Part shown: piece after piece, positions 1 through 64,000 of the stretch
Layout: each line of letters starts with the position of its first letter
Position numbering within the stretch: the first letter of the stretch is position 1
Origin: Halomonas binhaiensis
Lineage (GTDB): Bacteria > Pseudomonadota > Gammaproteobacteria > Pseudomonadales > Halomonadaceae
Reading direction: 5' to 3'
Assembly (NCBI RefSeq): GCF_008329985.2
Contig: NZ_CP038437.2
Span: 496,001-560,000 of the forward strand
Length of the DNA stretch: 64,000 nucleotides
Notes under the pieces: generated by a model
The model's database searches: none
What the model was told of the DNA's origin: nothing
What the model saw: the letters and a program-made list of their open reading frames with translations, nothing else
Position numbers and translations under genes: made by a program

Positions 1-1361
1 ACTCCACTGAAGCGGCTTCAGCAGTGACGGTGACAGGTTCTGTCATCAACGCTGCCGCCGGCGACGAGGTTGTCATGAAGGTGGGTGGTGACACCTACAC
101 CGGTGTCGTGAATGAAGATGGCACAACCTGGAGCGTGGATATTGATCCCGTCACCTGGAGCCACTTCAAGGACACCGACATCGATGTCAATGTCACGGTG
201 ACCAACGCCCAGGGCAACAGCGGTTCTGCTGTTCGTACGGTGGGCCTCGATATCTCTACCCCGGTCATCTATTTCGATACGATCGCGGAAGATGACATCG
301 TCAATGCTTCTGAACATGCTAAGGACCTGGCAATTGGTGGTTCGGTCCTTGGACTTGATGGTGGTGAGACGATGTATGTCGAGCTCAACGGCAAGACCTA
401 CACCACCACGGCAACAGCAGATGGGCGCTGGACGTTGAATGTGCCGGCGGCAGATGTGTCCGCCCTGGCGGATGGTAACCACACGATCTCTGCCAGCGTG
501 ACCGAAGAGGCCGGTAATACCGGAACTGCCTCGCACGACTTCAGTGTCGATACCGTTCTGCCGACACTGACGGTCACGGAAGGTGTAACACGCAGTGGTG
601 ACAACATTGTCACGCCTGACGAGCACGGCACGAACCTGGAAGTCTTCGGTACTTCCACAGGGCTGGATCACGACTTCGTCTATCTGGAGATTGCTGGCTT
701 CACCTACAACATCCAGACATTCGATGATGGCACCTGGGGCATCGTGACTCGTAGGGCCGACATGGCCACGCTGACGGATGGCACGTACGAGATCAAGCTC
801 CACGCCACCAACGACGTGGGCAACGTAGCCGAGACCTCGGTCGAGCTGGTGGTTGATGCGGGTGTGCCGTCGCTTCAGTTGTTGTCGACTGAAGCTCAGG
901 ATAGTGCGGTGGTCGACGACCAGGCTGTTGCTGGCTCGGTGGAGGATGACACCCTGGAAAGCACTCAGGCTGATGAACACTTCACTATCGGCAATGGCGG
1001 CCATGACTCCGTGGTATATCACCTGCTGGATGCAGCCGATGCCACCGGTGGCAATGGTGCAGATCGTATCAGCGGCTTCACGGTAGGTGATGGCAACAAT
1101 ACCGCAGATGCTGATCGTATCGATCTGAGTGAGTTGCTCGCTGAGCGTCGTTCGACGGAAGGCAGCGATGGTGCCGAGACGACAGAGGCGGGAGATCTCA
1201 GTGACTACCTGAGCGTTACCGTGAAGGGCAGCGATACCGAGATTGCCATTGACCGTGATGGTGCCGGCTCCACTCACGAGATGACGACTGTCGTGACGCT
1301 CTCTGGCGTTCAGACCGACCTGGCAACCTTGCTGGCGAATCATCAGCTGGTTGTCAGCTAA
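1..1361 (+). CDS. C-terminal part of a large Ig-repeat adhesin secreted by type I secretion (5' end outside window)
   Basis: The frame is open from the first bases, so the true start lies upstream; about 450 residues are visible. They contain successive beta-rich Ig-like repeats of roughly 90-100 residues, each with DG.T/DGTW and LADGxH/LTDGTYE type turns and ending near SVDT or VVDA. This is the pattern of BapA/SiiE-like biofilm adhesins. The last ~120 residues lose the repeat pattern and carry NGADRISGFTVGDG followed by DRIDLSELL and a hydrophobic tail (TLLANHQLVVS), the layout of type I secretion C-terminal target domains. It is expected to be exported by an ABC/MFP/TolC machine and held at or released from the cell surface. 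No exporter genes are visible downstream. Family-level call is confident; ligand and full length are unknown. Confidence 0.8.
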   Translation, partial: STEAASAVTVTGSVINAAAGDEVVMKVGGDTYTGVVNEDGTTWSVDIDPVTWSHFKDTDIDVNVTVTNAQGNSGSAVRTVGLDISTPVIYFDTIAEDDIVNASEHAKDLAIGGSVLGLDGGETMYVELNGKTYTTTATADGRWTLNVPAADVSALADGNHTISASVTEEAGNTGTASHDFSVDTVLPTLTVTEGVTRSGDNIVTPDEHGTNLEVFGTSTGLDHDFVYLEIAGFTYNIQTFDDGTWGIVTRRADMATLTDGTYEIKLHATNDVGNVAETSVELVVDAGVPSLQLLSTEAQDSAVVDDQAVAGSVEDDTLESTQADEHFTIGNGGHDSVVYHLLDAADATGGNGADRISGFTVGDGNNTADADRIDLSELLAERRSTEGSDGAETTEAGDLSDYLSVTVKGSDTEIAIDRDGAGSTHEMTTVVTLSGVQTDLATLLANHQLVVS

Positions 1362-1392
1362 TTTAGCCATTGACGAGTTTGTCAGTAGTTTC

Positions 1393-1418
1393 AAGGGGAC
1401 CTTCGGGTCCCCTTTTTT
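1393..1418 (+). terminator. Rho-independent terminator after the adhesin gene
   Basis: A 9-bp stem (AAGGGGACC / GGTCCCCTT) closed by a TTCG tetraloop and followed by a T run, starting 31 bases after the adhesin stop codon. Confidence 0.93.
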
Positions 1419-1553
1419 GTCTGCTGTTCAGCGTTTTTGCTGCTCTGGTTGTTGTCAGATGGAAGTCAATTAGATGACGCTAGCCTTCTATCCTATTGAT
1501 TTCTTTCACTCACATTGGGCTATGGGAGCTGGTTGGAGGATTCAGGCCTGAAA

Positions 1554-1571
1554 ATGTCATCTATCTGACAT
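1554..1571 (+). promoter_or_regulatory. Candidate Pho box / dyad upstream of phnC
   Basis: ATGTCAT-CTAT-CTGACAT resembles two PhoB half-sites (CTGTCAT, 4-base spacer); each half-site has one mismatch. The same bases also form a perfect inverted repeat ATGTCA/TGACAT with a 6-base centre, so a dyad-binding regulator is the alternative. It lies 65 bases before the phnC start and abuts the PhnF-type site. PhoB control of phn operons is established in enterics; here it is inferred. Confidence 0.45.
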
Positions 1572-1582
1572 TGTCTAGACAA
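1571..1582. promoter_or_regulatory. Putative PhnF operator upstream of phnC
   Basis: TTGTCTAGACAA is a perfect 12-bp palindrome 54 bases before the phnC start. GntR/HutC-type repressors such as PhnF bind short palindromes of this kind, and an 11-base copy (TGTCTAGACAA) recurs exactly at the start codon of phnF in the same operon. Confidence 0.6.
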
Positions 1583-1635
1583 CTGGGCTTCACATTCATC
1601 ACTGACACTGGCGTCAATCAAAGAGGAGAGACGTC

Positions 1636-2505
1636 ATGTCCATTCCTGCAATGGAGTCCATCGTTGCACCTGTGACGCCGGCGATTCGGGTAGAGAAGCT
1701 GCAGAAATCGTTCGGACAGCGTCGGGTACTCGATGACATCAGCTTCCTGGTTTACCCGGGACAGATGGTGGCCCTGATCGGGCCATCCGGTTCTGGCAAG
1801 TCCACTCTGCTGCGTCACTTGGTCGGCCTGACCTGTGCCAGTCGCGGCGGCAGCCTTGTTGCACTGCTGGGGCGGGAAATACAAAAAGCAGGCCGCATGC
1901 GGCGTGCAAGGCGTCAGGAGCGTTGCCGCACAGGATATATCTTCCAGCAATTCAATCTGGTCGGGCGCCTGAGTGTGTTGACCAATGTCCTGGCTGGAAA
2001 CCTGGGGCGTATGCCCCGTGGCCGGGCCTTGCTGGGACGCTTCAACCAGGAAGAGAAAGCTCGGGCATTACGTTGTCTGGCGCGTGTCGGCCTGGAAGAG
2101 TTGGCGGGCCAGCGGGCCAACACCTTGTCCGGTGGCCAGCAGCAGCGTGTTGCCATCGCCCGGGTTCTGATGCAGGACGCCGATGTGATTCTTGCCGATG
2201 AACCCATCGCTTCCCTTGATCCACGCAGTGCCCGGGAAGTCATGGAGATTCTCCAGCGCATTCATGCCGAAGATGGCCGCACCGTGGTTGTCACTCTGCA
2301 TCAAGTCGATGTGGCACGTCGCTATTGTCAGCGTGCCATCGCGCTCAAGGATGGGCGCATGTACTTCGATGGAGCCATCGCTGAGCTCACTGACGAGCGC
2401 CTGCAGGATCTCTACCAGAACACCGACCTTGACGAATTGCAGGACACCTCCCCGCAGACGGGAAAAGCGTCCCGTGAGCCGTCATTGCAATACACCACTG
2501 CCTGA
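1636..2505 (+). CDS. phnC: PhnC, phosphonate ABC transporter ATP-binding protein
   Basis: This is the ATPase of the PhnCDE importer, which brings phosphonates (and often phosphite or phosphate esters) into the cytoplasm for C-P lyase. Of 289 residues, Walker A GPSGSGKS is at about 49-56, the LSGGQ signature at 164-168, Walker B VILADEP at 184-190 and the switch His near 222. The start is supported by a strong AGGAGAG Shine-Dalgarno sequence. It is the first gene of the phnCDEFGHIJKLMNP series, preceded by the Pho-like box and PhnF-like operator, and lies 44 bases before phnD. The C-terminal ~25 residues after the ATPase core are low-complexity and probably dispensable. Family and context agree, so confidence is high. 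Confidence 0.95.
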
Positions 2506-2549
2506 CACAACCGCCTGATCTCCCCCAGGCTTATACAGGAGCATTCCTC

Positions 2550-3596
2550 ATGGCTTTCGCGACTCTCTCATTCACAACTCTCCGCCGCCTGACCATGCCG
2601 CTGGTACTGGGTGTCAGCATGGCCGTTGCCGCACCGCTGGTGTCTGCCGAAGAGCTGAAGTTCGGCATCATCTCCACCGAGTCCAGTCAGAACCAGGCGC
2701 CTCTATGGCAGCCTTTCCTCGACGATATGTCCGAACAGCTTGGTATGGAAGTGAAGCCGTTCTTTGCCACCGACTATGCTGCGGTAATCGAAGCCATGCG
2801 CTTCAACCAGATTGACCTGGCCTGGTATGGCAACAAGTCAGCCATGGAAGCCGTCGACCGTGCAGGTGGCGAGGTATTTGCCCAGACCGTCCCTGAAAAC
2901 GGCCAGCCGGGATACTGGAGCCTGCTGATCGTCAACCAGGACAGCGATCTGCAAAGCGTCGATGATGTACTGGCCAATGCCTCTGACCTGATCTTTGGCA
3001 ATGGTGATCCTAACTCTACCTCTGGCTACCTGGTGCCAGGCTACTACGTCTTTGCCAAGCAAGGTGTGGATGCCGCCACGGCCTTCAAGCGCACCCTGAA
3101 TTCCAGCCATGAGACCAATGCACTGGCTGTGGCCAATAAGCAGGTTGATGTGGCGACCTTCAATACCGAGAGCATGGAACGCCTGGAAATCACGGCACCT
3201 GACAAGGCCGAACAATTGCGCGTGATCTGGAAGTCTCCATTGATTCCGTCGGATCCGCTGGTCTGGCGCAGCAGCCTGGATGAGGACACCAAGCAGAAAC
3301 TGCGTGACTTCCTGCTCAACTATGGCGATAGCGCTGAAGAGAAGGAGATCCTGGCACCACTGCAGTGGGCGCGTTTCGATGAGTCCAGCAATGACCAGCT
3401 GCTGCCGATTCGCCAGTTATCCATGTTCCAGAAGCGCGCAGCGGTCGAGAAGGATCAGAGCCTGTCCGATAGCGAGCGAGAGACCAAGCTTGCCGAGATC
3501 GATGCCAAGCTCGATGAGCTGGACAAGCGCATGAGCGAGGTGCAGGCAGCGGATGCTGGCACCGAAGATGAAGCTGACTCCACTACCACGGGCTGA
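2550..3596 (+). CDS. phnD: PhnD, phosphonate-binding periplasmic protein
   Basis: Solute-binding protein of the PhnCDE transporter, 348 residues. Residues 1-33 form a Sec signal peptide ending APLVSA, with the mature chain starting [10 protein letters not shown]. Typical PhnD features follow: a [19 protein letters not shown] segment near 75-95 and the [14 protein letters not shown] phosphonate-binding Ser/Thr cluster in the middle. After the binding domain the protein ends in a charged, probably helical/coiled-coil tail (about residues 295-340, rich in [15 protein letters not shown]), as seen in enteric PhnD proteins. It has its own Shine-Dalgarno (AGGAG) and sits 8 bases before phnE. Confidence 0.95.
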
Positions 3597-3604
3597 GCGT
3601 CGCC

Positions 3605-4441
3605 ATGAATTCTCAGACTTCAAGGATGGATGCTTCATCACCGGAGCACATCCGAAATAAGCAGGGTTATCACAAGCAGGGTTATCAAAAGAGTAGCTGG
3701 GTGACGCTGGCAGTTTGGGGCCTTGGCCTCGCAGTACTAGCCTGGTCCTGGCAAGGCGCAGAGATGCAGCCGGGGCTGCTGTTCTCCAACGCCGGCAACA
3801 TGGCCACCCTGGCCGGAGACTTTTTCCCCCCGGCCTGGGGCAACATTGGCCACTATATTGAACTGATGCTGGTCACCATACAGATCGCCATATGGGGCAC
3901 GCTGATGGCCATCATCGTGGCCATTCCATGCAGTCTGCTATCTTCAGAGAACCTGGTGCCCTGGTGGGTGTACCAGCCGATGCGTCGGCTGATGGATGCG
4001 ACACGTGCCATCAATGAGCTGGTGTTTGCCATGCTGTTCGTGGTGGCAGTAGGGCTTGGGCCCTTTGCTGGTACCTTGGCACTGTTTGTCCATACCACCG
4101 GTGTGTTGGCCAAGTTGTTCTCCGAAGCTGTAGAGGCCAGTGATGCCGGCCCCATGGAAGGGATTCGTGTCACGGGGGCAGGGCGTATCGAGGAAATCGT
4201 CTTCGGGCTGATTCCCCAGGTACTGCCGCTGTGGATTTCGGTCAGCCTGTATCGTTTCGAGTCGAACATTCGCTCGGCCACTGTGCTGGGCATGGTCGGG
4301 GGTGGTGGTATCGGTGTCGCGCTGTGGGAAACCATGCGTGGTTTCCAGTACGCCGAAACGGCCACCATCATGCTGGTGATCATCGTTGCCGTGACTGCTC
4401 TGGACATGGTTTCCCAGCAAGTGCGCAAGCGCTTCATCTGA
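3605..4441 (+). CDS. phnE: PhnE, phosphonate ABC transporter permease
   Basis: Inner-membrane permease of PhnCDE, 278 residues. After a ~30-residue hydrophilic N-terminus it has about six hydrophobic helices of the binding-protein-dependent transport family. The EAA loop that contacts PhnC is visible around residues 175-205 ([21 protein letters not shown] in two overlapping stretches). Only one phnE copy is present, unlike species with tandem phnE genes. The N-terminal tail holds a 15-bp tandem duplication that encodes a repeated KQGY(H/Q) pentad, outside the membrane domain and probably tolerated. It is followed by 22 bases and then phnF. Confidence 0.94.
3659..3688 (+). repeat. 15-bp tandem duplication in the phnE 5' coding region
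   Basis: AAGCAGGGTTATCAC followed by AAGCAGGGTTATCAA; two in-frame copies with one mismatch. Confidence 0.9.
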
Positions 4442-4463
4442 GGCGCTTTTTCAAGGAGTTAGG

Positions 4464-5270
4464 ATGTCTAGACAAGTTGCTGATCATGATACCAAGCCGA
4501 GGTATCGACAGCTGGCAGACACTTTGGCTCGGGAAGTCCGCAGTGACTTTTCACCAGGTGACCTGCTGCCCAGCGAGGCAGTGCTGGCCAAGCGTTTTGC
4601 TGTCAATCGCCATACGGTACGCCGGGCGCTGGATGAGCTGGTTGCCGCGGGAATGGTCACACGCCATCAGGGACGAGGCACCCAGGTAGTGGACCGCCGT
4701 CTCGATTACGCGGTGAACGCAGGAAGCAAGGTGACCCATAACCTGGCAGAGCTAGGGCTTGATACCCAGACCCAATGCTTGAGTCAGGGGTTGCAGCAGC
4801 CTCCTGAAGCCATCGCCCAACGCTTTGGTGTATCACCTGATCAGCCCCTGCTGTGTGTGGATACCTTGCGTAGTGTCGATGGGGCTGTGGTACTGAGGCT
4901 GCGTCACTGGTTCGATCCTGAGCGTGTTCCTGGATGGCAGCAACGCTATCGCGGAGGCTCCACACGTGCCGTGCTGGCCCAGCACTATGGTCTGACACTG
5001 ACCCGTTCACGAGTACGCCTTGAAGCCAGCCAGGCCGGTCCCGACGACAGCCGGTTGCTGCAATGTCCCCATCTGGCGCCGCTATTGGTGCTGACCAGTG
5101 ACAACGTCGATGCTGATGGCCGCCTGGTGGAAGTTTCCGTCAGCCGAGCCAGGGCCGATCGTATTGCCTACCACTTTGATTTCGACCATGGGGACTCTGA
5201 TGTGCCCGACAGTGACTCTACAGAGCGTCTTTCTGTCGCGAACCACACTGAGCAAGGAGATACCGAATGA
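4464..5270 (+). CDS. phnF: PhnF, GntR/HutC-family repressor of the phn operon
   Basis: 268-residue transcription factor. An N-terminal winged helix of the GntR type (about residues 10-75: YRQLADTLAREV, LLPSEAVLAKRFAVNRHTVRRALDEL, GRGTQV) is followed by a UbrA/HutC-like effector domain (about 90-240). PhnF proteins repress phn genes and probably respond to a phosphorus compound. Located between the transporter and the C-P lyase core as in E. coli. Its start codon is embedded in TGTCTAGACAA, a copy of the palindrome upstream of phnC, which suggests autoregulation. Shine-Dalgarno AAGGAG precedes the ATG, and the stop codon overlaps phnG as ATGA. The C-terminal ~25 residues are hydrophilic. Confidence 0.92.
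   Translation: MSRQVADHDTKPRYRQLADTLAREVRSDFSPGDLLPSEAVLAKRFAVNRHTVRRALDELVAAGMVTRHQGRGTQVVDRRLDYAVNAGSKVTHNLAELGLDTQTQCLSQGLQQPPEAIAQRFGVSPDQPLLCVDTLRSVDGAVVLRLRHWFDPERVPGWQQRYRGGSTRAVLAQHYGLTLTRSRVRLEASQAGPDDSRLLQCPHLAPLLVLTSDNVDADGRLVEVSVSRARADRIAYHFDFDHGDSDVPDSDSTERLSVANHTEQGDTE
4465..4475. promoter_or_regulatory. Second putative PhnF operator, on the phnF start codon
   Basis: TGTCTAGACAA begins at the T of the ATG. It is identical to 11 of the 12 bases of the palindrome at 1571-1582. The site could act as an internal autoregulatory operator or roadblock between the transport genes and the lyase genes. Part of the match is constrained by coding for MSRQ, so chance is possible. Confidence 0.5.
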
Positions 5271-5698
5271 CTCCCGCACAGCGTCATCGCATTTTCGCGT
5301 TGACCCCTTTCGACCGTCTTTCTGCGCAGTGGCAAGCCCTGGGCATTCAGGTTCGCCATCGCTGTGTGCGAGGCCCGGAAACCGGCATGACCATGGTGCG
5401 TGGTCGCATGGGCGGCTCAGGTAATGCCTTCAACCTGGGCGAGATGACACTGACCCGAGCCAGTGTGGCGCTGGAAGACGGGACGCTGGGACATGGCTGG
5501 ATCGCCGGGCGCGACAAGGCGCATGCCGAGATGATCGCTGTCATTGATGCCTGTGCCCGCCACGACAGCTGGGGGCGACGTATCGATGCCGAGCTTGCCG
5601 AGCCACTGGCAGACGTATTGCAGCGTGAGCGTGAGGAAAGATCGAAGGCCGCCGCAGCGACTCGGGTCGATTTCTTCACCATGGTCCGGGGGGAATAA
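5267..5698 (+). CDS. phnG: PhnG, C-P lyase core complex subunit
   Basis: 143-residue PhnG, part of the PhnGHIJ core that couples phosphonate to ribose 5-triphosphate and then cleaves the C-P bond. Family landmarks: the opening R(I)F segment, then TGMTMVRGRMGGSG.AFNLGEMTLTRASV, and GHGWIAGRDKAHAEMIAVIDA. PhnG with PhnI catalyses the nucleosidase/transfer step that makes the alpha-D-ribose 1-methylphosphonate 5-triphosphate type intermediate. Overlaps phnF by ATGA and lies 3 bases before phnH. AAGGAG Shine-Dalgarno. Confidence 0.95.
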   Translation: MTPAQRHRIFALTPFDRLSAQWQALGIQVRHRCVRGPETGMTMVRGRMGGSGNAFNLGEMTLTRASVALEDGTLGHGWIAGRDKAHAEMIAVIDACARHDSWGRRIDAELAEPLADVLQREREERSKAAAATRVDFFTMVRGE

Positions 5699-5701
5699 GC
5701 C

Positions 5702-6355
5702 ATGACGCAATTTGACGATAGTGTGCGAGTCCACGACTGGCCGGCGCTGAATGACGCTGTTCACCATGGCCAGCAGGTGTTCCGTCAGTTGCTTGGAGCG
5801 ATGGCCGAGCCAGGCTCCCTTGTCGAGCTGGACATGGCAGTGTTGCCTGATGGTGTTGGCATTCCGTCGGCGGCCTGGGCCGCGGTGCTGACGCTGTGTG
5901 ATCTGGATACCCGTATCTGGATCGATGCGAGGATCGAGGCGTCAGGCCTGGAGGCTGCGATCGCATTTCATACCGGAGCCCGCGTGACACAGGTGGCGGA
6001 AGAAGCCGACTTTGCCTTGATACTGCCGTCGACCCTGGAAGAGCCGCTGTTCTTCGCCGAAGGAACGGACGCCTATCCCGATCGCAGTACGACATTGATT
6101 GTTGCCGTGGAGTCCGTCGAGGCAGGGGAGGATTGGCAGCTTTCCGGTCCTGGTATCCCTGATCGTCGTGGCCTGCATATCGGTGCCGATGGCGTGACCG
6201 CTTTGATGCAACGCCTGATGGCTAATCGCACCAGCTTCCCTTGTGGATTGGATGCTTTCATTGCCGCAGGAAGCCGGATGACGGCGATTCCTCGCAGCAC
6301 CGCGATCATGCCCAGCGTGAATGCTCCGCAGCATGCAGAAGAGGAGGTGGCCTGA
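5702..6355 (+). CDS. phnH: PhnH, C-P lyase core complex subunit
   Basis: 217-residue PhnH, a PLP-transferase-like fold without PLP that packs in the PhnGHIJ core. Landmarks: VFRQLLGAMAEPGSLVEL near the N-terminus, the DLDTRIWID and LPSTLEEPLFFAEGTDAYPDRSTTLIV stretches, and a C-terminal GIPDRRGL..G...F..... region with SFPCGLDAFIAAG.RM.AIPRST typical of the family. Ends TGATG, the A being shared with the phnI start, indicating translational coupling. Confidence 0.95.
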   Translation: MTQFDDSVRVHDWPALNDAVHHGQQVFRQLLGAMAEPGSLVELDMAVLPDGVGIPSAAWAAVLTLCDLDTRIWIDARIEASGLEAAIAFHTGARVTQVAEEADFALILPSTLEEPLFFAEGTDAYPDRSTTLIVAVESVEAGEDWQLSGPGIPDRRGLHIGADGVTALMQRLMANRTSFPCGLDAFIAAGSRMTAIPRSTAIMPSVNAPQHAEEEVA

Positions 6356-7503
6356 TGTACGTTGCCGTCAAGGGAGGAGAGAAAGCGATCGCCAACGCCC
6401 ACCGTTGGATGGCAGATCGCCGGCGCGGAAACCGTCAACAGGAAGAACTGGGCACCGCACAGGTGGAAGAACAACTGGGCCTGGCGGTGGACCGGGTGAT
6501 GGCAGAGGCCTCGCTCTACGATCCTGAGCTTGCTGCACTGGCATTCAAGCAGGCCAGCGGAGACCTGGTGGAAGCGGTCTTCCTGCTGCGTGCCTACCGC
6601 ACGACCTTGCCGCGCCTGGCCGAAACTCTTCCGCTGGAAACCAGCGCCATGCTCATCGAACGCCGCATCAGCGCCACCTTCAAGGATGTGCCTGGTGGGC
6701 AAGTGCTGGGCCCGACCTACGACTATACCCACCGCCTGCTCGATTTCATGCTGCTGGCGGAAGGAGAGGTGCCCGAACCTGCTCGCGCCGAGGAGGCTCT
6801 GGAAGCCTGTCCCCAGATTCTCGACAGCCTTGATGCAGAGGGCCTGATCGAGCAAGAAGTGGACGATGGCGCGATGCCCTATGACATCACCCGGGATCCG
6901 CCGGACTTTCCTGTCGATCGTGCTACGCGCCTGCAAATGCTGGCCCGGGGCGATGAGGGGTACCTGCTGGCATTGGGCTATTCCACCCAGCGTGGCTATG
7001 GGCGCAATCACCCCTTTGCCGGGGAGATTCGCCAAGGGGCGGTGGAAGTGGAAATCGAGGTGGAAGGCTTCGATGAGCCACTGTGCATCGGCGAGATCAT
7101 GATGACGGAGTGCCAGATGATCAACCAGTTTGCCGGGTCCCGCACCACCGCACCGCAGTTCACACGCGGTTATGGTCTGGCCTTCGGTCGTAACGAGCGC
7201 AAGACCATGGCCATGGCATTGGTCGATCGCGCCTTGCGTGCCGAGGAACTGGGCGAGCCAATCCAGGGGCCTGCCCAGCAGGCTGAGTTCGTGCTGGCAC
7301 ATGCGGACAGTGTCGAAGCATCAGGCTTTGTTTCTCACCTGAAGCTGCCGCATTACGTGGACTTTCAATCCGAGCTGGAACTGTTGCGTCGTCTACGGCG
7401 TGGATATTCCCGGCAGCATGAAGAAGCCGAAGCGTCCCCATCCGAAGCGTCGCCGGCAGGCCAGGAGACCATGCGTACTGCTGTCGAGGAGGCTGCCCAA
7501 TGA
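6355..7503 (+). CDS. phnI: PhnI, C-P lyase core complex subunit (nucleosidase component)
   Basis: 382 residues starting MYVAVKGGEKAI, the canonical PhnI N-terminus. The start at 6355 is chosen over an upstream in-frame GTG/TTG region because of this motif, the GAGGAGG Shine-Dalgarno and the TGATG junction with phnH. PhnI carries the purine-nucleoside triphosphate phosphorylase-like activity that transfers phosphonate to ribose with PhnG, H and L. Visible family segments: IERRISATFKDVPGGQVLGPTYDYTHRL split across residues ~100-130, and the C-terminal region with GRNHPFAGEIR and MTECQMINQFAGS. The last ~30 residues are low-complexity. Overlaps phnJ by ATGA. Confidence 0.96.
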   Translation: MYVAVKGGEKAIANAHRWMADRRRGNRQQEELGTAQVEEQLGLAVDRVMAEASLYDPELAALAFKQASGDLVEAVFLLRAYRTTLPRLAETLPLETSAMLIERRISATFKDVPGGQVLGPTYDYTHRLLDFMLLAEGEVPEPARAEEALEACPQILDSLDAEGLIEQEVDDGAMPYDITRDPPDFPVDRATRLQMLARGDEGYLLALGYSTQRGYGRNHPFAGEIRQGAVEVEIEVEGFDEPLCIGEIMMTECQMINQFAGSRTTAPQFTRGYGLAFGRNERKTMAMALVDRALRAEELGEPIQGPAQQAEFVLAHADSVEASGFVSHLKLPHYVDFQSELELLRRLRRGYSRQHEEAEASPSEASPAGQETMRTAVEEAAQ

Positions 7504-8510
7504 ATCATCGCCATGATGTGGCCAACGGTGAAGTCATGAACACGGGTTACACAGATGTCATCAACGGCGGTTATCACCATGACGACAACGTCCATGGTTA
7601 CAACTTCCATGGTTACAACTTCGCCTACCTGGATGAACAGACCAAGCGCATGATTCGTCGTGCGTTGCTCAAGGCAGTAGCGATTCCCGGATACCAGGTT
7701 CCCTTCGGCGGGCGTGAAATGCCGATGCCCTATGGTTGGGGAACGGGAGGCATGCAACTGACGGCCAGCATTCTTGGAGCAGATGATGTGCTCAAGGTGA
7801 TTGACCAGGGAGCGGATGACACTACCAACGCGGTCAGTATTCGCGCCTTCTTCGAACGTGTGGCTGGGGTGAAGACCACGACAGCCACCTCCGAGGCCAG
7901 TGTGATTCAGACTCGCCACCGTATTCCCGAAAAGGCACTGACCAAGGATCAGATCCTGGTATTCCAGGTGCCGATCCCCGAGCCATTACGCTTCATCGAG
8001 CCCAGCGAAGAGGAAACCCGCGTGATGCATGCTCTCGAGGAATACGGCGTGATGCACGTCAAACTCTACGAGGACATCGCTCGCCATGGGCATATCGCGA
8101 CGACCTATGCCTATCCGGTCAAGGTGGATGAGCGCTATGTGATGGACCCATCGCCGATACCCAAGTTCGACAATCCCAAGTTGCATATGAGTGAAGCGTT
8201 GATGCTGTTCGGTGCAGGTCGCGAGAAGCGCCTTTATGCCATCCCTCCCTATACCCGGGTCAAGAGTCTGGACTTCGAGGACCACCCCTTCGAGGTCCAG
8301 GTATGGGATGAGCCCTGTGCGATCTGCGGCGCCACCGACAGCTATCTCGATGAAGTGATCATTGATGATGCCGGCGGCCGCATGTTCGTGTGCTCGGATA
8401 CGGATTACTGCCAGAGCCGGTCTGGCAATGAGGCTCAATCACACGGCAGTCAATCACACGACAGCCAGTCACTCGATCGTAAACCCAAGAGTGCGGAGGA
8501 GACCGCATGA
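7500..8510 (+). CDS. phnJ: PhnJ, radical SAM C-P lyase
   Basis: Catalytic subunit that cleaves the carbon-phosphorus bond using SAM and a 4Fe-4S cluster, giving an alkane and ribose 1,2-cyclic phosphate 5-phosphate. Of 336 residues, C273, C276, C298 and C304 reproduce the spacing of the E. coli cluster/active-site cysteines (3, 22 and 6 residues apart). Core landmarks are GYNFAYLDEQTKRMIRRA at about 38-55 and MPMPYGWGTGGMQLTAS. Compared with the ~281-residue E. coli enzyme there is a ~32-residue His/Asp-rich N-terminal extension containing a duplicated HGYNF, and a Ser/His/Asp-rich C-terminal tail with 15-bp repeats. An internal ATG at 7536 would shorten the extension but not remove the duplication. 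Overlaps phnI and phnK by ATGA. Confidence 0.96.
   Translation: MNHRHDVANGEVMNTGYTDVINGGYHHDDNVHGYNFHGYNFAYLDEQTKRMIRRALLKAVAIPGYQVPFGGREMPMPYGWGTGGMQLTASILGADDVLKVIDQGADDTTNAVSIRAFFERVAGVKTTTATSEASVIQTRHRIPEKALTKDQILVFQVPIPEPLRFIEPSEEETRVMHALEEYGVMHVKLYEDIARHGHIATTYAYPVKVDERYVMDPSPIPKFDNPKLHMSEALMLFGAGREKRLYAIPPYTRVKSLDFEDHPFEVQVWDEPCAICGATDSYLDEVIIDDAGGRMFVCSDTDYCQSRSGNEAQSHGSQSHDSQSLDRKPKSAEETA
7593..7622 (+). repeat. 15-bp perfect tandem duplication at the phnJ N-terminus
   Basis: CATGGTTACAACTTC twice, encoding HGYNF HGYNF. The second copy begins the conserved PhnJ core. Confidence 0.92.
8436..8480 (+). repeat. 15-bp imperfect triplicate in the phnJ 3' coding end
   Basis: Units CAATCACACGGCAGT, CAATCACACGACAGC and the diverged CAGTCACTCGATCGT, encoding the SQSHG/SQSHD/SQSLD-like tail. 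Confidence 0.85.
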
Positions 8511-9316
8511 AGCGCCCGGAACTGGATCGCCCCGCCTTGCTGGAAGCTCGTGGCATAACACGCCTGTATGGCCCCAACCAAGGGTGTCAGGACATCGAGT
8601 TCACCCTGCATCAAGGCGAGGTCCTGGGAATTGTCGGTGAGTCCGGCTCTGGCAAGTCGACACTGCTGCGGACCTTGTCTGGCCTGGAAAAACCGGACCA
8701 TGGCCAGGTGGTTTACCACAGCCAGGAAGGCAGCAGCGCCGGCCAGGCAGGTGAGCTCGACCTGTATGCCATCAGTGAAGCACGCCGCAGGGCCCTGCTG
8801 CGCATGGAGTGGGGGCTGGTGCATCAGAATCCTCGCGATGGATTGCGACTGGGGGTGTCTGCCGGTGCCAATGTTGGTGAACGCCTGATGGCACTGGGGC
8901 AACGCCACTACGGCAACCTGCGTGCCGCAGGGCAGGACTGGATGGCACGAGTGGAGCTGGATCCACGGCGCATCGATGATGCGCCCCGGACATTCTCCGG
9001 CGGCATGCAGCAGCGTCTGCAGATCGCTCGTACCTTGGTCACTCAACCGCGCCTGGTATTCATGGACGAACCGACCGGGGGACTGGATGTATCGGTGCAG
9101 GCACGCCTGCTCGACATGCTGCGTACGCTGACGCGTGAGCTGGGGCTGTCAGTGATTCTGGTCACCCACGATCTGGCCGTGGCGCGTCTGCTGTCCCACC
9201 GCCTGCTGGTGATGCGGCAAGGAAGGGTCGTCGAATCCGGCCTGACTGACCAGATTCTTGATGACCCACAGCACCCGTATACCCAGTTGCTGGTGTCCTC
9301 CGTGTTGACTCCCTGA
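8507..9316 (+). CDS. phnK: PhnK, ABC-type ATPase bound to the C-P lyase core
   Basis: 269 residues, one ABC ATPase domain without a membrane partner. Walker A GESGSGKS at about 44-51, signature FSGGMQQRLQIARTL, Walker B LVFMDEPTGGLD, and a switch His in LVTHDLAVARLL. In the E. coli complex PhnK docks on the PhnJ face of the core and, with PhnL, drives conformational opening. Similar to dipeptide-type ATPases, but its position between phnJ and phnL fixes the identity. ATGA overlap with phnJ. Confidence 0.95.
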   Translation: MKRPELDRPALLEARGITRLYGPNQGCQDIEFTLHQGEVLGIVGESGSGKSTLLRTLSGLEKPDHGQVVYHSQEGSSAGQAGELDLYAISEARRRALLRMEWGLVHQNPRDGLRLGVSAGANVGERLMALGQRHYGNLRAAGQDWMARVELDPRRIDDAPRTFSGGMQQRLQIARTLVTQPRLVFMDEPTGGLDVSVQARLLDMLRTLTRELGLSVILVTHDLAVARLLSHRLLVMRQGRVVESGLTDQILDDPQHPYTQLLVSSVLTP

Positions 9317-9328
9317 CAGGTGCCCAAG

Positions 9329-10111
9329 ATGACAGCCATGATCAAACCTTTTCTGAGTGCCGAAGCGCTTTCAAAGAGCTTCACACTGCATTCCCAGGGC
9401 GGCCAGCATCTGGTGGTAATGCATGACCTCAACCTTCAGCTGGCACCGGGAGAGTGCCTGGTGCTGGCTGGCCGCAGCGGTATCGGCAAGAGCACGCTGT
9501 TGAAGATGGTCAACGGTAATTACCGGATTTCCGCTGGTCGCCTGACGCTGCATTTTGACAACGGCGAGCTAGAACTCTCGACCCTGCCCGCCCATGCCTG
9601 GCACGTACTGCGTCGTGACGTGATCGGCTACGTCAGCCAGTTCCTGCGCGTGGTACCGCGAGTCAGTACCCGGGAGGTCGTGATGGAGCCGTTGTTGAGC
9701 CGTGGCGTTGGCGAGGCAGAGGCCCGCCAGCGTGCTGAAGCCATGCTGGCGCGACTCAACCTGCCCGAACGCCTGTGGGACCTTGCGCCTGGCACCTTCT
9801 CAGGCGGTGAGCAGCAGCGTGTCAATATCGCTCGGGGCTTCATTGCCGAGCATCCGCTGCTCCTGCTTGATGAACCTACGGCTTCTCTAGACGCCGCCAA
9901 CCGAGACGTAGTGGTCGAATTGATTCTGGAAGCGAAGGCGCGGGGGACTGCCATGCTGGGCATTTTCCATGATGAGGATGTCCGTGACCGGGTTGCAGAC
10001 CGCCTGCTGCATCTCGAAGCGACTGTTCTCGAAACCGCTGGCCTTGAAAGTGCTGGTTCAGAAACCGCCAGTCTTGAAACCAATTCGCCGACCACGGAGG
10101 AAACCGAGTGA
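9329..10111 (+). CDS. phnL: PhnL, ABC-type ATPase of the C-P lyase complex
   Basis: About 260 residues. Walker A GRSGIGKS, FSGGEQQRVNIARGFI signature, LLLLDEPTASLD Walker B and the GIFHDE switch are all present, with the PhnL-specific VSQFLRVVPRVS and LNLPERLWDLAPGTFSGG stretches. It binds PhnK on the core complex and supports formation of the ribose phosphonate triphosphate. Start uncertain: GTG 9320, ATG 9329 and ATG 9338 are in frame; ATG 9329 is preferred because ACAGG lies 8 bases upstream. The C-terminal ~25 residues are built from 15-bp imperfect repeats and extend beyond the family norm. The stop overlaps phnM. Confidence 0.94.
   Translation: MTAMIKPFLSAEALSKSFTLHSQGGQHLVVMHDLNLQLAPGECLVLAGRSGIGKSTLLKMVNGNYRISAGRLTLHFDNGELELSTLPAHAWHVLRRDVIGYVSQFLRVVPRVSTREVVMEPLLSRGVGEAEARQRAEAMLARLNLPERLWDLAPGTFSGGEQQRVNIARGFIAEHPLLLLDEPTASLDAANRDVVVELILEAKARGTAMLGIFHDEDVRDRVADRLLHLEATVLETAGLESAGSETASLETNSPTTEETE
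10028..10087 (+). repeat. Four imperfect 15-bp units at the phnL 3' coding end
   Basis: Units beginning CTCGAAACC, CTTGAAAGT, TCAGAAACC and CTTGAAACC encode LETAG/LESAG/SETAS/LETNS pentads in the tail of PhnL. Confidence 0.85.
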
Positions 10112-11259
10112 TGAGTGTCAATGATCAGATTTTGACCAATGCTCGTCTGGTGCTCGATGACGAGGTCGTGACGGGCAGCTTGGTGATCAAGGACGGACAT
10201 ATTGCCGCCGTGGAACAGGGCCCGATTTCTCTGCCGGGAGTCGTGGACTGCCAGGGCGATATTTTGATGCCCGGAATGATCGAGCTGCATACCGACAACA
10301 TGGAGAAGTATTTCCAGCCTCGCCCCAAGGTGTCCTGGCCAAGCCGTCAGGCGGCCCTGGCCCATGATGCTCAGATGGCGGCCAGTGGTATCACCACCGT
10401 ATTCGATGCGGTTTCCATCGGCGATGTCGATGAACAGAGCATGCGTCATGGCGCCCTGGGCGAGATGGTGGCATCTCTGGAGGACATCTCGCGCAGCGGC
10501 ATGTCCCGAGTCGAGCACTATCTGCACCTGCGCTGTGAAGTGTGTCACCCCGACACGCTGGCACGCTTCCAGTCATTGCTAGAGACGTCGAATCTGGGGC
10601 TGGTGTCGCTGATGGACCATTCTCCCGGACAGCGTCAGTTTGTCAGCCTGGATGCCTACCGCACCTACTACCAGGGCAAGCACCGTCTGGACGATGCCAG
10701 CATGGATGCCTTCATCGAACGCCAACTGGCCAACAGTGCCCAGTATTCTAGTGCCAATCGTCAGGCCATTGCCGCGATCTGCCGGGAGCGTGGCATCGCT
10801 CTGGCCAGCCATGATGATGCTACGGTGGAACATGTGGCCGAGAGTGTGGAGTACGGCACCCAAGTGGCTGAGTTCCCCACCACCAGCGAGGCGGCTGAGG
10901 CATCTCATCGCAACGGTCTGGCAGTGATGATGGGAGCCCCCAACGTGGTTCGCGGAGGGTCACATTCCGGCAACATTGCCGCGGTAGAACTTGTGCGTCT
11001 GGGCGTGCTCGATGTGCTGTCTTCCGATTACTACCCGGCCGCCTTGCTTGACGCCATATTCCGTATCGCTGCTATGGAGGATGGCTACTCACTGCCGCGT
11101 GCCGTGGCCTGTGCCACTCGCCACCCGGCCGAGGCGGTGGGCCTGACGGACCGTGGACGGATTGCGGCAGGGCTACGTGCCGATCTGGTCCGTGTGCGTG
11201 AGGTCGATGGTCATCCACTGGTACAGCGGGTGTGGTGCGCCGGCCAGCAGGTGCACTGA
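10111..11259 (+). CDS. phnM: PhnM, alpha-D-ribose 1-methylphosphonate 5-triphosphate diphosphatase
   Basis: Amidohydrolase-superfamily enzyme that removes pyrophosphate from the ribose 1-phosphonate 5-triphosphate intermediate, giving the 5-phosphate substrate of PhnJ. About 382 residues. Metal-site and family landmarks: MPGMIELHTDNMEKYFQPRP, HYLHLRCEV, SHDDATVEHV, GAPNVVRGGSHSGN and the DVLSSDYYP segment. Start ATG 10111 forms TGATG with the phnL stop; an adjacent in-frame GTG at 10108 is equally possible and would give GTGA coupling. A GGAGG Shine-Dalgarno sits 8-11 bases upstream. Confidence 0.95.
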   Translation: MSVNDQILTNARLVLDDEVVTGSLVIKDGHIAAVEQGPISLPGVVDCQGDILMPGMIELHTDNMEKYFQPRPKVSWPSRQAALAHDAQMAASGITTVFDAVSIGDVDEQSMRHGALGEMVASLEDISRSGMSRVEHYLHLRCEVCHPDTLARFQSLLETSNLGLVSLMDHSPGQRQFVSLDAYRTYYQGKHRLDDASMDAFIERQLANSAQYSSANRQAIAAICRERGIALASHDDATVEHVAESVEYGTQVAEFPTTSEAAEASHRNGLAVMMGAPNVVRGGSHSGNIAAVELVRLGVLDVLSSDYYPAALLDAIFRIAAMEDGYSLPRAVACATRHPAEAVGLTDRGRIAAGLRADLVRVREVDGHPLVQRVWCAGQQVH

Positions 11260-11828
11260 TGGGCAGGCTCATCTATCTGATCGGCGCCAGTGGCGTGGGC
11301 AAGGACAGCCTGCTGAATGAAGCGCGCAAGGTGCGCCCGGACTGGCTGGTTGCCCACCGTTACATCACTCGGGACAGTGGTACGGCCGAGCGTTGTGTGA
11401 CGCTGAGTGAAGCCGAGTTTGCCAGGCGACAGGCAATGGGGATGTTCTGTCTGCACTGGCGGGCTCATGGGCTGTGTTATGGCGTGGGAACGGAAGTGGA
11501 GGACTGGTGCCGACGTGGTGCCCATGTATTGCTCAATGGCAGCAGGAGAGCCTTGCCCCAGGCATGGGAACGTTTCGGGGCGGCCCTTCTGCCCGTTGTG
11601 GTCACTGCGTCCACGACAGTGTTGCGAGAGCGTCTTGAGCAACGCGGTCGTGAGACTCCAGAGCAGATTGCTGATCGCCTGGCGCGGCACCTGGATATCG
11701 AGGAGGAGTTGACCCGCGAATATCCTGAACTGGCGCGGATCGATAACGGTGGCACCCTGCAACAGAGCCTGGAGGCCTTGGCCAAGATTATCGATGGCAC
11801 GGATGCTGGATGTGACAAGAGCCTGTAA
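11259..11828 (+). CDS. phnN: PhnN, ribose 1,5-bisphosphate phosphokinase
   Basis: 189-residue P-loop kinase of the guanylate-kinase type. It converts ribose 1,5-bisphosphate from the C-P lyase pathway into PRPP. Walker A GASGVGKDS at about 9-17, then RYITRD and the HWRAHGLCYGV acceptor-binding stretch. Start chosen at ATG 11259, in TGATG overlap with phnM; the upstream in-frame extension lacks conservation. The stop codon lies inside a 13-bp tandem duplication. Confidence 0.94.
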   Translation: MGRLIYLIGASGVGKDSLLNEARKVRPDWLVAHRYITRDSGTAERCVTLSEAEFARRQAMGMFCLHWRAHGLCYGVGTEVEDWCRRGAHVLLNGSRRALPQAWERFGAALLPVVVTASTTVLRERLEQRGRETPEQIADRLARHLDIEEELTREYPELARIDNGGTLQQSLEALAKIIDGTDAGCDKSL

Positions 11829-11846
11829 CAAGAACCTGTAACAAGG
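11815..11846 (+). repeat. 13-bp tandem duplication spanning the phnN stop codon
   Basis: ACAAGAGCCTGTA, ACAAGAACCTGTA and a partial ACAAGG; the TAA stop is formed at the first junction. Confidence 0.88.
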
Positions 11847-11858
11847 AATGGAGAGGCC

Positions 11859-12638
11859 ATGGAGTTTCGCTTCATCGGCACTGGCGACAGTGCTCAGGTG
11901 CCACGTTTTGGCTGTGACTGTGTCGCCTGTACCAAGGCACGCGTATTTACCAGCCATCAGCGTGGCCCTTGCTGCGCTGAGGTATGGGTAGACGGGAAGC
12001 GCTATCTGCTGGATGCCGGGCGTACCGATCTGGCCCACAGTTGTGAGTTGGAACGGCCTGCCGCCTTTTTCATCACCCATTATCATGCGGACCACGTGCA
12101 GGGGCTTTTCCACCTGCGCTGGGGAACGGGGGGCTCCATTCCGGTATATGGCCCCAAGGATCCGCAGGGTTGTGCCGATCTCTACCGCAACCATGGCGTG
12201 CTGGACTTTCAGCCCGGGCTCAAGCCATTCAAGGCCTTGAAACTGGACTCTCTCTCCGTGACACCGGTACCGCTCAATCACAGTAAACCGACCCTGGGGT
12301 ATTGTCTGGACGATGGTGGTACACGCCTGGCGTACCTGACTGATACCTCGGGGCTGCCGGTGGAAACCGAGCGCTTTCTGCGCGATTGGGGGGCCGACGT
12401 GATCATCCTGGACGCCTGCCACCCGGCCTCCCATACTAATCCGCGCAATCACAACACCATCACCCAGGCTCTGGAGATCATCACCCGCCTGGATCCTCCT
12501 CGGGCCTATCTGACGCATATCGGTCATGATCTTGATGCCGAATGCATCGCCCACCCCCCCGTGTTACCTGCCAAGGTACGCATTGCCCGGGATGGCGAGA
12601 GCCTGGAGGACGGAGGGAAAATGCGCGCGGTATCCTGA
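11859..12638 (+). CDS. phnP: PhnP, phosphoribosyl 1,2-cyclic phosphate phosphodiesterase
   Basis: Metallo-beta-lactamase-fold hydrolase that opens the cyclic phosphate left by PhnJ to ribose 1,5-bisphosphate, the PhnN substrate. 259 residues. The metal-binding HYHADH motif lies at about 74-79, and a Cys cluster (GCDCVAC, about 18-24) matches the extra zinc site of PhnP. Later metal ligands are in DACHP and LTHIGHD. It is the last phn gene; no phnO acetyltransferase is present. Preceded by AAGGAATGGAGAGG Shine-Dalgarno-like sequence. Confidence 0.94.
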   Translation: MEFRFIGTGDSAQVPRFGCDCVACTKARVFTSHQRGPCCAEVWVDGKRYLLDAGRTDLAHSCELERPAAFFITHYHADHVQGLFHLRWGTGGSIPVYGPKDPQGCADLYRNHGVLDFQPGLKPFKALKLDSLSVTPVPLNHSKPTLGYCLDDGGTRLAYLTDTSGLPVETERFLRDWGADVIILDACHPASHTNPRNHNTITQALEIITRLDPPRAYLTHIGHDLDAECIAHPPVLPAKVRIARDGESLEDGGKMRAVS

Positions 12639-12650
12639 AGAGAACACCGT

Positions 12651-12730
12651 GAAAGGCGTTATCTGGAAAGGTGCTATCTAGAAAGGTGCTATCTAGAAAG
12701 GTTCTATCTAGAAAGGTGCTATCTGGAAAG
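12651..12730 (+). repeat. Five 15-bp tandem repeats plus a partial unit after phnP
   Basis: Units at 12651, 12666, 12681, 12696 and 12711 follow GAAAGG(T/C)(G/T)(C/T)TATCT(A/G), then GAAAG. Non-coding, between phnP and the DUF2214 gene. There are no spacers, so this is not a CRISPR array. Confidence 0.95.
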
Positions 12731-12777
12731 ACACTGTCAGGATAAGGTGCAGTCAGGAAAGCCTAGGGAGAAGCAAG

Positions 12778-13212
12778 ATGCTCGAGCTATCGGTACGCTA
12801 TCTACACTTCATGGGCATTCTGGTGCTGGTGTCCATGTTGGTGGTGGAACATCTGCTGTTGAAGGGAGAGTTACTGGCGGAAGAGCTTCGCCGAGTAGCC
12901 AGGGTGGATGCCATTTATGGCATCTCGGCATTGGTGGTGTTGGCGACAGGGCTGACGATGTGGTTGCTGGTGGGAAAACCGGCCGGGTTTTACACTGCCA
13001 ATCCGGTATTTCATGCCAAGGTGACCCTGTTCATCCTGCTGGCTCTGCTGTCGATCTATCCGACGCTCTTTCTCACCAGGCACCGCCGGAGTGCCTCTGC
13101 GTCGGTTTCAGTCCCGCGCCTGATCCCTGTGCTGCTGCGCATTGAACTGTTTGGCATCATCGTGATTCCGTTGCTGGCCGTTCTCATGGCAAGAGGCGTG
13201 GGCCTCGGCTAG
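12778..13212 (+). CDS. DUF2214-family inner-membrane protein
   Basis: 144 residues with four hydrophobic helices (about 6-25, 47-67, 79-98 and 120-142). The HFMGILVLVSMLVVEHLLLKGEL opening (shown in part: LVVEHLLL) and the central DAIYGISALVVLATGL and NPVFHAKVTLFILLALLS stretches fit DUF2214. Function is unknown for this family. An AGGGAGAAGCAAG ribosome binding site supports the start. Probably separate from the phn operon, from which it is divided by the 15-bp repeats. Confidence 0.75.
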   Translation: MLELSVRYLHFMGILVLVSMLVVEHLLLKGELLAEELRRVARVDAIYGISALVVLATGLTMWLLVGKPAGFYTANPVFHAKVTLFILLALLSIYPTLFLTRHRRSASASVSVPRLIPVLLRIELFGIIVIPLLAVLMARGVGLG

Positions 13213-13282
13213 CCGTTGCCCGTCCCCATGCGTCGATGCAAAACACACCTGCCGCTGGGCGCCTCTGTCTGCCGACAACCCC

Positions 13283-13319
13283 TCTGCGCCCGGCCGGGAA
13301 GATCTGGGTCGGGCGCAGA
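13283..13319. terminator. Terminator-like hairpin between convergent genes
   Basis: Perfect 10-bp stem TCTGCGCCCG / CGGGCGCAGA with a 17-base loop, between the DUF2214 gene and dkgB, which converge. No long T run follows, so termination is inferred from position and stem strength. Confidence 0.5.
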
Positions 13320-13364
13320 AGGCATGCATCAGCATGTATTTAGAGCGATGAGAGCATTGGTCGA

Positions 13365-14174
13365 TTACTGATCCCACTTGGGGGCAAAGTCCGGATTGGC
13401 AACGCGCTCACCACGGTCCAGGTTGGCAATGGCCGCCATTTCATCATCGGACAACCGCAGCTTCAGCGCCTCGATATTGCTTTTCAGGTTTTTTGCCTTG
13501 GTGGAAGACGGGAAGGTGGGAATACCGAGCTGATTCAACCAGGCGATGGCAATCTGTGCAGGGCTGACCGCGTGGCGTTCAGCGATACCCTTGAGCGTTT
13601 CATCATCCATCACCTTGCCGACTGCCAGGGGCATGAAGGCGGTCGGGGTGATGCCATGGCGTTGGCAATGAGCGACCAGCTCACGGTTCTGCAGGAACGG
13701 GTGTATCTCGATCTGATTAGTAAGGATTTCCCCTTCACCGAGGATCTCAACGGCCTGACTGACCTGGGCGATAGTGAAGTTGGAGATGCCGATATGGCGG
13801 GCTTTTCCTGCCTCCTTGACCTCTTTCAATGCGGTGAGATAGTCCTGCATCGGCACCGCGTTGTCGGGGGAAGGCCAGTGAATCAGCAACAGGTCGACGT
13901 ATGACATGCCGAGCCGTTGCAGGCTTTCGTCGACACTGGCCTTGAGGTCAGTTGGCTCCAGTCGATCCCACCACACCTTGGTGGTAATGAAGAGCTCTTC
14001 ACGCGGCACGTCACTGTCATTCAGCGTCGCGCCAACTTCAGCTTCATTGTCGTAGAACTGAGCGGTATCGAAATGACGATATCCGAGTTTCAGTGCTTCG
14101 TTGATGGCAAATTTCAGCGTATCGCCCGTCAGGCGAAAGGTACCCAGTCCGGGATTGGGAATGGCAGTTGTCAT
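13365..14174 (-). CDS. dkgB: Aldo/keto reductase, DkgB type
   Basis: NADPH-dependent reductase of the AKR5 kind, 269 residues. The catalytic Asp/Tyr/Lys/His set is visible: GYRHFDTAQFYDNEAEVG (Asp and Tyr), ELFITTKVW (Lys) and LLIHWPSP (His). NADP contacts lie in the PSSTKAKNLKSN segment. Closest in my memory to E. coli DkgB, which reduces 2,5-diketogluconate and methylglyoxal; the true substrate here may be another reactive aldehyde. Monocistronic, 65 bases downstream of the MFS gene on the same strand. Confidence 0.85.
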   Translation of the reverse strand: MTTAIPNPGLGTFRLTGDTLKFAINEALKLGYRHFDTAQFYDNEAEVGATLNDSDVPREELFITTKVWWDRLEPTDLKASVDESLQRLGMSYVDLLLIHWPSPDNAVPMQDYLTALKEVKEAGKARHIGISNFTIAQVSQAVEILGEGEILTNQIEIHPFLQNRELVAHCQRHGITPTAFMPLAVGKVMDDETLKGIAERHAVSPAQIAIAWLNQLGIPTFPSSTKAKNLKSNIEALKLRLSDDEMAAIANLDRGERVANPDFAPKWDQ

Positions 14175-14239
14175 GGCAGCTCTATCTTTATGGGTTGCAG
14201 GGGTGATACGAATCGGTCATGTAAAGTTAGCATGCAAAT

Positions 14240-15424
14240 TTACTGGATGCAGGACAAGCGAGTAATGCGGCGCTGGTCCAGGACACCAGACAGACGAGTG
14301 GCCAGCAGGGCAAACAGTACGATGATGGCGCCGATCCAGGCGGTGTCGGTGAGCTCCATGGTATCGACAGTCCAGCCTCCGACTAGTGAACCCAGGGCAA
14401 TACCGATGTTAAAAGCCGCGATGTTCAGCCCCGAGGCGACGTCCACGGCTTCCGGAACATAGCGTTCAGCCAGTTGCACCACATAGACCTGGAGTCCCGG
14501 GACATTGCCGAAGGCAAAGGCACCCCAGACCACGATGGTGAGAATGGCGGTCAGCGGATGTGGTGCAGTGAAAGTGAAGACCAGCAGAATCAGAGCCAGG
14601 CCTGCGAAGATGAGGTACAGGGCACCGATGGGACCCTGTCGATCGGCGAGCTTGCCTCCATACAGGTTGCCTATGGCGACCGACGCTCCATATACCAACA
14701 TGATCAGGCTGACGCTGCTATTGCTGAAGCCGCTGACCTGCTCAAGGATGGGAGCGAGGAAGGTGAAGGCAGTGAAAGTGCCGCCATAGCCCAGGATGGT
14801 AATCGCGTAGACCAGCAGCAGGCGCGGATGGGTCAATACCTTGAGTTGCTGGGAAAGTCTTGCGGGGGCCGGACGCTTGAGATTGCGCGGTACCAGCAGA
14901 GCACTTCCCACCAGCGCGATGACGCCGAGCAACGACACCACCAGGAACGTTGCACGCCAGCCAAAGTGCTGGCCGATCCAGGTGCCCAGAGGCACTCCTG
15001 TCACCAGTGCCACGGTCAGGCCGGTGAACATGAGGGCAATGGCGCTGGCTTCCTTGTCCTTGCTGACCAGGCTGGTGGCAATGGTCGAGCCGATGGAGAA
15101 GAACACACCGTGGGCCAGCCCGGTCAGCACACGTGCGGCAATCAAGGAACCATAGCCAGGTGCCTGCCAGGCCAGCAGGTTGCCGGCAATGAACAGGCTC
15201 ATCAGTGCAAGCAGTACCCACTTGCGGTTGAAACGGCTGCTCAACGCAGTCAGAACCGGTGCACCGATGGCAACGCCGAGTGCATAGAGACTGACCAGCA
15301 GTCCGGCAGAAGGCAGGCTGACGGCCAGGTCGGTGGCAATGGTGGGCACCAGTCCGACGATCACGAACTCGGTGGTGCCAATGGCAAAGGCGCTCAGGGT
15401 AAGCGCGAACAGGGCAATAGGCAT
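14240..15424 (-). CDS. MFS transporter of the drug/sugar-efflux (YdhP/AraJ-like) family
   Basis: 394 residues with about twelve membrane helices. The MFS signature after helix 2 reads SSRFNRKWVLLALM, and the N-terminus ALTLSAFAIGTTEFVIVGLVPTIA with GVPLGTWIGQ.FGWRATF is typical of the AraJ/YdhP/NepI efflux group. Such carriers export sugars, nucleosides or drugs by proton antiport; the substrate cannot be read from the sequence. Divergent from the LysR gene at 15557, its probable regulator, with 132 bases between. Confidence 0.82.
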   Translation of the reverse strand: MPIALFALTLSAFAIGTTEFVIVGLVPTIATDLAVSLPSAGLLVSLYALGVAIGAPVLTALSSRFNRKWVLLALMSLFIAGNLLAWQAPGYGSLIAARVLTGLAHGVFFSIGSTIATSLVSKDKEASAIALMFTGLTVALVTGVPLGTWIGQHFGWRATFLVVSLLGVIALVGSALLVPRNLKRPAPARLSQQLKVLTHPRLLLVYAITILGYGGTFTAFTFLAPILEQVSGFSNSSVSLIMLVYGASVAIGNLYGGKLADRQGPIGALYLIFAGLALILLVFTFTAPHPLTAILTIVVWGAFAFGNVPGLQVYVVQLAERYVPEAVDVASGLNIAAFNIGIALGSLVGGWTVDTMELTDTAWIGAIIVLFALLATRLSGVLDQRRITRLSCIQ

Positions 15425-15528
15425 GGAGGACTCTCCCGCAGCAATGGCAAGGACGCTGGCGTCCTGTGAATGCGGCGCAGTGTGACGGGAGAAACTTTTT
15501 CAATAAATGCTATATTCGGGAAAATACC

Positions 15529-15538
15529 TTTGTACAAA
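15529..15538. promoter_or_regulatory. Palindrome between the MFS and LysR genes
   Basis: TTTGTACAAA, a 10-bp palindrome 18 bases before the LysR start, in an AT-rich divergent promoter region. A possible regulator site; weak evidence. Confidence 0.3.
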
Positions 15539-15556
15539 TCGAGATAATGGGCCTGG

Positions 15557-16441
15557 ATGAAAACCCGCTCCGATGATCTGGAACTCTTGCTGGCGGTAGT
15601 GGATGCTGGAGGCTTCAGTGCCGCAGCGCAGCGCCTGGATATTCCCGTTGCCCGCGTATCACGTGCCATTCAGCGGCTCGAACATAATCTGCAGGTGCCG
15701 CTGCTCAACCGCACCACGCGCAGTGTGGCGTTGACGGCCGAAGGACGTTGCTTTGTCGATGAAGTACGCACAGGACTCGAGCAGCTCAATGCCGCCGAGG
15801 AAGCCTTGGCGCTGGCCCAGGGCGAGCCGAGCGGCCGCCTGCGAGTCGATGCTGCCAGCCCCTTTGTGCTGCACCAACTGGTGCCTCTGGTAGCCGAGTT
15901 TCGTCATCGCTATCCGGCCATTGAGCTGGAACTGACGGCCAGTGATGACATCATCAATCTGCTCGAACAGCGCACCGATGTTGCCATTCGCATCGGTGCA
16001 CTGACGGATTCCTCGTTGCATGCCAGGTTGCTGGGGCGTTCGCGGTTGTATCTGGTCGCCAGCCCCGGTTATCTGGCCAATGCAGGGACGCCGAAATCCG
16101 TCGCCGACCTCGGCCATCATCAGCGCATTGGTTTTCTCGGCTCGAACGTCCTCAACCAGTGGCCGGTGCATGGGCTGGAGAACGAGATAGCGCCGACACT
16201 GGCTTCATCCAGTGGTGAAGTCGTCCGGCAGTTGTGCCTGGCAGGCCACGGTATCGCCTGCCTGTCGAACTTCATGATCGGCGAGGATGTCAGGGCCGGG
16301 CGTCTCAAGCCCGTACTCAGCGAGCTGATGCGGCATGGCGGCGCCCGCGAGCAGGTTCAGGCGGTGTACTATCGCAACACCGCCATGTCGGTACGCATTC
16401 AAGCCTTCCTGGATGTAATTGCACCGCGCCTGACGCTATAG
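15557..16441 (+). CDS. LysR-family transcriptional regulator
   Basis: 294 residues. N-terminal winged helix (about 5-65: LELLLAVVDAGGFSAAAQRLDIPVARVSRAIQRLE in part) and a C-terminal periplasmic-binding-protein-like effector domain (about 90-290) of the CrgA/aaeR-like group, with RTDVAIRIG and HQRIGFL segments. Divergent to the MFS exporter, the usual layout for a LysR regulator and its target. Effector unknown. Confidence 0.88.
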   Translation: MKTRSDDLELLLAVVDAGGFSAAAQRLDIPVARVSRAIQRLEHNLQVPLLNRTTRSVALTAEGRCFVDEVRTGLEQLNAAEEALALAQGEPSGRLRVDAASPFVLHQLVPLVAEFRHRYPAIELELTASDDIINLLEQRTDVAIRIGALTDSSLHARLLGRSRLYLVASPGYLANAGTPKSVADLGHHQRIGFLGSNVLNQWPVHGLENEIAPTLASSSGEVVRQLCLAGHGIACLSNFMIGEDVRAGRLKPVLSELMRHGGAREQVQAVYYRNTAMSVRIQAFLDVIAPRLTL

Positions 16442-16483
16442 CCATGGGCTGTGTCAGGCGCAGGCATTCTGCTCGCCTTCTGA

Positions 16484-17761
16484 TCAGGACGCGGTCAACC
16501 AGGCTGCCGGCCATAGAATGATCTGTGGCAGCGCGGCAATCAGCACCAGAACGGTCAGGTTGAGCAGGTAGAAGGGCGTGGAGGCCAGTACCAGCCGATC
16601 GATGGGCACGCGTGACACCTGGGCGGTGGCGAAAAGACAGGTGCCAACAGGTGGTGAAGCCAGGCCAACGGCAAGGCTGGCGACCATGAAGATCAGGAAA
16701 TGCAGCGGATCGACACCTGCATTGACGGCGGCCGGCATCAGCACGGGAATCAACATCAGTGCTGCTGCGACGATATCCATCAGCATGCCCACCAGCAGGA
16801 AGATCAACCCCATCAGTATCAGGGTAGCGAAGGGCGAGCCGGTAATGGCGCCGATCAGGCCAGATGCCTTCTGCGGCAACAGGTCGACGGTAAACAGATA
16901 GGTCGCCACATTGGCCACCATCAGAATCAGCAAGACCGAGCCTGCTACATGTCCTGCCTTGATGATCAGCGGCAGCAGATCCCGCCAACCCAGTTCACGG
17001 TGTACCAGCGTCGCGATGATCAAGGTGTAGAGCACTGCCAGGCCGGCTCCTTCGGTGGGCGTGACGATACCGGAAAACATGCTGGTTAGGATGATCACCG
17101 GAGCGCCGATGGAGGGCAGGGCGCGCATCAGGGTGCGTAAGCTGTGCCGATATTCATGTCTCGATAGACTGCCGTAGCCACGGCGACGTGCGATGACTGT
17201 ATTGTAGATGGCCAGGGTGGCGGCCAGCAGCAGCCCCGGCCCAAGCCCTCCGGCAAGAGCCGCACCTACTGATTGGCCTGCTGAGGCGGCGGCAACGATG
17301 ATCAGAATGGAGGGCGGCACCAGAGTGGCGAGGGTCGCCGTGATCAGGGTCAAGGCGGCGGAATAGGGCAAGGGATAGCCGCGTGTCGTCATGGCACGGA
17401 TGGTGATCGGGCCCAGACTGGCAATGTCCGCCACAGAAGATCCGGAGATACCGCCGAAGACGAAGCTGGAGGCAATGTTGACATGCCCCAGCCCCCCCTT
17501 GAATCTGCCGACGACGGCTTCGGCAGCATCGAAGATGCGCTCTGAAAGGCCGCCACGTTCCATGATCTGACCGGCAAGAATGAACAGGGGGACGGCAATC
17601 AGCAGAAAGGAGTTGATCGAGGTCGACATGGCCTGGGCGACCATGGACAGCGGCAGATCAAACCACCACAGGGTCATTACCGCGGCAAGCCCCAGGGAAA
17701 CCGACAGAGGGATGCCCAGCAAGGCCAGCAGCGCGAAACTCACAAGCAGGAACAGGCTCAT
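16484..17761 (-). CDS. TRAP transporter large permease (DctM family)
   Basis: 425 residues beginning MSLFLLVSFALLALLGIPLS; the start at 17761 overlaps the small-permease stop by ATGA. An upstream in-frame extension would run through the small permease gene and is rejected. About twelve helices, with PLFILAGQIMERGG, FGGISGSSVADIASLGPI and LVPPSILIIVAAASAGQSVG motifs of DctM/SiaM-type proteins. It is the sodium-driven channel component of a tripartite transporter that takes up an organic acid in the periplasm, working with the small permease and the DctP-type binding protein upstream. Confidence 0.92.
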   Translation of the reverse strand: MSLFLLVSFALLALLGIPLSVSLGLAAVMTLWWFDLPLSMVAQAMSTSINSFLLIAVPLFILAGQIMERGGLSERIFDAAEAVVGRFKGGLGHVNIASSFVFGGISGSSVADIASLGPITIRAMTTRGYPLPYSAALTLITATLATLVPPSILIIVAAASAGQSVGAALAGGLGPGLLLAATLAIYNTVIARRRGYGSLSRHEYRHSLRTLMRALPSIGAPVIILTSMFSGIVTPTEGAGLAVLYTLIIATLVHRELGWRDLLPLIIKAGHVAGSVLLILMVANVATYLFTVDLLPQKASGLIGAITGSPFATLILMGLIFLLVGMLMDIVAAALMLIPVLMPAAVNAGVDPLHFLIFMVASLAVGLASPPVGTCLFATAQVSRVPIDRLVLASTPFYLLNLTVLVLIAALPQIILWPAAWLTAS

Positions 17762-18252
17762 GACAGCCCCTCCCTGACTTCCTGGGCCGCGTCGACGTGT
17801 GGTGTCATCAAGGCGTTGGTGATGACGCCCAGAATTGCCAACGTTGAACCCAGCACAATAGGCACACTGGTCAGCCATTTGCCTATCTGCAGGATGGCGG
17901 AGACTTCGCCGAACAGGATCTGTTGCTGGACGAGTTGCTGCCCGTGCCAGGCGACCACGGCCAGGAATATCGAGCAGGCCAGGACCTGAATCCACTTGAA
18001 CAGACCTGACAAGGCGGGCAAGCGGGCGGTAAACAGGTCCAGTGATGGGTGGAGGCCATGGCGAAAACCTGCTGCCATCCCCAGCCAGATGGTCCAGATG
18101 AACAAGAAGCGTGACAGCTCTTCGGTCCACACCAGTGAGCCGGCAACCAGTCGAGAACCGACCTGCAGCGAGATGATGATGACCATGCCGATGATGGCGG
18201 CCATTATCAGCAGGTCCACCAGTCGCCAGACCCAGCGTTCAAGTTGTTGCAT
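17758..18252 (-). CDS. TRAP transporter small permease (DctQ family)
   Basis: 164 residues with four hydrophobic helices and the family SRLVAGSLVWTEELSRFLFIW segment (about residues 32-52). It bridges the large permease and binding protein. ATGA overlap with the large-permease gene; 95 bases separate it from the binding-protein gene upstream. Confidence 0.92.
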   Translation of the reverse strand: MQQLERWVWRLVDLLIMAAIIGMVIIISLQVGSRLVAGSLVWTEELSRFLFIWTIWLGMAAGFRHGLHPSLDLFTARLPALSGLFKWIQVLACSIFLAVVAWHGQQLVQQQILFGEVSAILQIGKWLTSVPIVLGSTLAILGVITNALMTPHVDAAQEVREGLS

Positions 18253-18347
18253 GTGAATGTCCTCTCGGCAGTAGGAAAAGCATGGGCGTCCGCGAGAGGC
18301 CCATGCTGGTAAGAGACTTGCGGGGCCTGTGACATCTGGCCGATTCC

Positions 18348-19367
18348 TTACTGCTGACGGACGAATTCGAGACTCTTGTTCATGAAGTCTTCGCCGATCT
18401 CATCGCTGAATGCCTCGTAGGTACCCTGGGCGATAGTCTGGATCTTCTCTCGTTCCCCTTCTGCCAGTTGATTGACCTGCATGCCCTTTTCCTTGAGCTG
18501 TTCGATGATGACCTGTTCCTGCTCGATTTCGATCTGGTTGCGTTCGCTGGTCATCTCATCGGCCGCTTGCTGCACCTCGTCGCGGTACTCTTCGGGAATA
18601 CGTTTCCAGGCTGCATCGGACAGGGCCAGCAAGAAGGCATCGGCGACATGCTGGGTGATGTTCAACTGCCCCTGAACTTCGTAGAAGCGGTTGTTCCAGG
18701 GCACTTCGACCGGGTTCTCCTGGCCATCGATGGCCTTCAGTTGCAAGGCGCTGTAGACCTCCGAAAAGGCCATCGGAGAGGGGTTGGCTCCCAGCGCCTT
18801 GAACAGATTGACAAACAAGGGGTTGTTGGGAGTACGCAGGGTCAGGCCGGCAAAGTCTTCGGCGGTGGTGATGGGGGGTTCTCGGGTGGTGACATTGCGG
18901 AAGGTGCGCAGGAAGAAGTCGAGGCCATGGATATTCAGACGCTCCAGCGACTGCAGCAATTCCTGGCCTGGTTCACCATCCAGATAGGCCTGCAACTGGT
19001 CATAGTCGTTGAATAGATAAGGCAGGCTGATGGCGTTCATGCGCGGTTCAAAGGAAGCATAGACAGAAGACGCGAGAATCAGGCCGTCAAGCGCTCCGCT
19101 GCCGAGTTGATTGATGGCGGCATTCTGATCACCACCGAACAGCACACCATCCGGGAAAACCTGGAAAGTCACCTCGCCATTGGTCTTCTCATCCACCAAT
19201 TCAGAAAAGCGGTTGGCGGCTTGGCCGACGGAGGATTGTGCCGGGTCGGGGACGGCCAGGCGCAGATTGACAGCGGCCATGGCATCGGTGGCAAGTGCTG
19301 ACAGCACCAGGCCTGCAAGAATGGCCAGGTGGGGTACCTTGAGGCATTTTTGGGCATGGTATTTCAT
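18348..19367 (-). CDS. TRAP transporter substrate-binding protein (DctP family)
   Basis: 339 residues. Signal peptide about 1-31 ending DAMA, mature start near AVNLRLAVPDP. Family features: FSELVDEKTNGEVTFQVFPDG, the ligand-carboxylate region around GLTLRTPNNPLFVNLFKALGANPSPM with the conserved Arg, and SEVYSALQLKAIDGQENP. The presence of the conserved Arg suggests a carboxylate ligand; the neighbouring dehydrogenases fit a hydroxy- or sugar acid. Ligand not determinable from sequence. Confidence 0.9.
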   Translation of the reverse strand: MKYHAQKCLKVPHLAILAGLVLSALATDAMAAVNLRLAVPDPAQSSVGQAANRFSELVDEKTNGEVTFQVFPDGVLFGGDQNAAINQLGSGALDGLILASSVYASFEPRMNAISLPYLFNDYDQLQAYLDGEPGQELLQSLERLNIHGLDFFLRTFRNVTTREPPITTAEDFAGLTLRTPNNPLFVNLFKALGANPSPMAFSEVYSALQLKAIDGQENPVEVPWNNRFYEVQGQLNITQHVADAFLLALSDAAWKRIPEEYRDEVQQAADEMTSERNQIEIEQEQVIIEQLKEKGMQVNQLAEGEREKIQTIAQGTYEAFSDEIGEDFMNKSLEFVRQQ

Positions 19368-19420
19368 GGCGTGACTCCTTGTTTGAATTATCGGGTCAGT
19401 CGAGCTTTGGTGTCCCTTTT

Positions 19421-19452
19421 ATGAAGCTTTCCTGCTATGAAGCTGTCCTGCG
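19421..19452 (+). repeat. 16-bp tandem duplication upstream of the DctP gene
   Basis: ATGAAGCTTTCCTGCT followed by ATGAAGCTGTCCTGCG, in the 147-base gap between the TRAP genes and the reductase gene. Confidence 0.85.
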
Positions 19453-19514
19453 AAATGTGGATGCCTTTATCGTGTTTTCTGTCTTTGAAATCCGTTAAGT
19501 GATTGCTTGGTTGG

Positions 19515-20405
19515 TCAATCTTCCTCGAGGTGATTGCGACGCTGTATTTCCAGCAGAATGGCACTGTGGTCCAGGTCGCCACCGCCATTGGCCACCAGAT
19601 CAGCGAAAAGCTGATCCGTCAGGGCCAGCAACGGTAGCTCCAGTCCCAGGTCCTGGGCGACCTGGCAGGCGGCTCGGGTATCCTTGAGTTGATACTTGGC
19701 AGGGCCACCGGGAGTGAAGTTGCGTTCCAGCATGCGTTGGCCATGCTGCTCGAGGATGCGCGAGGAGGCGAAGCCGCCCAGCATGGCTTCGCGGACTTTC
19801 GCGGGATCGGCTCCGCCAGCCTCGGCCAGGGTCATGGCTTCGGCAACCGCAGCAAGAGTGGTGGCCACAGTCAGTTGATTGACCAGCTTGGCCAGAGCGC
19901 CTGTCCCGGCTGGGCCGACATGAATTGCCCGGCCCATGGGCGCAAGGATGCTGGCGGCCTGCTCGAAGTTCTCGGCAGTTCCGCCCACCATGATTGAAAG
20001 GTTGCCTTCGGTGGCACCTTTTTCTCCTCCGGAAACAGGCGCATCCAGCCACTTCAAGCCTTGGGCCTGGCTAAGCTCCGCCATCTCTTCTGCCTCATGG
20101 CGGGCAATAGAAGACATGACAATCAGTAGAGCGCCAGGTGGCATGGCATAGGCCGCTCCCTGGTCGCCGAACAGAATTTCCTTGCACACAGGTCCATTGC
20201 TCAGCATGACGATGACCACATCGCATTCACGTGCGGCTTCGACAGGCGTGGGCATGATACGAATGCCTGCCGAACGCAGCGCGGGATAGCGATGGTCACT
20301 ACGGTTCCAGGCGCACACATCGAAACCCGCGGCAGACAGGTTGGAGGCCATGGGTTGCCCCATGATGCCGGTGCCCAGAACGGCGATGGTTGGCTTGTGG
20401 GTCAT
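19515..20405 (-). CDS. Beta-hydroxyacid dehydrogenase (GarR/3-hydroxyisobutyrate dehydrogenase family)
   Basis: 296 residues. Rossmann motif GTGIMGQPMASNL at about 11-23, substrate-binding DAPVSGGEKGATEGNLSIMVGG near 120-141, and the catalytic Lys in GALAKLVNQ. Members reduce tartronate semialdehyde or oxidise 3-hydroxyisobutyrate, 6-phosphogluconate-like and related acids. Its place in the TRAP operon suggests the second or later step on the imported acid. Exact substrate uncertain. Confidence 0.85.
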   Translation of the reverse strand: MTHKPTIAVLGTGIMGQPMASNLSAAGFDVCAWNRSDHRYPALRSAGIRIMPTPVEAARECDVVIVMLSNGPVCKEILFGDQGAAYAMPPGALLIVMSSIARHEAEEMAELSQAQGLKWLDAPVSGGEKGATEGNLSIMVGGTAENFEQAASILAPMGRAIHVGPAGTGALAKLVNQLTVATTLAAVAEAMTLAEAGGADPAKVREAMLGGFASSRILEQHGQRMLERNFTPGGPAKYQLKDTRAACQVAQDLGLELPLLALTDQLFADLVANGGGDLDHSAILLEIQRRNHLEED

Positions 20406-20419
20406 GCTGATCCTCGGGG

Positions 20420-20722
20420 TTACTGTCGGGTCAGAAAGCGTACGGGAAGCTCACGCTCGACCAGTGAAAGGGACTCTCGGAATGCCGCCAGGTGCGGTGT
20501 TTCGAGATGCGTGTCGAAATCATCCCGCGAGCGATAGGCTTCATAGAAAACCACGTGCGGTATTTCCGTGTCCTGTTGCAGATGGATATCGAACTGCAGA
20601 CATCCTGGTTCATCGGCAACCGAACGAGTGGCATCCTCGTGGGCAGCCGCCAGAAATGCCTCGAGATTGGCGGCAGACACTTCAAATTCTGCTATCACGA
20701 CAAAGGCGTGGGAACTGTTCAT
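20420..20722 (-). CDS. Small ABM-domain protein (antibiotic biosynthesis monooxygenase / YgiN-like)
   Basis: 100 residues of the dimeric alpha/beta-barrel ABM fold: FVVIAEFEVSA at the N-terminus, EPGCLQFDIHLQQD in the middle, FYEAYRSRDDFDTHLETPH near 58-76. Such proteins act as cofactor-free monooxygenases or as accessory binding proteins for reactive sugars and quinols. Start at 20722 chosen to match family length; a longer in-frame region continues into the neighbouring gene and is rejected. Lies between the two dehydrogenase genes, 14 bases from each neighbour. Confidence 0.85.
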   Translation of the reverse strand: MNSSHAFVVIAEFEVSAANLEAFLAAAHEDATRSVADEPGCLQFDIHLQQDTEIPHVVFYEAYRSRDDFDTHLETPHLAAFRESLSLVERELPVRFLTRQ

Positions 20723-20735
20723 GGGCTGGGCCTCC

Positions 20736-22076
20736 TCAGCGAGCCATGGTACGAACTTGTTCGAGGCGCACCTCGATGACATCGCGATCCTCGACCAGCT
20801 CCACATCCGACATGCGTACGACCTGGTCCTTGCGTACGTCATTGCGCAGCCTGACGTGGTGGGCAAGGCCGATAGGAAGTGCATCATGCTGGATACTGAG
20901 CGTGGCAGGAATCGCCTTGGCCCAGACCGTGTAGCCACCTTCACCATCCAGCATCTCGCCTGCTTTCAGGTCTCTCTTGGCGGTGGCCACGGCGTCGGCA
21001 CGGAACTCCACAGAGCTGCCCGTTGCCTCTCCACGCAGGCAGGCGGAAAGGACGCTGACAGAAGTCTCGAGGCCAATCAGGTGGAAAGGGCGCCACATGG
21101 AGCCATACCAGCCAGATTTATCCGTGAGCAGGCCATATTGCTGGAAACAGTCCCGGGTATATTGATCCGGGGCCCTGAAGGTCACGAACATGCCATAGCG
21201 GATGTTGTTGAGCACTTCACGGCCATCGGGCTCCTGGCTGGCAGCGATATCCACGAGACCAGCGCGCGGCAGTCTCCCGCCTTCGCTGGCCGGCTTGAAT
21301 ACCGAGGTCAGGTCGTGAAGGCCGGAAGGATAGAAGGCCAGGCCGTCATCGGGGCAGTCCAGGCCAGTTCCGTTGGCCACCGCGGCCATTTCAATGGCGG
21401 CCTTGGTGCCATCGGTGAAGGAGTTGTACATCTTGGGATTGAAGTCGCCCTTGGCCACTTCCTCATCGCTCCAGCCGAAGAATCCCCACACGGTATCCGG
21501 TGTCGAGTAACGATAGCGAGGTTCGAAGTTCATGCCCTTGCCGGCGGCAACCAGCTCGAAACCACAGGATCTGACCCAGTCCACCAGCTCGCAGATGGCA
21601 GCAGGCTGATCACCATAGGCCATGGAATAGACGAGATTCTTCTGCCTGGCCCGCTGGGCAATGATGGGGCCACACATCACATCAGCTTCAACATTGACCA
21701 TGACCACATGCTTGTCATTGTCGATGGCCATTAGGGCATGCCGGACACCGGCGATGGGATGCCCGGTGGCCTCGATGATGCAGTCGATGTCCCCGAATTC
21801 GCAGAGTTCCTGAGCACTGGAAGTGATGAAGGTTCTGCCGGTGTCCATGGCATCAGCAAAGGAGGTTGCGGAATACTCACTTTCTTCCCAGCCTGTGCGG
21901 CGAAGTGAGGCCTTGGCTTTTTGTGGATCGAGTTCGGCAACGCCCACGATGTGGTAGCCGGTGATCTTTCTGGCCTGAGCCAGCACCATCGAGCCGAATT
22001 TTCCTGCACCAATCAAACCGACACGAATGGATTTTCCGCTGTCATGGTACTGCGCAAGCATTGACGACAGGTTCAT
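20736..22076 (-). CDS. NAD(P)-dependent oxidoreductase with C-terminal SAF domain (homoserine-dehydrogenase-like)
   Basis: 446 residues. Rossmann fold at the N-terminus (VGLIGAGKFGSMVLAQA, about 19-35), a homoserine-dehydrogenase-like catalytic domain with the EATGHPIAG and NVEADVMCGP stretches, then a SAF (antifreeze/FlgA-like) domain in the last ~90 residues (TAKRDLKAGEMLDGEG). Members are widespread next to TRAP transporters and sugar-acid genes but few are biochemically characterised. Start chosen at 22076, with GGGAG 8 bases upstream; an upstream ATG adds 17 non-conserved residues. First gene of the TRAP operon. Confidence 0.82.
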   Translation of the reverse strand: MNLSSMLAQYHDSGKSIRVGLIGAGKFGSMVLAQARKITGYHIVGVAELDPQKAKASLRRTGWEESEYSATSFADAMDTGRTFITSSAQELCEFGDIDCIIEATGHPIAGVRHALMAIDNDKHVVMVNVEADVMCGPIIAQRARQKNLVYSMAYGDQPAAICELVDWVRSCGFELVAAGKGMNFEPRYRYSTPDTVWGFFGWSDEEVAKGDFNPKMYNSFTDGTKAAIEMAAVANGTGLDCPDDGLAFYPSGLHDLTSVFKPASEGGRLPRAGLVDIAASQEPDGREVLNNIRYGMFVTFRAPDQYTRDCFQQYGLLTDKSGWYGSMWRPFHLIGLETSVSVLSACLRGEATGSSVEFRADAVATAKRDLKAGEMLDGEGGYTVWAKAIPATLSIQHDALPIGLAHHVRLRNDVRKDQVVRMSDVELVEDRDVIEVRLEQVRTMAR

Positions 22077-22257
22077 GTATGACACTCCCGGAGTCGAGTA
22101 CATGGGAAGACGTGACGTCTGCACCAAGCGGCAGGTTTCTCATGGTTGTGATACTGCCACTTGTCCAAGCCAGGCCGTCACTATCTCCAGTAAGGGTGGT
22201 AATTCAGGAGTGTATGAGCTTTGAGTGAAGCTACAATTTACTTTTGCTTGGTGACTT

Positions 22258-23166
22258 TTAAGTTTGTCTAAACAGTTTGCTTTGCTCCTGATGCCACTGA
22301 CGGGCAACCTCGCTGATCCAGTCAATGAAATGACGGACATGCGGTAGACGCAGGCTCTGATGAGGGCATACCAACCACTGGGTACATATTTCCATGACAG
22401 GAGGATTTCGCACTGGAATGACCAGCTTTGCGCCGAGCACTTCTTGCGACATCATCAGGTTGCTTTCCAGTGCTATTCCCATGCCGAGAGCCGCTGCATC
22501 AACAGACATGTGCGAGCGGTCGAAATACAGGTTACGCAAGAACCCTTCATCCTTGATGCCTGCCCTGTTGAACCAGGTACGCCACTGGATCTGAGCCTTT
22601 ACCGAGTGAATGAGACGGTAGTCAATGATGTCTGCGGCACAAAGCGATCCAGCCTCGGCCAGAGAAGGAGAGCACACGGGAAGAAAGCGTTCACTGACCA
22701 AGGGCTGAACATTCAAGCCTGTCCAGCGTCCTGTGCCATGGCGAATCTCGATATCCACCCGCTCACGGCTGAAATCAGTAGGTTCGTTGGAGCCATCGAT
22801 GCGCACTTCCAGGCCGGGAAATCTGGTGAGAAAGTCATCCAGGCGTGGCAGCAACCACTTGGTGGCAATCGTCGGTGTCGCCCGAATGGTCAGACGAGTG
22901 GGCGCCTGGGTGCCGCGCAACTGGTCAGTCACCTTGATGATGTGTTCGATGTCTTCGGCGATAAGCTCGAAATAGCGCTCTCCGGCCTCGGTCAGGCGCA
23001 CGGTTCTTCCTGAGCGCACGATCAGCGTGGTGCCGATCTGTTCCTCCAGCGAGCGTAGCTGCTGGCTGACAGCAGAAGGGGTCACATGCAGATACTCGGA
23101 GGCGGCTGTCACGCTCTGGGTGCGCGCTACATGATAGAAGACAGCAATGCTGCGAAATGGGGTCAT
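22258..23166 (-). CDS. LysR-family regulator (GcvA-like)
   Basis: 302 residues, starting MTPFRSIAVFYHVART; helix-turn-helix about 8-65 (SVTAASEYLHVTPSAVSQQLRSLE in part), effector domain about 90-295 with the GcvA-type VRIDGSNEPTDFSRERVDIEIRHG segment. The longer reading from 23235 adds a non-conserved leader and is less likely. It lies immediately upstream of the SAF oxidoreductase/TRAP operon on the same strand, so control of that operon is the simplest guess. Confidence 0.87.
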   Translation of the reverse strand: MTPFRSIAVFYHVARTQSVTAASEYLHVTPSAVSQQLRSLEEQIGTTLIVRSGRTVRLTEAGERYFELIAEDIEHIIKVTDQLRGTQAPTRLTIRATPTIATKWLLPRLDDFLTRFPGLEVRIDGSNEPTDFSRERVDIEIRHGTGRWTGLNVQPLVSERFLPVCSPSLAEAGSLCAADIIDYRLIHSVKAQIQWRTWFNRAGIKDEGFLRNLYFDRSHMSVDAAALGMGIALESNLMMSQEVLGAKLVIPVRNPPVMEICTQWLVCPHQSLRLPHVRHFIDWISEVARQWHQEQSKLFRQT

Positions 23167-23337
23167 GGCAGTACTCGAACCGGGAATGATCGTAATGACA
23201 GCCAGGTCATAGTGCACAGGCTGCATCGTCATCACCAGTGCGAGAGTACGGCGGCAAGGAGGAAATACCGCGCCCGGGCATGCTCATCAGCAAACCTGGG
23301 CGTGGTATGGATACTCAAATATCGAATATATGCTCGA

Positions 23338-24786
23338 TCAACCTGCAGGCCCGATCAGATGCTTCACTTCGAGGTAACCCGCCAGGCCCCAGAGGCCCAG
23401 TTCGCGGCCGATGCCGCTGATGCCGAAGCCGCCCCAACTGGCCTCAGGCATGACGATCTGCTCACTGTTGTACCAGATGCTGCCTGCACGCAATTGGCGG
23501 CCGACTCGGCGAGCACGTTCGACATCACTGGAGATAACGGTCGCCGCCAAGCCGAAATCGCTGTCGTTGGCCAGTTGAATGGCTTCTTCTTCACTGGCCG
23601 CAGAGCGTGCGCACAGTACCGGGCCGAAGATTTCCTCGCGCCACAGGCGGCTGTCGGTCGGTACATCGCGGAACAGGGTGGGAGCAATGAACTCGCCCTG
23701 AGCGGGGAGCTGATGGTGACTGGCATCACGCACGGCAACCAGACCTTCGTCACGGGCAATGGCAAGATAGTCTTCCACGGCCTGGCGCTGACGGGCGCTG
23801 GTCATGGGGCCCATGCCGGTGTCATCGGCCAGCGGGTCGCCCAGGCGAATGGCATCCATGCGTACGGCCAATGCTGCATACAGGTCCTCGGCCAGTGACT
23901 GGTGCACAATCAGGCGCGAGGTCGCCGAGCAGATCTGGCCAGAATTGAAATAGATGCCGGCCATGACCCAGTCGGCTGCCTGGTCGATATCCGCATCATC
24001 CAGTACCAGGATCGGTGATTTACCGCCCAGCTCAAGAGACACGCCACGAATGCCCTTGGCAGCGGCGAGCATGACCTTTTCTCCCACGGCATTGCTGCCA
24101 GTGAAGGACAGTTTATCCACACCCGGATGCTCTGACAGCAGGGCACCGATGCCTTGGCCATCACCATGAACCAGGTTGAAGACGCCCGCGGGAAGATCAA
24201 TCTCCAGGGCGATCTCAGCCAATGCCTGCTCTGGCAGTGGTGTCACTTCCGAAGGTTTGAAGACAATGGTGCAGCCTGCAGCCAGTGCCGGCGCAATTTT
24301 CCAGGCGCTGGTGACCAGCGGGAAGTTCCATGGGGTGATCAGGCCGACCACGCCCACCGGATCTTCATAGGTACGTGCTTCGACGCCGTCCATGCCATGT
24401 TCGACAAGCCTTCCCTGACGCTGCTCCAGGGCCCGAGCCTGTTCGGCGTAATAGCGATAGCAGGCAATGGCATCATCCAGGTCGATGCCGGCCTCGGCCA
24501 GAGGTTTGCCATTATTGACCGCGGACAGGCGTATCAATGCGTCACGGCGCTCGGCCAGGGCGTCGGCAAAGGCATCCAGATAAGCGCCGCGACGATAGCC
24601 GCCCAGCCCCTGCCATATTGGCAGTGCCTGGCGAGCTGCTGCGACGGCTGCATCTACATCAGCAGGGTCGCCGGCGGTGAGTTCGGCAATCTGTTCCTGG
24701 CGATAAGGGTCGGTGACGGGCAGGCGGCGAGTGCCGTGGCTTTCTACCCAGTGGTTGCCAATGAATTGTTGGGTGAGTCGTTGCAT
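23338..24786 (-). CDS. Aldehyde dehydrogenase (BetB/KauB-like)
   Basis: 482 residues, NAD-dependent class. Asn in TPWNFPLVTSAWKIAPALAAG, SFTGSNAVGEKV cofactor loop, catalytic Glu in SLELGGKSP (about residue 252) and catalytic Cys in FNSGQICSATSRL (about 287). The EEIFGPV motif is present. Betaine-aldehyde and aminoaldehyde dehydrogenases share these features. The same-strand neighbours aruI and gbuA make 4-guanidinobutyraldehyde the attractive substrate (as for KauB in Pseudomonas); betaine aldehyde or another aminoaldehyde is possible. Identity of substrate is inference. Confidence 0.85.
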   Translation of the reverse strand: MQRLTQQFIGNHWVESHGTRRLPVTDPYRQEQIAELTAGDPADVDAAVAAARQALPIWQGLGGYRRGAYLDAFADALAERRDALIRLSAVNNGKPLAEAGIDLDDAIACYRYYAEQARALEQRQGRLVEHGMDGVEARTYEDPVGVVGLITPWNFPLVTSAWKIAPALAAGCTIVFKPSEVTPLPEQALAEIALEIDLPAGVFNLVHGDGQGIGALLSEHPGVDKLSFTGSNAVGEKVMLAAAKGIRGVSLELGGKSPILVLDDADIDQAADWVMAGIYFNSGQICSATSRLIVHQSLAEDLYAALAVRMDAIRLGDPLADDTGMGPMTSARQRQAVEDYLAIARDEGLVAVRDASHHQLPAQGEFIAPTLFRDVPTDSRLWREEIFGPVLCARSAASEEEAIQLANDSDFGLAATVISSDVERARRVGRQLRAGSIWYNSEQIVMPEASWGGFGISGIGRELGLWGLAGYLEVKHLIGPAG

Positions 24787-24825
24787 GGGGAAATCTCATG
24801 GGACGTCGTGGCTGGTCAGAGGGCT

Positions 24826-25569
24826 CTAGAGTTGATGAGCCCGCAGCCAATGGTCGATCAGTTCATGCAGGCGCTGTCCCGAAAAACTCGGGAAGTGTCC
24901 ACCATGAACCGTGCGTACAGGCAGCGCATTCAAGCGGCGCAGGCTAGTGGCATAATCCTGCAGGTTGCTGTGGTAGGCATCCTCGATCAGTTCTCCGTCA
25001 TAGATGATGTCGCCGGAGATCAGCGTGGCGCTCTTGGCCTCCCATAACGCAATGCCTCCCGGGGAGTGGCCGGGGGTATGGATAACGCTGAAGCGGCGAT
25101 CGCCGAGGTCGAGGATATCGCCATCCTCGAGCAGCCTGACCTCAGGCGGTGCTGGAATGTGGTACCCACTGTGCGAGTAAGGCTCAGGAGGCAGCGCATC
25201 GAACATGCTGTCGTCGAGAAACTGACTGGCCAGGGTTCTCTTGTTGTCGGGCTGCCGCAGGATATTGGCCTCATCGCGGTGCACCAGGCAGCTATCGAAT
25301 TCATGAGCGGCGCCAATGTGATCGAAATGGGTGTGACTGGCCACCGCCAGAATCTCCTGCTCCGCCAGCAAGGCAACGCTCTGACGCAGGGGAACGGCGC
25401 CAAGCCCGAAGTCGACGACCAGATCACGCTCTCTACCGCGGACATGCCAGATATTGCAACGGTAGAACGGCTTGATCGCAGGTTCATCGATCAGTGTGAT
25501 GCCGTCTGCCAAGTGTCTGGTGCGATACCAGTTGCTAGCCTCTGCTCTGGAAACATGAAAGCGCGTCAT
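24826..25569 (-). CDS. Metallo-beta-lactamase-fold hydrolase
   Basis: 247 residues. Zinc motif SHTHFDHIGA at about 78-87, further ligands HTPGHSPGG and the C-terminal VHGGH. General MBL hydrolase architecture; no motif identifies the substrate (candidates: lactone, thioester or cyclic ureide). Start overlaps the nitrilase stop by ATGA, so it is cotranslated with that gene and the NCS1 permease. Confidence 0.82.
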   Translation of the reverse strand: MTRFHVSRAEASNWYRTRHLADGITLIDEPAIKPFYRCNIWHVRGRERDLVVDFGLGAVPLRQSVALLAEQEILAVASHTHFDHIGAAHEFDSCLVHRDEANILRQPDNKRTLASQFLDDSMFDALPPEPYSHSGYHIPAPPEVRLLEDGDILDLGDRRFSVIHTPGHSPGGIALWEAKSATLISGDIIYDGELIEDAYHSNLQDYATSLRRLNALPVRTVHGGHFPSFSGQRLHELIDHWLRAHQL

Positions 25570-26348
25570 GTGGAAAGCTCCGGCGTAGATCGCAGGTCTC
25601 GCAGATAATCCTGGTGCTTTCGGCTCTCGGTGATGCGTTCAAGGTCGATATCGACGATCAGCGTGCCTGGTTCGGCACCCAGCAGTCCGAGAACTTCACC
25701 ATCCGGGCCGGCAACGAGGCTATGCCCGCAGTAATGCAGTTCGTCTTCTTGACCGGCACGGTTGATACAGGCTACGAAACACTGGTTGTCCATCGCACGC
25801 GTGCGGATCTGCAACTGCTGGCGCTCGGCGTTGGGCACCATGTTGGCAGTAGGTGAAAGAATCACCTGGGCCCCGCGCTGGGCGAGTGCGCGGGCCATTT
25901 CAGGAAATTCGTTGTCGTAGCAGATCATCAGTCCCAGGCGGCCAAGGCGGGTGTCGACCACACAGAGTTCGTTTCCCGGGGAAAAGAACGCATGTTCACG
26001 ATCCCACAGCTGGCGCTTGTGATAGGTCGCTTGCCGCTGCCCTTGGTCATCGAACAGCACGGCGGCGTTGGCCAGGCTGCCATCGGGCTGGCGTTCGGCA
26101 AGCCCGACCAACAAGTGCAGCCGATACTGACGTGCCAGTGCCGCTAGCCGGGTTGATGTGGTGCCATCAATCGGCTCGCTGAGGCTATCCAGTTGCGCGA
26201 AGATGTTGTACCCGCTGATGCCTAGCTCTGGGATGGCAACGAGGTCGGCACCTGCACTCACTGCCTGTTCGCACAGGGAAGCGATGTCGGCAAGATTGGC
26301 TTCGATGTTGCCGCGTTCAGGAAAGGTTTGAGCCAGCAGCAAACGCAT
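25566..26348 (-). CDS. Carbon-nitrogen hydrolase (nitrilase superfamily amidase)
   Basis: 260 residues. The Glu-Lys-Cys triad is visible: Glu in IPELGISGYN (about 42), Lys in TYHKRQL (about 107), Cys in GLMICYDNEFPE (about 141). The motifs suit aliphatic amidases/omega-amidases rather than true nitrilases. In an island with AruI and GbuA it could hydrolyse 4-guanidinobutyramide, the product of the arginine monooxygenase route, or a related amide; this is inference. Start ATG 26348 is preferred over an upstream TTG; AGAGGATC lies before it. Confidence 0.85.
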   Translation of the reverse strand: MRLLLAQTFPERGNIEANLADIASLCEQAVSAGADLVAIPELGISGYNIFAQLDSLSEPIDGTTSTRLAALARQYRLHLLVGLAERQPDGSLANAAVLFDDQGQRQATYHKRQLWDREHAFFSPGNELCVVDTRLGRLGLMICYDNEFPEMARALAQRGAQVILSPTANMVPNAERQQLQIRTRAMDNQCFVACINRAGQEDELHYCGHSLVAGPDGEVLGLLGAEPGTLIVDIDLERITESRKHQDYLRDLRSTPELST

Positions 26349-26350
26349 GA

Positions 26351-27688
26351 TCAATGATCCTCTTCGCTATGGGGTACGGCCGACGGACGGCGAACGAACA
26401 GTGTGCAGCCGAACCAGTAGATGGCGCCAGTGATCACGAAGACGGGCAAGGACGCGCCAAAGGAGAGGGGGGACATCAGGGTCCAGTAAGCGGCCAATGC
26501 CGCACCTGAAAGATAGGCGCAAATGGCCACCTTGGCAGTGGGGCGACCGAGTTGATGACGGGCCTTGAGCAGCTCTGAGCTGTAGCCAGCCTTGCCCAGC
26601 AGGAAGTAATCGGCGATCACGACGGCAAAGGCCGGAATGAACAGGGCACCCACCAGCAGCAGGAAATTCTGGAACTGGTCGAGTATGCCCGGGATCAAGG
26701 CACCGAAGACGGTAACCACGCCGATGATCAATGCCGGTTTCCAGAATGCCATGCCGGGGGAGACATTCATGCACGACATGGTCGCGCTGTAGACCGCCAT
26801 GATGTTGGTGGTCATGACCGAGAAGAACACGACCAGTGCCGCCGGCAGGCCGAATCCGAAGCCGCTCAGCAGGCGGGTCGGGTCGTAGGTCTGCGGCATG
26901 CCGGTAAGCACAGACAGGCCAGAGACTACCGCACCGAGCCCCATGGCGATCATCGCTGCCAGCACATAGCCGCTGTAGGTTCCCCAGATGGCGATGCGAC
27001 CGCTCTTGCAGTTGCGGTTGTAGTCGGCAGAAGAGGATATCCAGGAGAACGCAGTGGCGACCACGATATCGAAAGCAATCCCCAGGGTGATGCCATTGCG
27101 CGACTCTATCGGCATGTCCAGCAATGACGTCACGTCATAATGTCGATTGAGCTGGTACAGCACGATGGCAGCAAGTCCAACCATGGCCAGTGCCGCCCAG
27201 CGTTCGACCTTCTCGATACCGAGGTGTCCGCGCAACACGACCAATACCACGATCATTTCGCACAGCACGGTCATCAGCGGCAGGTTCGAGTAGCCGGTGG
27301 CAGACGAGATGGCATAGTCCAGGCTCATGCCTGCCAGCAGAGCCTGAATCCAGCTCCAGGCGATGAGTACCGCCATGTTGATCAGAGATATGATCCGGCT
27401 ACCCAGGGGACCATAGGCTCGGCGTGTCAGGACCATGGAAGGCAGGCCGGTATGTTGCCCCATCAACCCAACCAGCAACAGCGGAATGGCGCCGATCAGA
27501 GAACCCAGCAGTACCGTGCCCATGGCGGTGGTGAAGGGCAGGTCCGGTACCAGCAACATGCCGGTGAGGATGGTGGTGACGACAACGTTGGCGCCGAGCC
27601 ACAGGAACACCGTGCCGAAGGCTCCGAGGCTTTTGCTGTGATGCGCATCTAGAGTGTCTTGTCCGAGCATGCGTTTGGTGATTGTCAT
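26351..27688 (-). CDS. NCS1-family permease (cytosine/purine/allantoin type)
   Basis: 445 residues, about twelve helices in a LeuT-like fold. NCS1 landmarks: the N-terminal LGQDTLDAHHSKSLGAFGTVFLWLGANV region (in part WLGANV), PSMVLTRRAYGPLGS near 80-95 and FSWISSSADYNRNC, where helix 6 contributes to the substrate site. The family imports nucleobases, hydantoins, allantoin or thiamine precursors with Na+ or H+. With amidase and MBL genes following without gaps, the load is likely a nitrogen compound processed by them. Confidence 0.85.
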   Translation of the reverse strand: MTITKRMLGQDTLDAHHSKSLGAFGTVFLWLGANVVVTTILTGMLLVPDLPFTTAMGTVLLGSLIGAIPLLLVGLMGQHTGLPSMVLTRRAYGPLGSRIISLINMAVLIAWSWIQALLAGMSLDYAISSATGYSNLPLMTVLCEMIVVLVVLRGHLGIEKVERWAALAMVGLAAIVLYQLNRHYDVTSLLDMPIESRNGITLGIAFDIVVATAFSWISSSADYNRNCKSGRIAIWGTYSGYVLAAMIAMGLGAVVSGLSVLTGMPQTYDPTRLLSGFGFGLPAALVVFFSVMTTNIMAVYSATMSCMNVSPGMAFWKPALIIGVVTVFGALIPGILDQFQNFLLLVGALFIPAFAVVIADYFLLGKAGYSSELLKARHQLGRPTAKVAICAYLSGAALAAYWTLMSPLSFGASLPVFVITGAIYWFGCTLFVRRPSAVPHSEEDH

Positions 27689-27777
27689 ATTGCTGTCCTT
27701 TGAGGGTACTGTGCATGGCTCATGCCAGTACCCTCACGAAATTGTGATTGTAGGTAAGGACGTTCTCTGAGGATTCT

Positions 27778-29421
27778 CTATGCCTGGGTGACTGCTTCAT
27801 TCCAGGCCGCAGCATCGACCTCGATCAAGATGGGGCCACTGGCGGGGCGGTTGGCGATGGCGCGGGCGAGACCCGCAGGATCAGCAACCCGAGTGGCGGC
27901 ACAACCGAACCCTGCTGCCAGTACCTGGAAATCTGGCGCCTGGATATCCACGCCAAGCCGTGTGACACCGGCGTTGTCCATGTAGCGGCGAATTTCCTCA
28001 TAGCCCTGGTTGTGCCACAGCAGAATGATCACCGGCAGTTGTTCTTCCACCGCACAAGCCAGTTCGGGGAGCGTGAACATCACTCCGCCATCGCCGACCA
28101 GTGCCACCACTGGCAAGTCAGGGCGACCGATGCAGGCTCCCATTGCCGCTGGCAGGCCATAGCCGAGCGTGCCGTAGCCTGAGGCGGAGTTGAAATAACG
28201 CCTGGGATGAGGCTGGCTGACGAGGTGATTGCCGGCATACACCGTGGCGCAGGAGTCTCCCACGATAACTGCATCGGGCAATACTTCCTGCAGGGTGTTG
28301 AACAGAGGCACATAGGCAGAGAACGCAGGATCGCCAGCCAGATTCAGTGCCGTCAGAGCGGCCTTGGTGCGTGCTTCGCCTTCTCTCGACAGGTGTCGGT
28401 TCTGAAAGCGCTCAGCCAAGGCGGACAGGGTGAGCCCAGCATCCGCCACCATGGCCAGATCCGCTTGATGATTGCGAGCGAGCTGCTCGGCATCGATGTC
28501 GACGCGAATCAAGCGCCCAGCGAGGGCAAAACCATCATCGAATACCACGTCATAGTCGGTTTCACCGATCTCGGTACCGATGGCCAGCACCACATCGGCT
28601 TGCATGGCCATGTCGCGCACGGGCGGAAATGATGCATTGGGGCCGAGATCGAGAGGATGGTGGCGACCCAGCAATCCTTTGGCATTGACCGTGGTCACGG
28701 TCGGTGCATCCAGCGCTTCCACCAACTGGCGTGCTGCCTCGGGGGCCGCCACGCAGCCGCCGCCCAGAAGGACCAGCGGTCGCTTGGCCTGTTCGAGCCA
28801 TTGGCAGGCTCGATCAAGAGCATCGGGAGACGGAGCCGCCTTGACCAGACCACAGCGTTGCCAGTGACGAGGTGGTGTCACGGGCGCATTGAACAGATCG
28901 ATGGGAATCTCGATATGCACCGGTCCAGGTCGTGCGCCTTCGAACACGGCGAAGGCCCGAGCCAGGACTTCGGGCAGACCATCAGGATCGAGCAGGGTAT
29001 GGCTGAAGCGGGAAACGCCGGCCATTAGTTGCTGCTGGCTGGGTAGCTCATGCAGCCGGCCCTGGCCTCGGCCCAGGGTATCGGTGCGATTGACACTGGA
29101 AATCACCAGCATGGGAATGGAATCGGCCAGGGCCTGCCCCATGGCGGTGGCGATGTTGGTCATGCCGGGGCCGGTGATGATGAAGCATACGCCCGGTTTT
29201 CCGGTTGTCCGGGCATAACCATCGGCCATGAAGCCCGCGCCTTGTTCGTGGCGTGGCGTTACATGCCGGATGCCGCTTCCATTTCCATCCTCGGACGCTT
29301 CCTGCTTTCCACCCTCCAGGCCACGATACAGTTCGACGGTATGCACACCAGGGATGCCGAAGATGGTATCCACAGCATAGCTGTCACGCAGCAGGCGAAT
29401 CAGTAGTTCGGCACAGGTCAT
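27778..29421 (-). CDS. aruI: AruI-like 5-guanidino-2-oxopentanoate decarboxylase (ThDP enzyme)
   Basis: 547 residues, three-domain thiamine-diphosphate enzyme. Catalytic Glu59 in HVTPRHEQGAGFMADGYA, the ITGPGMTNIATAMGQA stretch, and the ThDP/Mg motif GDGGVMFTLPELACAV...NQGYEEIRR near 435-465. The VFGIPGVHTVELYRGL-type N-terminus and RPGPVHIEIP region recall P. aeruginosa AruI, which decarboxylates the 2-oxo acid of arginine to 4-guanidinobutyraldehyde. gbuA in the same island supports the call. Residues 37-50 form a Gly/Glu/Asn-rich insertion not expected in AruI. No AruH-type arginine aminotransferase is in the window. Other acetolactate-synthase-like activities remain possible. Confidence 0.78.
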   Translation of the reverse strand: MTCAELLIRLLRDSYAVDTIFGIPGVHTVELYRGLEGGKQEASEDGNGSGIRHVTPRHEQGAGFMADGYARTTGKPGVCFIITGPGMTNIATAMGQALADSIPMLVISSVNRTDTLGRGQGRLHELPSQQQLMAGVSRFSHTLLDPDGLPEVLARAFAVFEGARPGPVHIEIPIDLFNAPVTPPRHWQRCGLVKAAPSPDALDRACQWLEQAKRPLVLLGGGCVAAPEAARQLVEALDAPTVTTVNAKGLLGRHHPLDLGPNASFPPVRDMAMQADVVLAIGTEIGETDYDVVFDDGFALAGRLIRVDIDAEQLARNHQADLAMVADAGLTLSALAERFQNRHLSREGEARTKAALTALNLAGDPAFSAYVPLFNTLQEVLPDAVIVGDSCATVYAGNHLVSQPHPRRYFNSASGYGTLGYGLPAAMGACIGRPDLPVVALVGDGGVMFTLPELACAVEEQLPVIILLWHNQGYEEIRRYMDNAGVTRLGVDIQAPDFQVLAAGFGCAATRVADPAGLARAIANRPASGPILIEVDAAAWNEAVTQA

Positions 29422-30032
29422 TTGGGTAGTCCTTGTGATGGAAACGCCGGATCTGGCGCAAGGCTATACGGTTGGCGAGAAAAGATGCGTTGCACCATCG
29501 GCATAAAGTGGTCGAGTGGCAGTGAGTCGTACTCTGGGTCGAAAGAAGGACAATCCCACTCACGACAAAAGGCCTCACAGTCGTCGAACCAGGGATGGTC
29601 ACGGAAACGTTCTCGGGCATGTTTGTCTGCGCCGAGCTTGTCCCAGTAGTAATACCCCTGGAATACATCGTGATGCTTGATGATCCAGTGGGTTTTCTCG
29701 CTGACGAAGGGCCTGATGATTGATGCGGCATAGGAGGCGTGATCGAACAGCGCCAGTTCATCACCGATATCATGCAGCAATGCAGCGACGATCATTTCTT
29801 CTTCGGCGCCTGCTCGCTCTGCACGAGTCGCTGTTTGCAGGCAATGTTCCAAACGTGTGACCTGGTAGGGCTGATGTCCTTCGCCAAGGCGCTTTAGCGT
29901 TGCCACGACGGTATCGGGCAAGCCATCAAGATATTCCACGTCATGAGCGAGAATGACTTGCCAGTCTTCAGCCGTACTTTGATCAATACGGGTGAACGTT
30001 GCCTTGCCAGGAGCGTGGGAGTTAAGGGCCAT
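29418..30032 (-). CDS. HD-domain protein related to PhnZ/COG4341 predicted phosphohydrolases
   Basis: 204 residues. HD metal motif: H63 in RLEHCLQTA, H87-D88 in LLHDIGDE, further His at 98 and 120/121 and Asp residues in the C-terminal DPEYDSLPLDHF. The H63-to-H87 spacing of 24 equals that I recall between His34 and His58 of PhnZ, a mixed-valence di-iron oxygenase of phosphonate degradation; the opening EHxLQxA also matches. It may thus be an oxygenase or a phosphohydrolase. ATGA overlap with aruI implies a role in the same pathway. Confidence 0.7.
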   Translation of the reverse strand: MALNSHAPGKATFTRIDQSTAEDWQVILAHDVEYLDGLPDTVVATLKRLGEGHQPYQVTRLEHCLQTATRAERAGAEEEMIVAALLHDIGDELALFDHASYAASIIRPFVSEKTHWIIKHHDVFQGYYYWDKLGADKHARERFRDHPWFDDCEAFCREWDCPSFDPEYDSLPLDHFMPMVQRIFSRQPYSLAPDPAFPSQGLPK

Positions 30033-30104
30033 GCGGATCTTTCCTCAATCACATGAACGTTGTCTATGATGCGGCCAGGTCAGGTGCTGGCCGCGCTCCT
30101 GGCA

Positions 30105-31490
30105 TCAGCCCACCAGCCAGTGTGCCATCACCACGATGATCGGCAGGGTAATGACCGTGCGCAGAATGAAGATGACCACCAGCTCCCAGAACTTGAGCGG
30201 AATCTTCGATTTCAGCAGCAGAGCACCGATTTCCGACATGTAGATCAACTGGGTCAGTGACAGGCAGGAAATCACGAAACGTGTCAGCTCACTGTCGATG
30301 TCCTTGGCCAATACTGCGGGCAGGAACATGTCGGCAAAGCCCACCAGGGTGGCCGGGGCAGCCTTGTCGGCCTCGGGCAGTCCCATCCACTCCAGCACCG
30401 GGACCATCGGCAGTGACAGCCAGTCGAAGATTGGGGTGTATTCCACCAGCACCAGGGCCACGGTACCGATGGCGATGACGATCGGCAGCAGGCCAAAGAG
30501 AATATCGGCGACGTTGAACAGTGCGGTGCGTATCAGCTTCACCGCACCTGGCGCAGTACGTGCCCTCGCCACGGCCATACCGAGGCTGTAGCGCAGCAGG
30601 TTCTGCTGGCTGTCATTCTCTTCACGAATCCGGCAGCCCACAGGCTCGTAATAGGTGTTGGGCTTGCGTGAGAGAGGGGGCAGGCGTGGCACGATCACCG
30701 CTGCCACCAGGCCGGCCACTACCACGGTGAGATAGAAAGGAATGAACAGGTGATTGATCTGGGTAAAGGTGGTCACCAGCAGAGCAAAGGCAATCGACAC
30801 GATCGAGAAATTCGTGGCGATGGCGGCGGCTTCTCGACAGTTGTAGAAACCTTGCTCGTACTGCTGGGTAGTGATCAGCACGCCTACGGTGCCGGAACCC
30901 ATCCAAGAGGCCGTAGCATCGATGGCACTGCGCCCTGGCAGGCCGAAGATCTTGCGGAAAGGGGTACGTACCAGGCTGCCGACGAACTCCATGAAACCAA
31001 AATCGACAAGAAGCGGCAGCAGGATGGCGGCAAAGAAGAAAAATGTCACCAGTACAGGCGCCAGGTCATTGAGCATGACACCACCGGTGAAGTCGGAGTT
31101 GATGAACTCCGGGCCGATGTGGAAGTAGGTCATGACCGCGAAGATCGCACCGATGATGCGGGTCACCAGCCATAGCGGAGCGACGTTGAACAGCTCCTGC
31201 ATGGCCTTGTGCTGTGCCCAGCGAGGCTGGGTCAGGGACACCAGCAAGGTAATCAGCGCCGACAGACAGAGCACGCCGGTGGCAATGGCGGGCAATGTGC
31301 TGCCCAGGGTCGCCTTGAGCCAGTCGGCGGCCATTCCCATGCCGATATTGATCGACTCTTCCGTGGAGATGGGCACGAGAAACAACAGGATACCGAGCAA
31401 GGACGGTATGGCGAACTTGAGGACCCCGGCCGCGTTGATGGGAGCGACATCATTGGCCAACTGGTCGGCGGAATGCAGTTGCGAAGACAT
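30105..31490 (-). CDS. YjiH-family membrane protein with nucleoside-recognition (Gate) domain
   Basis: 461 residues with ten or more hydrophobic helices. FLVPISTEESINIGMGMAADWL near residue 40, the Gate-type ASWMGSGTVGVLITTQQYEQGFYNCREAAAIATNFSIVS region and a second half ending VFILRTVITLPIIVVMAHWL fit YjiH. The family is poorly characterised, probably a transporter; E. coli YjiH lies beside a carbohydrate locus. Here it sits between gbuA and the aruI pair, so uptake or efflux of a guanidino compound is possible. Confidence 0.78.
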   Translation of the reverse strand: MSSQLHSADQLANDVAPINAAGVLKFAIPSLLGILLFLVPISTEESINIGMGMAADWLKATLGSTLPAIATGVLCLSALITLLVSLTQPRWAQHKAMQELFNVAPLWLVTRIIGAIFAVMTYFHIGPEFINSDFTGGVMLNDLAPVLVTFFFFAAILLPLLVDFGFMEFVGSLVRTPFRKIFGLPGRSAIDATASWMGSGTVGVLITTQQYEQGFYNCREAAAIATNFSIVSIAFALLVTTFTQINHLFIPFYLTVVVAGLVAAVIVPRLPPLSRKPNTYYEPVGCRIREENDSQQNLLRYSLGMAVARARTAPGAVKLIRTALFNVADILFGLLPIVIAIGTVALVLVEYTPIFDWLSLPMVPVLEWMGLPEADKAAPATLVGFADMFLPAVLAKDIDSELTRFVISCLSLTQLIYMSEIGALLLKSKIPLKFWELVVIFILRTVITLPIIVVMAHWLVG

Positions 31491-31590
31491 AAGCGTTACT
31501 CGTTGATCTTGTAGTGTCGGGGCATGGCTTTTCGCGATGCCCTCATGGCCGAGGCTGCAGACAAACTACTGCGCTCGATCATCCAGCGTT

Positions 31591-31648
31591 AAAATCCACC
31601 TCAAAATGCTCATTTACGGCTTGTAAACTGCGCTTTTCGGCGGATTTT
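31591..31648. repeat. 58-bp imperfect dyad between gbuA and the yjiH-like gene
   Basis: Nested arms share one centre: AAAATCC (31591-31597) with GGATTTT (31642-31648), AAAATGC (31603-31609) with GCGCTTTT (31630-31637), and TTTAC (31613-31617) with GTAAA (31623-31627). It could be a terminator/processing structure for gbuA or a dispersed intergenic palindrome. No T run of canonical length follows. Confidence 0.6.
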
Positions 31649-31732
31649 GCCTTGCCTGATCGTCGCTCGTGACCTTTGTCAGCGCCTCGGACCCTGCCAT
31701 GGCAGGGGCTGCGTCATGTCACTCAGGAACCC

Positions 31733-32683
31733 TCAGTCGCGGCGCTTGACGCCGGGCAGCACGCAGAGCATCTCGTAGAGCAGTGTTGCGCCCATCAGCG
31801 CGGTATTGCCACTGGGGTCATAGGGGGGCGCCACTTCGACCAGATCGCCGCCGACAATGTTGAGTCCCCAGGCTCCGCGGACGATTTCGAGACCTTGCTG
31901 GGCGGTAAGCCCTCCCATTTCCACAGTACCTGTGCCTGGCGCCACGGAAGGATCAAGGCCGTCGATATCAAAGGAAATGTAGACAGGGCCATTCCCCATC
32001 TGCTCGCGAACTTCTGCCATCAGCGGTGCGAGCGACTTGTGCCAGCATTCTTCGGCCTGCACGACACGGAAGCCTTGTTCGCGGCACCAGTCGAAGTCCT
32101 CGGCGGCATAGCCGGTGCCACGCAGGCCAATCTGCACGACGCGCTTGCTGTCGAGCAGCCCTTCTTCCTGGGCACGGCGGAACGGGCAGCCATGGGCCAC
32201 TTCTTCGCCGAACATGTGCTCGTTGACGTCAGCATGCGCATCGATATGAATAAGCCCCACCGGGCCATGCTTCTTGGCGATGGCGCGCAGGATCGGCCAG
32301 GTCAGGGTATGGTCGCCACCGAGGGTGAGGGGCACGCAGTCGTGGGCAAGCACGTCATCATAGAAGTTGCTGATGATGTCGAGGTTCTTGGGCAGGTTGA
32401 AGGTGTTGATCGGTACGTCACCGATATCGGCCACCTGCAGGCTGTCGAAAGGGGCTGCACGGGTCGCCATGTTGTAGGGGCGCAGCATGCGTGACTCATC
32501 ACGAATCTGGCGTGGGCCAAGCCGGGTGCCTGGACGGTTGGAAGTACCGATATCCATGGGAATGCCGATGAAGGCAGCATCAAGGCCTGCGGCAGTGTCT
32601 TGAGTCGGCAGACGCATCATGGTCGCGGGGCCGCCCGAACGCGGCATGACATTTCCACCCAGAGGCTGATTAAAATCGTTCAC
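31733..32683 (-). CDS. gbuA: GbuA, guanidinobutyrase (ureohydrolase)
   Basis: 316-residue ureohydrolase splitting 4-guanidinobutyrate to GABA and urea. Di-manganese ligands: H125 (GGDHTLTW), D148/H150/D152 (IHIDAHADVN), D239/D241 (SFDIDGLDP). The N-terminus NQPLGGNVMPRSGG and the C-terminus LLYEMLCVLPGVKR match Pseudomonas GbuA as I remember it, better than agmatinase SpeB. Starts with GTG; AGGAAG lies 6 bases upstream. Divergent from the sigma-54 activator gene with a sigma-54-like promoter in between. Confidence 0.88.
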   Translation of the reverse strand: MNDFNQPLGGNVMPRSGGPATMMRLPTQDTAAGLDAAFIGIPMDIGTSNRPGTRLGPRQIRDESRMLRPYNMATRAAPFDSLQVADIGDVPINTFNLPKNLDIISNFYDDVLAHDCVPLTLGGDHTLTWPILRAIAKKHGPVGLIHIDAHADVNEHMFGEEVAHGCPFRRAQEEGLLDSKRVVQIGLRGTGYAAEDFDWCREQGFRVVQAEECWHKSLAPLMAEVREQMGNGPVYISFDIDGLDPSVAPGTGTVEMGGLTAQQGLEIVRGAWGLNIVGGDLVEVAPPYDPSGNTALMGATLLYEMLCVLPGVKRRD

Positions 32684-32710
32684 AATGGCTTCCTGCTTTT
32701 GAATGACTGT

Positions 32711-32752
32711 TGTTGAGATTTGACTGTTGAGATTTCGCTGTCGAGATTGCCG
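32711..32752 (+). repeat. Three 14-bp imperfect tandem repeats in the gbuA leader
   Basis: TGTTGAGATTTGAC, TGTTGAGATTTCGC and TGTCGAGATTGCCG, lying between the predicted gbuA promoter and its start codon. Confidence 0.85.
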
Positions 32753-32808
32753 TCAGGTGGCCGATGACGTTGGGACATCCCTGACATGTGGCTTCATTTC
32801 CAAGACCT

Positions 32809-32823
32809 GCAGGAACCATGCCA
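32809..32823 (-). promoter_or_regulatory. Candidate sigma-54 (-24/-12) promoter for gbuA
   Basis: On the minus strand TGGCATGGTTCCTGC matches the consensus TGGCAC-N5-TTGC at 8 of 10 fixed positions, with the essential GG and GC at the correct 10-base spacing. It would start transcription near 32797, leaving a ~115-base leader. The divergent gene encodes a sigma-54 activator. Confidence 0.55.
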
Positions 32824-32875
32824 ATCCCGAAAAGCCTTTGCGGCCGTCAGTTTCATCTGCGATGAGAAGCAGGGT

Positions 32876-32891
32876 GATTCATTTTTGAATC
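32876..32891. promoter_or_regulatory. Dyad with GATTCA/TGAATC arms upstream of the sigma-54 activator gene
   Basis: GATTCA-TTTT-TGAATC. The same half-site (TGAATC) occurs in the 19-bp dyad 25 bases downstream, suggesting paired binding sites for one protein, possibly the activator itself. Confidence 0.45.
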
Positions 32892-32916
32892 GAATTGGGT
32901 CGTGGTGCGATACACT

Positions 32917-32935
32917 AATGAATCATTGATTCATT
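32917..32935. promoter_or_regulatory. 19-bp perfect inverted repeat upstream of the sigma-54 activator gene
   Basis: AATGAATCA-T-TGATTCATT, 25 bases before the chosen start codon and 94 bases from the predicted gbuA promoter, a fitting distance for an upstream activating sequence. It also overlaps where the activator gene promoter or leader must be, so autoregulation is possible. Confidence 0.55.
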
Positions 32936-32960
32936 TATGGATTGTTTTGCGGGAGCCGTT

Positions 32961-34391
32961 ATGGGCGCTTATATAGAAGACCTCATCCTCCAGACGATCA
33001 TTGATACCGCGCATGACCACTTCTTCATTGTTGAGGCCAGTGGCCGTATTCGTGACGTCAGCCCTGGAGCGGCTGCCGTGTATGGCATGTCGCGGGAGGC
33101 GTTATGCCAGACCACCGTTCAGCGTCTTGAGGCGGAAGGTGTACTGCGGCCTTCCGTCACGATGGAAGTCTTCCGAACCGGGCAGGCTGCCCAACTGGTG
33201 CAGCAGACCAGTACCGGGCGAACGGTGATTGCCCAGGCACATCCCGTCTTTGATGGCGATAGGCTGGTCGCTGTCGTCAGCCGTTCCATGGACCTGACCG
33301 ACCTGCAATTGCTGCAGCAGGAATATGCCTTGCTGCAGCAGCGCTTCAGTGATCACGTCAAGCTAGGCCATGGTCTTGGGCAGGATGCCGAAGATCTTGA
33401 AGCGGCCCTGGGGGACCTGGAAGCTCATAGTCCTGTCATGCGCGAGATAGCCAGCTTACTGTGTCGTGTGGCATCTACCGATGCCACGGTGTTGATGCAG
33501 GGCGAATCCGGTGTCGGCAAGACGGTCTTCGCGCGCTTGCTGCACCGTTGGAGCCCTCGTGCCGAGGGGCCATTCATCGACGTGAACTGTGCCGCGATTC
33601 CTGAAAGCCTGTTCGAGTCGGAAATGTTCGGTTATCGCCAGGGAGCCTTTTCGGGGGCGGCACCTGGTGGACGCGTGGGACTGATCGAGCAGGCGGCAGG
33701 AGGGACCCTGTTTCTGGATGAGATCGGTGAGCTGCCGCTGTCAGTGCAGACCAAGCTGCTCAAGGCCATTCAGGATGGGAGCATCACACGTCTGGGCGAT
33801 ACGGAATCCCGTCGCGTCGACTTTCGCCTGGTCGTGGCCACTAATCAGGATCTGGCTCAAAGTGTCGAGCTGGGGCAATTCCGTCTTGACCTCTATTACC
33901 GGCTCAATGTCATACCTGTCACCCTGCCGCCCCTGCGTGAGCGACGCGAGGAAGTGCCTGCCCTGGTCGAACGACAACTGGGGCGGCTCAACCAGCGTTA
34001 TGGGCGTGACAAGATACTCGATCGTGACGTGTGGCAAGTGCTGATGGGGCATGACTGGCCGGGAAATGTGCGCGAACTGGAGAATGTGCTGGAGCGGGCC
34101 TGGCTATCCAGTGACGACGTGATTCACGCGCGCACCTTGAACGTCGAGAGCCAGAGGAATACCGCTGATGGGGGTGTGCCGAAGCAAGCCGATATGGGGT
34201 CTGTCGGGGCTAGTCTGGCGGAACATGAAGGGCTCAAGGAGGCCCTGGCACGCACTGAATACCGCATTCTTGCCGAGCTTTGCCAGCAGTTGCCCTCCAC
34301 TTACGCGATCGCTGAGCGCCTTGGCATCAGCCAGCCCAGTGTCGTGCGCAAGCTCAAGCAACATGGCCTGGAAATTCGGGGGAATCGCTGA
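32961..34391 (+). CDS. PAS-domain sigma-54-dependent transcriptional activator
   Basis: 476 residues. A PAS sensor (about 8-112), a short linker helix, a AAA+ domain (about 152-385) with Walker A GESGVGKT at 181-188, GAFSGA at 228-233, Walker B TLFLDEIGE at 249-257 and an R-finger region YYRLNVIPVTLPPLRER, then a Fis-type helix-turn-helix at the C-terminus (ALARTEYRILAEL, AIAERLGISQPSVVRKL). The sigma-54 contact loop is GAFSGA rather than GAFTGA. Start at 32961 has GGGAG upstream; an earlier in-frame ATG at 32937 lacks one. Likely activates gbuA and perhaps the flanking transport and amidohydrolase genes. Confidence 0.92.
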   Translation: MGAYIEDLILQTIIDTAHDHFFIVEASGRIRDVSPGAAAVYGMSREALCQTTVQRLEAEGVLRPSVTMEVFRTGQAAQLVQQTSTGRTVIAQAHPVFDGDRLVAVVSRSMDLTDLQLLQQEYALLQQRFSDHVKLGHGLGQDAEDLEAALGDLEAHSPVMREIASLLCRVASTDATVLMQGESGVGKTVFARLLHRWSPRAEGPFIDVNCAAIPESLFESEMFGYRQGAFSGAAPGGRVGLIEQAAGGTLFLDEIGELPLSVQTKLLKAIQDGSITRLGDTESRRVDFRLVVATNQDLAQSVELGQFRLDLYYRLNVIPVTLPPLRERREEVPALVERQLGRLNQRYGRDKILDRDVWQVLMGHDWPGNVRELENVLERAWLSSDDVIHARTLNVESQRNTADGGVPKQADMGSVGASLAEHEGLKEALARTEYRILAELCQQLPSTYAIAERLGISQPSVVRKLKQHGLEIRGNR

Positions 34392-34412
34392 GAATGCTTC
34401 TATAGAGAAGTA

Positions 34413-34453
34413 TCTGAGAGGGGAAAGAAAGTCTCTGAGAGGGGAAAGATAGC
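34413..34453 (+). repeat. 21-bp direct tandem duplication after the activator gene
   Basis: Two copies starting TCTGAGAGGGGAAAGA at 34413 and 34434, just downstream of the activator stop codon. Confidence 0.88.
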
Positions 34454-34474
34454 CACAGCGAGGCTTGTCCTGAG

Positions 34475-34492
34475 AATTTATCATGATAAATT
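34475..34492. promoter_or_regulatory. 18-bp perfect palindrome upstream of the YfcC-type carrier
   Basis: AATTTATCATGATAAATT, 80 bases before the carrier start in the only AT-rich stretch of this intergenic region. Probable operator; the FadR-type regulator at 38092 and the sigma-54 activator are candidate binders. Confidence 0.5.
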
Positions 34493-34572
34493 AAGCATGC
34501 CATTCTCCTGGGCGATGTGCATGCGGTCATGTCTTGGAGGTATGGGCGACTGACTCCAACAAGGACAATGCT

Positions 34573-35967
34573 ATGAGCGCACAAGACCAAGTATTGAACG
34601 AGCGCAAGCGCAAGAAGTGGTACCAGGCAGTACCAGATCCCATGGTGCTGATTTTTCTGATCCTGCTTGCCACTTATGCGCTGACCTTCCTGATTCCGGC
34701 AGGAGCATTTGAACGGGTCATGCTGGATGGGCGCACCCGTGTGGTGCCGGACTCTTTCCACTATCTCAATGATGTCGCAGCAATTTCGCCTTTCGACATT
34801 TTTGTCGCGATTCCCAAGGGACTGAACGAAGCCTCGCTCTACCTGTTCATCGTGTTTATTGCCGGTGGCCTGTTTCATATGCTGCAAAGGACAGGCGCAC
34901 TGGAAAATGCCATCGGGGTAGCAGTGCATCGCGCAGGTGTCGAGCGCCGCAACCTGATCATCACGGTGGGCACCTTCATCTATGGCTTCTTTGGCGTGGC
35001 CGTCGGCTTCGAGAACAATATTGCCCTGGTGCCGATTGCCGTGCTGATTGCGAGCGCCGTGGGCTGCTCCAGTCTGGTGGGTACCACGATGGCGGTAGGA
35101 GGCATCGGTGTCGGCTTTGCTCTGTCACCGATCAACCCCTATACCGTAGGTGTGGCACAGGGCATTGCCGAGCTGCCGACTTTTTCAGGCGCCTGGTTGC
35201 GGGTTCTGCTCGTGGTGTCGGCGTTGGCCCTGCTGTCTTTCTATATCTGTCGCTTTGTCACCCGAATGGACTTCGAGGAACCGGCCAACGCTGAGGCCAT
35301 GAGCAAGTCGCTGGATGAATATCATCTTTCCGGGCGAGACAAGCTGACGCTTGTTGTCTTCGGTGGTGGCCTGGTTGCGATGCTGGTAGGGGTCTTCACC
35401 CAAGGGTGGTACATCAATGAGATCGCTGGCATGTTCCTGCTGATCGCCATCCTGATCGGGATCGTCAATGGCTTGTCCGCCAATGACATCGTCAAACAGA
35501 TGATGGAAGGAGCTTCCAGCGTAACAGCGGGAGCGTTGGTGATTGGCCTGGCGGCTTCGATTCAGGTCATCCTCAAGGAAGCTCAGATCATTGACACCAT
35601 CGTTTATGCGTTGAGTGGCCTGATCCAGGGAATTCCTGCTTCGCTGTCGGCCATCATGGCCAGTGTGGTCCAGGGCGTGATCAACCTGTTCGTACCGTCG
35701 GGCTCTGGCCAGGCACTTGTCACTATGCCGATCCTGATCCCTGTTGCGGATCTTGTCGGAATGAGCCGCCAGTTGATGATCACTGCCTTCCAGATCGGTG
35801 ATGGGTTGACCAATCTGATCGTTCCCACCTCTGGTGGTACGCTGGCCATGCTGGCGTTGGGCAGGGTGTCCTACGAGAAGTGGTTGAAGGCGATCTTGCC
35901 GTTCATGGTATTGGTTTACCTGCTGGCCTGGGTGGGACTTTTCATTGGCCACCTGGCCGGGTATTGA
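34573..35967 (+). CDS. YfcC-family membrane carrier (DcuC/arginine-ornithine antiporter-like superfamily)
   Basis: 464 residues with twelve or so helices. N-terminal WYQAVPDPMVLIFLILLATYALTFLIPAGAFER (in part LTFLIPAGAFER), FFGVAVGFENNIALVPIAV and the C-terminal PSGSGQALVTMPILIPVADLVG and LVPTSGGTLAML-like repeats are YfcC hallmarks. Members are linked to basic amino-acid, peptide or C4-dicarboxylate transport. AAGGA lies 8 bases before the chosen ATG. Heads an operon with the DUF1028 and M20 genes. Confidence 0.85.
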   Translation: MSAQDQVLNERKRKKWYQAVPDPMVLIFLILLATYALTFLIPAGAFERVMLDGRTRVVPDSFHYLNDVAAISPFDIFVAIPKGLNEASLYLFIVFIAGGLFHMLQRTGALENAIGVAVHRAGVERRNLIITVGTFIYGFFGVAVGFENNIALVPIAVLIASAVGCSSLVGTTMAVGGIGVGFALSPINPYTVGVAQGIAELPTFSGAWLRVLLVVSALALLSFYICRFVTRMDFEEPANAEAMSKSLDEYHLSGRDKLTLVVFGGGLVAMLVGVFTQGWYINEIAGMFLLIAILIGIVNGLSANDIVKQMMEGASSVTAGALVIGLAASIQVILKEAQIIDTIVYALSGLIQGIPASLSAIMASVVQGVINLFVPSGSGQALVTMPILIPVADLVGMSRQLMITAFQIGDGLTNLIVPTSGGTLAMLALGRVSYEKWLKAILPFMVLVYLLAWVGLFIGHLAGY

Positions 35968-35971
35968 TGCC

Positions 35972-36676
35972 ATGACCCTGTCATTGGTGCATGTTCATCC
36001 GAGTAGCGGGACAGTCGCTGCACTGACTGCCACTGGCGGTGTCGCTGTGGGTGGGTATGTCCATCATGTCTGGCGTGGGCTGGGCGCCTGCGTGACCCAG
36101 GGGTTGGCGACCAACCCCTGGTATCCCGAAGGCATTCAACGTGCTTTGGCTGACGGCCATGGGGCCGGTGAGGCACTGAGTGGTGTGGTTCGGGAAGATG
36201 ATGGAGCTTCGCGACGGCAGTGCCTGGTGATGGATGGACAAGGCCAGGCTGCGGCACACCACGGAATGGACAATGTCGCCGCCGTTGCCGCCTGCCTGCG
36301 TCCGACAGTCGCTGCAGCAGGCAACATGCTGGCAGATGCTGCGGTCGTCGATGTCATGGTCGACGCTTTTGCCATGCAGACATGCCACAACCCCGAGGCA
36401 GTGCGCCTGGGCGCCTCTCCTCCCGATTACCGCGAAAATTACGCATCTAACCTGCCAGAAGTGCTGATCCATGTTCTGGATATGGCGCTTGAGGCAGGTG
36501 GAGACAAACGTGGTGTTCGTTCCTGTGCTCTGCGCATCGAGTCCTTCTCGGCGGCTCCCATCGATCTGCGTGTGGATTGGTGTGAGGGCGACCTTGTCGC
36601 TGAGTTGAGGGGCTTGGTGCGGCGTGTTCGTGCGCCGGAGTTCTCTACTTTCCTGGCTTCTTTGCCGACGCGTTGA
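35972..36676 (+). CDS. DUF1028 protein (Ntn-hydrolase-like)
   Basis: 234 residues. Opens MTLSLVHVHPSSGTVAALTAT and includes GACVTQGLATNPWYPEGI, ALADGHGAGEAL, RQCLVMDGQGQAAAHHG, ANMLADAAVVDVMVDAF and GGDKRGVRSCAL, the order of motifs in DUF1028. These proteins are predicted Ntn hydrolases often found near carbamoylases, peptidases or dipeptide transport; no activity is established to my knowledge. Five bases after the YfcC-type gene. Confidence 0.82.
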   Translation: MTLSLVHVHPSSGTVAALTATGGVAVGGYVHHVWRGLGACVTQGLATNPWYPEGIQRALADGHGAGEALSGVVREDDGASRRQCLVMDGQGQAAAHHGMDNVAAVAACLRPTVAAAGNMLADAAVVDVMVDAFAMQTCHNPEAVRLGASPPDYRENYASNLPEVLIHVLDMALEAGGDKRGVRSCALRIESFSAAPIDLRVDWCEGDLVAELRGLVRRVRAPEFSTFLASLPTR

Positions 36677-36772
36677 GCCAGCATATTCAACCTCGGTGCA
36701 TATTTCATCTCAGTACAGGGAACAGGTGTCTTGATCTCTGTACCGGGAATGAGGCCACTTGATGGAGTTTTT

Positions 36773-38026
36773 ATGACGATAGTAACGACTGACCTGGGGC
36801 ATACCTTGCTGCAACGGCTGGATGAGGCTGCTCAGCATTCTGAGCCGGGCCCAGGAGTGACTCGGCTATTCTGTTCCGAGCAGCATCGCGGTGTCTGTGA
36901 CGTCATTTCCGGTTGGATGCGCAGGGCTGGCCTGACACCTGAGCTGGATGCCTCGGGCAATCTGGTTGGGCGCTGTGCTCGCGCTAAGGCGGGTGAGAAA
37001 ACGCTGATCATGGGGTCGCATCAGGATACCGTGGTGGAAGGGGGTAAATACGACGGTATGCTGGGTGTTGCTCTACCGTTGCTGGCGCTTGAAGCATTGC
37101 AGGAAGCCGGAGTGACACTACCTTATGGCGTCGAAGTCGTGGCGTTCGGTGACGAAGAAGGTACCCGTTTCCAATCGACCTTGATCGGTAGCCGTGCTTT
37201 GGCCGGTACCTTCGATGCTTCGAGCCTCGAGGCCAAGGATGCTGATGGCATCAGCCTGGCTAAGGCGTTGCAGGACTTCGGCGGTGAACCAGAGAACATC
37301 CCTGCACTGGCACGCCAGCCGGATTCAGTGTTGGGCTTTGTCGAAGTACACATCGAGCAAGGGCCGGTGCTCGAGCGTCGAGATCATGCCCTGGGGATTG
37401 TCACCGCACTGACCGGCATTGAGCGCCACCGCCTGACCGTTTCAGGAAAGGCTGGCCATGCGGGAACGACGCCGATGCCTGGGCGCCGTGATGCGCTGGT
37501 CGGGGCCGCCGAGATGATCCTGGAAGCGGATAGTGTGCTGAATGCCACCGAGGATTTCGTTGGTGTGGTAGGTAAGCTCGATGTCCGCCCCAATGCGGTC
37601 AACGTGATTCCCTCCGAGGTAACCTTCACCCTGGAGCTGCGCTCTCCCCGGGCGGAAGTGCGTGCACAAGGGCGTGATGCCATTCTGGCAGCTTGTCGTC
37701 GACTTGCTGCGGCTCGGGAGCTGGAGGTGAGCATTGAGCAGACGTATTCGGCAGAAGCCGTGGACTGCGCTCCCTGGCTGATAGAGGCCCTGGGAGATGC
37801 CTGCAGGGCCAGTGGCCAGCCGGCTGAGCCGTTGTTCAGTGGCGCTGGCCATGATGGCCTGGCGATGTGTGACCTGACGGATATTGGCATGTTGTTCGTG
37901 CGTTGCCGGGATGGGCTCAGTCATCACCCCGGTGAAGCGATCAATGCGGCAGATGGGGAGGCGGCCACCCGAGCGTTGATGCAGTTTCTTGCCGACCTCC
38001 CATCGCGGGTGGAGATTTCCTCTTAG
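36773..38026 (+). CDS. M20-family amidohydrolase (N-carbamoyl-amino acid hydrolase / allantoate amidohydrolase type)
   Basis: 417 residues. Di-metal site: H83 in MGSHQDTVVEGGKYDG, D94, the Glu pair in FGDEEGTRF, H in EVHIEQGP and the C-terminal GAGHDGLAM and LSHHPGEAI. The dimerisation domain contains VSGKAGHAGTTPMPGRRD. Family members cleave N-carbamoyl amino acids, allantoate, ureidoglycolate or beta-ureidopropionate. With an upstream carrier and DUF1028 it likely releases an amino acid from an imported N-carbamoyl or amidino compound. Start chosen at 36773, 5 bases after GGAG; an earlier in-frame start gives a non-conserved leader. Confidence 0.87.
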   Translation: MTIVTTDLGHTLLQRLDEAAQHSEPGPGVTRLFCSEQHRGVCDVISGWMRRAGLTPELDASGNLVGRCARAKAGEKTLIMGSHQDTVVEGGKYDGMLGVALPLLALEALQEAGVTLPYGVEVVAFGDEEGTRFQSTLIGSRALAGTFDASSLEAKDADGISLAKALQDFGGEPENIPALARQPDSVLGFVEVHIEQGPVLERRDHALGIVTALTGIERHRLTVSGKAGHAGTTPMPGRRDALVGAAEMILEADSVLNATEDFVGVVGKLDVRPNAVNVIPSEVTFTLELRSPRAEVRAQGRDAILAACRRLAAARELEVSIEQTYSAEAVDCAPWLIEALGDACRASGQPAEPLFSGAGHDGLAMCDLTDIGMLFVRCRDGLSHHPGEAINAADGEAATRALMQFLADLPSRVEISS

Positions 38027-38041
38027 GTTACTGCTTGCCTG

Positions 38042-38089
38042 GGTTGTTTCTTGTTTAGGTTGTTTCTTGTTTAGGTTGTTTCTTGTTTA
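38042..38089 (+). repeat. Three 16-bp tandem repeats between convergent genes
   Basis: GGTTGTTTCTTGTTTA three times without mismatch, then a partial unit entering the 3' end of the regulator gene. Confidence 0.93.
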
Positions 38090-38091
38090 GG

Positions 38092-38841
38092 TTATTTCTC
38101 GCTGAGAAAGCCGCGTTTTACCTGAACTTCGTTGTCATTCATCACCGCCTGAGCATCGAGGAGGTGCTCGCGCATCAACTGGCGGGCCCGGTCAGCATCG
38201 CCGTCCTCGATGGCATCCAGAACCTGGGCATGGTACTGGCAGCCGGCCGGCCCCAGGTGGTGATCTCCTGGTTCGTAGAGACGGCGATAAACGGTCAGGT
38301 CGGCCAGTATCTGGGCGGTGAAACGGATGATGAAGACCAGCAGAGGATTGCCGCCCGAAAGCTGGGCCAGTTCCTCGTGAAAGGCCAGGGAGTCAATGTG
38401 CTGTTGGCGCTCTGCGTCAAGATTCTGGGCTGGCTCCGCATAGCTGTGAAGGCTGGCCCGCAGGCGGGTGAGGTCCTCGGCACTGACTTGGCCGGCAAGT
38501 GATGCTGCCAATTCTGGCTCCAGCGCCAGGCGGATCTGATAGATGTCGTGAATCGAGAGATCCTTGAAATACAGATAATGGCTGAGCAGGGAAATGGCTC
38601 GGGTCTCGCTCATTTCTCGTACAAAGACTCCCCCGCCGGGTCCCGTGCGGGTTTCGACCAGACCTTGAGCCTCGAGAACCCGTGTACTTTCGCGGATCGT
38701 GCCCTTGGATGCCCCCAACATCTCCATCAATTCGGCTTCGCCGGGTAGACGGTCGCCAGGGCTGAGCTGGCGATCGACGATCCAGCCCTTGATGACCTCT
38801 GCCAATTGGTAGGGACGCCTGCGTGCTGCTGTTTTGGCCAT
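38092..38841 (-). CDS. GntR/FadR-family transcriptional regulator
   Basis: 249 residues: winged helix at about 10-78 (QLAEVIKGWI, LPGEAELMEMLGASKGTIRESTRVLEAQGLV in part, GPGGGVFV) and an all-helical FCD ligand domain (about 100-235). Convergent to the M20 gene, so it may regulate that operon through the palindrome at 34475 or act elsewhere. Ligand unknown, commonly a carboxylate in this family. Confidence 0.87.
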   Translation of the reverse strand: MAKTAARRRPYQLAEVIKGWIVDRQLSPGDRLPGEAELMEMLGASKGTIRESTRVLEAQGLVETRTGPGGGVFVREMSETRAISLLSHYLYFKDLSIHDIYQIRLALEPELAASLAGQVSAEDLTRLRASLHSYAEPAQNLDAERQQHIDSLAFHEELAQLSGGNPLLVFIIRFTAQILADLTVYRRLYEPGDHHLGPAGCQYHAQVLDAIEDGDADRARQLMREHLLDAQAVMNDNEVQVKRGFLSEK

Positions 38842-38949
38842 GACCTCGCTTGCTTCCTGAAGTACCTGCTTTGAGGGGCTCAGGTTATCAGATCGACGAG
38901 GTCTCTAGCCTGTGTTTCTGCAATATCAAACCAGTAATGGCACTTGTCA

Positions 38950-39909
38950 TTACCTAATATGCAGCGGTTCCTCATGCTGTCCACGCACACCGGGCAGGAT
39001 GTCACGCAGCTCGATGATGAAGGTCGCGCCGTCCTGGCGCCCCGGTGTCTGCTTCGTCTGACCCTCGGTCGCCGTGGTGATCAGCAATGTCGTCAGATCA
39101 CGGCCGCCAAAGGCTGGGCAAGAAGGTTGCTCGGCATTCACTTGCACATGGCCGATCTCCTTGCCCTCTGGCGACAGCCGTGCGACGCGTCCGCTGCCCC
39201 ACAAGGCAAGCCACATGCAACCTTCGCTATCGACCACGGCGCCATCCGGATTGCCGGGGTCGTTGCTGAAATCGGCCCAGGGCTCGGCAGGCAGCAGCAT
39301 GTCTGGTGCTGCTGCCTGTCCATTCTGGAGGAAGGCGCTGCCATCGGCGCGCTGCGGGAATCCGTCGGCATCCAGTGACCAGCGCATCACCACTTGAGTC
39401 GTGGTGTCAGTCAACCAGGCATGCTGGCCGTCGGCCGAGAAGCACAGCGCATTGGGAATGCTGATACCCGTGCGCAGTGTATAGATGGTGCCACGATAGA
39501 GACGATACAGGCTGCCTGCGCCAGGTTCAGCATGCTTGCCCATGGTCGAGAACCACAGGCCACCATGCTGGTCGGCGCGGGCGTCATTGCTGCGGGTGAC
39601 ACTATTGTCGGCTTCTACATCACGCCAAGGGGCCACCTGTCCATGAGCATGTTCCATGATGGCCAGGCCGTGCTCGGTGACCAGCAGATCATCACCATCG
39701 GCCAGTGGCTGGGCGAAGGAACTCAACTGTTGAAGCTCGATCACTCGGTGTTCGCCACTTTCCAGGTGGTGGCGATGCAACCGGAGGCCAAGAATATCAA
39801 GCCAACGGAACTCGCCACGGGCGGCATCCCAGCTAGGCCCTTCCCCTAGGTGACAAGGGGTAGAATAGAGTGCCTCGGCATGGCCGAGGCATGGAGAGAT
39901 AGTGGGCAT
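38950..39909 (-). CDS. SMP-30/gluconolactonase/LRE family sugar lactonase
   Basis: 319-residue six-bladed beta-propeller. Metal-ligand Glu in LGEGPSWDA (about residue 23), Asn in NDARADQHGGLWFSTM and IPNALCFSADGQHAWLTDT, and Asp in PDGAVVDSEGCMWLALWG. Opens sugar acid lactones, here probably galactono-lactone given the dgoD neighbour. The C-terminal part TTLLITTATEG and a ~25-residue tail are within family range. GGGAGAA lies upstream of the ATG. Confidence 0.88.
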   Translation of the reverse strand: MPTISPCLGHAEALYSTPCHLGEGPSWDAARGEFRWLDILGLRLHRHHLESGEHRVIELQQLSSFAQPLADGDDLLVTEHGLAIMEHAHGQVAPWRDVEADNSVTRSNDARADQHGGLWFSTMGKHAEPGAGSLYRLYRGTIYTLRTGISIPNALCFSADGQHAWLTDTTTQVVMRWSLDADGFPQRADGSAFLQNGQAAAPDMLLPAEPWADFSNDPGNPDGAVVDSEGCMWLALWGSGRVARLSPEGKEIGHVQVNAEQPSCPAFGGRDLTTLLITTATEGQTKQTPGRQDGATFIIELRDILPGVRGQHEEPLHIR

Positions 39910-39946
39910 ATTGTTCTCCCTGAGCGTTTACCGTTGAGCGCGACCC

Positions 39947-41095
39947 TTACCACTCGGCAACGGAGCCATCCTCATGTTGCCACACCGGGTTGCGCCAGCG
40001 GTGGCCAACTTTTGAACGTTCTTCGACGAATGCCTCGTTGATTTCCACACCAAGACCCGGGCCTTCCGGAATGGCGCAGAAGCCGTCCTCGATGGCCAGG
40101 GCAGACTTGTCGACCAGATAGTCGAGCACGTCGTTATCCTTGTTGTAGTGGATACCCATGCTCTGTTCCTGGATGAAGGCGTTATGGCATACCGCATCCA
40201 GTTGCAGGGAAGCCGCCAGGGTCAGCGGGCCGAGCGGGCAATGGGGGGCCAGGGCCACGTCATAGGCCGAGGCCAGGGTGGCAATCTTCCAGCCTTCACT
40301 GATGCCGCCACAATGGGACAGGTCAGGCTGGACAATATCGACCATGTTGTCGGCAAATAGATCGCGGAACTGGAAGCGGGTATGCAGACGCTCACCGGTG
40401 GCGATGGGAGTGGCCAGGTCCTGGGCAATGGTCTTCAGAGCAGGGAGGTGCTCCGGGGCCACCGGCTCTTCGATGAACATCAGATGGTAGGGCTCGAGTT
40501 CTCGCATCAACGTCTTGGCCATGGGGCGGTGTACACGACCATGGAAATCCACGGCAATGCCCACATCCGGGCCTACTGCATCGCGGGCCTCGGCGACGCG
40601 GGCCACAGCTTCATCGATCTTGCGGTGGCTATCAACGATCTGCAGTTCTGGTGTGCCATTCATCTTGAAAGCGGTAAAACCCTGGTCGACCAGGGCCTTG
40701 GCACCAGCGCCCACATCGGAAGGGCGGTCGCCGCCGGTCCAGGCGTACATGCGCATCTTGTCGCGTACCTTGCCACCGAGCAACTGGTGGACGGGAACAC
40801 CCAAATCGCGTCCCTTGAGGTCCCATAGCGCCTGGTCGATACCGGCGATGGCGGACATCAGTATCGGGCCGCCACGGTAGAAGCCGGCCCTGTACATGAC
40901 ATTCCACAGGTGTTCGATGTTACGAGGGTCCTGGCCGACCAGGTAATCGGCGAGCTCATGCACGGCGGCTTCCACCGTGGCGGCACGACCTTCGATCACG
41001 GGTTCTCCCCAGCCATAGACGCCTTCATCGGTCTCGATCTTCAGAAACAGCCAGCGTGGTGGAACTTGCCAGGTCTTGAGTCGGGTAATTTTCAT
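39947..41095 (-). CDS. dgoD: DgoD, D-galactonate dehydratase
   Basis: Enolase-superfamily enzyme turning D-galactonate into 2-keto-3-deoxygalactonate. 382 residues, exactly the E. coli length. Near-identical landmarks: [46 protein letters not shown] (in part), metal site DFHGR, IEEPV and GERL, and the acid/base region [10 protein letters not shown] and [11 protein letters not shown]; it ends HEDGSVAEW. Start at 41095 is two bases after the regulator stop. 2-keto-3-deoxygalactonate kinase and aldolase are not in the window. Confidence 0.95.
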
Positions 41096-41097
41096 CG

Positions 41098-41910
41098 TCA
41101 GTGTCCTCGAGTGGAATCTTGAGAGGGGCGTGATGGTGCTCGCAATGTGACTGCGGGCAGCGGCGCGTTGTGGTCGATTTCCAGATCCATTGCGGTGCGT
41201 TCCAGCAGGCACTCTGTGGCGTGGCGTGCCTGTGCTGGCTGGCGTAGGCGAATGGCTTCCAGTAGTTGCTGGTGGCGCTCGAGGCTATCGCTCAAGTCCT
41301 GCGTGTGATGCTGTGCACTTTGAATCAGCGCTACGATGGATGGCTTGAGTAGCAGCCCCATCTGTCGCCATACCAGATGATGACTGGCGCGATAGATCGC
41401 ATCGTGAAAGGCGACATCATGCTCGATATGCTTCTGGCGCAGGTTTTCTACACCGGCGCTGTCGCGCATGCCGATGAAAGCGGCCTCGATGCGAGCCAGG
41501 TCCTCGGCGGTGGCATTCAATGCCGCCAGCTCACTGATATAGGGTTCTGCAGACAGACGAAAGGTAAAGACCGCTTTCATCAGGCTCGGATGGGGGGAGT
41601 CCAGCCCCGTCATCCAGGCACTCATCTGTGGTGCCAGCAGGTGCCAGTCGATAATGTCCTTGACCAGAGTGCCACGCCCGGCGACGCGCTCGATCAGCCC
41701 GGCGGTACTCAGTTCCGCCAGAGCGTTGCGCACCTTGTTGCGGCTGGCGGAGAAGTGGGCGCACAGATCGATCTCCCGGGGGAAAGTGTCGCCAGGTTGC
41801 CAGTGGCCTGACAGGATCGCCTGGGCCAGGACCTCAGCCAATGCAGAAGCGCTGCACTCCTGGGCAGGTACGGGCAACTGGGCAATCGGCGGTGCGGCGG
41901 GGAGATCCAT
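41098..41910 (-). CDS. GntR/FadR-family regulator of the galactonate operon (DgoR-like)
   Basis: 270 residues: winged helix about 22-92 ([33 protein letters not shown] in part, GRGTLVKD), FCD domain about 110-250 with the metal-binding His pattern. Genes order regulator-dgoD-lactonase on one strand. GGAG is 7 bases before ATG 41910. A perfect 12-bp inverted repeat lies 12 bases upstream of the start, the expected place for an autoregulatory operator. By analogy the effector is D-galactonate. Confidence 0.88.
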
Positions 41911-41921
41911 GCGCAAGCTCC

Positions 41922-41960
41922 AAAATGTCTGACTGCAATATAGTAAATGTCAGACATTTT
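41922..41960. promoter_or_regulatory. Operator-like inverted repeat for the galactonate operon
   Basis: AAAATGTCTGAC (41922-41933) and GTCAGACATTTT (41949-41960) are perfect complements separated by 15 bases, including an AT-rich TATAGTAAAT centre where the promoter may lie. Each half-site could hold a FadR-type dimer contact, or the whole could bind two dimers. Confidence 0.7.
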
Positions 41961-42008
41961 GTGCAACTCGACTTTTGATCAACCCCATCGTGGTGATGCG
42001 TGAAGTAA

Positions 42009-42050
42009 GCGGGGAAAGTGATTCGTCATCGACAAGGAAATCGTCCCCGC
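42009..42050 (-). terminator. Hairpin downstream of the aryl polyene operon
   Basis: GCGGGGA (42009-42015) pairs with TCCCCGC (42044-42050) with partly pairing inner bases, 26 bases beyond the phosphopantetheinyl transferase stop on the minus strand. No clear T run; termination is tentative. Confidence 0.35.
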
Positions 42051-42075
42051 CAGCAGCAACGGGCGAGGGAGAGCA

Positions 42076-42753
42076 CTACCTGAAATGAGCGGAAAGACCC
42101 TGTACAGGCCTGAGTGCCACAGAAGTTCCTGGCAGTGGCGTGCTGATTTCGAGCTCATCTCTGGTTTCGAGCTCAGGGCTGCGAATACAGAGATGAATGG
42201 TCAATTGCTCATCCTGATATTGCCAGACATGTATGGTGCCATTCGGAGCCAGCTCGTCGAGCATGGTCGCGATATCCGAGGAAAGCACGTGCGCAGGCCT
42301 TTTTCCTTCGCACCAGGCGAGTTTGAACAGCGCTTCATGCAGGGTCCAGGCCCGATAGAAAGCCTGCAATGGTTGGGTATCTTGGCGGATGGCAGTGCGT
42401 GTCTGCAGTGTGGGGAAAGCTTCGACCAGACGGTCGAGCCTGCGTACATGACGTCCAAGGGAACATTCAATGTCCAGCCCGATGGGCTGGTTGGACAGGG
42501 CGGCGATGACATGATCACGACGATGGCTCAGCCCCGGCCAGATGCCATTGGGCAAGTTATCGTGGTGTACCGGCCCATGGCCGCGCGGTGACCAGCCAGC
42601 CAGGGGACAGTCAATCTGCCACTCGGCCGCAAGCTGTGACAGCAGCTCGCGACCCAGGCGAGAGGCTCCGGCTCCTCTGGCTACTGGCCCGGTCCGTGCC
42701 AGGGCCAGCAGCAGGCGAGCGGGGCCCGGTTCATTCCAGTGTGACAACTTCAC
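42076..42753 (-). CDS. 4'-phosphopantetheinyl transferase superfamily protein
   Basis: About 225 residues. Transfers phosphopantetheine from CoA to the active Ser of carrier proteins, here presumably the two cluster ACPs. Family landmarks: LSHRRDHVIAALSNQPIGLDIECSLGR (Mg-binding Asp/Glu) and FYRAWTLHEALFKL (the W-x-x-KEA-like motif written WTLHEALFK). No in-frame ATG exists near the start; candidates are TTG 42774, GTG 42753 and TTG 42747, the last with AAGGG at good spacing. It overlaps the preceding gene and is the last gene of the aryl polyene operon. Confidence 0.82.
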   Translation of the reverse strand: MKLSHWNEPGPARLLLALARTGPVARGAGASRLGRELLSQLAAEWQIDCPLAGWSPRGHGPVHHDNLPNGIWPGLSHRRDHVIAALSNQPIGLDIECSLGRHVRRLDRLVEAFPTLQTRTAIRQDTQPLQAFYRAWTLHEALFKLAWCEGKRPAHVLSSDIATMLDELAPNGTIHVWQYQDEQLTIHLCIRSPELETRDELEISTPLPGTSVALRPVQGLSAHFR

Positions 42754-43177
42754 CCTTGAGCGAGACCCCGGCAATCAGGGCGCCGGCACGACATTCGTAT
42801 TCCGTTGCTGAAGGCCTGGCAATTTCATCGTAGTAGCTGGTGATGTTGATGACTGCATTGGCACCTTCCGTCTTGGCACGCTCCTGTATCGTAAGCAGGG
42901 CGGACAGCATGACCCAGCGGCAGGCTTCCTCATCGGTCTTGTTCAGGGCATTGGTCTTGCGGTATGTGACCACAGGGCCATGTTCCTGAACCACGTTGCC
43001 GGCGACGGCACTATCGCCGAAGACGAAGTGGATATTGGGGTCGAGCTTTTTCTTGGCCTCTGGCATGGCCAGTACATCCTGAATGGGCAGGAAATACTGC
43101 GTATCGCGGGCCTGAGCCATGGATGTCAGAACCATGCTGCTGAGCATCAAGGCCAGGCAAATCAGTCCTTTCTTCAT
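42731..43177 (-). CDS. Small secreted protein of the aryl polyene cluster
   Basis: 148 residues with a clear Sec signal peptide (MKKGLICLALMLSSMVLTS then MAQA, cleavage near 23). The mature part has two Cys (EEACRW and EYECRAG) and the sequence ERAKTEGANAVINITSYYD, recalling small periplasmic YbjQ/RcsF-like domains. Homologues occur beside phosphopantetheinyl transferase genes in aryl polyene clusters; some are misnamed excinuclease subunits. Function unknown. It precedes the transferase gene with a 23-44 base overlap, depending on that start. Confidence 0.72.
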   Translation of the reverse strand: MKKGLICLALMLSSMVLTSMAQARDTQYFLPIQDVLAMPEAKKKLDPNIHFVFGDSAVAGNVVQEHGPVVTYRKTNALNKTDEEACRWVMLSALLTIQERAKTEGANAVINITSYYDEIARPSATEYECRAGALIAGVSLKGEVVTLE

Positions 43178-43197
43178 CTTTTATCACTCCTTGTGCA

Positions 43198-43240
43198 GTG
43201 AGATAGATTGTGCGGTGAGATAGATTGCATGGTGAGATGG
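43198..43240 (+). repeat. 17-bp tandem duplication in the intergenic gap before the small secreted protein gene
   Basis: GTGAGATAGATTGTGCG, GTGAGATAGATTGCATG and partial GTGAGATGG. Confidence 0.9.
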
Positions 43241-43293
43241 CGCCGCTGATGCGGTGGTTGCAGGGTGAGCAGTGAACCCGTCGCACCAGGGGC

Positions 43294-44556
43294 TCATGGG
43301 CCCCAGCGCTGGAAGATCAGTGATGTATTGATACCGCCGAAGGCAAAGTTGTTGCTCATGACATATTCACAGTCGATGTGGCGGCCCTTGCCACAAAGGT
43401 AATCCAGTTCTGCGCATTTTGGATCGAGCGTATCCAGATTAGCGGTGGCGTGGAACCAGCCCTCACGCATCATCTCGATGGCGACCCAGGCTTCGAGTGC
43501 ACCGCAGGCCCCTAGAGTGTGACCGGTAAAACTCTTGAATGCACTGATCGGCTGTGCTTTTCCAAAGACGGCTTGTGTGGCTATGGATTCAGCAATATCG
43601 CCACGTTCCGTGGCTGTGCCATGGGCGCTGACATAGCTGATCTGCTCAGGGCACAACGCGGCATCGGCGAGTGCTTCGCGTATGGCGGCCTCCATCATGG
43701 CGGCATCTGGCTGCGTGACATGGCGACCATCGCTGTTGGTGGCAAACCCCACCAGTTCGGCATGGATCCTGGCTCCCCTGGCCAGAGCATGTTCGAGGTC
43801 CTCCAGGATCAGAGTTCCTGCCCCTTCTCCGATGACCAGACCATCTCGGTCAACATCGAAAGGACGAGGTGTCTTCTCGGGTTGGTCGTTGAGTGTGCTG
43901 GTTGCGAACAGGGTATCGAAGACGGCTGCCTCGGAGGCGGAAAGCTCTTCACAGCCGCCTGCAATCATGGCGGTCTGGCGACCGAAGCGAATGGCCTCGT
44001 AGGCATAGCCGATCCCCTGACTACCGGAAGTACAAGCACTGGAGGTGGTATGGATGCGTCCGCGAACACCAAGAAAAACCCCGATGTTCACTGGTGCGGT
44101 ATGCGCCATCATGCGGATATAGGAGTTGGCATTAAGCCCATCGGTGGACTTGTTGATCAACATGTTACCGAAGTCGGCCACCGCGTCAGGTTCTCCGGCG
44201 GAGGCGCCATAGGCGATGCCCATGCGACCGCTACCGGTCAACGCGCTGCCAAGCAGGCCGGCATCCTCCAGGGCCAGTTCACTGGCCCGGGTGGCCATGC
44301 GGGCTCCACGCCCCATGCTGCGCAAGGCCTTGCGGTGGTAATGATCGGGCAAGGAGAAGTCTTTCACCACTCCGGCGAGACGCGTGTTCAAGCCCTCGTA
44401 CTGTTCCCACTCGCCCATATGACAGATGCCGTTGATCCCCGCAGCGAGACGCTGGCGAATGCTTGGCCAGTCGTTGCCGATAGGCGAGAACCCCGCCATT
44501 CCGGTCACGACCACGCGTCGGCCCAGACCGTCGGGGCGCATGGCGTTGGTTGCCAT
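43294..44556 (-). CDS. apeR: Beta-ketoacyl-ACP synthase (ApeR-like)
   Basis: 420-residue FabF-type ketosynthase. Active-site C175 (TTSSACTSGSQG), H312 (SAHGTATERGD), K341 and H346 (KSFTGHTLGACG), and the NNFAFGGINTSL C-terminus are all present, so it is catalytically complete. In aryl polyene clusters this enzyme is the stand-alone ketosynthase after the ketoreductase gene. The start ATG 44556 shares a base with the ketoreductase stop (TGATG); a longer frame reads back into that gene and is rejected. Symbol assigned by order and type. Confidence 0.88.
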   Translation of the reverse strand: MATNAMRPDGLGRRVVVTGMAGFSPIGNDWPSIRQRLAAGINGICHMGEWEQYEGLNTRLAGVVKDFSLPDHYHRKALRSMGRGARMATRASELALEDAGLLGSALTGSGRMGIAYGASAGEPDAVADFGNMLINKSTDGLNANSYIRMMAHTAPVNIGVFLGVRGRIHTTSSACTSGSQGIGYAYEAIRFGRQTAMIAGGCEELSASEAAVFDTLFATSTLNDQPEKTPRPFDVDRDGLVIGEGAGTLILEDLEHALARGARIHAELVGFATNSDGRHVTQPDAAMMEAAIREALADAALCPEQISYVSAHGTATERGDIAESIATQAVFGKAQPISAFKSFTGHTLGACGALEAWVAIEMMREGWFHATANLDTLDPKCAELDYLCGKGRHIDCEYVMSNNFAFGGINTSLIFQRWGP

Positions 44557-45281
44557 CAGCACATACCTCCGTTGACCGCGATGACCTGGCGGGTGATGTA
44601 GCTTGCCTCGTGGGAACACAGGAAACTGACGGCAGCGGCGACTTCATCGGCGGTACCGGTGCGCTGCATGGGAATCATCTTGAGCGCTTCATCGCGAGCC
44701 AGGTCTTCTGTCATGTCAGTGTCGATCAATCCTGGCGCAACGGCATTGACGGTGATCCTGCGCTTGGCGAGTTCGATGGCCAATGCCTTCACTGCTCCGA
44801 TCAGGCCGGCCTTGGCGGCGCTGTAGTTGACCTGTCCACGGTTACCCATCAGACCGGAGACGGATGACATGACCACAATGCGCCCGGGTTTGCGACGACG
44901 TACCAATGGCATGGTGACGGGCTTGATCACGTTATAGAAGCCATTGAGGCCGGTATCGATGACTCCATCCCAGTCGGCATCGGACAACGCCGGGAAAGCG
45001 GCATCAGCGGTGATGCCGGCATTGCACACGACGCCGTAGTAAGCCCCATGCGTTTCGATGTCTGTTTCCAGCGTCTGGCGTGCATGCTCGCGGTCAGTCA
45101 CGTCAAAGCACAGAATGCGCACTTCACGGCCCAAGTGGCGAATGTCCTCGGCAACACGCTCGGCGGCATCCTTCTGTTGACGACAATGCAGCACGATATC
45201 GAAGCCGTCCTTTGCCAGGCGCAGAGCAATGGCACGGCCAATGCCTCGGCTGGAGCCGGTAACGAGAATGGTATCCCTCAT
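44556..45281 (-). CDS. apeQ: 3-oxoacyl-ACP reductase (ApeQ-like ketoreductase)
   Basis: 241-residue short-chain dehydrogenase of the FabG type. NADP motif TGSSRGIGRAIA at 8-19, NAG at about 89-91 (CNAGITADAAF), catalytic Ser in SSVSGLMGN and Tyr/Lys in VNYSAAKAG, then PGLIDTDMTEDL and a VNGGMC C-terminus. Reduces the beta-keto group during polyene extension. ATGA overlap with the dehydratase gene upstream. Confidence 0.92.
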   Translation of the reverse strand: MRDTILVTGSSRGIGRAIALRLAKDGFDIVLHCRQQKDAAERVAEDIRHLGREVRILCFDVTDREHARQTLETDIETHGAYYGVVCNAGITADAAFPALSDADWDGVIDTGLNGFYNVIKPVTMPLVRRRKPGRIVVMSSVSGLMGNRGQVNYSAAKAGLIGAVKALAIELAKRRITVNAVAPGLIDTDMTEDLARDEALKMIPMQRTGTADEVAAAVSFLCSHEASYITRQVIAVNGGMC

Positions 45282-45769
45282 GGTTGCTCCTTCAACATGG
45301 CATTCAGGGCATCTTCGGATTCGGGTTGAAACACATTGAGCAGAGCGCTGGCGACCTGGCCCTGAGCCGTGTGCAGCTCAGCCTGGAAGGCGCCCAGGCC
45401 ATTGTCGGCACGATAATCCAGTTGAATGGCGACTTCGACGGGCACACCAAAGGGAAAGGATGCGAGGTCACAGCGATAGCGCCGGGTGCCGAGCAGGAAG
45501 CCGATGCTGGGTCGCCGCCCCTGATCGGAGTTGTGGTGTCCTGACCAAGCGGCGATAGCCTGGGCCATCCACTCCAGGCCGACCCAGCCGGGGATTCCTT
45601 CGGAGGTTGCGAACAGGTCATCACGCTTCGGGGTAACTCGAGCGCGCAGATGTTCCTGTCCAACCTCCAGCAACTCATCCAGCAGGCACATGTCACCTTC
45701 GTGGGGCACCAGTGAGTCAATGGGCTGAGGACATGAATCTGCCTGGTCGGGAGTCGTATGGTGAATCAT
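45278..45769 (-). CDS. apeP: Hotdog-fold 3-hydroxyacyl-ACP dehydratase (ApeP-like)
   Basis: 163 residues. The hotdog dehydratase pattern LVPHEGDMCLLDELLEV near 23-39 (catalytic His) and GWVGLEWMAQAIAAWSG near 61-77 is that of ApeP/FabA-like enzymes from aryl polyene clusters. It would form the double bonds of the polyene. ATGA overlaps on both sides (with the ketosynthase before and ketoreductase after). Confidence 0.87.
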   Translation of the reverse strand: MIHHTTPDQADSCPQPIDSLVPHEGDMCLLDELLEVGQEHLRARVTPKRDDLFATSEGIPGWVGLEWMAQAIAAWSGHHNSDQGRRPSIGFLLGTRRYRCDLASFPFGVPVEVAIQLDYRADNGLGAFQAELHTAQGQVASALLNVFQPESEDALNAMLKEQP

Positions 45770-46923
45770 TGGCTACGTTCCATGAGCAGAGCAATGTTGT
45801 TGCCGCCAAAGGCAAAGGCATTGGACAGGGCGCGTTTCACATCGCACTGGCCACCATGGCTGTAGGTCAGGGCGGGCAGGGCCGGATCGGCCTCGTACAG
45901 TTGAGGCGGTAGTTGCCCGCGGTCGATGGCCAGCCAGCAGAAGGCTGCTTCCAGGGCACCACATGCCCCCAATGTGTGGCCTGTCAGGCTCTTGGTCGAG
46001 CTGCAGATCACGCCTTGAGGGAACACTTCGGCAACGGCCAGGGATTCCATTGCATCATTGAGCTTGGTGGCGGTGCCGTGCAGGTTGAGATAGTCGACCT
46101 GTGACGCCTGCACGCCAGCCATGTGCAGAGCCGCGAGCATGGCTTCGCGGGCACCGGATCCATCCGGCCGGGGGGCAGAAATATGATAGGCATCACTGGT
46201 TTCACCATAGCCGCTAAGCTGAATGCCGCCGCTTTCTCCACTGACCAGGAATAGCGCGGCCCCTTCACCGAGATTGATGCCTCTCCTATCGGCGGCAAAG
46301 GGACGGCAGGGAGCGTCGCTGACCGCCTCCAGCGAGGCGAAGCCATTGACGGTCAAGCGGCACAGTGAGTCGGCTCCTCCCGCGATGGCCGCATCGCACT
46401 GGCCGCTGGCAATCAGGCGGCGGGCACTGGCCAGGGCCTTGGCGCTGGACGTGCAGGCCGTGGACAGGGTGTAGGCAGGGCCATCAAGGTTCAGGTACCA
46501 GGCAACGAAATCCGCAGGGGCACCGATTTCATGGCGATAGTATTGGAAGTCTTCTGGCCACTCGCCGTCCCTGCCGCGTTGTGAAAGCGCATCTTCGGTT
46601 TCACCGATGCCTGACGTGCTGGTGCCCAGGATGACCGCAATACGCGCATCAGGATTGGCGCTGCGCCAGTCTTCCAGAGTGGGAGCCAGGCGCTCCAGGG
46701 CTGCCGCAAGCAAGCGGTTGTTACGTGAACGGTACTTGCTGGGCCATCCGCTGTCATCTGGAAGAGCTGTGTCAACGCTCCCCACTGGCAAAGGTCTGCC
46801 CGGTGTGAAGGCATCACTCGTACGCAGGCCTGCCTGTCCGTTGAACAGGCGAGTGGCAATGGTGTCCAGTTGGTCGCCAAGTGGGCAGACCAGAGCTGGT
46901 GGATAGAGGCGGCAATGGGTCAT
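45766..46923 (-). CDS. apeO: Beta-ketoacyl-ACP synthase (ApeO-like)
   Basis: 385 residues. Active-site C157 (STACTSSAKAL), His in NLHGTATKLND, Lys/His in KSLTGHTLGACG and an NAFAFGGNN C-terminal motif, so catalytic residues are intact. In the type II aryl polyene PKS the ApeO-type ketosynthase pairs with the chain-length-factor-like ApeC, encoded at the other end of this operon. Start ATG 46923 forms ATGA with the lipoprotein gene; ATG 46935 adds four residues and cannot be excluded. Symbol by order and type. Confidence 0.87.
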   Translation of the reverse strand: MTHCRLYPPALVCPLGDQLDTIATRLFNGQAGLRTSDAFTPGRPLPVGSVDTALPDDSGWPSKYRSRNNRLLAAALERLAPTLEDWRSANPDARIAVILGTSTSGIGETEDALSQRGRDGEWPEDFQYYRHEIGAPADFVAWYLNLDGPAYTLSTACTSSAKALASARRLIASGQCDAAIAGGADSLCRLTVNGFASLEAVSDAPCRPFAADRRGINLGEGAALFLVSGESGGIQLSGYGETSDAYHISAPRPDGSGAREAMLAALHMAGVQASQVDYLNLHGTATKLNDAMESLAVAEVFPQGVICSSTKSLTGHTLGACGALEAAFCWLAIDRGQLPPQLYEADPALPALTYSHGGQCDVKRALSNAFAFGGNNIALLMERSQ

Positions 46924-47639
46924 GGTGGAGGGCATGCTGTGGTGCTGTTGTCTCGGGTTTTCGTACCTTGTGTTTCCATACCTTGTGCTGCGGTGTTCTG
47001 GGCTGCTGTCGGTGCAATGTAGAGCCGATATCCTGCCTCGATATCATCGATGACACGGCATTCCGGTGTGGTATCAATAAGTGCCACCAGGCGACCTCGG
47101 TAGTAGATCCTGCGTTGCTGGGCCGCGGTTTCCAATGCCCAGCCTGTGCCGTTAAAGGCATCTTGTAAGTCACCTTCCGGCCACAGGCTCCAGGTCAGTC
47201 GGCTAGCCAACCAGTCGGCACTGAAGGGGGGATCGAACACCGCATCAGGCAAAAAACGGCTGCCGTGCTCATCACGAACCAGGGTCAGAAGTCGCTGGCC
47301 CTGCGAGCTCAGCAAGGCCAGTTGCAACTGTTGATGGTCGTGGCGGATGACACCGAGAAGCGTATCGCGCTTGTCAGCGTGCTCAAAGGTCAGCCGTTGG
47401 ACGCTGGGTGTTGCGGGTGGCAGCGTAGCCAGGCTCGGTGCTGGTGATGTCGGCGGCATGTGACTGCAAGCACTCAGAGCCAGTAGCAGGATGCCACTGA
47501 GAAGGCCGTGGAGCAGGGAGTGTTTCTGCTCTTGCCGACGAGGCTCCTGACCATCCGAAGCTGTCGCGTATAGGATCGGGTTGCGCAGGGGCATGTTGCT
47601 CTGGTTTTCAGGGCTCAGGTATACAGGGCTCTGGTTCAT
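46920..47639 (-). CDS. DUF3261-family lipoprotein of the aryl polyene cluster
   Basis: About 239 residues. A hydrophobic segment ends in the lipobox LLLALSAC, unusually far from the N-terminus (about residue 57), so the true start may be further in. The mature domain has RLTFEHADKRDTLLGVIRHDHQQLQLALLSSQGQRLLTL (in part) and a C-terminal YRLYIAP, fitting DUF3261. Homologues sit in aryl polyene clusters next to the LolA/MMPL pair, so a role in outer-membrane delivery is inferred. The N-terminal 15 residues are encoded by four imperfect 15-bp repeats. Confidence 0.75.
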   Translation of the reverse strand: MNQSPVYLSPENQSNMPLRNPILYATASDGQEPRRQEQKHSLLHGLLSGILLLALSACSHMPPTSPAPSLATLPPATPSVQRLTFEHADKRDTLLGVIRHDHQQLQLALLSSQGQRLLTLVRDEHGSRFLPDAVFDPPFSADWLASRLTWSLWPEGDLQDAFNGTGWALETAAQQRRIYYRGRLVALIDTTPECRVIDDIEAGYRLYIAPTAAQNTAAQGMETQGTKTRDNSTTACPPP

Positions 47640-47657
47640 ATGGCTCAGTTCCCCTGG
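47598..47657 (-). repeat. Four imperfect 15-bp units across the flavoprotein/lipoprotein gene junction
   Basis: Plus-strand units start GCTCTGG, GCTCAGG, GCTCTGG and GCTCAGT at 47598, 47613, 47628 and 47643; they cover the 3' end of the flavoprotein gene and the start of the lipoprotein gene, where they encode NQSP-like pentads. Confidence 0.75.
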
Positions 47658-48889
47658 TCCAGGTAACAATGTTCGGCCAGGCTATCCAGGCGCCGTTTGC
47701 TGGCGCTGACAAAAGGGTTGTCCTGATCCCAAGCATAACCGGCCAGTACCGAGGCAATCATCTGTCGGATTCTTTCTGGCTGGCGGTCGTGAAAGATGAT
47801 GCGTTGTAAACGCTCGTCGTACCAGGCATCGACAAAAGCGCGGAAGGTGGCAATGCCTTGTCGCAAGGGACGCTCAAAGGATGTGTCCCAGTCGATGGCC
47901 TGTCCTTCCAGCTGTTGCTTGACCAGAGGCGCTGCGCGCAAGGCGGAATCCAGGGCGATGGTGACGCCTGAGGAGAATACCGGATCGAGGAACTCGCCTG
48001 CGTTACCGAGAATGGCGAAACCTGGGCCATGCAGTCGCTCGATGTCAGCAGAATAACCGCCGATGCGCTGGACCTCGCGCCTAGGCTGGGCATGGTTCAA
48101 CAGACGAGAGAAACGCGGCTCCTGGCGAAGCAGGTTCCACAATCGCTGGTCGTCGCTGTCGCCAGCGGCATCGGCTCGGTCTGGCGCCGTCACCACGCCG
48201 ACCGAAGCTTGCCCGGAACGGAAGGGAATCAGCCAATACCAGGTCGTGGCGTCCTGGGGATGAATCCCGATCAGGATCTTTTCGCGGTCGTGTTCCGCGG
48301 CCTCGATATGATCCTCGACGTGGGTGAATAGTGCTGTACGTGGCGCTAGAGAAGAAGGCCGGTCAAGCTTCTCCAGGCGAGCCAGGACACGCCCATAGCC
48401 GCTGGCATCGAGCACGAAGCGAGCATCCAGTTCATGGCGTCTGCCTTGCTCATCTTCAAGCTGCAGACGCGGTCGCTGGGGATGTGGGTGAAAGCCGGTA
48501 ACGCTGACGCCAAAGTGAACCTGAGCGCCGGCGCGACGAGCTCCCTCGATCAGGCGCTGATCGAAGTCGGCCCGTTCCACCTGCCAGGTGGTGCCTGGCC
48601 CGGGAGAAAACTTGTCGCGGAAGTCGATGGCAGCATAACGCGTGCGATGACAGAAGGCGGCACCGTTCTTGGCCTGGAATTCCCCGGCTTGTGCAGATTC
48701 GAGCAATCCACACTGTTCCAGATAGACCATGCACTGGGGCAGCAGGCTCTCGCCAATGCTGAAACGAGGGAAATGCTGGCGCTCCAATACCTGCACCGAC
48801 CAGCCGTCGCGTGCCAACCAGGCTGCAGCTGCCGCCCCGGCAGGGCCGGCACCAATGATCGCGATGTCAGTAGTCTCAACGATGTCCAT
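47645..48889 (-). CDS. FAD-dependent oxidoreductase with flavin-halogenase signatures
   Basis: 414 residues. GAGPAG at 13-18 binds FAD, IGESLLP at 45-51 follows, Lys74 in FQAKNGAAF aligns with the position of the catalytic Lys of flavin halogenases, and W217-Y-W-L-I-P222 matches the halogenase-specific WxWxIP motif. NAGEFLDPVFSSGVTIA is the second FAD motif. This combination is typical of flavin-dependent halogenases acting on aromatic or carrier-bound substrates. The cluster makes an aryl polyene, so ring halogenation is plausible (xanthomonadins are brominated). A non-halogenating FAD oxidoreductase of the same superfamily remains possible. Start ATG 48889 overlaps the exporter gene by 14 bases. 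Confidence 0.75.
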   Translation of the reverse strand: MDIVETTDIAIIGAGPAGAAAAAWLARDGWSVQVLERQHFPRFSIGESLLPQCMVYLEQCGLLESAQAGEFQAKNGAAFCHRTRYAAIDFRDKFSPGPGTTWQVERADFDQRLIEGARRAGAQVHFGVSVTGFHPHPQRPRLQLEDEQGRRHELDARFVLDASGYGRVLARLEKLDRPSSLAPRTALFTHVEDHIEAAEHDREKILIGIHPQDATTWYWLIPFRSGQASVGVVTAPDRADAAGDSDDQRLWNLLRQEPRFSRLLNHAQPRREVQRIGGYSADIERLHGPGFAILGNAGEFLDPVFSSGVTIALDSALRAAPLVKQQLEGQAIDWDTSFERPLRQGIATFRAFVDAWYDERLQRIIFHDRQPERIRQMIASVLAGYAWDQDNPFVSASKRRLDSLAEHCYLDQGN

Positions 48890-51149
48890 GAGAAGTCTTC
48901 TCCGTGTGAGAGACGCCAAGTGATGTACCTGATCGAGAGAAGGGCACCAGGCACCAGGTGGCGGTCAGGCCGATCAGGCAGGTGGTGCCAAGAAAGTGCA
49001 GTGCAGGAGTGGCACTGAAGGCCAGCAGTCCAAAAGCCAGCAGGCTGGAGGCACAGGATAGCGTGATGGCGAGCCAGGCCGCAGGGTCGTCGGGGTGCTC
49101 AGTACTGAAGATGCCGGCGTCGAGACCAATTCCGAGTACCAGCAGAAGCCCCAGCAGGTGAAAGAGCGACAGGCCAATCTGCAAGGCAGCGAAGATCCCC
49201 AATGTCAGTATCACTGCACCAACAGGGGGTAACAGCACCCGCCAGGCATTCAGTCGGTAGCGCCAAAGGAAGGCAACAGCCAGCACGAACATGGCCAGGG
49301 CCAGCCAACGGATGATACTTGTGCTCAGTTGCTCCAGCTGGGAAGAAAGGGCGCTGACGCGGTCACGATATAAGGTGCCGGGTGCGCGGGACAGAGCCTG
49401 GACCTTGGCGAGCCCCTGATTATCGAGGTCCCCCAGCAGAATGATGGCACTGGGGGTGCCATTCAGAGTGAACCATAACGGGCGCAGAGTCTCTCCAGCG
49501 GCATCGTCAAGCCATATATCCGGCGTCAATGTCGGAACCTTTTCCAGTGTTGCCCAGATACGACCCGCTTGTTCTGAAGGTAGTCCTGCCTGTTGCAGCA
49601 CAGATGGCAGAGCACTCTGATAGCGTTGTGTGACAGTTTGCAGGTTGCTTTCCTGGGTGGCTCCTGAGGGTACGACCTGGGCCAGGTGACGGTAGCTGGA
49701 TAGATGTCCTTGATGATGCAGGCGGGATAATTCGACATCCATGGTCTCCAGGCGCTGCAGCAGAGTTTCGGGAGAGTCCGCTTGTAGAACCAGGTAACGG
49801 AACCCGGCTGGCTGGCCGAGCAATGCCTGTGCGCGTTGTTGCTGATCGATCAGTGTCTGGGGAGAGCTGTTCAACTGACGCAGGTCGTGGCGCGAGTGAC
49901 CAGCCAGAATGGCCAGCAGCAATGCTGCCAGCAGTACCAGCAGCATCAGAACATAGGCTTTGCGATGATGAGGACCCAGGCGCAGACCATTCAGGCGCAG
50001 GGCAATGGTCTGGGTAGCGGGATGGCTACGGAGCGGGATGCAGGGCAAGCATAGGCGAACGCTCAACCAGGCACCGAACAGGCCACAGGCGGTGAAGGTC
50101 GCCATCTGGCGCAGGCCAGGAATGGGCGGCGCCATCAGTACCAGGTAAGCACACAAGCTGGAGACAAGGCTGAGAAACAGGCCTGGCCACAGCGTAGAAA
50201 GTGGGCGTTGTGGATGCAGTTGACGCATACATTGCAAATGCAGTGCGTAATCCACCGAGATACCGATCAGGCTGGCACCAAAGGCCAGGGTAATCAGGTT
50301 CAGGGAGCCGAACAATGTCCAGGTAATGGCGCTGGCAAACAATAGTCCGCTGGCAATGGGCACCAGCAGTGTTGCCATCAGGGCCGGACGGCGAAAGACC
50401 AGCCACAGCATCAGCAGTACGCCGAGCAGGGAACCGACACCGATGGTGGTGACTTCCTGCTGGGCCTGCCGAGCGCCGGCGGCGGCGTGGTACACCAGGC
50501 CTGAACGCAGCAAGGTGAGATCAGGGTGATCGGCAGTAAAGCGATCCAATGTCTCGTTCAGGCGGCGTTGCAGTTCCATGTCGTAGGGACTGGAGGCCAG
50601 GGTGGCACTGACCAGCCGCCATGTCGCCTTTGGTGTGGTGACGGTCGGGCCACCATCGCGCCATTCCACGTGGGAGGCAAGACGGGCATTGAGCCAGGCA
50701 TCGAGCAGGCCGAAGGGGTCCTGAACAAGGTCTCCAGCGACTCCTGGAGTGAACAGGCGAGACAGGCCACGCTTGACCCAGTCCTCCGTAGTGGCCTGTG
50801 CCAGTGACGGAGCCAATAGTCGATATCGGTAGGGCGCCAGAAGAAGATCCGGGCGAGGAGGAGATTGCTCGTCAAGACGGGCAACCACGCCACTCTCTTG
50901 CAGGTGCTTGCGTAGCTCCTGGGTGGCAGCAATATCATCGGGGCCTGTGATCAGTATCAGGAAGCGCTGCTCGAGGGCGTCTGCAAGACGCTGGTCAGTG
51001 TGCTGAAACAGAGTGTTGTTGGCAGATTCTGGCAGCAGGACCGTGATGCGGGTATCCAGGGGAGCGCCACGCCAAAGCTGGATCCCGAGCAGGACAGCAC
51101 TGGCCAGGACCACGCCCAACCATAGCAGCAGGCCCCGGGAACGGATCAC
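48876..51149 (-). CDS. MMPL/RND-type exporter (COG4258) of the aryl polyene cluster
   Basis: 757 residues. Two copies of the RND half-unit: helix 1, periplasmic loop (about 30-220) and five helices (about 225-380), then helix 7, a second loop (about 410-600) and the last helices (about 610-735). FGASLIGISVDYALHLQCM holds the family Asp-Tyr motif. Such proteins sit next to LolA-like genes in aryl polyene clusters and are thought to move the lipid-linked pigment towards the outer membrane. ATGA overlap with the LolA-type gene. Confidence 0.87.
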   Translation of the reverse strand: MIRSRGLLLWLGVVLASAVLLGIQLWRGAPLDTRITVLLPESANNTLFQHTDQRLADALEQRFLILITGPDDIAATQELRKHLQESGVVARLDEQSPPRPDLLLAPYRYRLLAPSLAQATTEDWVKRGLSRLFTPGVAGDLVQDPFGLLDAWLNARLASHVEWRDGGPTVTTPKATWRLVSATLASSPYDMELQRRLNETLDRFTADHPDLTLLRSGLVYHAAAGARQAQQEVTTIGVGSLLGVLLMLWLVFRRPALMATLLVPIASGLLFASAITWTLFGSLNLITLAFGASLIGISVDYALHLQCMRQLHPQRPLSTLWPGLFLSLVSSLCAYLVLMAPPIPGLRQMATFTACGLFGAWLSVRLCLPCIPLRSHPATQTIALRLNGLRLGPHHRKAYVLMLLVLLAALLLAILAGHSRHDLRQLNSSPQTLIDQQQRAQALLGQPAGFRYLVLQADSPETLLQRLETMDVELSRLHHQGHLSSYRHLAQVVPSGATQESNLQTVTQRYQSALPSVLQQAGLPSEQAGRIWATLEKVPTLTPDIWLDDAAGETLRPLWFTLNGTPSAIILLGDLDNQGLAKVQALSRAPGTLYRDRVSALSSQLEQLSTSIIRWLALAMFVLAVAFLWRYRLNAWRVLLPPVGAVILTLGIFAALQIGLSLFHLLGLLLVLGIGLDAGIFSTEHPDDPAAWLAITLSCASSLLAFGLLAFSATPALHFLGTTCLIGLTATWCLVPFSRSGTSLGVSHTEKTSHGHR

Positions 51150-51796
51150 TGATAGCGCCCCTGCGCTTCCTGCGGGGTATCACTTGCATCATTGGCGGGT
51201 TGTTCGCCGCTCCCCTGGCCAATGACGTCAGAGCAGGATACGGCACTCAACTCCAGCATCAGCCTGTCACCGTTGCGGAAGTCCAGGTGCAGCTGGTCGA
51301 TGCGGTCGGCGCCATTGAGCTGAATCTGCTCAAGGCGTTCGGATACTACGTCATCGGAGGGAGTAAGCGTCGTGTTCCACTGCTTGATACTGCCCTGGAG
51401 GTCGATGCTGAAATGCTGCTCGAGGCTGGCCCAGTTGCCCTGGAGCAGACCGGAAAGTACAGGCAGCATGGTCTTGAGCCCAGGCGGCAGGTCGGGGTTA
51501 TCTGGCGTCAGTACGACGCGATCGTTGACGGGGGCGAGTGTCTGCCAGATGAACCCTTGTGGCTGGCGTTGAAAGTAGCCCTGGCTGTCCACCTGGGTTC
51601 CCAGGTCCGCCAACCAGCGCTGCTGCTGAAACTCGACACATTCCGGGGCTTTTTCACTGAGCCGCTGGCTGAGTTCGGCAAGGTCGAGAGAGGCATTGGC
51701 CCCAGAGCCTGTACCGACATTGGGAGCTGTTTCGGTATCAGAAGCTGTCGCTGCAAGCGATACCGTCAGCAGCAGGGCGAGAAGTGAATAACGCAT
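51146..51796 (-). CDS. LolA-like outer-membrane carrier protein
   Basis: 216 residues. Signal peptide MRYSLLALLLTVSLAATA (cleavage near 18-19) then a LolA-like domain with LADLGTQVDSQGYFQRQPQGFIWQTLAP and LQGSIKQWNTTLTPSDDVV stretches (each partly conserved in LolA). Probably shuttles the hydrophobic aryl polyene lipid through the periplasm with the MMPL exporter. Start ATG 51796 shares a base with the thioesterase stop (TGATG); the longer frame is rejected. Confidence 0.82.
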   Translation of the reverse strand: MRYSLLALLLTVSLAATASDTETAPNVGTGSGANASLDLAELSQRLSEKAPECVEFQQQRWLADLGTQVDSQGYFQRQPQGFIWQTLAPVNDRVVLTPDNPDLPPGLKTMLPVLSGLLQGNWASLEQHFSIDLQGSIKQWNTTLTPSDDVVSERLEQIQLNGADRIDQLHLDFRNGDRLMLELSAVSCSDVIGQGSGEQPANDASDTPQEAQGRYQ

Positions 51797-52236
51797 CAAT
51801 GATTGGCCTCCTGCCAGGTGACAAGCCTGTCGATGAGCACTTGAGGAGAGGCAAGTTGCATCTCCCCCGTGGCCATTTCCACGGCAACCTGCACGGTCCA
51901 TGCCCGGGTCAGGCGGCGCCGGGTCGTTGCACAACGGATGGTGTAGTCGATCTTCATGCGGTGCTCCCATTCGCTGAGTCGGGCCTCGATGACAAGGTGT
52001 TGGCCGAAACGCGCCGGAGCGGCATAGCGTAGTCTCATATCGATGATCGGCCAGGCATAGCCTGATTCGCACATCTGCGGATAGTTGTAGTTGATGGTAT
52101 CCAGCAGCTTGCAGCGGGCGATTTCCAGGTAGCGGACATAATGGCCATGCCAGGCGACCTGCATCATGTCGACGTCGTGAAAGGGGATCTCGATGTCGGC
52201 TTCAATCTGTGGCAGGGGGCGATCATCCGGCGTCAT
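51796..52236 (-). CDS. Acyl-CoA/ACP thioesterase, 4-hydroxybenzoyl-CoA thioesterase family
   Basis: 146-residue hotdog protein. The catalytic pattern IPFHDVDMMQVAWHGHYVRYLEIAR (about 17-41; catalytic Asp in DVDMMQV) is that of YbgC/4HB-CoA thioesterases. It may release the chain or edit misloaded ACPs. Overlaps the ammonia-lyase 3' end by 14 bases. Confidence 0.88.
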   Translation of the reverse strand: MTPDDRPLPQIEADIEIPFHDVDMMQVAWHGHYVRYLEIARCKLLDTINYNYPQMCESGYAWPIIDMRLRYAAPARFGQHLVIEARLSEWEHRMKIDYTIRCATTRRRLTRAWTVQVAVEMATGEMQLASPQVLIDRLVTWQEANH

Positions 52237-53866
52237 ACAGGCTCCAATGGCGCTTGCGAATCAGTGAACACAGCAGAGTGAGATCCTGGTCCAGGGCGCG
52301 GTCTTCAAGTACAGGGTCAATATTCTGGCGAATGGCATCGATGAAGTCGCCGAGGGCCTGGGGCACGGCCTCGCCGTTCTCTTCGACACTGCCTTCGACA
52401 TTCTCTGCAGTACTTCCTTCGGCACTCCTTGTCGCACTCGCGGCGACGCTGTCCGTATGCGAAGCGTTCAACTGGCTGCGGAGCTCTACGCCCTGGCAGG
52501 CGGCATGCAAGGTCGCTGCGGCGACTTGCTCGACCAGTGTCAGTACGCGCAGAGCATCGCGAGCAGCGATGGTGCCCATGCTGACCTTGTCCTGATTGTG
52601 GCACTCGGTGGAGCGGGAAAACACACTGGCAGGCATGGTCAGCTTCAGCGCTTCGGCGGTCCATGCCGAGGCGCCGATCTGAACGGCCTTGTAGCCATGG
52701 TTGAGAGGGAGTCGCTCAGGACTGGCACCGCTCAGGTTGCTTGGCAAGCCATGGTTGTAGCGAGTATCGACCAAGAGAGCCAACTGGCGGTCGAGCAGGT
52801 CAGCAAGATTGGCCGCTGCTTGCTTCAGACTGTCCATGACGAAGGCCACGTGGCCGCCATAGAAGTGTCCGCCGTGCATCACCTTGCCGACATCGGGATC
52901 AATCAGTGGATTGTCGTTGGCGCTGTTGAGTTCATTGGTAAGGAACTGGCGCCACCAGGGCAGAGCATCTTCCACGACCCCGATGACATGCGGAGCGCAG
53001 CGCGTCGAATAACGATCCTGCAGACGCGATGAGTTGCGAGGGGTACTGGGAGCATGCAAGTCCTGGCGCAGCCGCTCGGCGACACACTGCTGACCCGGAT
53101 GAGGTTTGGCGGCAAACAGGTCGGTATCGAAGTGGTAAGGGTTGCCATTCAGTGCCTGGACCGAAAGTGCGGTGATACGCGTGCTCAGAAGGGTCAGATA
53201 GGAACAGCGGGAAAAGGCCAGGATGCCCAGAGCGGTCATCACTGCAGTGCCATTCATCAATGCCAGCCCTTCCTTGGGCTTGAGCCGATAGGGCGTCATG
53301 TGTCGCTCGGCCAGCGCTTCGGCGGCAGGGCGGCGAACACCGCGATCGAAGACATCGCGTTCACCACATAGCACGGCGGCCAGATAGGACAAGGGCGTCA
53401 GGTCGCCACTGGCACCCACGGAGCCCTCTTCGGGAATGACTGGCAGCACGTCTTCCTGCAGTAGCCACACCAGGCGCTCGAGCAGCTCCATGCTGATCCC
53501 TGAAACGCCCTGGCACAGAGAAACCAGGCGCACCAGAATCACTGCCCGTGCGGCCTCTGCTGCAAGTACCTGGCCCTGGCCACAGCCATGAAAGGTATAG
53601 AGATGACGCGGCAGACTATCGATATCGTCCATGCTCACCGGGCGCGTGCAGGCATCGCCATAGCCAGTGGTGACGCCATAGACCACACCGTCTTCTTCCA
53701 GCAGACGCTCAAGGAATACCTGGCCGCGAGTAATGCGTTCGCAGAATTCCGGTGCTGTCGAGAGCGCTACTTTGCGACGTCCCTCGGCCACGGACAGGAT
53801 ATCTTCGAGAGATACTGTCGAGCCGTCGAGGACAAGAGGAGAAGTGCTGGCAGATGGTTGAGTCAT
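52223..53866 (-). CDS. Aromatic amino-acid ammonia-lyase (HAL/PAL/TAL family) of the aryl polyene cluster
   Basis: 547 residues. The MIO prosthetic group forms from A152-S153-G154 in EEGSVGASGDLTPLSY; Y63 (YGVTTGYG) and Tyr/Arg residues of the active site (RYNHGLPSNLSG, FSRSTECHNQDKVS) are present. Histidine, phenylalanine and tyrosine lyases share this scaffold. Near the substrate selector the sequence is RHLYTFHGCG, with His93, unlike the LVLSHAAG of true HutH as I recall it. No hutU/I/G genes are near, while aryl-ACP ligase genes are, so a (hydroxy)cinnamate-forming role is favoured. Start ATG 53866 overlaps the acyltransferase by ATGA. Residues ~495-520 are a Ser/Ala/Glu-rich insert. Confidence 0.85.
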   Translation of the reverse strand: MTQPSASTSPLVLDGSTVSLEDILSVAEGRRKVALSTAPEFCERITRGQVFLERLLEEDGVVYGVTTGYGDACTRPVSMDDIDSLPRHLYTFHGCGQGQVLAAEAARAVILVRLVSLCQGVSGISMELLERLVWLLQEDVLPVIPEEGSVGASGDLTPLSYLAAVLCGERDVFDRGVRRPAAEALAERHMTPYRLKPKEGLALMNGTAVMTALGILAFSRCSYLTLLSTRITALSVQALNGNPYHFDTDLFAAKPHPGQQCVAERLRQDLHAPSTPRNSSRLQDRYSTRCAPHVIGVVEDALPWWRQFLTNELNSANDNPLIDPDVGKVMHGGHFYGGHVAFVMDSLKQAAANLADLLDRQLALLVDTRYNHGLPSNLSGASPERLPLNHGYKAVQIGASAWTAEALKLTMPASVFSRSTECHNQDKVSMGTIAARDALRVLTLVEQVAAATLHAACQGVELRSQLNASHTDSVAASATRSAEGSTAENVEGSVEENGEAVPQALGDFIDAIRQNIDPVLEDRALDQDLTLLCSLIRKRHWSLYDAG

Positions 53867-54801
53867 GGCGGAGATATCTCGGGAGGTTGCCAGAACGGAA
53901 AGAAGTTGAACCACTGTAATGGGTGCCGGCGGACGTGACTCTCGAGTTGCGCCACATAGCGGAACATGGCGTCGTCGAGCCAAGCCTGGCGGTGCTTGCG
54001 CGGCAAGGATGACGTGTCATCGAAAGGCTCGAAGTCGACTCGGTAGGCATCACCATCGCGCACGCAGGCCAGCAGGTAGACAGGGCAGCGCAGCAAAGCG
54101 GCCAGCAGGAATGGACCTTCCGGGAATGCTGCAGGAGCGTTGAGAAAGTCCAGCCAGCGATAGCGTCCTAGTCCAGGAGGGACCCGGTCGGCAGCGACGA
54201 CGACAAAGCCGCCTGCGCGGATCTTGGCGTCCAGCAATTGAGCGGTGGCGGGAGTGATGTCGTTGACCTCGATGATGCTGGGACCTCGACGCCCCGTTGC
54301 ACGGCCCAGTAGCTCATTGAACTTGCGAGCATTGCGACTGTGCATGATGACACTGACATCGACGCTCGAATCCTGTTCATTCAGAGCGTTGACTACGTCG
54401 AGGTTGCCATGATGAGCAACCAGTACCAGGCCGCCCGGTCCCCGATGTTCTCCCTTGGCGAGAGCTTCGGAGAAATGGCGTACGCCGTCACCCTGAAGTT
54501 CATCGGCCGGAAAGGCACCACTCCAGGCGCCGACCTTGTCCATCAGGCAGCGGCCAAAACTGAGGAAATGGCTGAAACTGCGCTGGTGCCAGGCCAGGGG
54601 GCTTTGGGACAGGCTGGGGTCGAGGCGTGCCAGGTAATCGCGAGAGGCATGGCGGGCAACGGCATGAGTGGTGTAATACCACAGGATCACTGGCCACAGG
54701 ACAAGCTTGAAAGGCCACTCTCCCAGTCGCCGCAAGTGCACCATGAGCAGCATCCCGGTCAGGGTGCCGCGCTCACCGACACGCGCCCATGAAGACTTCA
54801 T
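53863..54801 (-). CDS. LpxL/HtrB-like lipid acyltransferase
   Basis: 312 residues. N-terminal hydrophobic segment (about 20-40), the catalytic His in VLVAHHGNLDVVNAL (HxxxxD variant HHGNLD), RVPPGLGRYRWLDFLNAPAAFPEGPFLLAALL in the second half. Similar to lauroyl/myristoyl acyltransferases of lipid A synthesis; in aryl polyene clusters it is thought to build the lipid anchor. Start ATG 54801 by ATGA overlap with the glycosyltransferase gene. Confidence 0.85.
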   Translation of the reverse strand: MKSSWARVGERGTLTGMLLMVHLRRLGEWPFKLVLWPVILWYYTTHAVARHASRDYLARLDPSLSQSPLAWHQRSFSHFLSFGRCLMDKVGAWSGAFPADELQGDGVRHFSEALAKGEHRGPGGLVLVAHHGNLDVVNALNEQDSSVDVSVIMHSRNARKFNELLGRATGRRGPSIIEVNDITPATAQLLDAKIRAGGFVVVAADRVPPGLGRYRWLDFLNAPAAFPEGPFLLAALLRCPVYLLACVRDGDAYRVDFEPFDDTSSLPRKHRQAWLDDAMFRYVAQLESHVRRHPLQWFNFFPFWQPPEISPP

Positions 54802-55568
54802 GATGCTACCCAATGTCGTTTCAGCAGACGAGGGAGGCGCGGCAGCATGGCGAAGAACAGGCGTGCGTGCATGCGGCTGATCTGCAGGTTGTCGCGCCAT
54901 ACATCAAAGTGGCTGATGCCGTCTTCTGGATAATGCACTCTCACCGGCAAGTTCTCTATGTCGCCTCCGCTCCAGTACCAGCGCACCAGGACTTCGGTAT
55001 CGAATGTCATGCGCTCTCCACAGGGATGCTGCTCCAGCAAGGCATTGGCCTGTACTACCGGATAGAGCCGGACGCCACACATAGTGTCGCGAATATGGCA
55101 GGACAGTGTATTGATCCAGACCCAGACATGGGTAGCGTAGCGCCCATAGTGGCGGGCTTTGGGCACGCTCTCGTCATAGCAGGCGTAACCTGCCAAAAGG
55201 GTTTGCGGTGAGTGGGCCATGCTTTCGATAAAGGCAGGCAGGTCGTCAGCATGATGCTGGCCATCGGCATCGACCTGGAGAGCGTGGGTATATCCTAGCC
55301 GCTGCGCCTCTGCCAGGCCCGAACGCACGGCGGCTCCCTTGCCCCGATTGCTGGCATGACGCACGAGGTGATGTCCTTGTGCAGCAAGGCGTTCCAGTTC
55401 ATGACGACAAGGCGCGCTGCAGCCATCGTCGACCAGAATCACCGGCAGGTCCATGGCGCTCAGGCGATCGCACACCGTGGCGATGGTCTCGGGGTGATCG
55501 TAGACCGGTACCAGGGCGCAAGGATGCAGCTCAGTCATGGGGAGCTCAGTCATGGGTGGCTCAGTCAT
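54798..55568 (-). CDS. Family 2 glycosyltransferase (DPM1-like)
   Basis: About 256 residues. GT-A fold: CALVPVYDHPETIATV, VILVDDGCSA, ASNRGKGAAVRSGLAEA and the DXD-type ALQVDADGQH near 105-114. The family includes polyprenyl-phosphate sugar transferases; here it may attach a sugar to the pigment lipid. The N-terminus starts with MTEPP/MTELP/MTELH pentads from a 15-bp triplicate, so four ATG codons are possible; 55568 is preferred (AGGA 8 bases upstream). Confidence 0.85.
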   Translation of the reverse strand: MTEPPMTELPMTELHPCALVPVYDHPETIATVCDRLSAMDLPVILVDDGCSAPCRHELERLAAQGHHLVRHASNRGKGAAVRSGLAEAQRLGYTHALQVDADGQHHADDLPAFIESMAHSPQTLLAGYACYDESVPKARHYGRYATHVWVWINTLSCHIRDTMCGVRLYPVVQANALLEQHPCGERMTFDTEVLVRWYWSGGDIENLPVRVHYPEDGISHFDVWRDNLQISRMHARLFFAMLPRLPRLLKRHWVAS

Positions 55569-55574
55569 GAGGGG
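55530..55574 (-). repeat. 15-bp tandem triplicate at the glycosyltransferase start
   Basis: Plus-strand units begin CTCAGTCATGGGGAG, CTCAGTCATGGGTGG and CTCAGTCATGAGGGG. Each unit carries an in-frame start codon, so copy number could alter where translation begins. Confidence 0.9.
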
Positions 55575-57273
55575 CATCCTGAGTGAACACCACTCGTCCC
55601 GATGCATGACGTCCGTGGTGAGAGTCATAATGGAAGGCAATGCCATCGTCACGCCGTTCCAGATGCAGACTGAAGCGCAGACCAGGACGCAGTATCTTCT
55701 GGAATTTCACCCGCTCGATCGCGCAGAAAGTCCCGATATCGCCGAAATGTTCCGTGGCCAGCTCAATGGCCCACTGAACCAGCACGACACCGGGGACGAG
55801 AGGAAGGCGCGGGAAGTGGCCTGCGAGATAGCGCAGGCGACTGGGAACTTCTAGATGGATCACGACGATGCCTGCGCTGCCTGATACTTCCCCAAGCCAG
55901 CGAGGCTGACGGTCGTCGTCGAGATCGGCAAAGCAGCGTGAGAGCAAGGCGTTGTCGTGCTTGCCCTGGGAATTGACAGGCAGCACCTCGACAAAGCGCC
56001 AGTAGCGGGGAATCGCCACGTTATCCAGTTCATCGTCAAGGATATTGCGCAGACGCTCGACGAGGCCGCGTCGCATCTCATGATCACGAGGGATCGACTC
56101 AGGCTCCATGGCGACGACGATAGCGAGACGGCCATCGCGCTCGGCAAGGGGCAGGCAGCGTGCTGTGCGAATGCCTTCCTGCAGGCTGAGGCAATTTTCG
56201 ATCTGGGTCAGGGATATACGCTTCCCTCCCACCTTGGCCACGCGATCGGCTCGTCCCAGCAAGTGAAAGCCATCGTCCAGGGGAGCGGCCCGATCACTCT
56301 GTAGCCACCAATGTTCAGGGTGTTCCAGAAAGGTGGAGCGGACTTGCAGCTTTCCCTGCTCAATTCTCCAGTCGACACAGGGAAAGGCTGTCCAGCATGC
56401 CGACTGTTGCTGGCGACGCCAGGCAACACCGCCGGTCTCGGTACTGCCATAGATTTCGATGACGGGGGCCTGCAGTAGCTGTTCACTGCGTAAGGCATCT
56501 GCCTCGCTCAGTGGCGCGCCCGAGGAAAACACACGTCGGATAATGGCGGGCCAGTGCAGATGCTCGGGGAGGCGTGATAGCTGTGCCGGCGATGATACCA
56601 CTACGGCTGCCAGCCGGGCCTTCTGAGCATCCATGAGCCTTTCTGCCAGCGTTTCGGGGTAACGACTGTCTCTCGCGCTGAATGGCACACCATGGCATAG
56701 CGGATGGAGAATACCGGCAAGCAGGCCATAGATGTGCTGATGGCTGACCTGAGAGACTACCGCACAGCCCTCGAGAGGCCATAGCTTGGCATGCTGGTCG
56801 AGTTCGTCCTCCAACTGCTGGAAACGCTTCGGCTGCATGACTGGCTCGCCCGTGGAGCCAGAGGTATACAGGACCACGGCCTCACGCTGGGCTTGCAGCG
56901 GAAGAGGCGCCGGTGTTGCGTGTTGTTGCCTGGTGGCGTCCTGGGAAAGTGGTGCCTGTACGGAAGCCAGGGCTGGGTATGGCGGGATGATACCGTCAAC
57001 CATATTCCCCAGGCGGCGCAGGGTCGCGGGCTTGTTGTCGCCTGGCAATACCGCGCTGCGTCCGCTTTCCCACAATGCCAGCAGGGCCGCAGTAAATTCC
57101 ATGGGATCTGTTTGAAACAGTAGCCAACGTCCCCCGGCCTGGGATGACAGCCAGCTACGCCATGCGGCGATCCGGGGGGCTAGAGTTTGTGCCGAGCACC
57201 AGTCTGTCGGCTGTGAGTTGGACTCACCCACAGCACGCTGCCAAGGCGACCCGGTGAGAGCAAGGTAATTCAC
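55561..57273 (-). CDS. apeH: Aryl-ACP ligase fused to an ApeI-like dehydratase domain
   Basis: 570 residues. Part 1 (about 1-450) is an AMP-forming ligase: P-loop YTSGSTGEP, YGSTETGG, GRADRVAKVGGKR and the catalytic Lys in VNSQGKHD. It should activate the aryl starter (cinnamate or benzoate type) and load it on an ACP, as ApeH does. Part 2 (about 465-570) has YLAGHFPRLPLVPGVVLVQWA and ERVKFQKILRPG, a FabZ-like hotdog domain equivalent to stand-alone ApeI. The fusion saves a separate apeI gene. ATGA overlap with the membrane protein gene. Confidence 0.87.
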   Translation of the reverse strand: MNYLALTGSPWQRAVGESNSQPTDWCSAQTLAPRIAAWRSWLSSQAGGRWLLFQTDPMEFTAALLALWESGRSAVLPGDNKPATLRRLGNMVDGIIPPYPALASVQAPLSQDATRQQHATPAPLPLQAQREAVVLYTSGSTGEPVMQPKRFQQLEDELDQHAKLWPLEGCAVVSQVSHQHIYGLLAGILHPLCHGVPFSARDSRYPETLAERLMDAQKARLAAVVVSSPAQLSRLPEHLHWPAIIRRVFSSGAPLSEADALRSEQLLQAPVIEIYGSTETGGVAWRRQQQSACWTAFPCVDWRIEQGKLQVRSTFLEHPEHWWLQSDRAAPLDDGFHLLGRADRVAKVGGKRISLTQIENCLSLQEGIRTARCLPLAERDGRLAIVVAMEPESIPRDHEMRRGLVERLRNILDDELDNVAIPRYWRFVEVLPVNSQGKHDNALLSRCFADLDDDRQPRWLGEVSGSAGIVVIHLEVPSRLRYLAGHFPRLPLVPGVVLVQWAIELATEHFGDIGTFCAIERVKFQKILRPGLRFSLHLERRDDGIAFHYDSHHGRHASGRVVFTQDAPHD

Positions 57274-57812
57274 TGGGTTCTACTCCGTAGTCGGCGGCGG
57301 CAACACCACTCGATGACAAACATCAGGGCCATCAGTACGTAGCTGATGGCGCCATTGTACAGGGTCCAGACGGCCAGGCTGGCATAGTAGGCAGTCCAGG
57401 CCGCTATGGCTCCGTTGACAAGAAAGAACACGCACCAGGCCTGGGTTACTTTACGGGTGTAGCGCACTCCCGACGGTGGCAGGTCAGGCTCCTTCAAGCG
57501 TGCGATGCGCTCGATGATAGGGGGGCCTTGCCACAGGCTGAAGGAGAAGGTTGCCAACATGATGGCATTGACGGCGACAGGATACCCGCGCAACCCCCAT
57601 TCTGCCTTTCCTGCCAGGCCAATGGTGATGAGGGCCATGGCGGCCAACACAGCCAGACCTCGGGCCTGAGGCAGGCGCCAGGCGATAAGTGCGCTACCCA
57701 CGGCCAACAAGGGCCAGGGGCCCAGGCTATCCTCAAGCCACCACACCGCGAATGGCCAGGCAGCGGCAAGCAAGGCAGTTGCTGTCGTGACCAGGAAAGT
57801 GGTGGGGCGCAT
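57270..57812 (-). CDS. COG4648-type inner-membrane protein of the aryl polyene cluster
   Basis: 180 residues with five or six hydrophobic helices. PPIIERIARLKEPDLPPSGVRYTRKVTQAWCVFFLVNG (in part) near 100-135 is typical of this small family, found almost only next to ACP and ligase genes of aryl polyene loci (ApeG by order). Function unknown. Start ATG 57812 chosen for AAGGA 6 bases upstream and family length. Confidence 0.82.
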   Translation of the reverse strand: MRPTTFLVTTATALLAAAWPFAVWWLEDSLGPWPLLAVGSALIAWRLPQARGLAVLAAMALITIGLAGKAEWGLRGYPVAVNAIMLATFSFSLWQGPPIIERIARLKEPDLPPSGVRYTRKVTQAWCVFFLVNGAIAAWTAYYASLAVWTLYNGAISYVLMALMFVIEWCCRRRLRSRTQ

Positions 57813-57867
57813 GGAAGGTCCTTCTGTGCCGGCACAATGGATAGCATCCATTCGATAGATTATCGGT

Positions 57868-58155
57868 TCAGGCGCCTGGATCGCGAACCAGAGCTTCAAC
57901 GGCATTGACCACATCATCGATCGTTCGAACTGACTTGAATGCCTCAGGGTTGATACGCCGACCGGTGAACTGCTTGAGTTCCACGACCAGGTCGACGGCA
58001 TCGATGCTATCGATATCCAGGTCCTCGTAAAGACGGGCCTCTGGGCGCACTTCTTCGGCAGGCAGCTCGAACAGTTCGATCAGGGTCTTCTGAATATGTG
58101 TCAGGATCTGGTCGCGATCGGGTTGCTGCAGAATGGTACGGGAATCAGACGTCAC
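57868..58155 (-). CDS. apeF: Acyl carrier protein (ApeF-like)
   Basis: 95 residues, helical ACP. Phosphopantetheine site Ser50 in DLDIDSIDAVDL. The second of two ACPs in the cluster, overlapping the first by 11 bases. In aryl polyene synthesis the two ACPs divide starter loading and chain extension. Assignment of E versus F is by gene order. Confidence 0.88.
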   Translation of the reverse strand: MTSDSRTILQQPDRDQILTHIQKTLIELFELPAEEVRPEARLYEDLDIDSIDAVDLVVELKQFTGRRINPEAFKSVRTIDDVVNAVEALVRDPGA

Positions 58156-58417
58156 GATGTGCCTCCACCAGCGCCCGCAGCGCTGCCAGGCTTTCGAAAT
58201 GGCGACGAGTGTCTTCTGCCTCGGCGTCGAGTTTCACGCCATAGCGCTTTTGCAACGCCAGGCCCAGCTCCAACGCATCGATGGAGTCAAGACCGAGCCC
58301 TTCGCCGAACAACGGTGCATCTTCGTCGATATCGTCGGGAGTGATATCTTCGAGTTCAAGGGTGTCGATGATCATGCGCTTCAGATCAAGCGACAGCTGT
58401 TGTGTTTCGCTCATCAT
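58145..58417 (-). CDS. apeE: Acyl carrier protein (ApeE-like)
   Basis: 90 residues with the acceptor Ser45 in GLGLDSIDALEL and acidic helices. First ACP of the cluster, overlapping the acyltransferase gene by 32 bases. Two adjacent ATGs are possible starts. Confidence 0.88.
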   Translation of the reverse strand: MMSETQQLSLDLKRMIIDTLELEDITPDDIDEDAPLFGEGLGLDSIDALELGLALQKRYGVKLDAEAEDTRRHFESLAALRALVEAHRDV

Positions 58418-59180
58418 GGAAGAGTTCCAGTTCCCTATTGAAAAATTCGGCCAGCTCTTGAGTCAGGCGTCTGGCTTGTAACGGAGTGGGTGCTGCCGAT
58501 GGCGGCTCTATCGGTAGTTCGTCCAGAACTCGTAGGCGGATATGTACCTTGGTTGCAGGTATGTGGTACCAGGGAACGTCTTTAGTCAGTGTAGTTGGTG
58601 TGCACTGGATCAATACCGGGACGATGGGAGCCCCGGTACGCAGGGCAATATTGGCGCCACCCCGTCGGAACTTGAGTGGACGCCCCGGGGTGGTTCGGGT
58701 TCCTTCCGGGAACAGAATCAGAGTATTGCCTGCGGCAAGACTGTTGTGTGCAGCCGCCAGCAGGTCTTCGGGATCTCGATTGGTGATAAAGCCAGCAGCC
58801 CGAATGGGACCCCGAGTGAAGAGGTTGTCAGCGAGACGCCCCTTGACGATGCAGTCGGCATTAGGCGTGTGGGCCAGCAGAAAGATCACGTCGATCAGTG
58901 ATGGATGATTGGCCAGTACCAGCCGGCCAGGCCTGGCCAGGCTCTGTCGGCCTTCCAGACAATAGTCCAGCACGCCGAGCCCTTGCATCAGCCCGATGAA
59001 GCAGCGAAATGCCTTCTGGATGAGCTGTCTGACTAACCGTTGGCGCCGTTGTTGATTGCGTATGCACACCGCAAGCGCTGGCGTGATGATCAACCCGATC
59101 ACCAGCCCGCCCAGACCAAAGGTGGCGAAGGAGATGGCTGTCCCCATACAGCGCCAGACGCGGCTCCATAACCCTCTCAT
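58386..59180 (-). CDS. 1-acyl-sn-glycerol-3-phosphate acyltransferase-like (PlsC family)
   Basis: 264 residues. N-terminal membrane helix (about 13-38), HX4D motif NHPSLID near 93-99, FPEGTRTTPG near 158-167 and the IVPVLIQ segment. Probably acylates a glycerol or similar anchor for the pigment (ApeD by order). Start ATG 59180 chosen for the ATGA overlap with the upstream gene; a longer reading reaches 59234. Confidence 0.87.
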   Translation of the reverse strand: MRGLWSRVWRCMGTAISFATFGLGGLVIGLIITPALAVCIRNQQRRQRLVRQLIQKAFRCFIGLMQGLGVLDYCLEGRQSLARPGRLVLANHPSLIDVIFLLAHTPNADCIVKGRLADNLFTRGPIRAAGFITNRDPEDLLAAAHNSLAAGNTLILFPEGTRTTPGRPLKFRRGGANIALRTGAPIVPVLIQCTPTTLTKDVPWYHIPATKVHIRLRVLDELPIEPPSAAPTPLQARRLTQELAEFFNRELELFHDERNTTAVA

Positions 59181-59839
59181 GCAAGTGTCCACCCATGGCG
59201 GCCAATAGGTGTCTTTCCTGACCCGCATAGCCACTCAATGATATCTATCGGGGTGGGACGTGGAAGTGAATTGCCGGAGGCGCCGGCAACAAGCTTGTGG
59301 CCTTCGTTCAAGCTCAAGCGCATACCTATGGCGCAAGCCTTGCCGGGGTGCTCGGTATGGCCTTGGTATTCCTTGGGAATATCGCCTTCGGTAAATGCAA
59401 TGACCACCGCAGGATAGCCTTCGGCAAGGTAGCCACGCGCCTCGCTCAACAGGGCATCGAATTCGTTGCCGCACGCACTCAGTGCTTGAAGAGGGCGTTG
59501 ATGCTGCTGGGAAATGGAATGAATCCCCAGGGTGGCGTTATGAACCGAAAGTGAAAAGCGTGTCGGAGACAGCGCTTCACCGGCAATGAGGTCATGCAGC
59601 ATGGCCAGGGTCCGAGTGGCGTCACCATGCCGTGAAGCATGCAGCAACGGCAGTTCCGCCCCGCTGTCCAGGCTGGCAAGAATGTCACAGGTGGCCCGCC
59701 CGGCGTCATCGAGACGTCGGCGTAACATGGCAGGCAAGCTCTTGCCTGGACCATCGCTTGGCAACAGCTGAGGGGTGTCAGGACGATCCTCTCCGTGCTT
59801 TTGCCAGCCGCACCATTGACTGAGGCAGAGTTCATCCAT
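59177..59839 (-). CDS. apeC: Beta-ketoacyl synthase-like chain length factor (ApeC-like)
   Basis: 220 residues, a truncated ketosynthase-like protein (N-terminal ketosynthase family, PF13723 type). Segments TRTLAMLHDLIAGEALSPTRFSLSVHNATLG and QALSACGNEFDALL are characteristic. It lacks the His/His/Lys C-terminal half, so cannot be a full synthase; homologues pair with ApeO as chain length factor. It keeps a Cys (C123) in the SAC position. First gene of the operon; no Shine-Dalgarno of note. No O-methyltransferase gene precedes it. Confidence 0.85.
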   Translation of the reverse strand: MDELCLSQWCGWQKHGEDRPDTPQLLPSDGPGKSLPAMLRRRLDDAGRATCDILASLDSGAELPLLHASRHGDATRTLAMLHDLIAGEALSPTRFSLSVHNATLGIHSISQQHQRPLQALSACGNEFDALLSEARGYLAEGYPAVVIAFTEGDIPKEYQGHTEHPGKACAIGMRLSLNEGHKLVAGASGNSLPRPTPIDIIEWLCGSGKTPIGRHGWTLA

Positions 59840-60239
59840 GGCGTATTGCTTTGATAGCTGTTGTATTGGGGACTGCTGTATACCGTAACTGTTACGTCGT
59901 ATCCACTGTACGGGTAAACACAGTGTCGATAATCATGAAATATGCGCGGCGGATGCGTAGTGGTCAATTCGGCATGGTGCCAATAGTGTCAAGACATTGC
60001 ATCCGGTAAACGGCCCTTGTTTGCTAAAGGTGATCTGGATCAGGTTTGTGATGCCGTCATGGCTCATGGGTGAGAGCTCCTTGGCCGAGGCTCCTGTGAT
60101 GCTCAATGGGGGCGGAACATGAAGTGGTGAGGTATATGCAACTTTGCACAACATTGACACGGAATGTCGCGACCTGGCCACATGGCCGGGGCTTATCGGC
60201 TTGTTAGCATGCTGATTAAAGAAGCCGAGAGGATAAACC
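59840..60239. other. 400-base divergent intergenic region (aryl polyene operon / lipoprotein)
   Basis: No gene seen. It must hold the promoter of the ~18-kb aryl polyene operon (minus strand) and that of the lipoprotein gene (plus strand). The only distinct element found is a 13-bp dyad at 59884-59896. Base composition is less GC-rich than the genes. Confidence 0.6.
59884..59896. promoter_or_regulatory. Dyad upstream of the aryl polyene operon
   Basis: CGTAAC-T-GTTACG, a perfect 6-bp inverted repeat with a 1-base centre, 45 bases before the apeC start. Candidate regulator site; no cluster-encoded regulator is visible. Confidence 0.4.
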
Positions 60240-60620
60240 ATGCGACTTGTATCTATCCTGCTCTCGATGGTTGCTGTCCTCGCTCTGGCCGGCTGTGCCT
60301 ATCATCCTACGCGCATCGGTGGCGTGCCAGGCATCATCATGGGAGATGGTGGCTATGAGCGTCATCGCTCATACGACCAGGATCGTCGGGAGAGGGAGCG
60401 TGAGCGTTGGGAGAGGCAGCACAGGAAAGATTGGGAGCGCGACCGCGATAGAGAAAGGTGGTTGCATGAGCAACGCCGGCGGGAGTACGAACAGCGGCGG
60501 GAGCATGAACGTCGTCGGGAATGGCAGCGTGACCATCGTCAGACCCGGCATGATCGCCGCGAGTGGGAGCGTCGGCAACGTGAACGCGCCCATCAGCAGC
60601 GTCATCGCCCTTGGGATTGA
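60240..60620 (+). CDS. Arginine-rich small lipoprotein
   Basis: 126 residues. Lipobox VLALAGC at about 13-19 after a short signal, then about 20 ordinary residues and a long tail (about 40-126) in which Arg is more than a third of residues, alternating with Glu, Asp, His, Gln and Trp (RRERERERW, RDRDRERW). This charged, probably helical tail might bind nucleic acid, LPS or peptidoglycan. A weak GAGAGGATAAACC ribosome site precedes the ATG. Not recognised beyond lipoprotein. The composition resembles YXWGXW-type or RcnB-like secreted proteins only loosely. Confidence 0.75.
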   Translation: MRLVSILLSMVAVLALAGCAYHPTRIGGVPGIIMGDGGYERHRSYDQDRRERERERWERQHRKDWERDRDRERWLHEQRRREYEQRREHERRREWQRDHRQTRHDRREWERRQRERAHQQRHRPWD

Positions 60621-60711
60621 GCCCAAAGAGAAGGAGCTGGAAGTCAGGTAATGAGCCGTCGATGATGGCTTGCACTGACTTCTTGCTGGAAGTTGAATTA
60701 TCGCGCTGAAG

Positions 60712-60749
60712 AAGTCGCCACCCTGCGGTTGCCGAGAGTGGCGACTTTT
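60712..60749 (+). terminator. Rho-independent terminator between convergent genes
   Basis: 10-bp stem AAGTCGCCAC / GTGGCGACTT followed by TT, serving the lipoprotein gene and probably yegP from the other side. Confidence 0.8.
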
Positions 60750-60759
60750 GTCATTGCCA

Positions 60760-61089
60760 TCATTCTTTGACCTTTACGGGGCCTGTGCCATTGCTCATGA
60801 CTGACTTGATGCCCTTTTCCATTGATGGTGAGGCACGGTACATGCCACTGGTGCCGATGACCTGACCGTTGCTTGCTTTCAGCGTAAAGTAGTTGCGGCC
60901 ATCTTTAGCGACTTTGCGTTCAAAACTCTTGGGGTTCTGGCTGTTTTTCTGGCAGGAGGCGATGCCGCTTTCGGCTGACTTCCTGGTCTTGTAGCGTTGG
61001 CTGGTCAGGATGATTTCATGGTTGCCTGCCTTCAAGGTGAAGTTGAATTGACCATCTGTGGATGGCTTGAGTTCATAATATCCTGGCAT
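60760..61089 (-). CDS. yegP: YegP-family protein (two DUF1508 repeats)
   Basis: 109 residues holding two copies of the ~50-residue DUF1508 unit: YYELKPSTDGQFNFTLKAGNHEIILTSQRY and a second with GRNYFTLKASNGQVIGTSGMY, each followed by a Glu-Lys/Ala-Glu-rich GIxS..xN helix. Small cytosolic protein, function poorly known. Start 61089 with AAGGGGAA upstream; a longer reading has a non-conserved leader. Confidence 0.9.
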   Translation of the reverse strand: MPGYYELKPSTDGQFNFTLKAGNHEIILTSQRYKTRKSAESGIASCQKNSQNPKSFERKVAKDGRNYFTLKASNGQVIGTSGMYRASPSMEKGIKSVMSNGTGPVKVKE

Positions 61090-61182
61090 GGTTCGTTCCC
61101 CTTGTGATGGCCGCCTGATAGCGGTGTGCCCTGTAAAGTAGTAGTCGCCAATCGATGGGTTTTCCACTAAGTAGAGAGCGGG

Positions 61183-61590
61183 ATGCCTGTGCTAGCGAAG
61201 ATGGGGAAGAGTTCTTTCCTTGCCTGGCAGAAAGTCAGTTATCATTGCTTTCTGTACTTCATTTACTTCATGGTCCTCATTGCCGTGCACAATCTCTATA
61301 TTCCCGTCATCATGATCGTGGTCGCGATTGGCCTGGTCATTGGTGCAGCGACTCTCTCTGATGGTGATGTCGATGCGAACATCCAGCATGCCATTGCAGC
61401 TACGCTCGACACATCTGAGGAAGTCGTGCTGAAGGACATGAAGGAAGTCAATCATGGGTATGGCGTCTGCGGCTGGTACCAGCTTGCAGGTTCTGGTGAT
61501 GAAGCTGCCCGCTTTTTCTACACCAAGGTCGACGATGAAGCGGAGTTGGATGTGGACTCCCGACGTTATCGGATGAATTGCAAGTCGTGA
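61183..61590 (+). CDS. Hypothetical membrane-anchored protein
   Basis: 135 residues: two hydrophobic segments (about 19-35 and 38-56) and a soluble C-terminal domain with a VCGWYQLAG motif and Cys at the end (MNCKS). The C-terminal part (about 67-135) reads DTSEEVVLKDMKEVNHGYGVCGWYQLAGSGD in pieces, similar in style to small domains reporting on acidity or metal, but no family is recognised. Divergent from yegP. Confidence 0.6.
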   Translation: MPVLAKMGKSSFLAWQKVSYHCFLYFIYFMVLIAVHNLYIPVIMIVVAIGLVIGAATLSDGDVDANIQHAIAATLDTSEEVVLKDMKEVNHGYGVCGWYQLAGSGDEAARFFYTKVDDEAELDVDSRRYRMNCKS

Positions 61591-61672
61591 CCGAGCGCTT
61601 TTCAGTCAGTGCATGACCCGCGTTATGGAAGCAATAAACATCAAGGCAGGGAACATCAAGGAGAGAGTATCC

Positions 61673-62446
61673 ATGTCGATCTATTTGCGGTGGCTCCTTT
61701 TGGCAGCGATGCTGCCTCTGCTGAGTGCCTGCCAGCCGGCTGATGGAGAGAAGCCGGCAGAACAGCTCAGCATTGAGAAAATCGATAAAACCATGCTGGC
61801 GCCGGCATGTGATGATGAGCAAGACTGTTCCAAGATATCCCTGGCATATCTCAGTTTTCCTGAATCACCCGAGCTGTCGGCTGAACTTGAGCAGAGCCTG
61901 TTCGCGATGCTGGAAGGCATCGGGACCGGCGAGGCTGATGCCGGCCCTCGGGACCTGGACCAGCTTGCCGAGTCTTTCTTTGCCAGCGCCCAGGAAGATC
62001 GGCAGGCAAACCCCGATATCCCTCCTTATGATGCCAGCCTCGAGGCTGAGGTGGTGTCAGATCACAATGACCTGCTGGTGGTCGAGTTGAATGGTTACGT
62101 GTTCACCGGTGGTGCCCATGGCATGCCGTTGACAGAGTACTTCGTTGTCGATCGCCGTACTCAGCAGCGAGTAGGGCTCGATGACATGCTGATTGATGGA
62201 CAGCGTGATGCGTTCGATGCCGCCTTGGCGCATGCTCATCAGCGTTGGCTGCAGGAGATCGAGCAGAATGCAGAGTTTGCACAGCAGTGGCCGTTGGTAG
62301 AGACCGATAATGTCGCGCCAATGGCCGAGGATGCGGTGGTCAAGTTCAATGCCTACGACATCGCACCTTATGCGCTAGGTCAGCCGGAGTTGCATCTGCC
62401 CTATGCTGCCCTTGAAGGGATCTTTGCCGAGCGCTACCTGCCTTGA
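61673..62446 (+). CDS. DUF3298/DUF4163-like lipoprotein (RsiV family)
   Basis: 257 residues. Lipoprotein signal MSIYLRWLLLAAMLPLLSAC with lipobox LLSAC. The mature domain has ISLAYLSFPESPEL..., VVSDHNDLLVVELNGYVFTGGAHGMPLTEYFVVD and AYDIAPYALGQPELHLPYA in pieces, the pattern of DUF3298 proteins (GGAHG and GxxE.xIPY/LPY motifs). Lysozyme-binding RsiV shares the fold; role here unknown. AAGGAGAG precedes ATG 61673; an upstream start extends into a non-conserved leader. Confidence 0.82.
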   Translation: MSIYLRWLLLAAMLPLLSACQPADGEKPAEQLSIEKIDKTMLAPACDDEQDCSKISLAYLSFPESPELSAELEQSLFAMLEGIGTGEADAGPRDLDQLAESFFASAQEDRQANPDIPPYDASLEAEVVSDHNDLLVVELNGYVFTGGAHGMPLTEYFVVDRRTQQRVGLDDMLIDGQRDAFDAALAHAHQRWLQEIEQNAEFAQQWPLVETDNVAPMAEDAVVKFNAYDIAPYALGQPELHLPYAALEGIFAERYLP

Positions 62447-62498
62447 GAAGCCGCCCTCAGTGGAGCGGCCATGTCATTGAGGGCTATTCAAAGCTGCA

Positions 62499-62566
62499 GA
62501 GGGCTCTTTTCAGATGTCGCTGAGGGCTCTTTTCAGATGTCGCTGAGGGCTCTTTTCAGATGTCGC
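62499..62566 (+). repeat. 23-bp tandem triplicate covering the 3' end of the TIM-barrel gene
   Basis: Three copies starting GAGGGCTCTTTTCAGATG at 62499, 62522 and 62545. The third copy contains the stop codon and last codons of the minus-strand gene, so the gene end has been copied outward twice. Confidence 0.93.
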
Positions 62567-63470
62567 AGATATGAATGGCCTCTTCCAGTGAACGCGCCTT
62601 GTCTTCCGCGGTGCTTCTGTCAGGGATGAATTCCTGTGCGACATAGCCTGTGAATCCCGTCGCGAGGATAGCTTTCATGATGGCGGGGTAGTTTAGCTCC
62701 TGGCTGTCATCGATCTCGTGTCTTCCAGGGACTCCTGCCGTATGGTAGTGGCCGAAATACTGGTGGTTGTCGCGAATGGTCCGGATGATATCGCCCTCGC
62801 TGATCTGCATGTGGTAGATGTCATACAGGAGCTTGAAATTGGGCGAGTCGAGTCGCTTGCATAACTCTATCCCCCAGGCTGAGTTGTCGCACAGATAGTC
62901 GGGGTGATTGATCTTGCTGTTGAATAGTTCCATGTGCAGGATGACGCCTTTCTGCTCGGCCTGACCCAGGATTCTCTTCAATCCCTGCTCGGCATTCTTC
63001 AGACCATCTTCCGGGGTCATGCCTCGAGCATTGCCGCTGAAGCAGATCAGATTCTTGTAGCCAGCTTCATTCACCAGATCGATATGCTTGTGGTAACTAT
63101 CGGTCAAGGCAGAATGAAATTGCCTGTCGCCCCATCCATCTTCCAGGTTGGGCTCGGCCCCATTGCACATGGACGAGTCGATGCCATGACGCTTGAGGAT
63201 CTGCCATTCACTGGGACCCACCAGGTCAATGGCGGAAAACCCGATACGGCGGACGAGCGTACAGAGTTCTTCCAGTGATAGGTCATCGAATGTCCATCGG
63301 GCAACGGAATGATGAATGTTGCCTTTCAGTGCTCCACTGTCGCTGACATTATCGCCGGTATCCCGGGCATCTAATGCCTGTGCCTTCAAGGAGCCAAGGG
63401 CAGCCAGGCCAAGAGAGCTGGTCAGGGTATTGCGCAGCAGGCAGCGCCTGCTGATGGGATGTTGCGCCAT
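62556..63470 (-). CDS. Tat-exported hydroxypyruvate isomerase-like TIM-barrel protein
   Basis: 304 residues. N-terminus MAQHPISRRCLLRNTLTSSLGLAALG has the twin-Arg Tat motif (SRRCLL) and ends near KAQA, so export to the periplasm is likely. The barrel belongs to the xylose isomerase-like/AP endonuclease 2 superfamily close to hydroxypyruvate isomerase Hyi: MELFNSKINHPDYL (metal Glu), LLYDIYHMQISEGDIIRTI (metal Asp and His), HYHTAGVPGRHEIDD and VAQEFIP. Substrate unknown, a sugar or keto acid is likely. GGAGA lies 6 bases before ATG 63470. Confidence 0.85.
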   Translation of the reverse strand: MAQHPISRRCLLRNTLTSSLGLAALGSLKAQALDARDTGDNVSDSGALKGNIHHSVARWTFDDLSLEELCTLVRRIGFSAIDLVGPSEWQILKRHGIDSSMCNGAEPNLEDGWGDRQFHSALTDSYHKHIDLVNEAGYKNLICFSGNARGMTPEDGLKNAEQGLKRILGQAEQKGVILHMELFNSKINHPDYLCDNSAWGIELCKRLDSPNFKLLYDIYHMQISEGDIIRTIRDNHQYFGHYHTAGVPGRHEIDDSQELNYPAIMKAILATGFTGYVAQEFIPDRSTAEDKARSLEEAIHICDI

Positions 63471-63959
63471 GTGAGTCTCCGATGTGAAAGCAGGACAAGC
63501 ATAGGTGAAGCGGGGCGAGGCTTTCCTACAGGACATGCCTTTGTATATGTAACCGGTTACATCAAGAGGTGACATTCCACCTTAGTTGGTAAGTATCGAG
63601 ATTTCTTTTCACACACCGACAGGAAGCGTGCTCACGCCTTGGGCGGGATATCTTGGAAAAGTAATCATCCTGTACGGATGCTTATAGCGCTACCACTCAT
63701 GAAGGTGTCTTCAGGACAGCTGGCAGTGAGACATAGGGTAAGTGTAATATCGCGTTGAATTGAAGAAATAAAATAAATTATTGTTCTCCAGGAGTTATAT
63801 TTTCATTTGAGATATGTGTGGCGTAGTAACTTAACATTACGGTAAGACGTTATAAAATTACCCTGCTGATATATTAAGTGAAAATTATTGTTGGAAATTT
63901 GGCTTGGTGCATGCCTATCTTGAAGCCTGTTTGTTTGGCTTTCAAATAAAGGAAGACGT
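63471..63959. other. 489-base intergenic region with operator and AT-rich promoter DNA
   Basis: No gene seen. It contains the 16-bp palindrome at 63547 on the TIM-barrel side and, from about 63755 to 63930, a markedly AT-rich stretch before the gene beginning at 63960. I see no terminator or repeat here. Confidence 0.6.
63547..63562. promoter_or_regulatory. LacI-type operator palindrome upstream of the TIM-barrel gene
   Basis: ATGTAACCGGTTACAT is a perfect 16-bp palindrome with the central CG typical of LacI/GalR operators (compare gluconate GntR-type sites). It sits 77 bases before the start codon of the Tat TIM-barrel gene. No LacI regulator gene lies in the window; it may lie just beyond 64000. 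Confidence 0.65.
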
Positions 63960-64000
63960 ATGAACAGTCATCATGCTCTTGAAGGTATGTACTGTCTTAG
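63960..64000 (+). CDS. Start of an unidentified gene (truncated by window end)
   Basis: ATG preceded by AAGGAAG (spacing 4) opens a frame reading MNSHHALEGMYCL to the window edge. Too short to identify. Confidence 0.5.
   Translation, partial: MNSHHALEGMYCL

Follow-up and report, generated by a model that had tools for sequence, protein, structure and literature searches.

In the E. coli aryl polyene (APE) cluster (ApeA-R), as set out in the available text of PMC8253772, the genes from ApeC to the last ketosynthase (KS) have the same order as those reported here, insertions aside. The E. coli Nissle cluster has ApeA and the methyltransferase ApeB and no lyase or halogenase, whereas the cluster reported here is without ApeA and ApeB. 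A halogenase gene is named in the Xanthomonas clusters, whose pigment is brominated, and the Lysobacter cluster lacks such a gene and makes a pigment without a bromine pattern (PMC3691225). Xanthomonadins vary in bromination and in methylation (PMC3691225), and a chorismatase (XanB2) is expected of xanthomonadin-type clusters (PMC3949708). In Azoarcus BH72 the 'halogenase' arcA is present, yet arcuflavin is described as non-brominated in the available text (PMC3949708); a halogenase gene in a cluster is therefore no guarantee of a halogenated pigment. The Chitinophaga pinensis flexirubin cluster starts its APE from tyrosine by an ammonia-lyase, as predicted here; the pigment is given as C43H54O4, with no Cl, and ring methylation and/or chlorination varies among flexirubins (PMC3992019).

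We analysed a 64,000-nucleotide stretch of the Halomonas binhaiensis genome (the window). The APE setting proposed in an earlier sequence-only reading was borne out: the core gene set surrounded the halogenase-like gene, and the cluster genes, occupying 59839-42076 and on the minus strand throughout, followed E. coli APE order (Table 1). Two insertions distinguished the cluster from that of E. coli Nissle, the ammonia-lyase before the thioesterase and the halogenase-like gene between the exporter and the DUF3261 gene. No ApeB homologue was found in the H. binhaiensis genome at E <= 1e-10, and the scan of the cluster genes showed no flavin reductase. NCBIfam gave the exporter weak RND/HpnN matches alone. 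The small protein between the last KS and the phosphopantetheinyl transferase had a signal-peptide-like start and no Pfam match. In the adjoining stretch (36731-41916), the translations read as those of catabolic genes, for an amidohydrolase (M20-like), a lactonase (SMP-30-like) and a sugar-acid dehydratase of the enolase superfamily, with two GntR-like regulators.

Table 1. Features of the APE cluster and of the halogenase-like protein (window coordinates).
Feature	Coordinates	Strand	Basis
ApeC-like KS chain-length factor	59177..59839	-	PF13723; order as in E. coli
Lysophospholipid acyltransferase (ApeD-like)	58386..59234	-	Pfam, E. coli order
Acyl carrier protein 1	58145..58417	-	Pfam
Acyl carrier protein 2	57868..58155	-	Pfam
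COG4648-like membrane protein (ApeG-like; start uncertain)	57270..57836	-	position vs E. coli; no Pfam match
Acyl-ACP synthetase (AMP-ligase) fused to ApeI-like dehydratase	55561..57273	-	
Glycosyltransferase family 2	54798..55652	-	
Acyltransferase (Lip_A_acyltrans)	53863..54900	-	
Aromatic amino acid ammonia-lyase, MIO motif ASGDL, predicted Tyr/Phe type (start uncertain)	52223..53983	-	
Thioesterase (4HBT)	51796..52236	-	
LolA-like carrier (listed ORF; real start probably downstream)	51146..52072	-	
MMPL/RND-like exporter (ApeM-like), 757 aa	48876..51149	-	position vs E. coli; no Pfam match
Flavin-dependent halogenase-like protein, clade A, 414 aa	47645..48889	-	ORF list, Pfam, profile ranking, fold
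GAGPAG, residues 13-18, FAD-binding GxGxxG	48836..48853	-	flavin-site motif present
GESLLP, residues 46-51	48737..48754	-	sequence
Lys74 codon, catalytic-Lys position of FDHs, in FQAKNGAAF; end of model strand 72-74	48668..48670	-	
WYWLIP, residues 217-222, WxWxIP motif; own strand 217-222 in model	48224..48241	-	motif present
FLDPVFSSG, residues 300-308, Fx.Px.Sx.G halogenase motif	47966..47992	-	tunnel motif present
DUF3261 LolB-like lipoprotein, ATG 47639	46920..47639	-	
Beta-ketoacyl-ACP synthase (ApeO-like)	45766..46935	-	
ApeP-like dehydratase	45278..45769	-	
FabG2-type ketoreductase (ApeQ-like)	44556..45281	-	
Beta-ketoacyl-ACP synthase (ApeR-like)	43294..44619	-	
Small protein, place of the 'excinuclease'-labelled gene of other APE clusters (L192, L193)	42731..43177	-	position
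4'-Phosphopantetheinyl transferase	42076..42774	-	

The coordinates of the halogenase-like ORF and the residues listed in the sequence-only reading (GxGxxG, GESLLP, K74 and WYWLIP at 217-222) were all found as placed. The ATG at 48889 has GGAG 10 nt upstream, the ORF start overlaps the exporter ORF end by 14 nt, and the 3' neighbour is the DUF3261 gene. A further motif, FLDPVFSSG, which that reading did not mention, fits the FxxPxxSxG form of Fx.Px.Sx.G, a published halogenase motif described as lining the tunnel (PMC8407142, PMC12871659, PMC10377541; available parts). According to PMC7336383, BrvH and three FDHs (flavin-dependent halogenases) of X. campestris have Ser or Asn where Fx.Px.Sx.G has its Gly; in RadH, K74, D325 and F328 are described as essential (PMC10377541, in part). 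WxWxIP arose in 9 of 20,000 shuffles of the protein, and WxWxIP together with FxxPxxSxG in 0 of 20,000.

Pfam assigned Trp_halogenase (67.9 bits; cut-off 21) and FAD_binding_3 to the protein. When a profile built from 37 relatives was run against solved structures, 3nix came first (481.7 bits), followed by thirteen halogenase sequences (226.7 to 101.2 bits); five further halogenase sequences (5wgr-5wgz) reached only ~52 bits, under an archaeal geranylgeranyl reductase at 62.6 bits. In fold comparison the model was nearer to halogenases than to other flavoproteins. K74, WxWxIP and F.DP.FSSG fell on the same residues in alignments to Mpy16, ChlB4, PltA and Bmp2; the equivalence of K74 rests on sequence alignment to solved halogenases, the structural comparison yielding aligned ranges. 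In the single-sequence search, PltA, Mpy16 and ChlB4 aligned into the C-terminal part (to 386-402) and the RadH, CndH and CmlS alignments ended at 351-360; by structure RadH reached 405. PF04820 had no match in the H. binhaiensis genome beyond two stretches of the halogenase-like gene. QhpG, considered as a negative control, had a match over cut-off in 0 of 143 genomes, and FAD_binding_3 proteins were used instead. The six best other such proteins of the genome (L196-L200, L202/L203; among 26 match rows, Lys position excluded) were without GES, WxWxIP and FxxPxxSxG, although F.DP does occur at some point in L199. The motifs of the window protein, its place in the profile ranking and its modelled fold make it very probably an FDH family member, as the sequence-only reading had it.

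The gene probably encodes a two-component FADH2-dependent halogenase tailoring the aryl head of an E. coli-type APE. The protein likely halogenates, and the pigment of the cluster may be halogenated, which we regard as a sound prediction. We infer the activity, halide, substrate, position and timing of halogenation as follows. A host flavin reductase would supply FADH2, and O2 and FADH2 would give the flavin C4a-hydroperoxide. Attack on it by chloride or bromide would yield HOX, which would pass the tunnel lined by FLDPVFSSG and reach Lys74. The halogen would go to a carbon of the ring ortho to the phenolic hydroxyl of a 4-hydroxyphenyl head, in place of the ring methyl added by ApeB in E. coli, and the WYWLIP strand would keep substrate and flavin apart. 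The head would most likely come from tyrosine via the cluster ammonia-lyase, as 4-coumarate. Carrier-bound aromatics are presumably the substrates of the nearest solved enzymes, so the head would probably be halogenated while bound to ACP as a thioester.

In the cluster ammonia-lyase the MIO motif is present and the selectivity sites read FHGCG and NQDKVSM, which we take to be the two ammonia-lyase selectivity motifs. Its score against the FlxA tyrosine ammonia-lyase equivalog (NF053541), 312.6 bits, is below the curated 700. FlxA of C. pinensis prefers tyrosine 1010-fold over phenylalanine and is described as resembling HAL at motif 1 and TAL/PAL at motif 2 (PMC3992019). The sites of the cluster lyase resemble this mixed HAL/TAL pattern, and 4-coumarate is the predicted starter.

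The sequence-only reading compared the product with the brominated xanthomonadins. As a likeness of function this comparison held: other APE clusters have a second FDH clade (clade B), ~29-35% identical to the window protein, which we call xanthomonadin-type from a single chorismatase-bearing locus and whose members are likewise FDHs with the motif set inside an APE cluster. That locus is L126, the only one of clade B whose genes were scanned singly; next to its halogenase lies a chorismatase of the FkbO/Hyg5 family. Of the 45 rows below 41% identity, 21 were taken with flanks. At least one other APE-like gene was present at 20 of 20 loci with matches below 36% identity (L113-L132); the 21st, L169, had exporter- and COG4648-like matches only. 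As to lineage the comparison failed, for the window protein lies outside clade B, no named Xanthomonas halogenase being among the sequences compared. In the FDH tree (65 sequences, five of them from the PDB; RadH, CndH, CmlS, L169 and any named Xanthomonas sequence left out), which warns of a long branch for Bmp2, clade A and the 3nix group stood on one side of a branch (100/100) and clade B on another (100/99). Membership of the window protein in clade B was rejected on this tree. These separate clades indicate that the window enzyme is probably not simply a xanthomonadin-type halogenase; we infer that clade B holds the Xanthomonas enzyme. A joint clade of A and B was not rejected (AU p 0.571), and the two may descend from one recruitment.

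The closest structure, PDB 3nix, is a Cytophaga hutchinsonii flavoprotein from the sister group; its entry title gives no function, and we know of no tested function in the 3nix group. The carrier-protein-type FDHs PltA, Mpy16, Bmp2 and ChlB4 were 25-30% identical to the window protein; their substrates are pyrrolyl or polyketide, and they are not known from APE clusters. The motif set was complete in 121 of 121 proteins comprising P0001 and its 120 listed relatives, in 119 of the 120 relatives listed for 3nix, all but the incomplete sequence P0138, and in 25 of 26 unique clade-B proteins (the miss is L169; 34 rows, 8 from genomes present twice).

The named genome loci were the 80 best among 186 that were confirmed. 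Every one of the 80 had one or more further APE genes, and 78 had five or more; the lyase was present at 74. It was absent at six of the 80 (L017, L023, L024 and L061, plus L031 and L064 on short or cut contigs), and the C. metallidurans cluster (L190) had no lyase match. A strict lyase-halogenase coupling as the defining link was rejected on these seven loci. In a survey of 369 class genomes, 59 had a match at E <= 1e-20 and 17 at 41% identity or above, the next being at 35%. The gene lay inside an APE cluster in 15 of the 17; one of these, G249, had a five-gene part of the cluster there and the lyase ~58 kb away. G123 and G238, whose copies are 42-43% identical and motif-complete, had no APE gene on contigs of 4.9 and 11.4 kb, and G238 had an ApeP-like match on another contig. 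The neighbours in both were a patatin-like lipoprotein and DsbB, with HslUV also in G238. Copies of this type at L167 (1807-3042) and L168 (2559-3797, with HslUV) group with the 3nix family.

In the family of the host bacterium the halogenase gene was carried by 66 of 121 genomes. H. litopenaei and H. cupida (L002, L004) also have the cluster. In the plasmid collection, relatives of ~50% identity occurred in Pseudoalteromonas, Acinetobacter, Cupriavidus, Caballeronia and Burkholderia records; the APE cluster itself was seen in one record each of Pseudoalteromonas, Acinetobacter and Cupriavidus. Clade A is common to Halomonas, Pseudomonas, Pseudoalteromonas, Acinetobacter and Cupriavidus. The sequence-only reading had argued from bromide-rich habitats; this adds little, because Pseudomonas, Acinetobacter and Cupriavidus have the same gene in their APE clusters.

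Clade A and ApeB were nearly exclusive of each other. With E. coli ApeB as query, 25 of the 369 class genomes gave a match, which in 17 reached at least 40% identity. These 17 and the 17 clade-A genomes overlapped in one, G162, with the two genes on different contigs. ApeB was found in none of 45 named genomes (chosen from the 80: L001-L030 plus 15 more) and none of 121 family genomes (E <= 1e-20). Sixteen class genomes had an APE-type lyase (at least 56% identity, next 41%): nine with clade A, two with clade B only and five with ApeB only. Among these, the clade-B FDH of G234 and the ApeB of G063 were on another contig, and the ApeB of G288 was 22 kb away. Three genes of this set did not share a contig with ApeP at a distance of 30 kb or less: ApeB in G063, the clade-B FDH in G234 and the lyase in G249. 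The hypergeometric probability of no ApeB/FDH overlap, which ignores kinship, was 0.067 across 38 ApeP clusters, weak alone, and 0.005 across the 16 lyase genomes. In the FabG tree the FDH-A and ApeB labels interleaved, with four changes between them, and starred branches forced at least two changes for either label alone. This interleaving is in keeping with repeated exchange, at weak single-gene support. Clade B failed the exclusion: on a single contig of G196, no more than 14 kb separates a clade-B FDH from an ApeB relative, which would fit xanthomonadins varying in both bromination and methylation (PMC3691225). G213 and G314 had weak ApeB-like matches (25-28%) near clade-B FDHs. We put forward, tentatively, that in E. 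coli-type APE clusters ring halogenation and ring C-methylation are interchangeable tailoring modules and that clade A replaces ApeB; if so, APEs, which are among the commonest families of bacterial pigments, would in large part be chloro- or bromo-aryl polyenes that have so far gone unseen.

The enzyme could instead be a genuine halogenase whose target is the polyene chain or a free phenol that the cell makes, or one silent under most conditions. The motif-complete 3nix group and the G123 and G238 copies, with no adjoining APE gene, speak for this, as does the non-brominated arcuflavin of Azoarcus (PMC3949708, in part). The APE setting in class genomes and named loci alike argues against it; moreover, the gene mostly adjoins the exporter and rarely occurs with the head-group methyltransferase. 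We consider this explanation unlikely, though worth keeping in mind.

It is doubtful that the protein is a flavin monooxygenase using the halogenase fold to hydroxylate the aryl head or the polyene. The top NCBIfam models were CmlS (NF033113), at 135.5 bits against a curated 900, and QhpG monooxygenase (NF049967), at 122.8 against 240; with scores so far below cut-off, the protein is neither equivalog. Most halogenases ranked above hydroxylases in both sequence and fold, with the exception that CmlS, a halogenase, fell among or below non-halogenases in the fold ranking. The residues expected of a halogenase were invariant among the relatives examined. K74 was Lys in 95 of 95 covered rows of the 96 locus proteins of at least 41% identity (one row with a cut start had a gap at the N-terminal sites); W217, W219, I221, P222, F300, D302, P303, S306 and G308 were invariant in all 96, and the catalytic Lys was invariant in the covered rows of clades A and B. 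WxWxIP has been suggested to prevent monooxygenation (PMC8407142, available text). A reductase or dehydrogenase of the geranylgeranyl reductase superfamily is very improbable: TIGR02032 scored 107.9 bits and many named relatives are labelled 'NAD(P)/FAD-dependent oxidoreductase', but that score is under the cut-off of 158.8, the archaeal enzyme ranked under thirteen halogenase sequences and the halogenase motifs are invariant.

Linking a distinct halogenase lineage to the E. coli-type cluster and to the lack of the head-group methyltransferase turns the vague label 'NAD(P)/FAD-dependent oxidoreductase' into a prediction that mass spectrometry can test precisely and cheaply, and phenol halogenases from halophiles would be gained as biocatalysts. 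Literature on the product of such a cluster, or on a halogenated aryl polyene from one, was not found in a search that lay largely outside subscription journals. New here are the rarity of ApeB beside clade A and a separate halogenase lineage tied to the E. coli-type cluster.

Three records of the plasmid collection had further features. The APE cluster, lyase and halogenase included, recurs in the Acinetobacter baumannii record (L193, 1262-18570; labelled plasmid, 1.02 Mb). In Neisseria gonorrhoeae 2022NG-0076 (L211, 9915-11111; labelled plasmid, 2.17 Mb) a clade-A relative is split into three pieces across two reading frames. Within 10 kb of it lies no further APE gene, which makes it an orphan, apparently a broken remnant. 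Aureispira anguillae plasmid pAUEa (L191, 1-12074) has a fused MMPL/acyltransferase/methyltransferase gene near two FAD oxidoreductases, one of them a 3nix-type halogenase relative, and an AMP-binding protein; these genes are possibly another pigment or lipid cluster.
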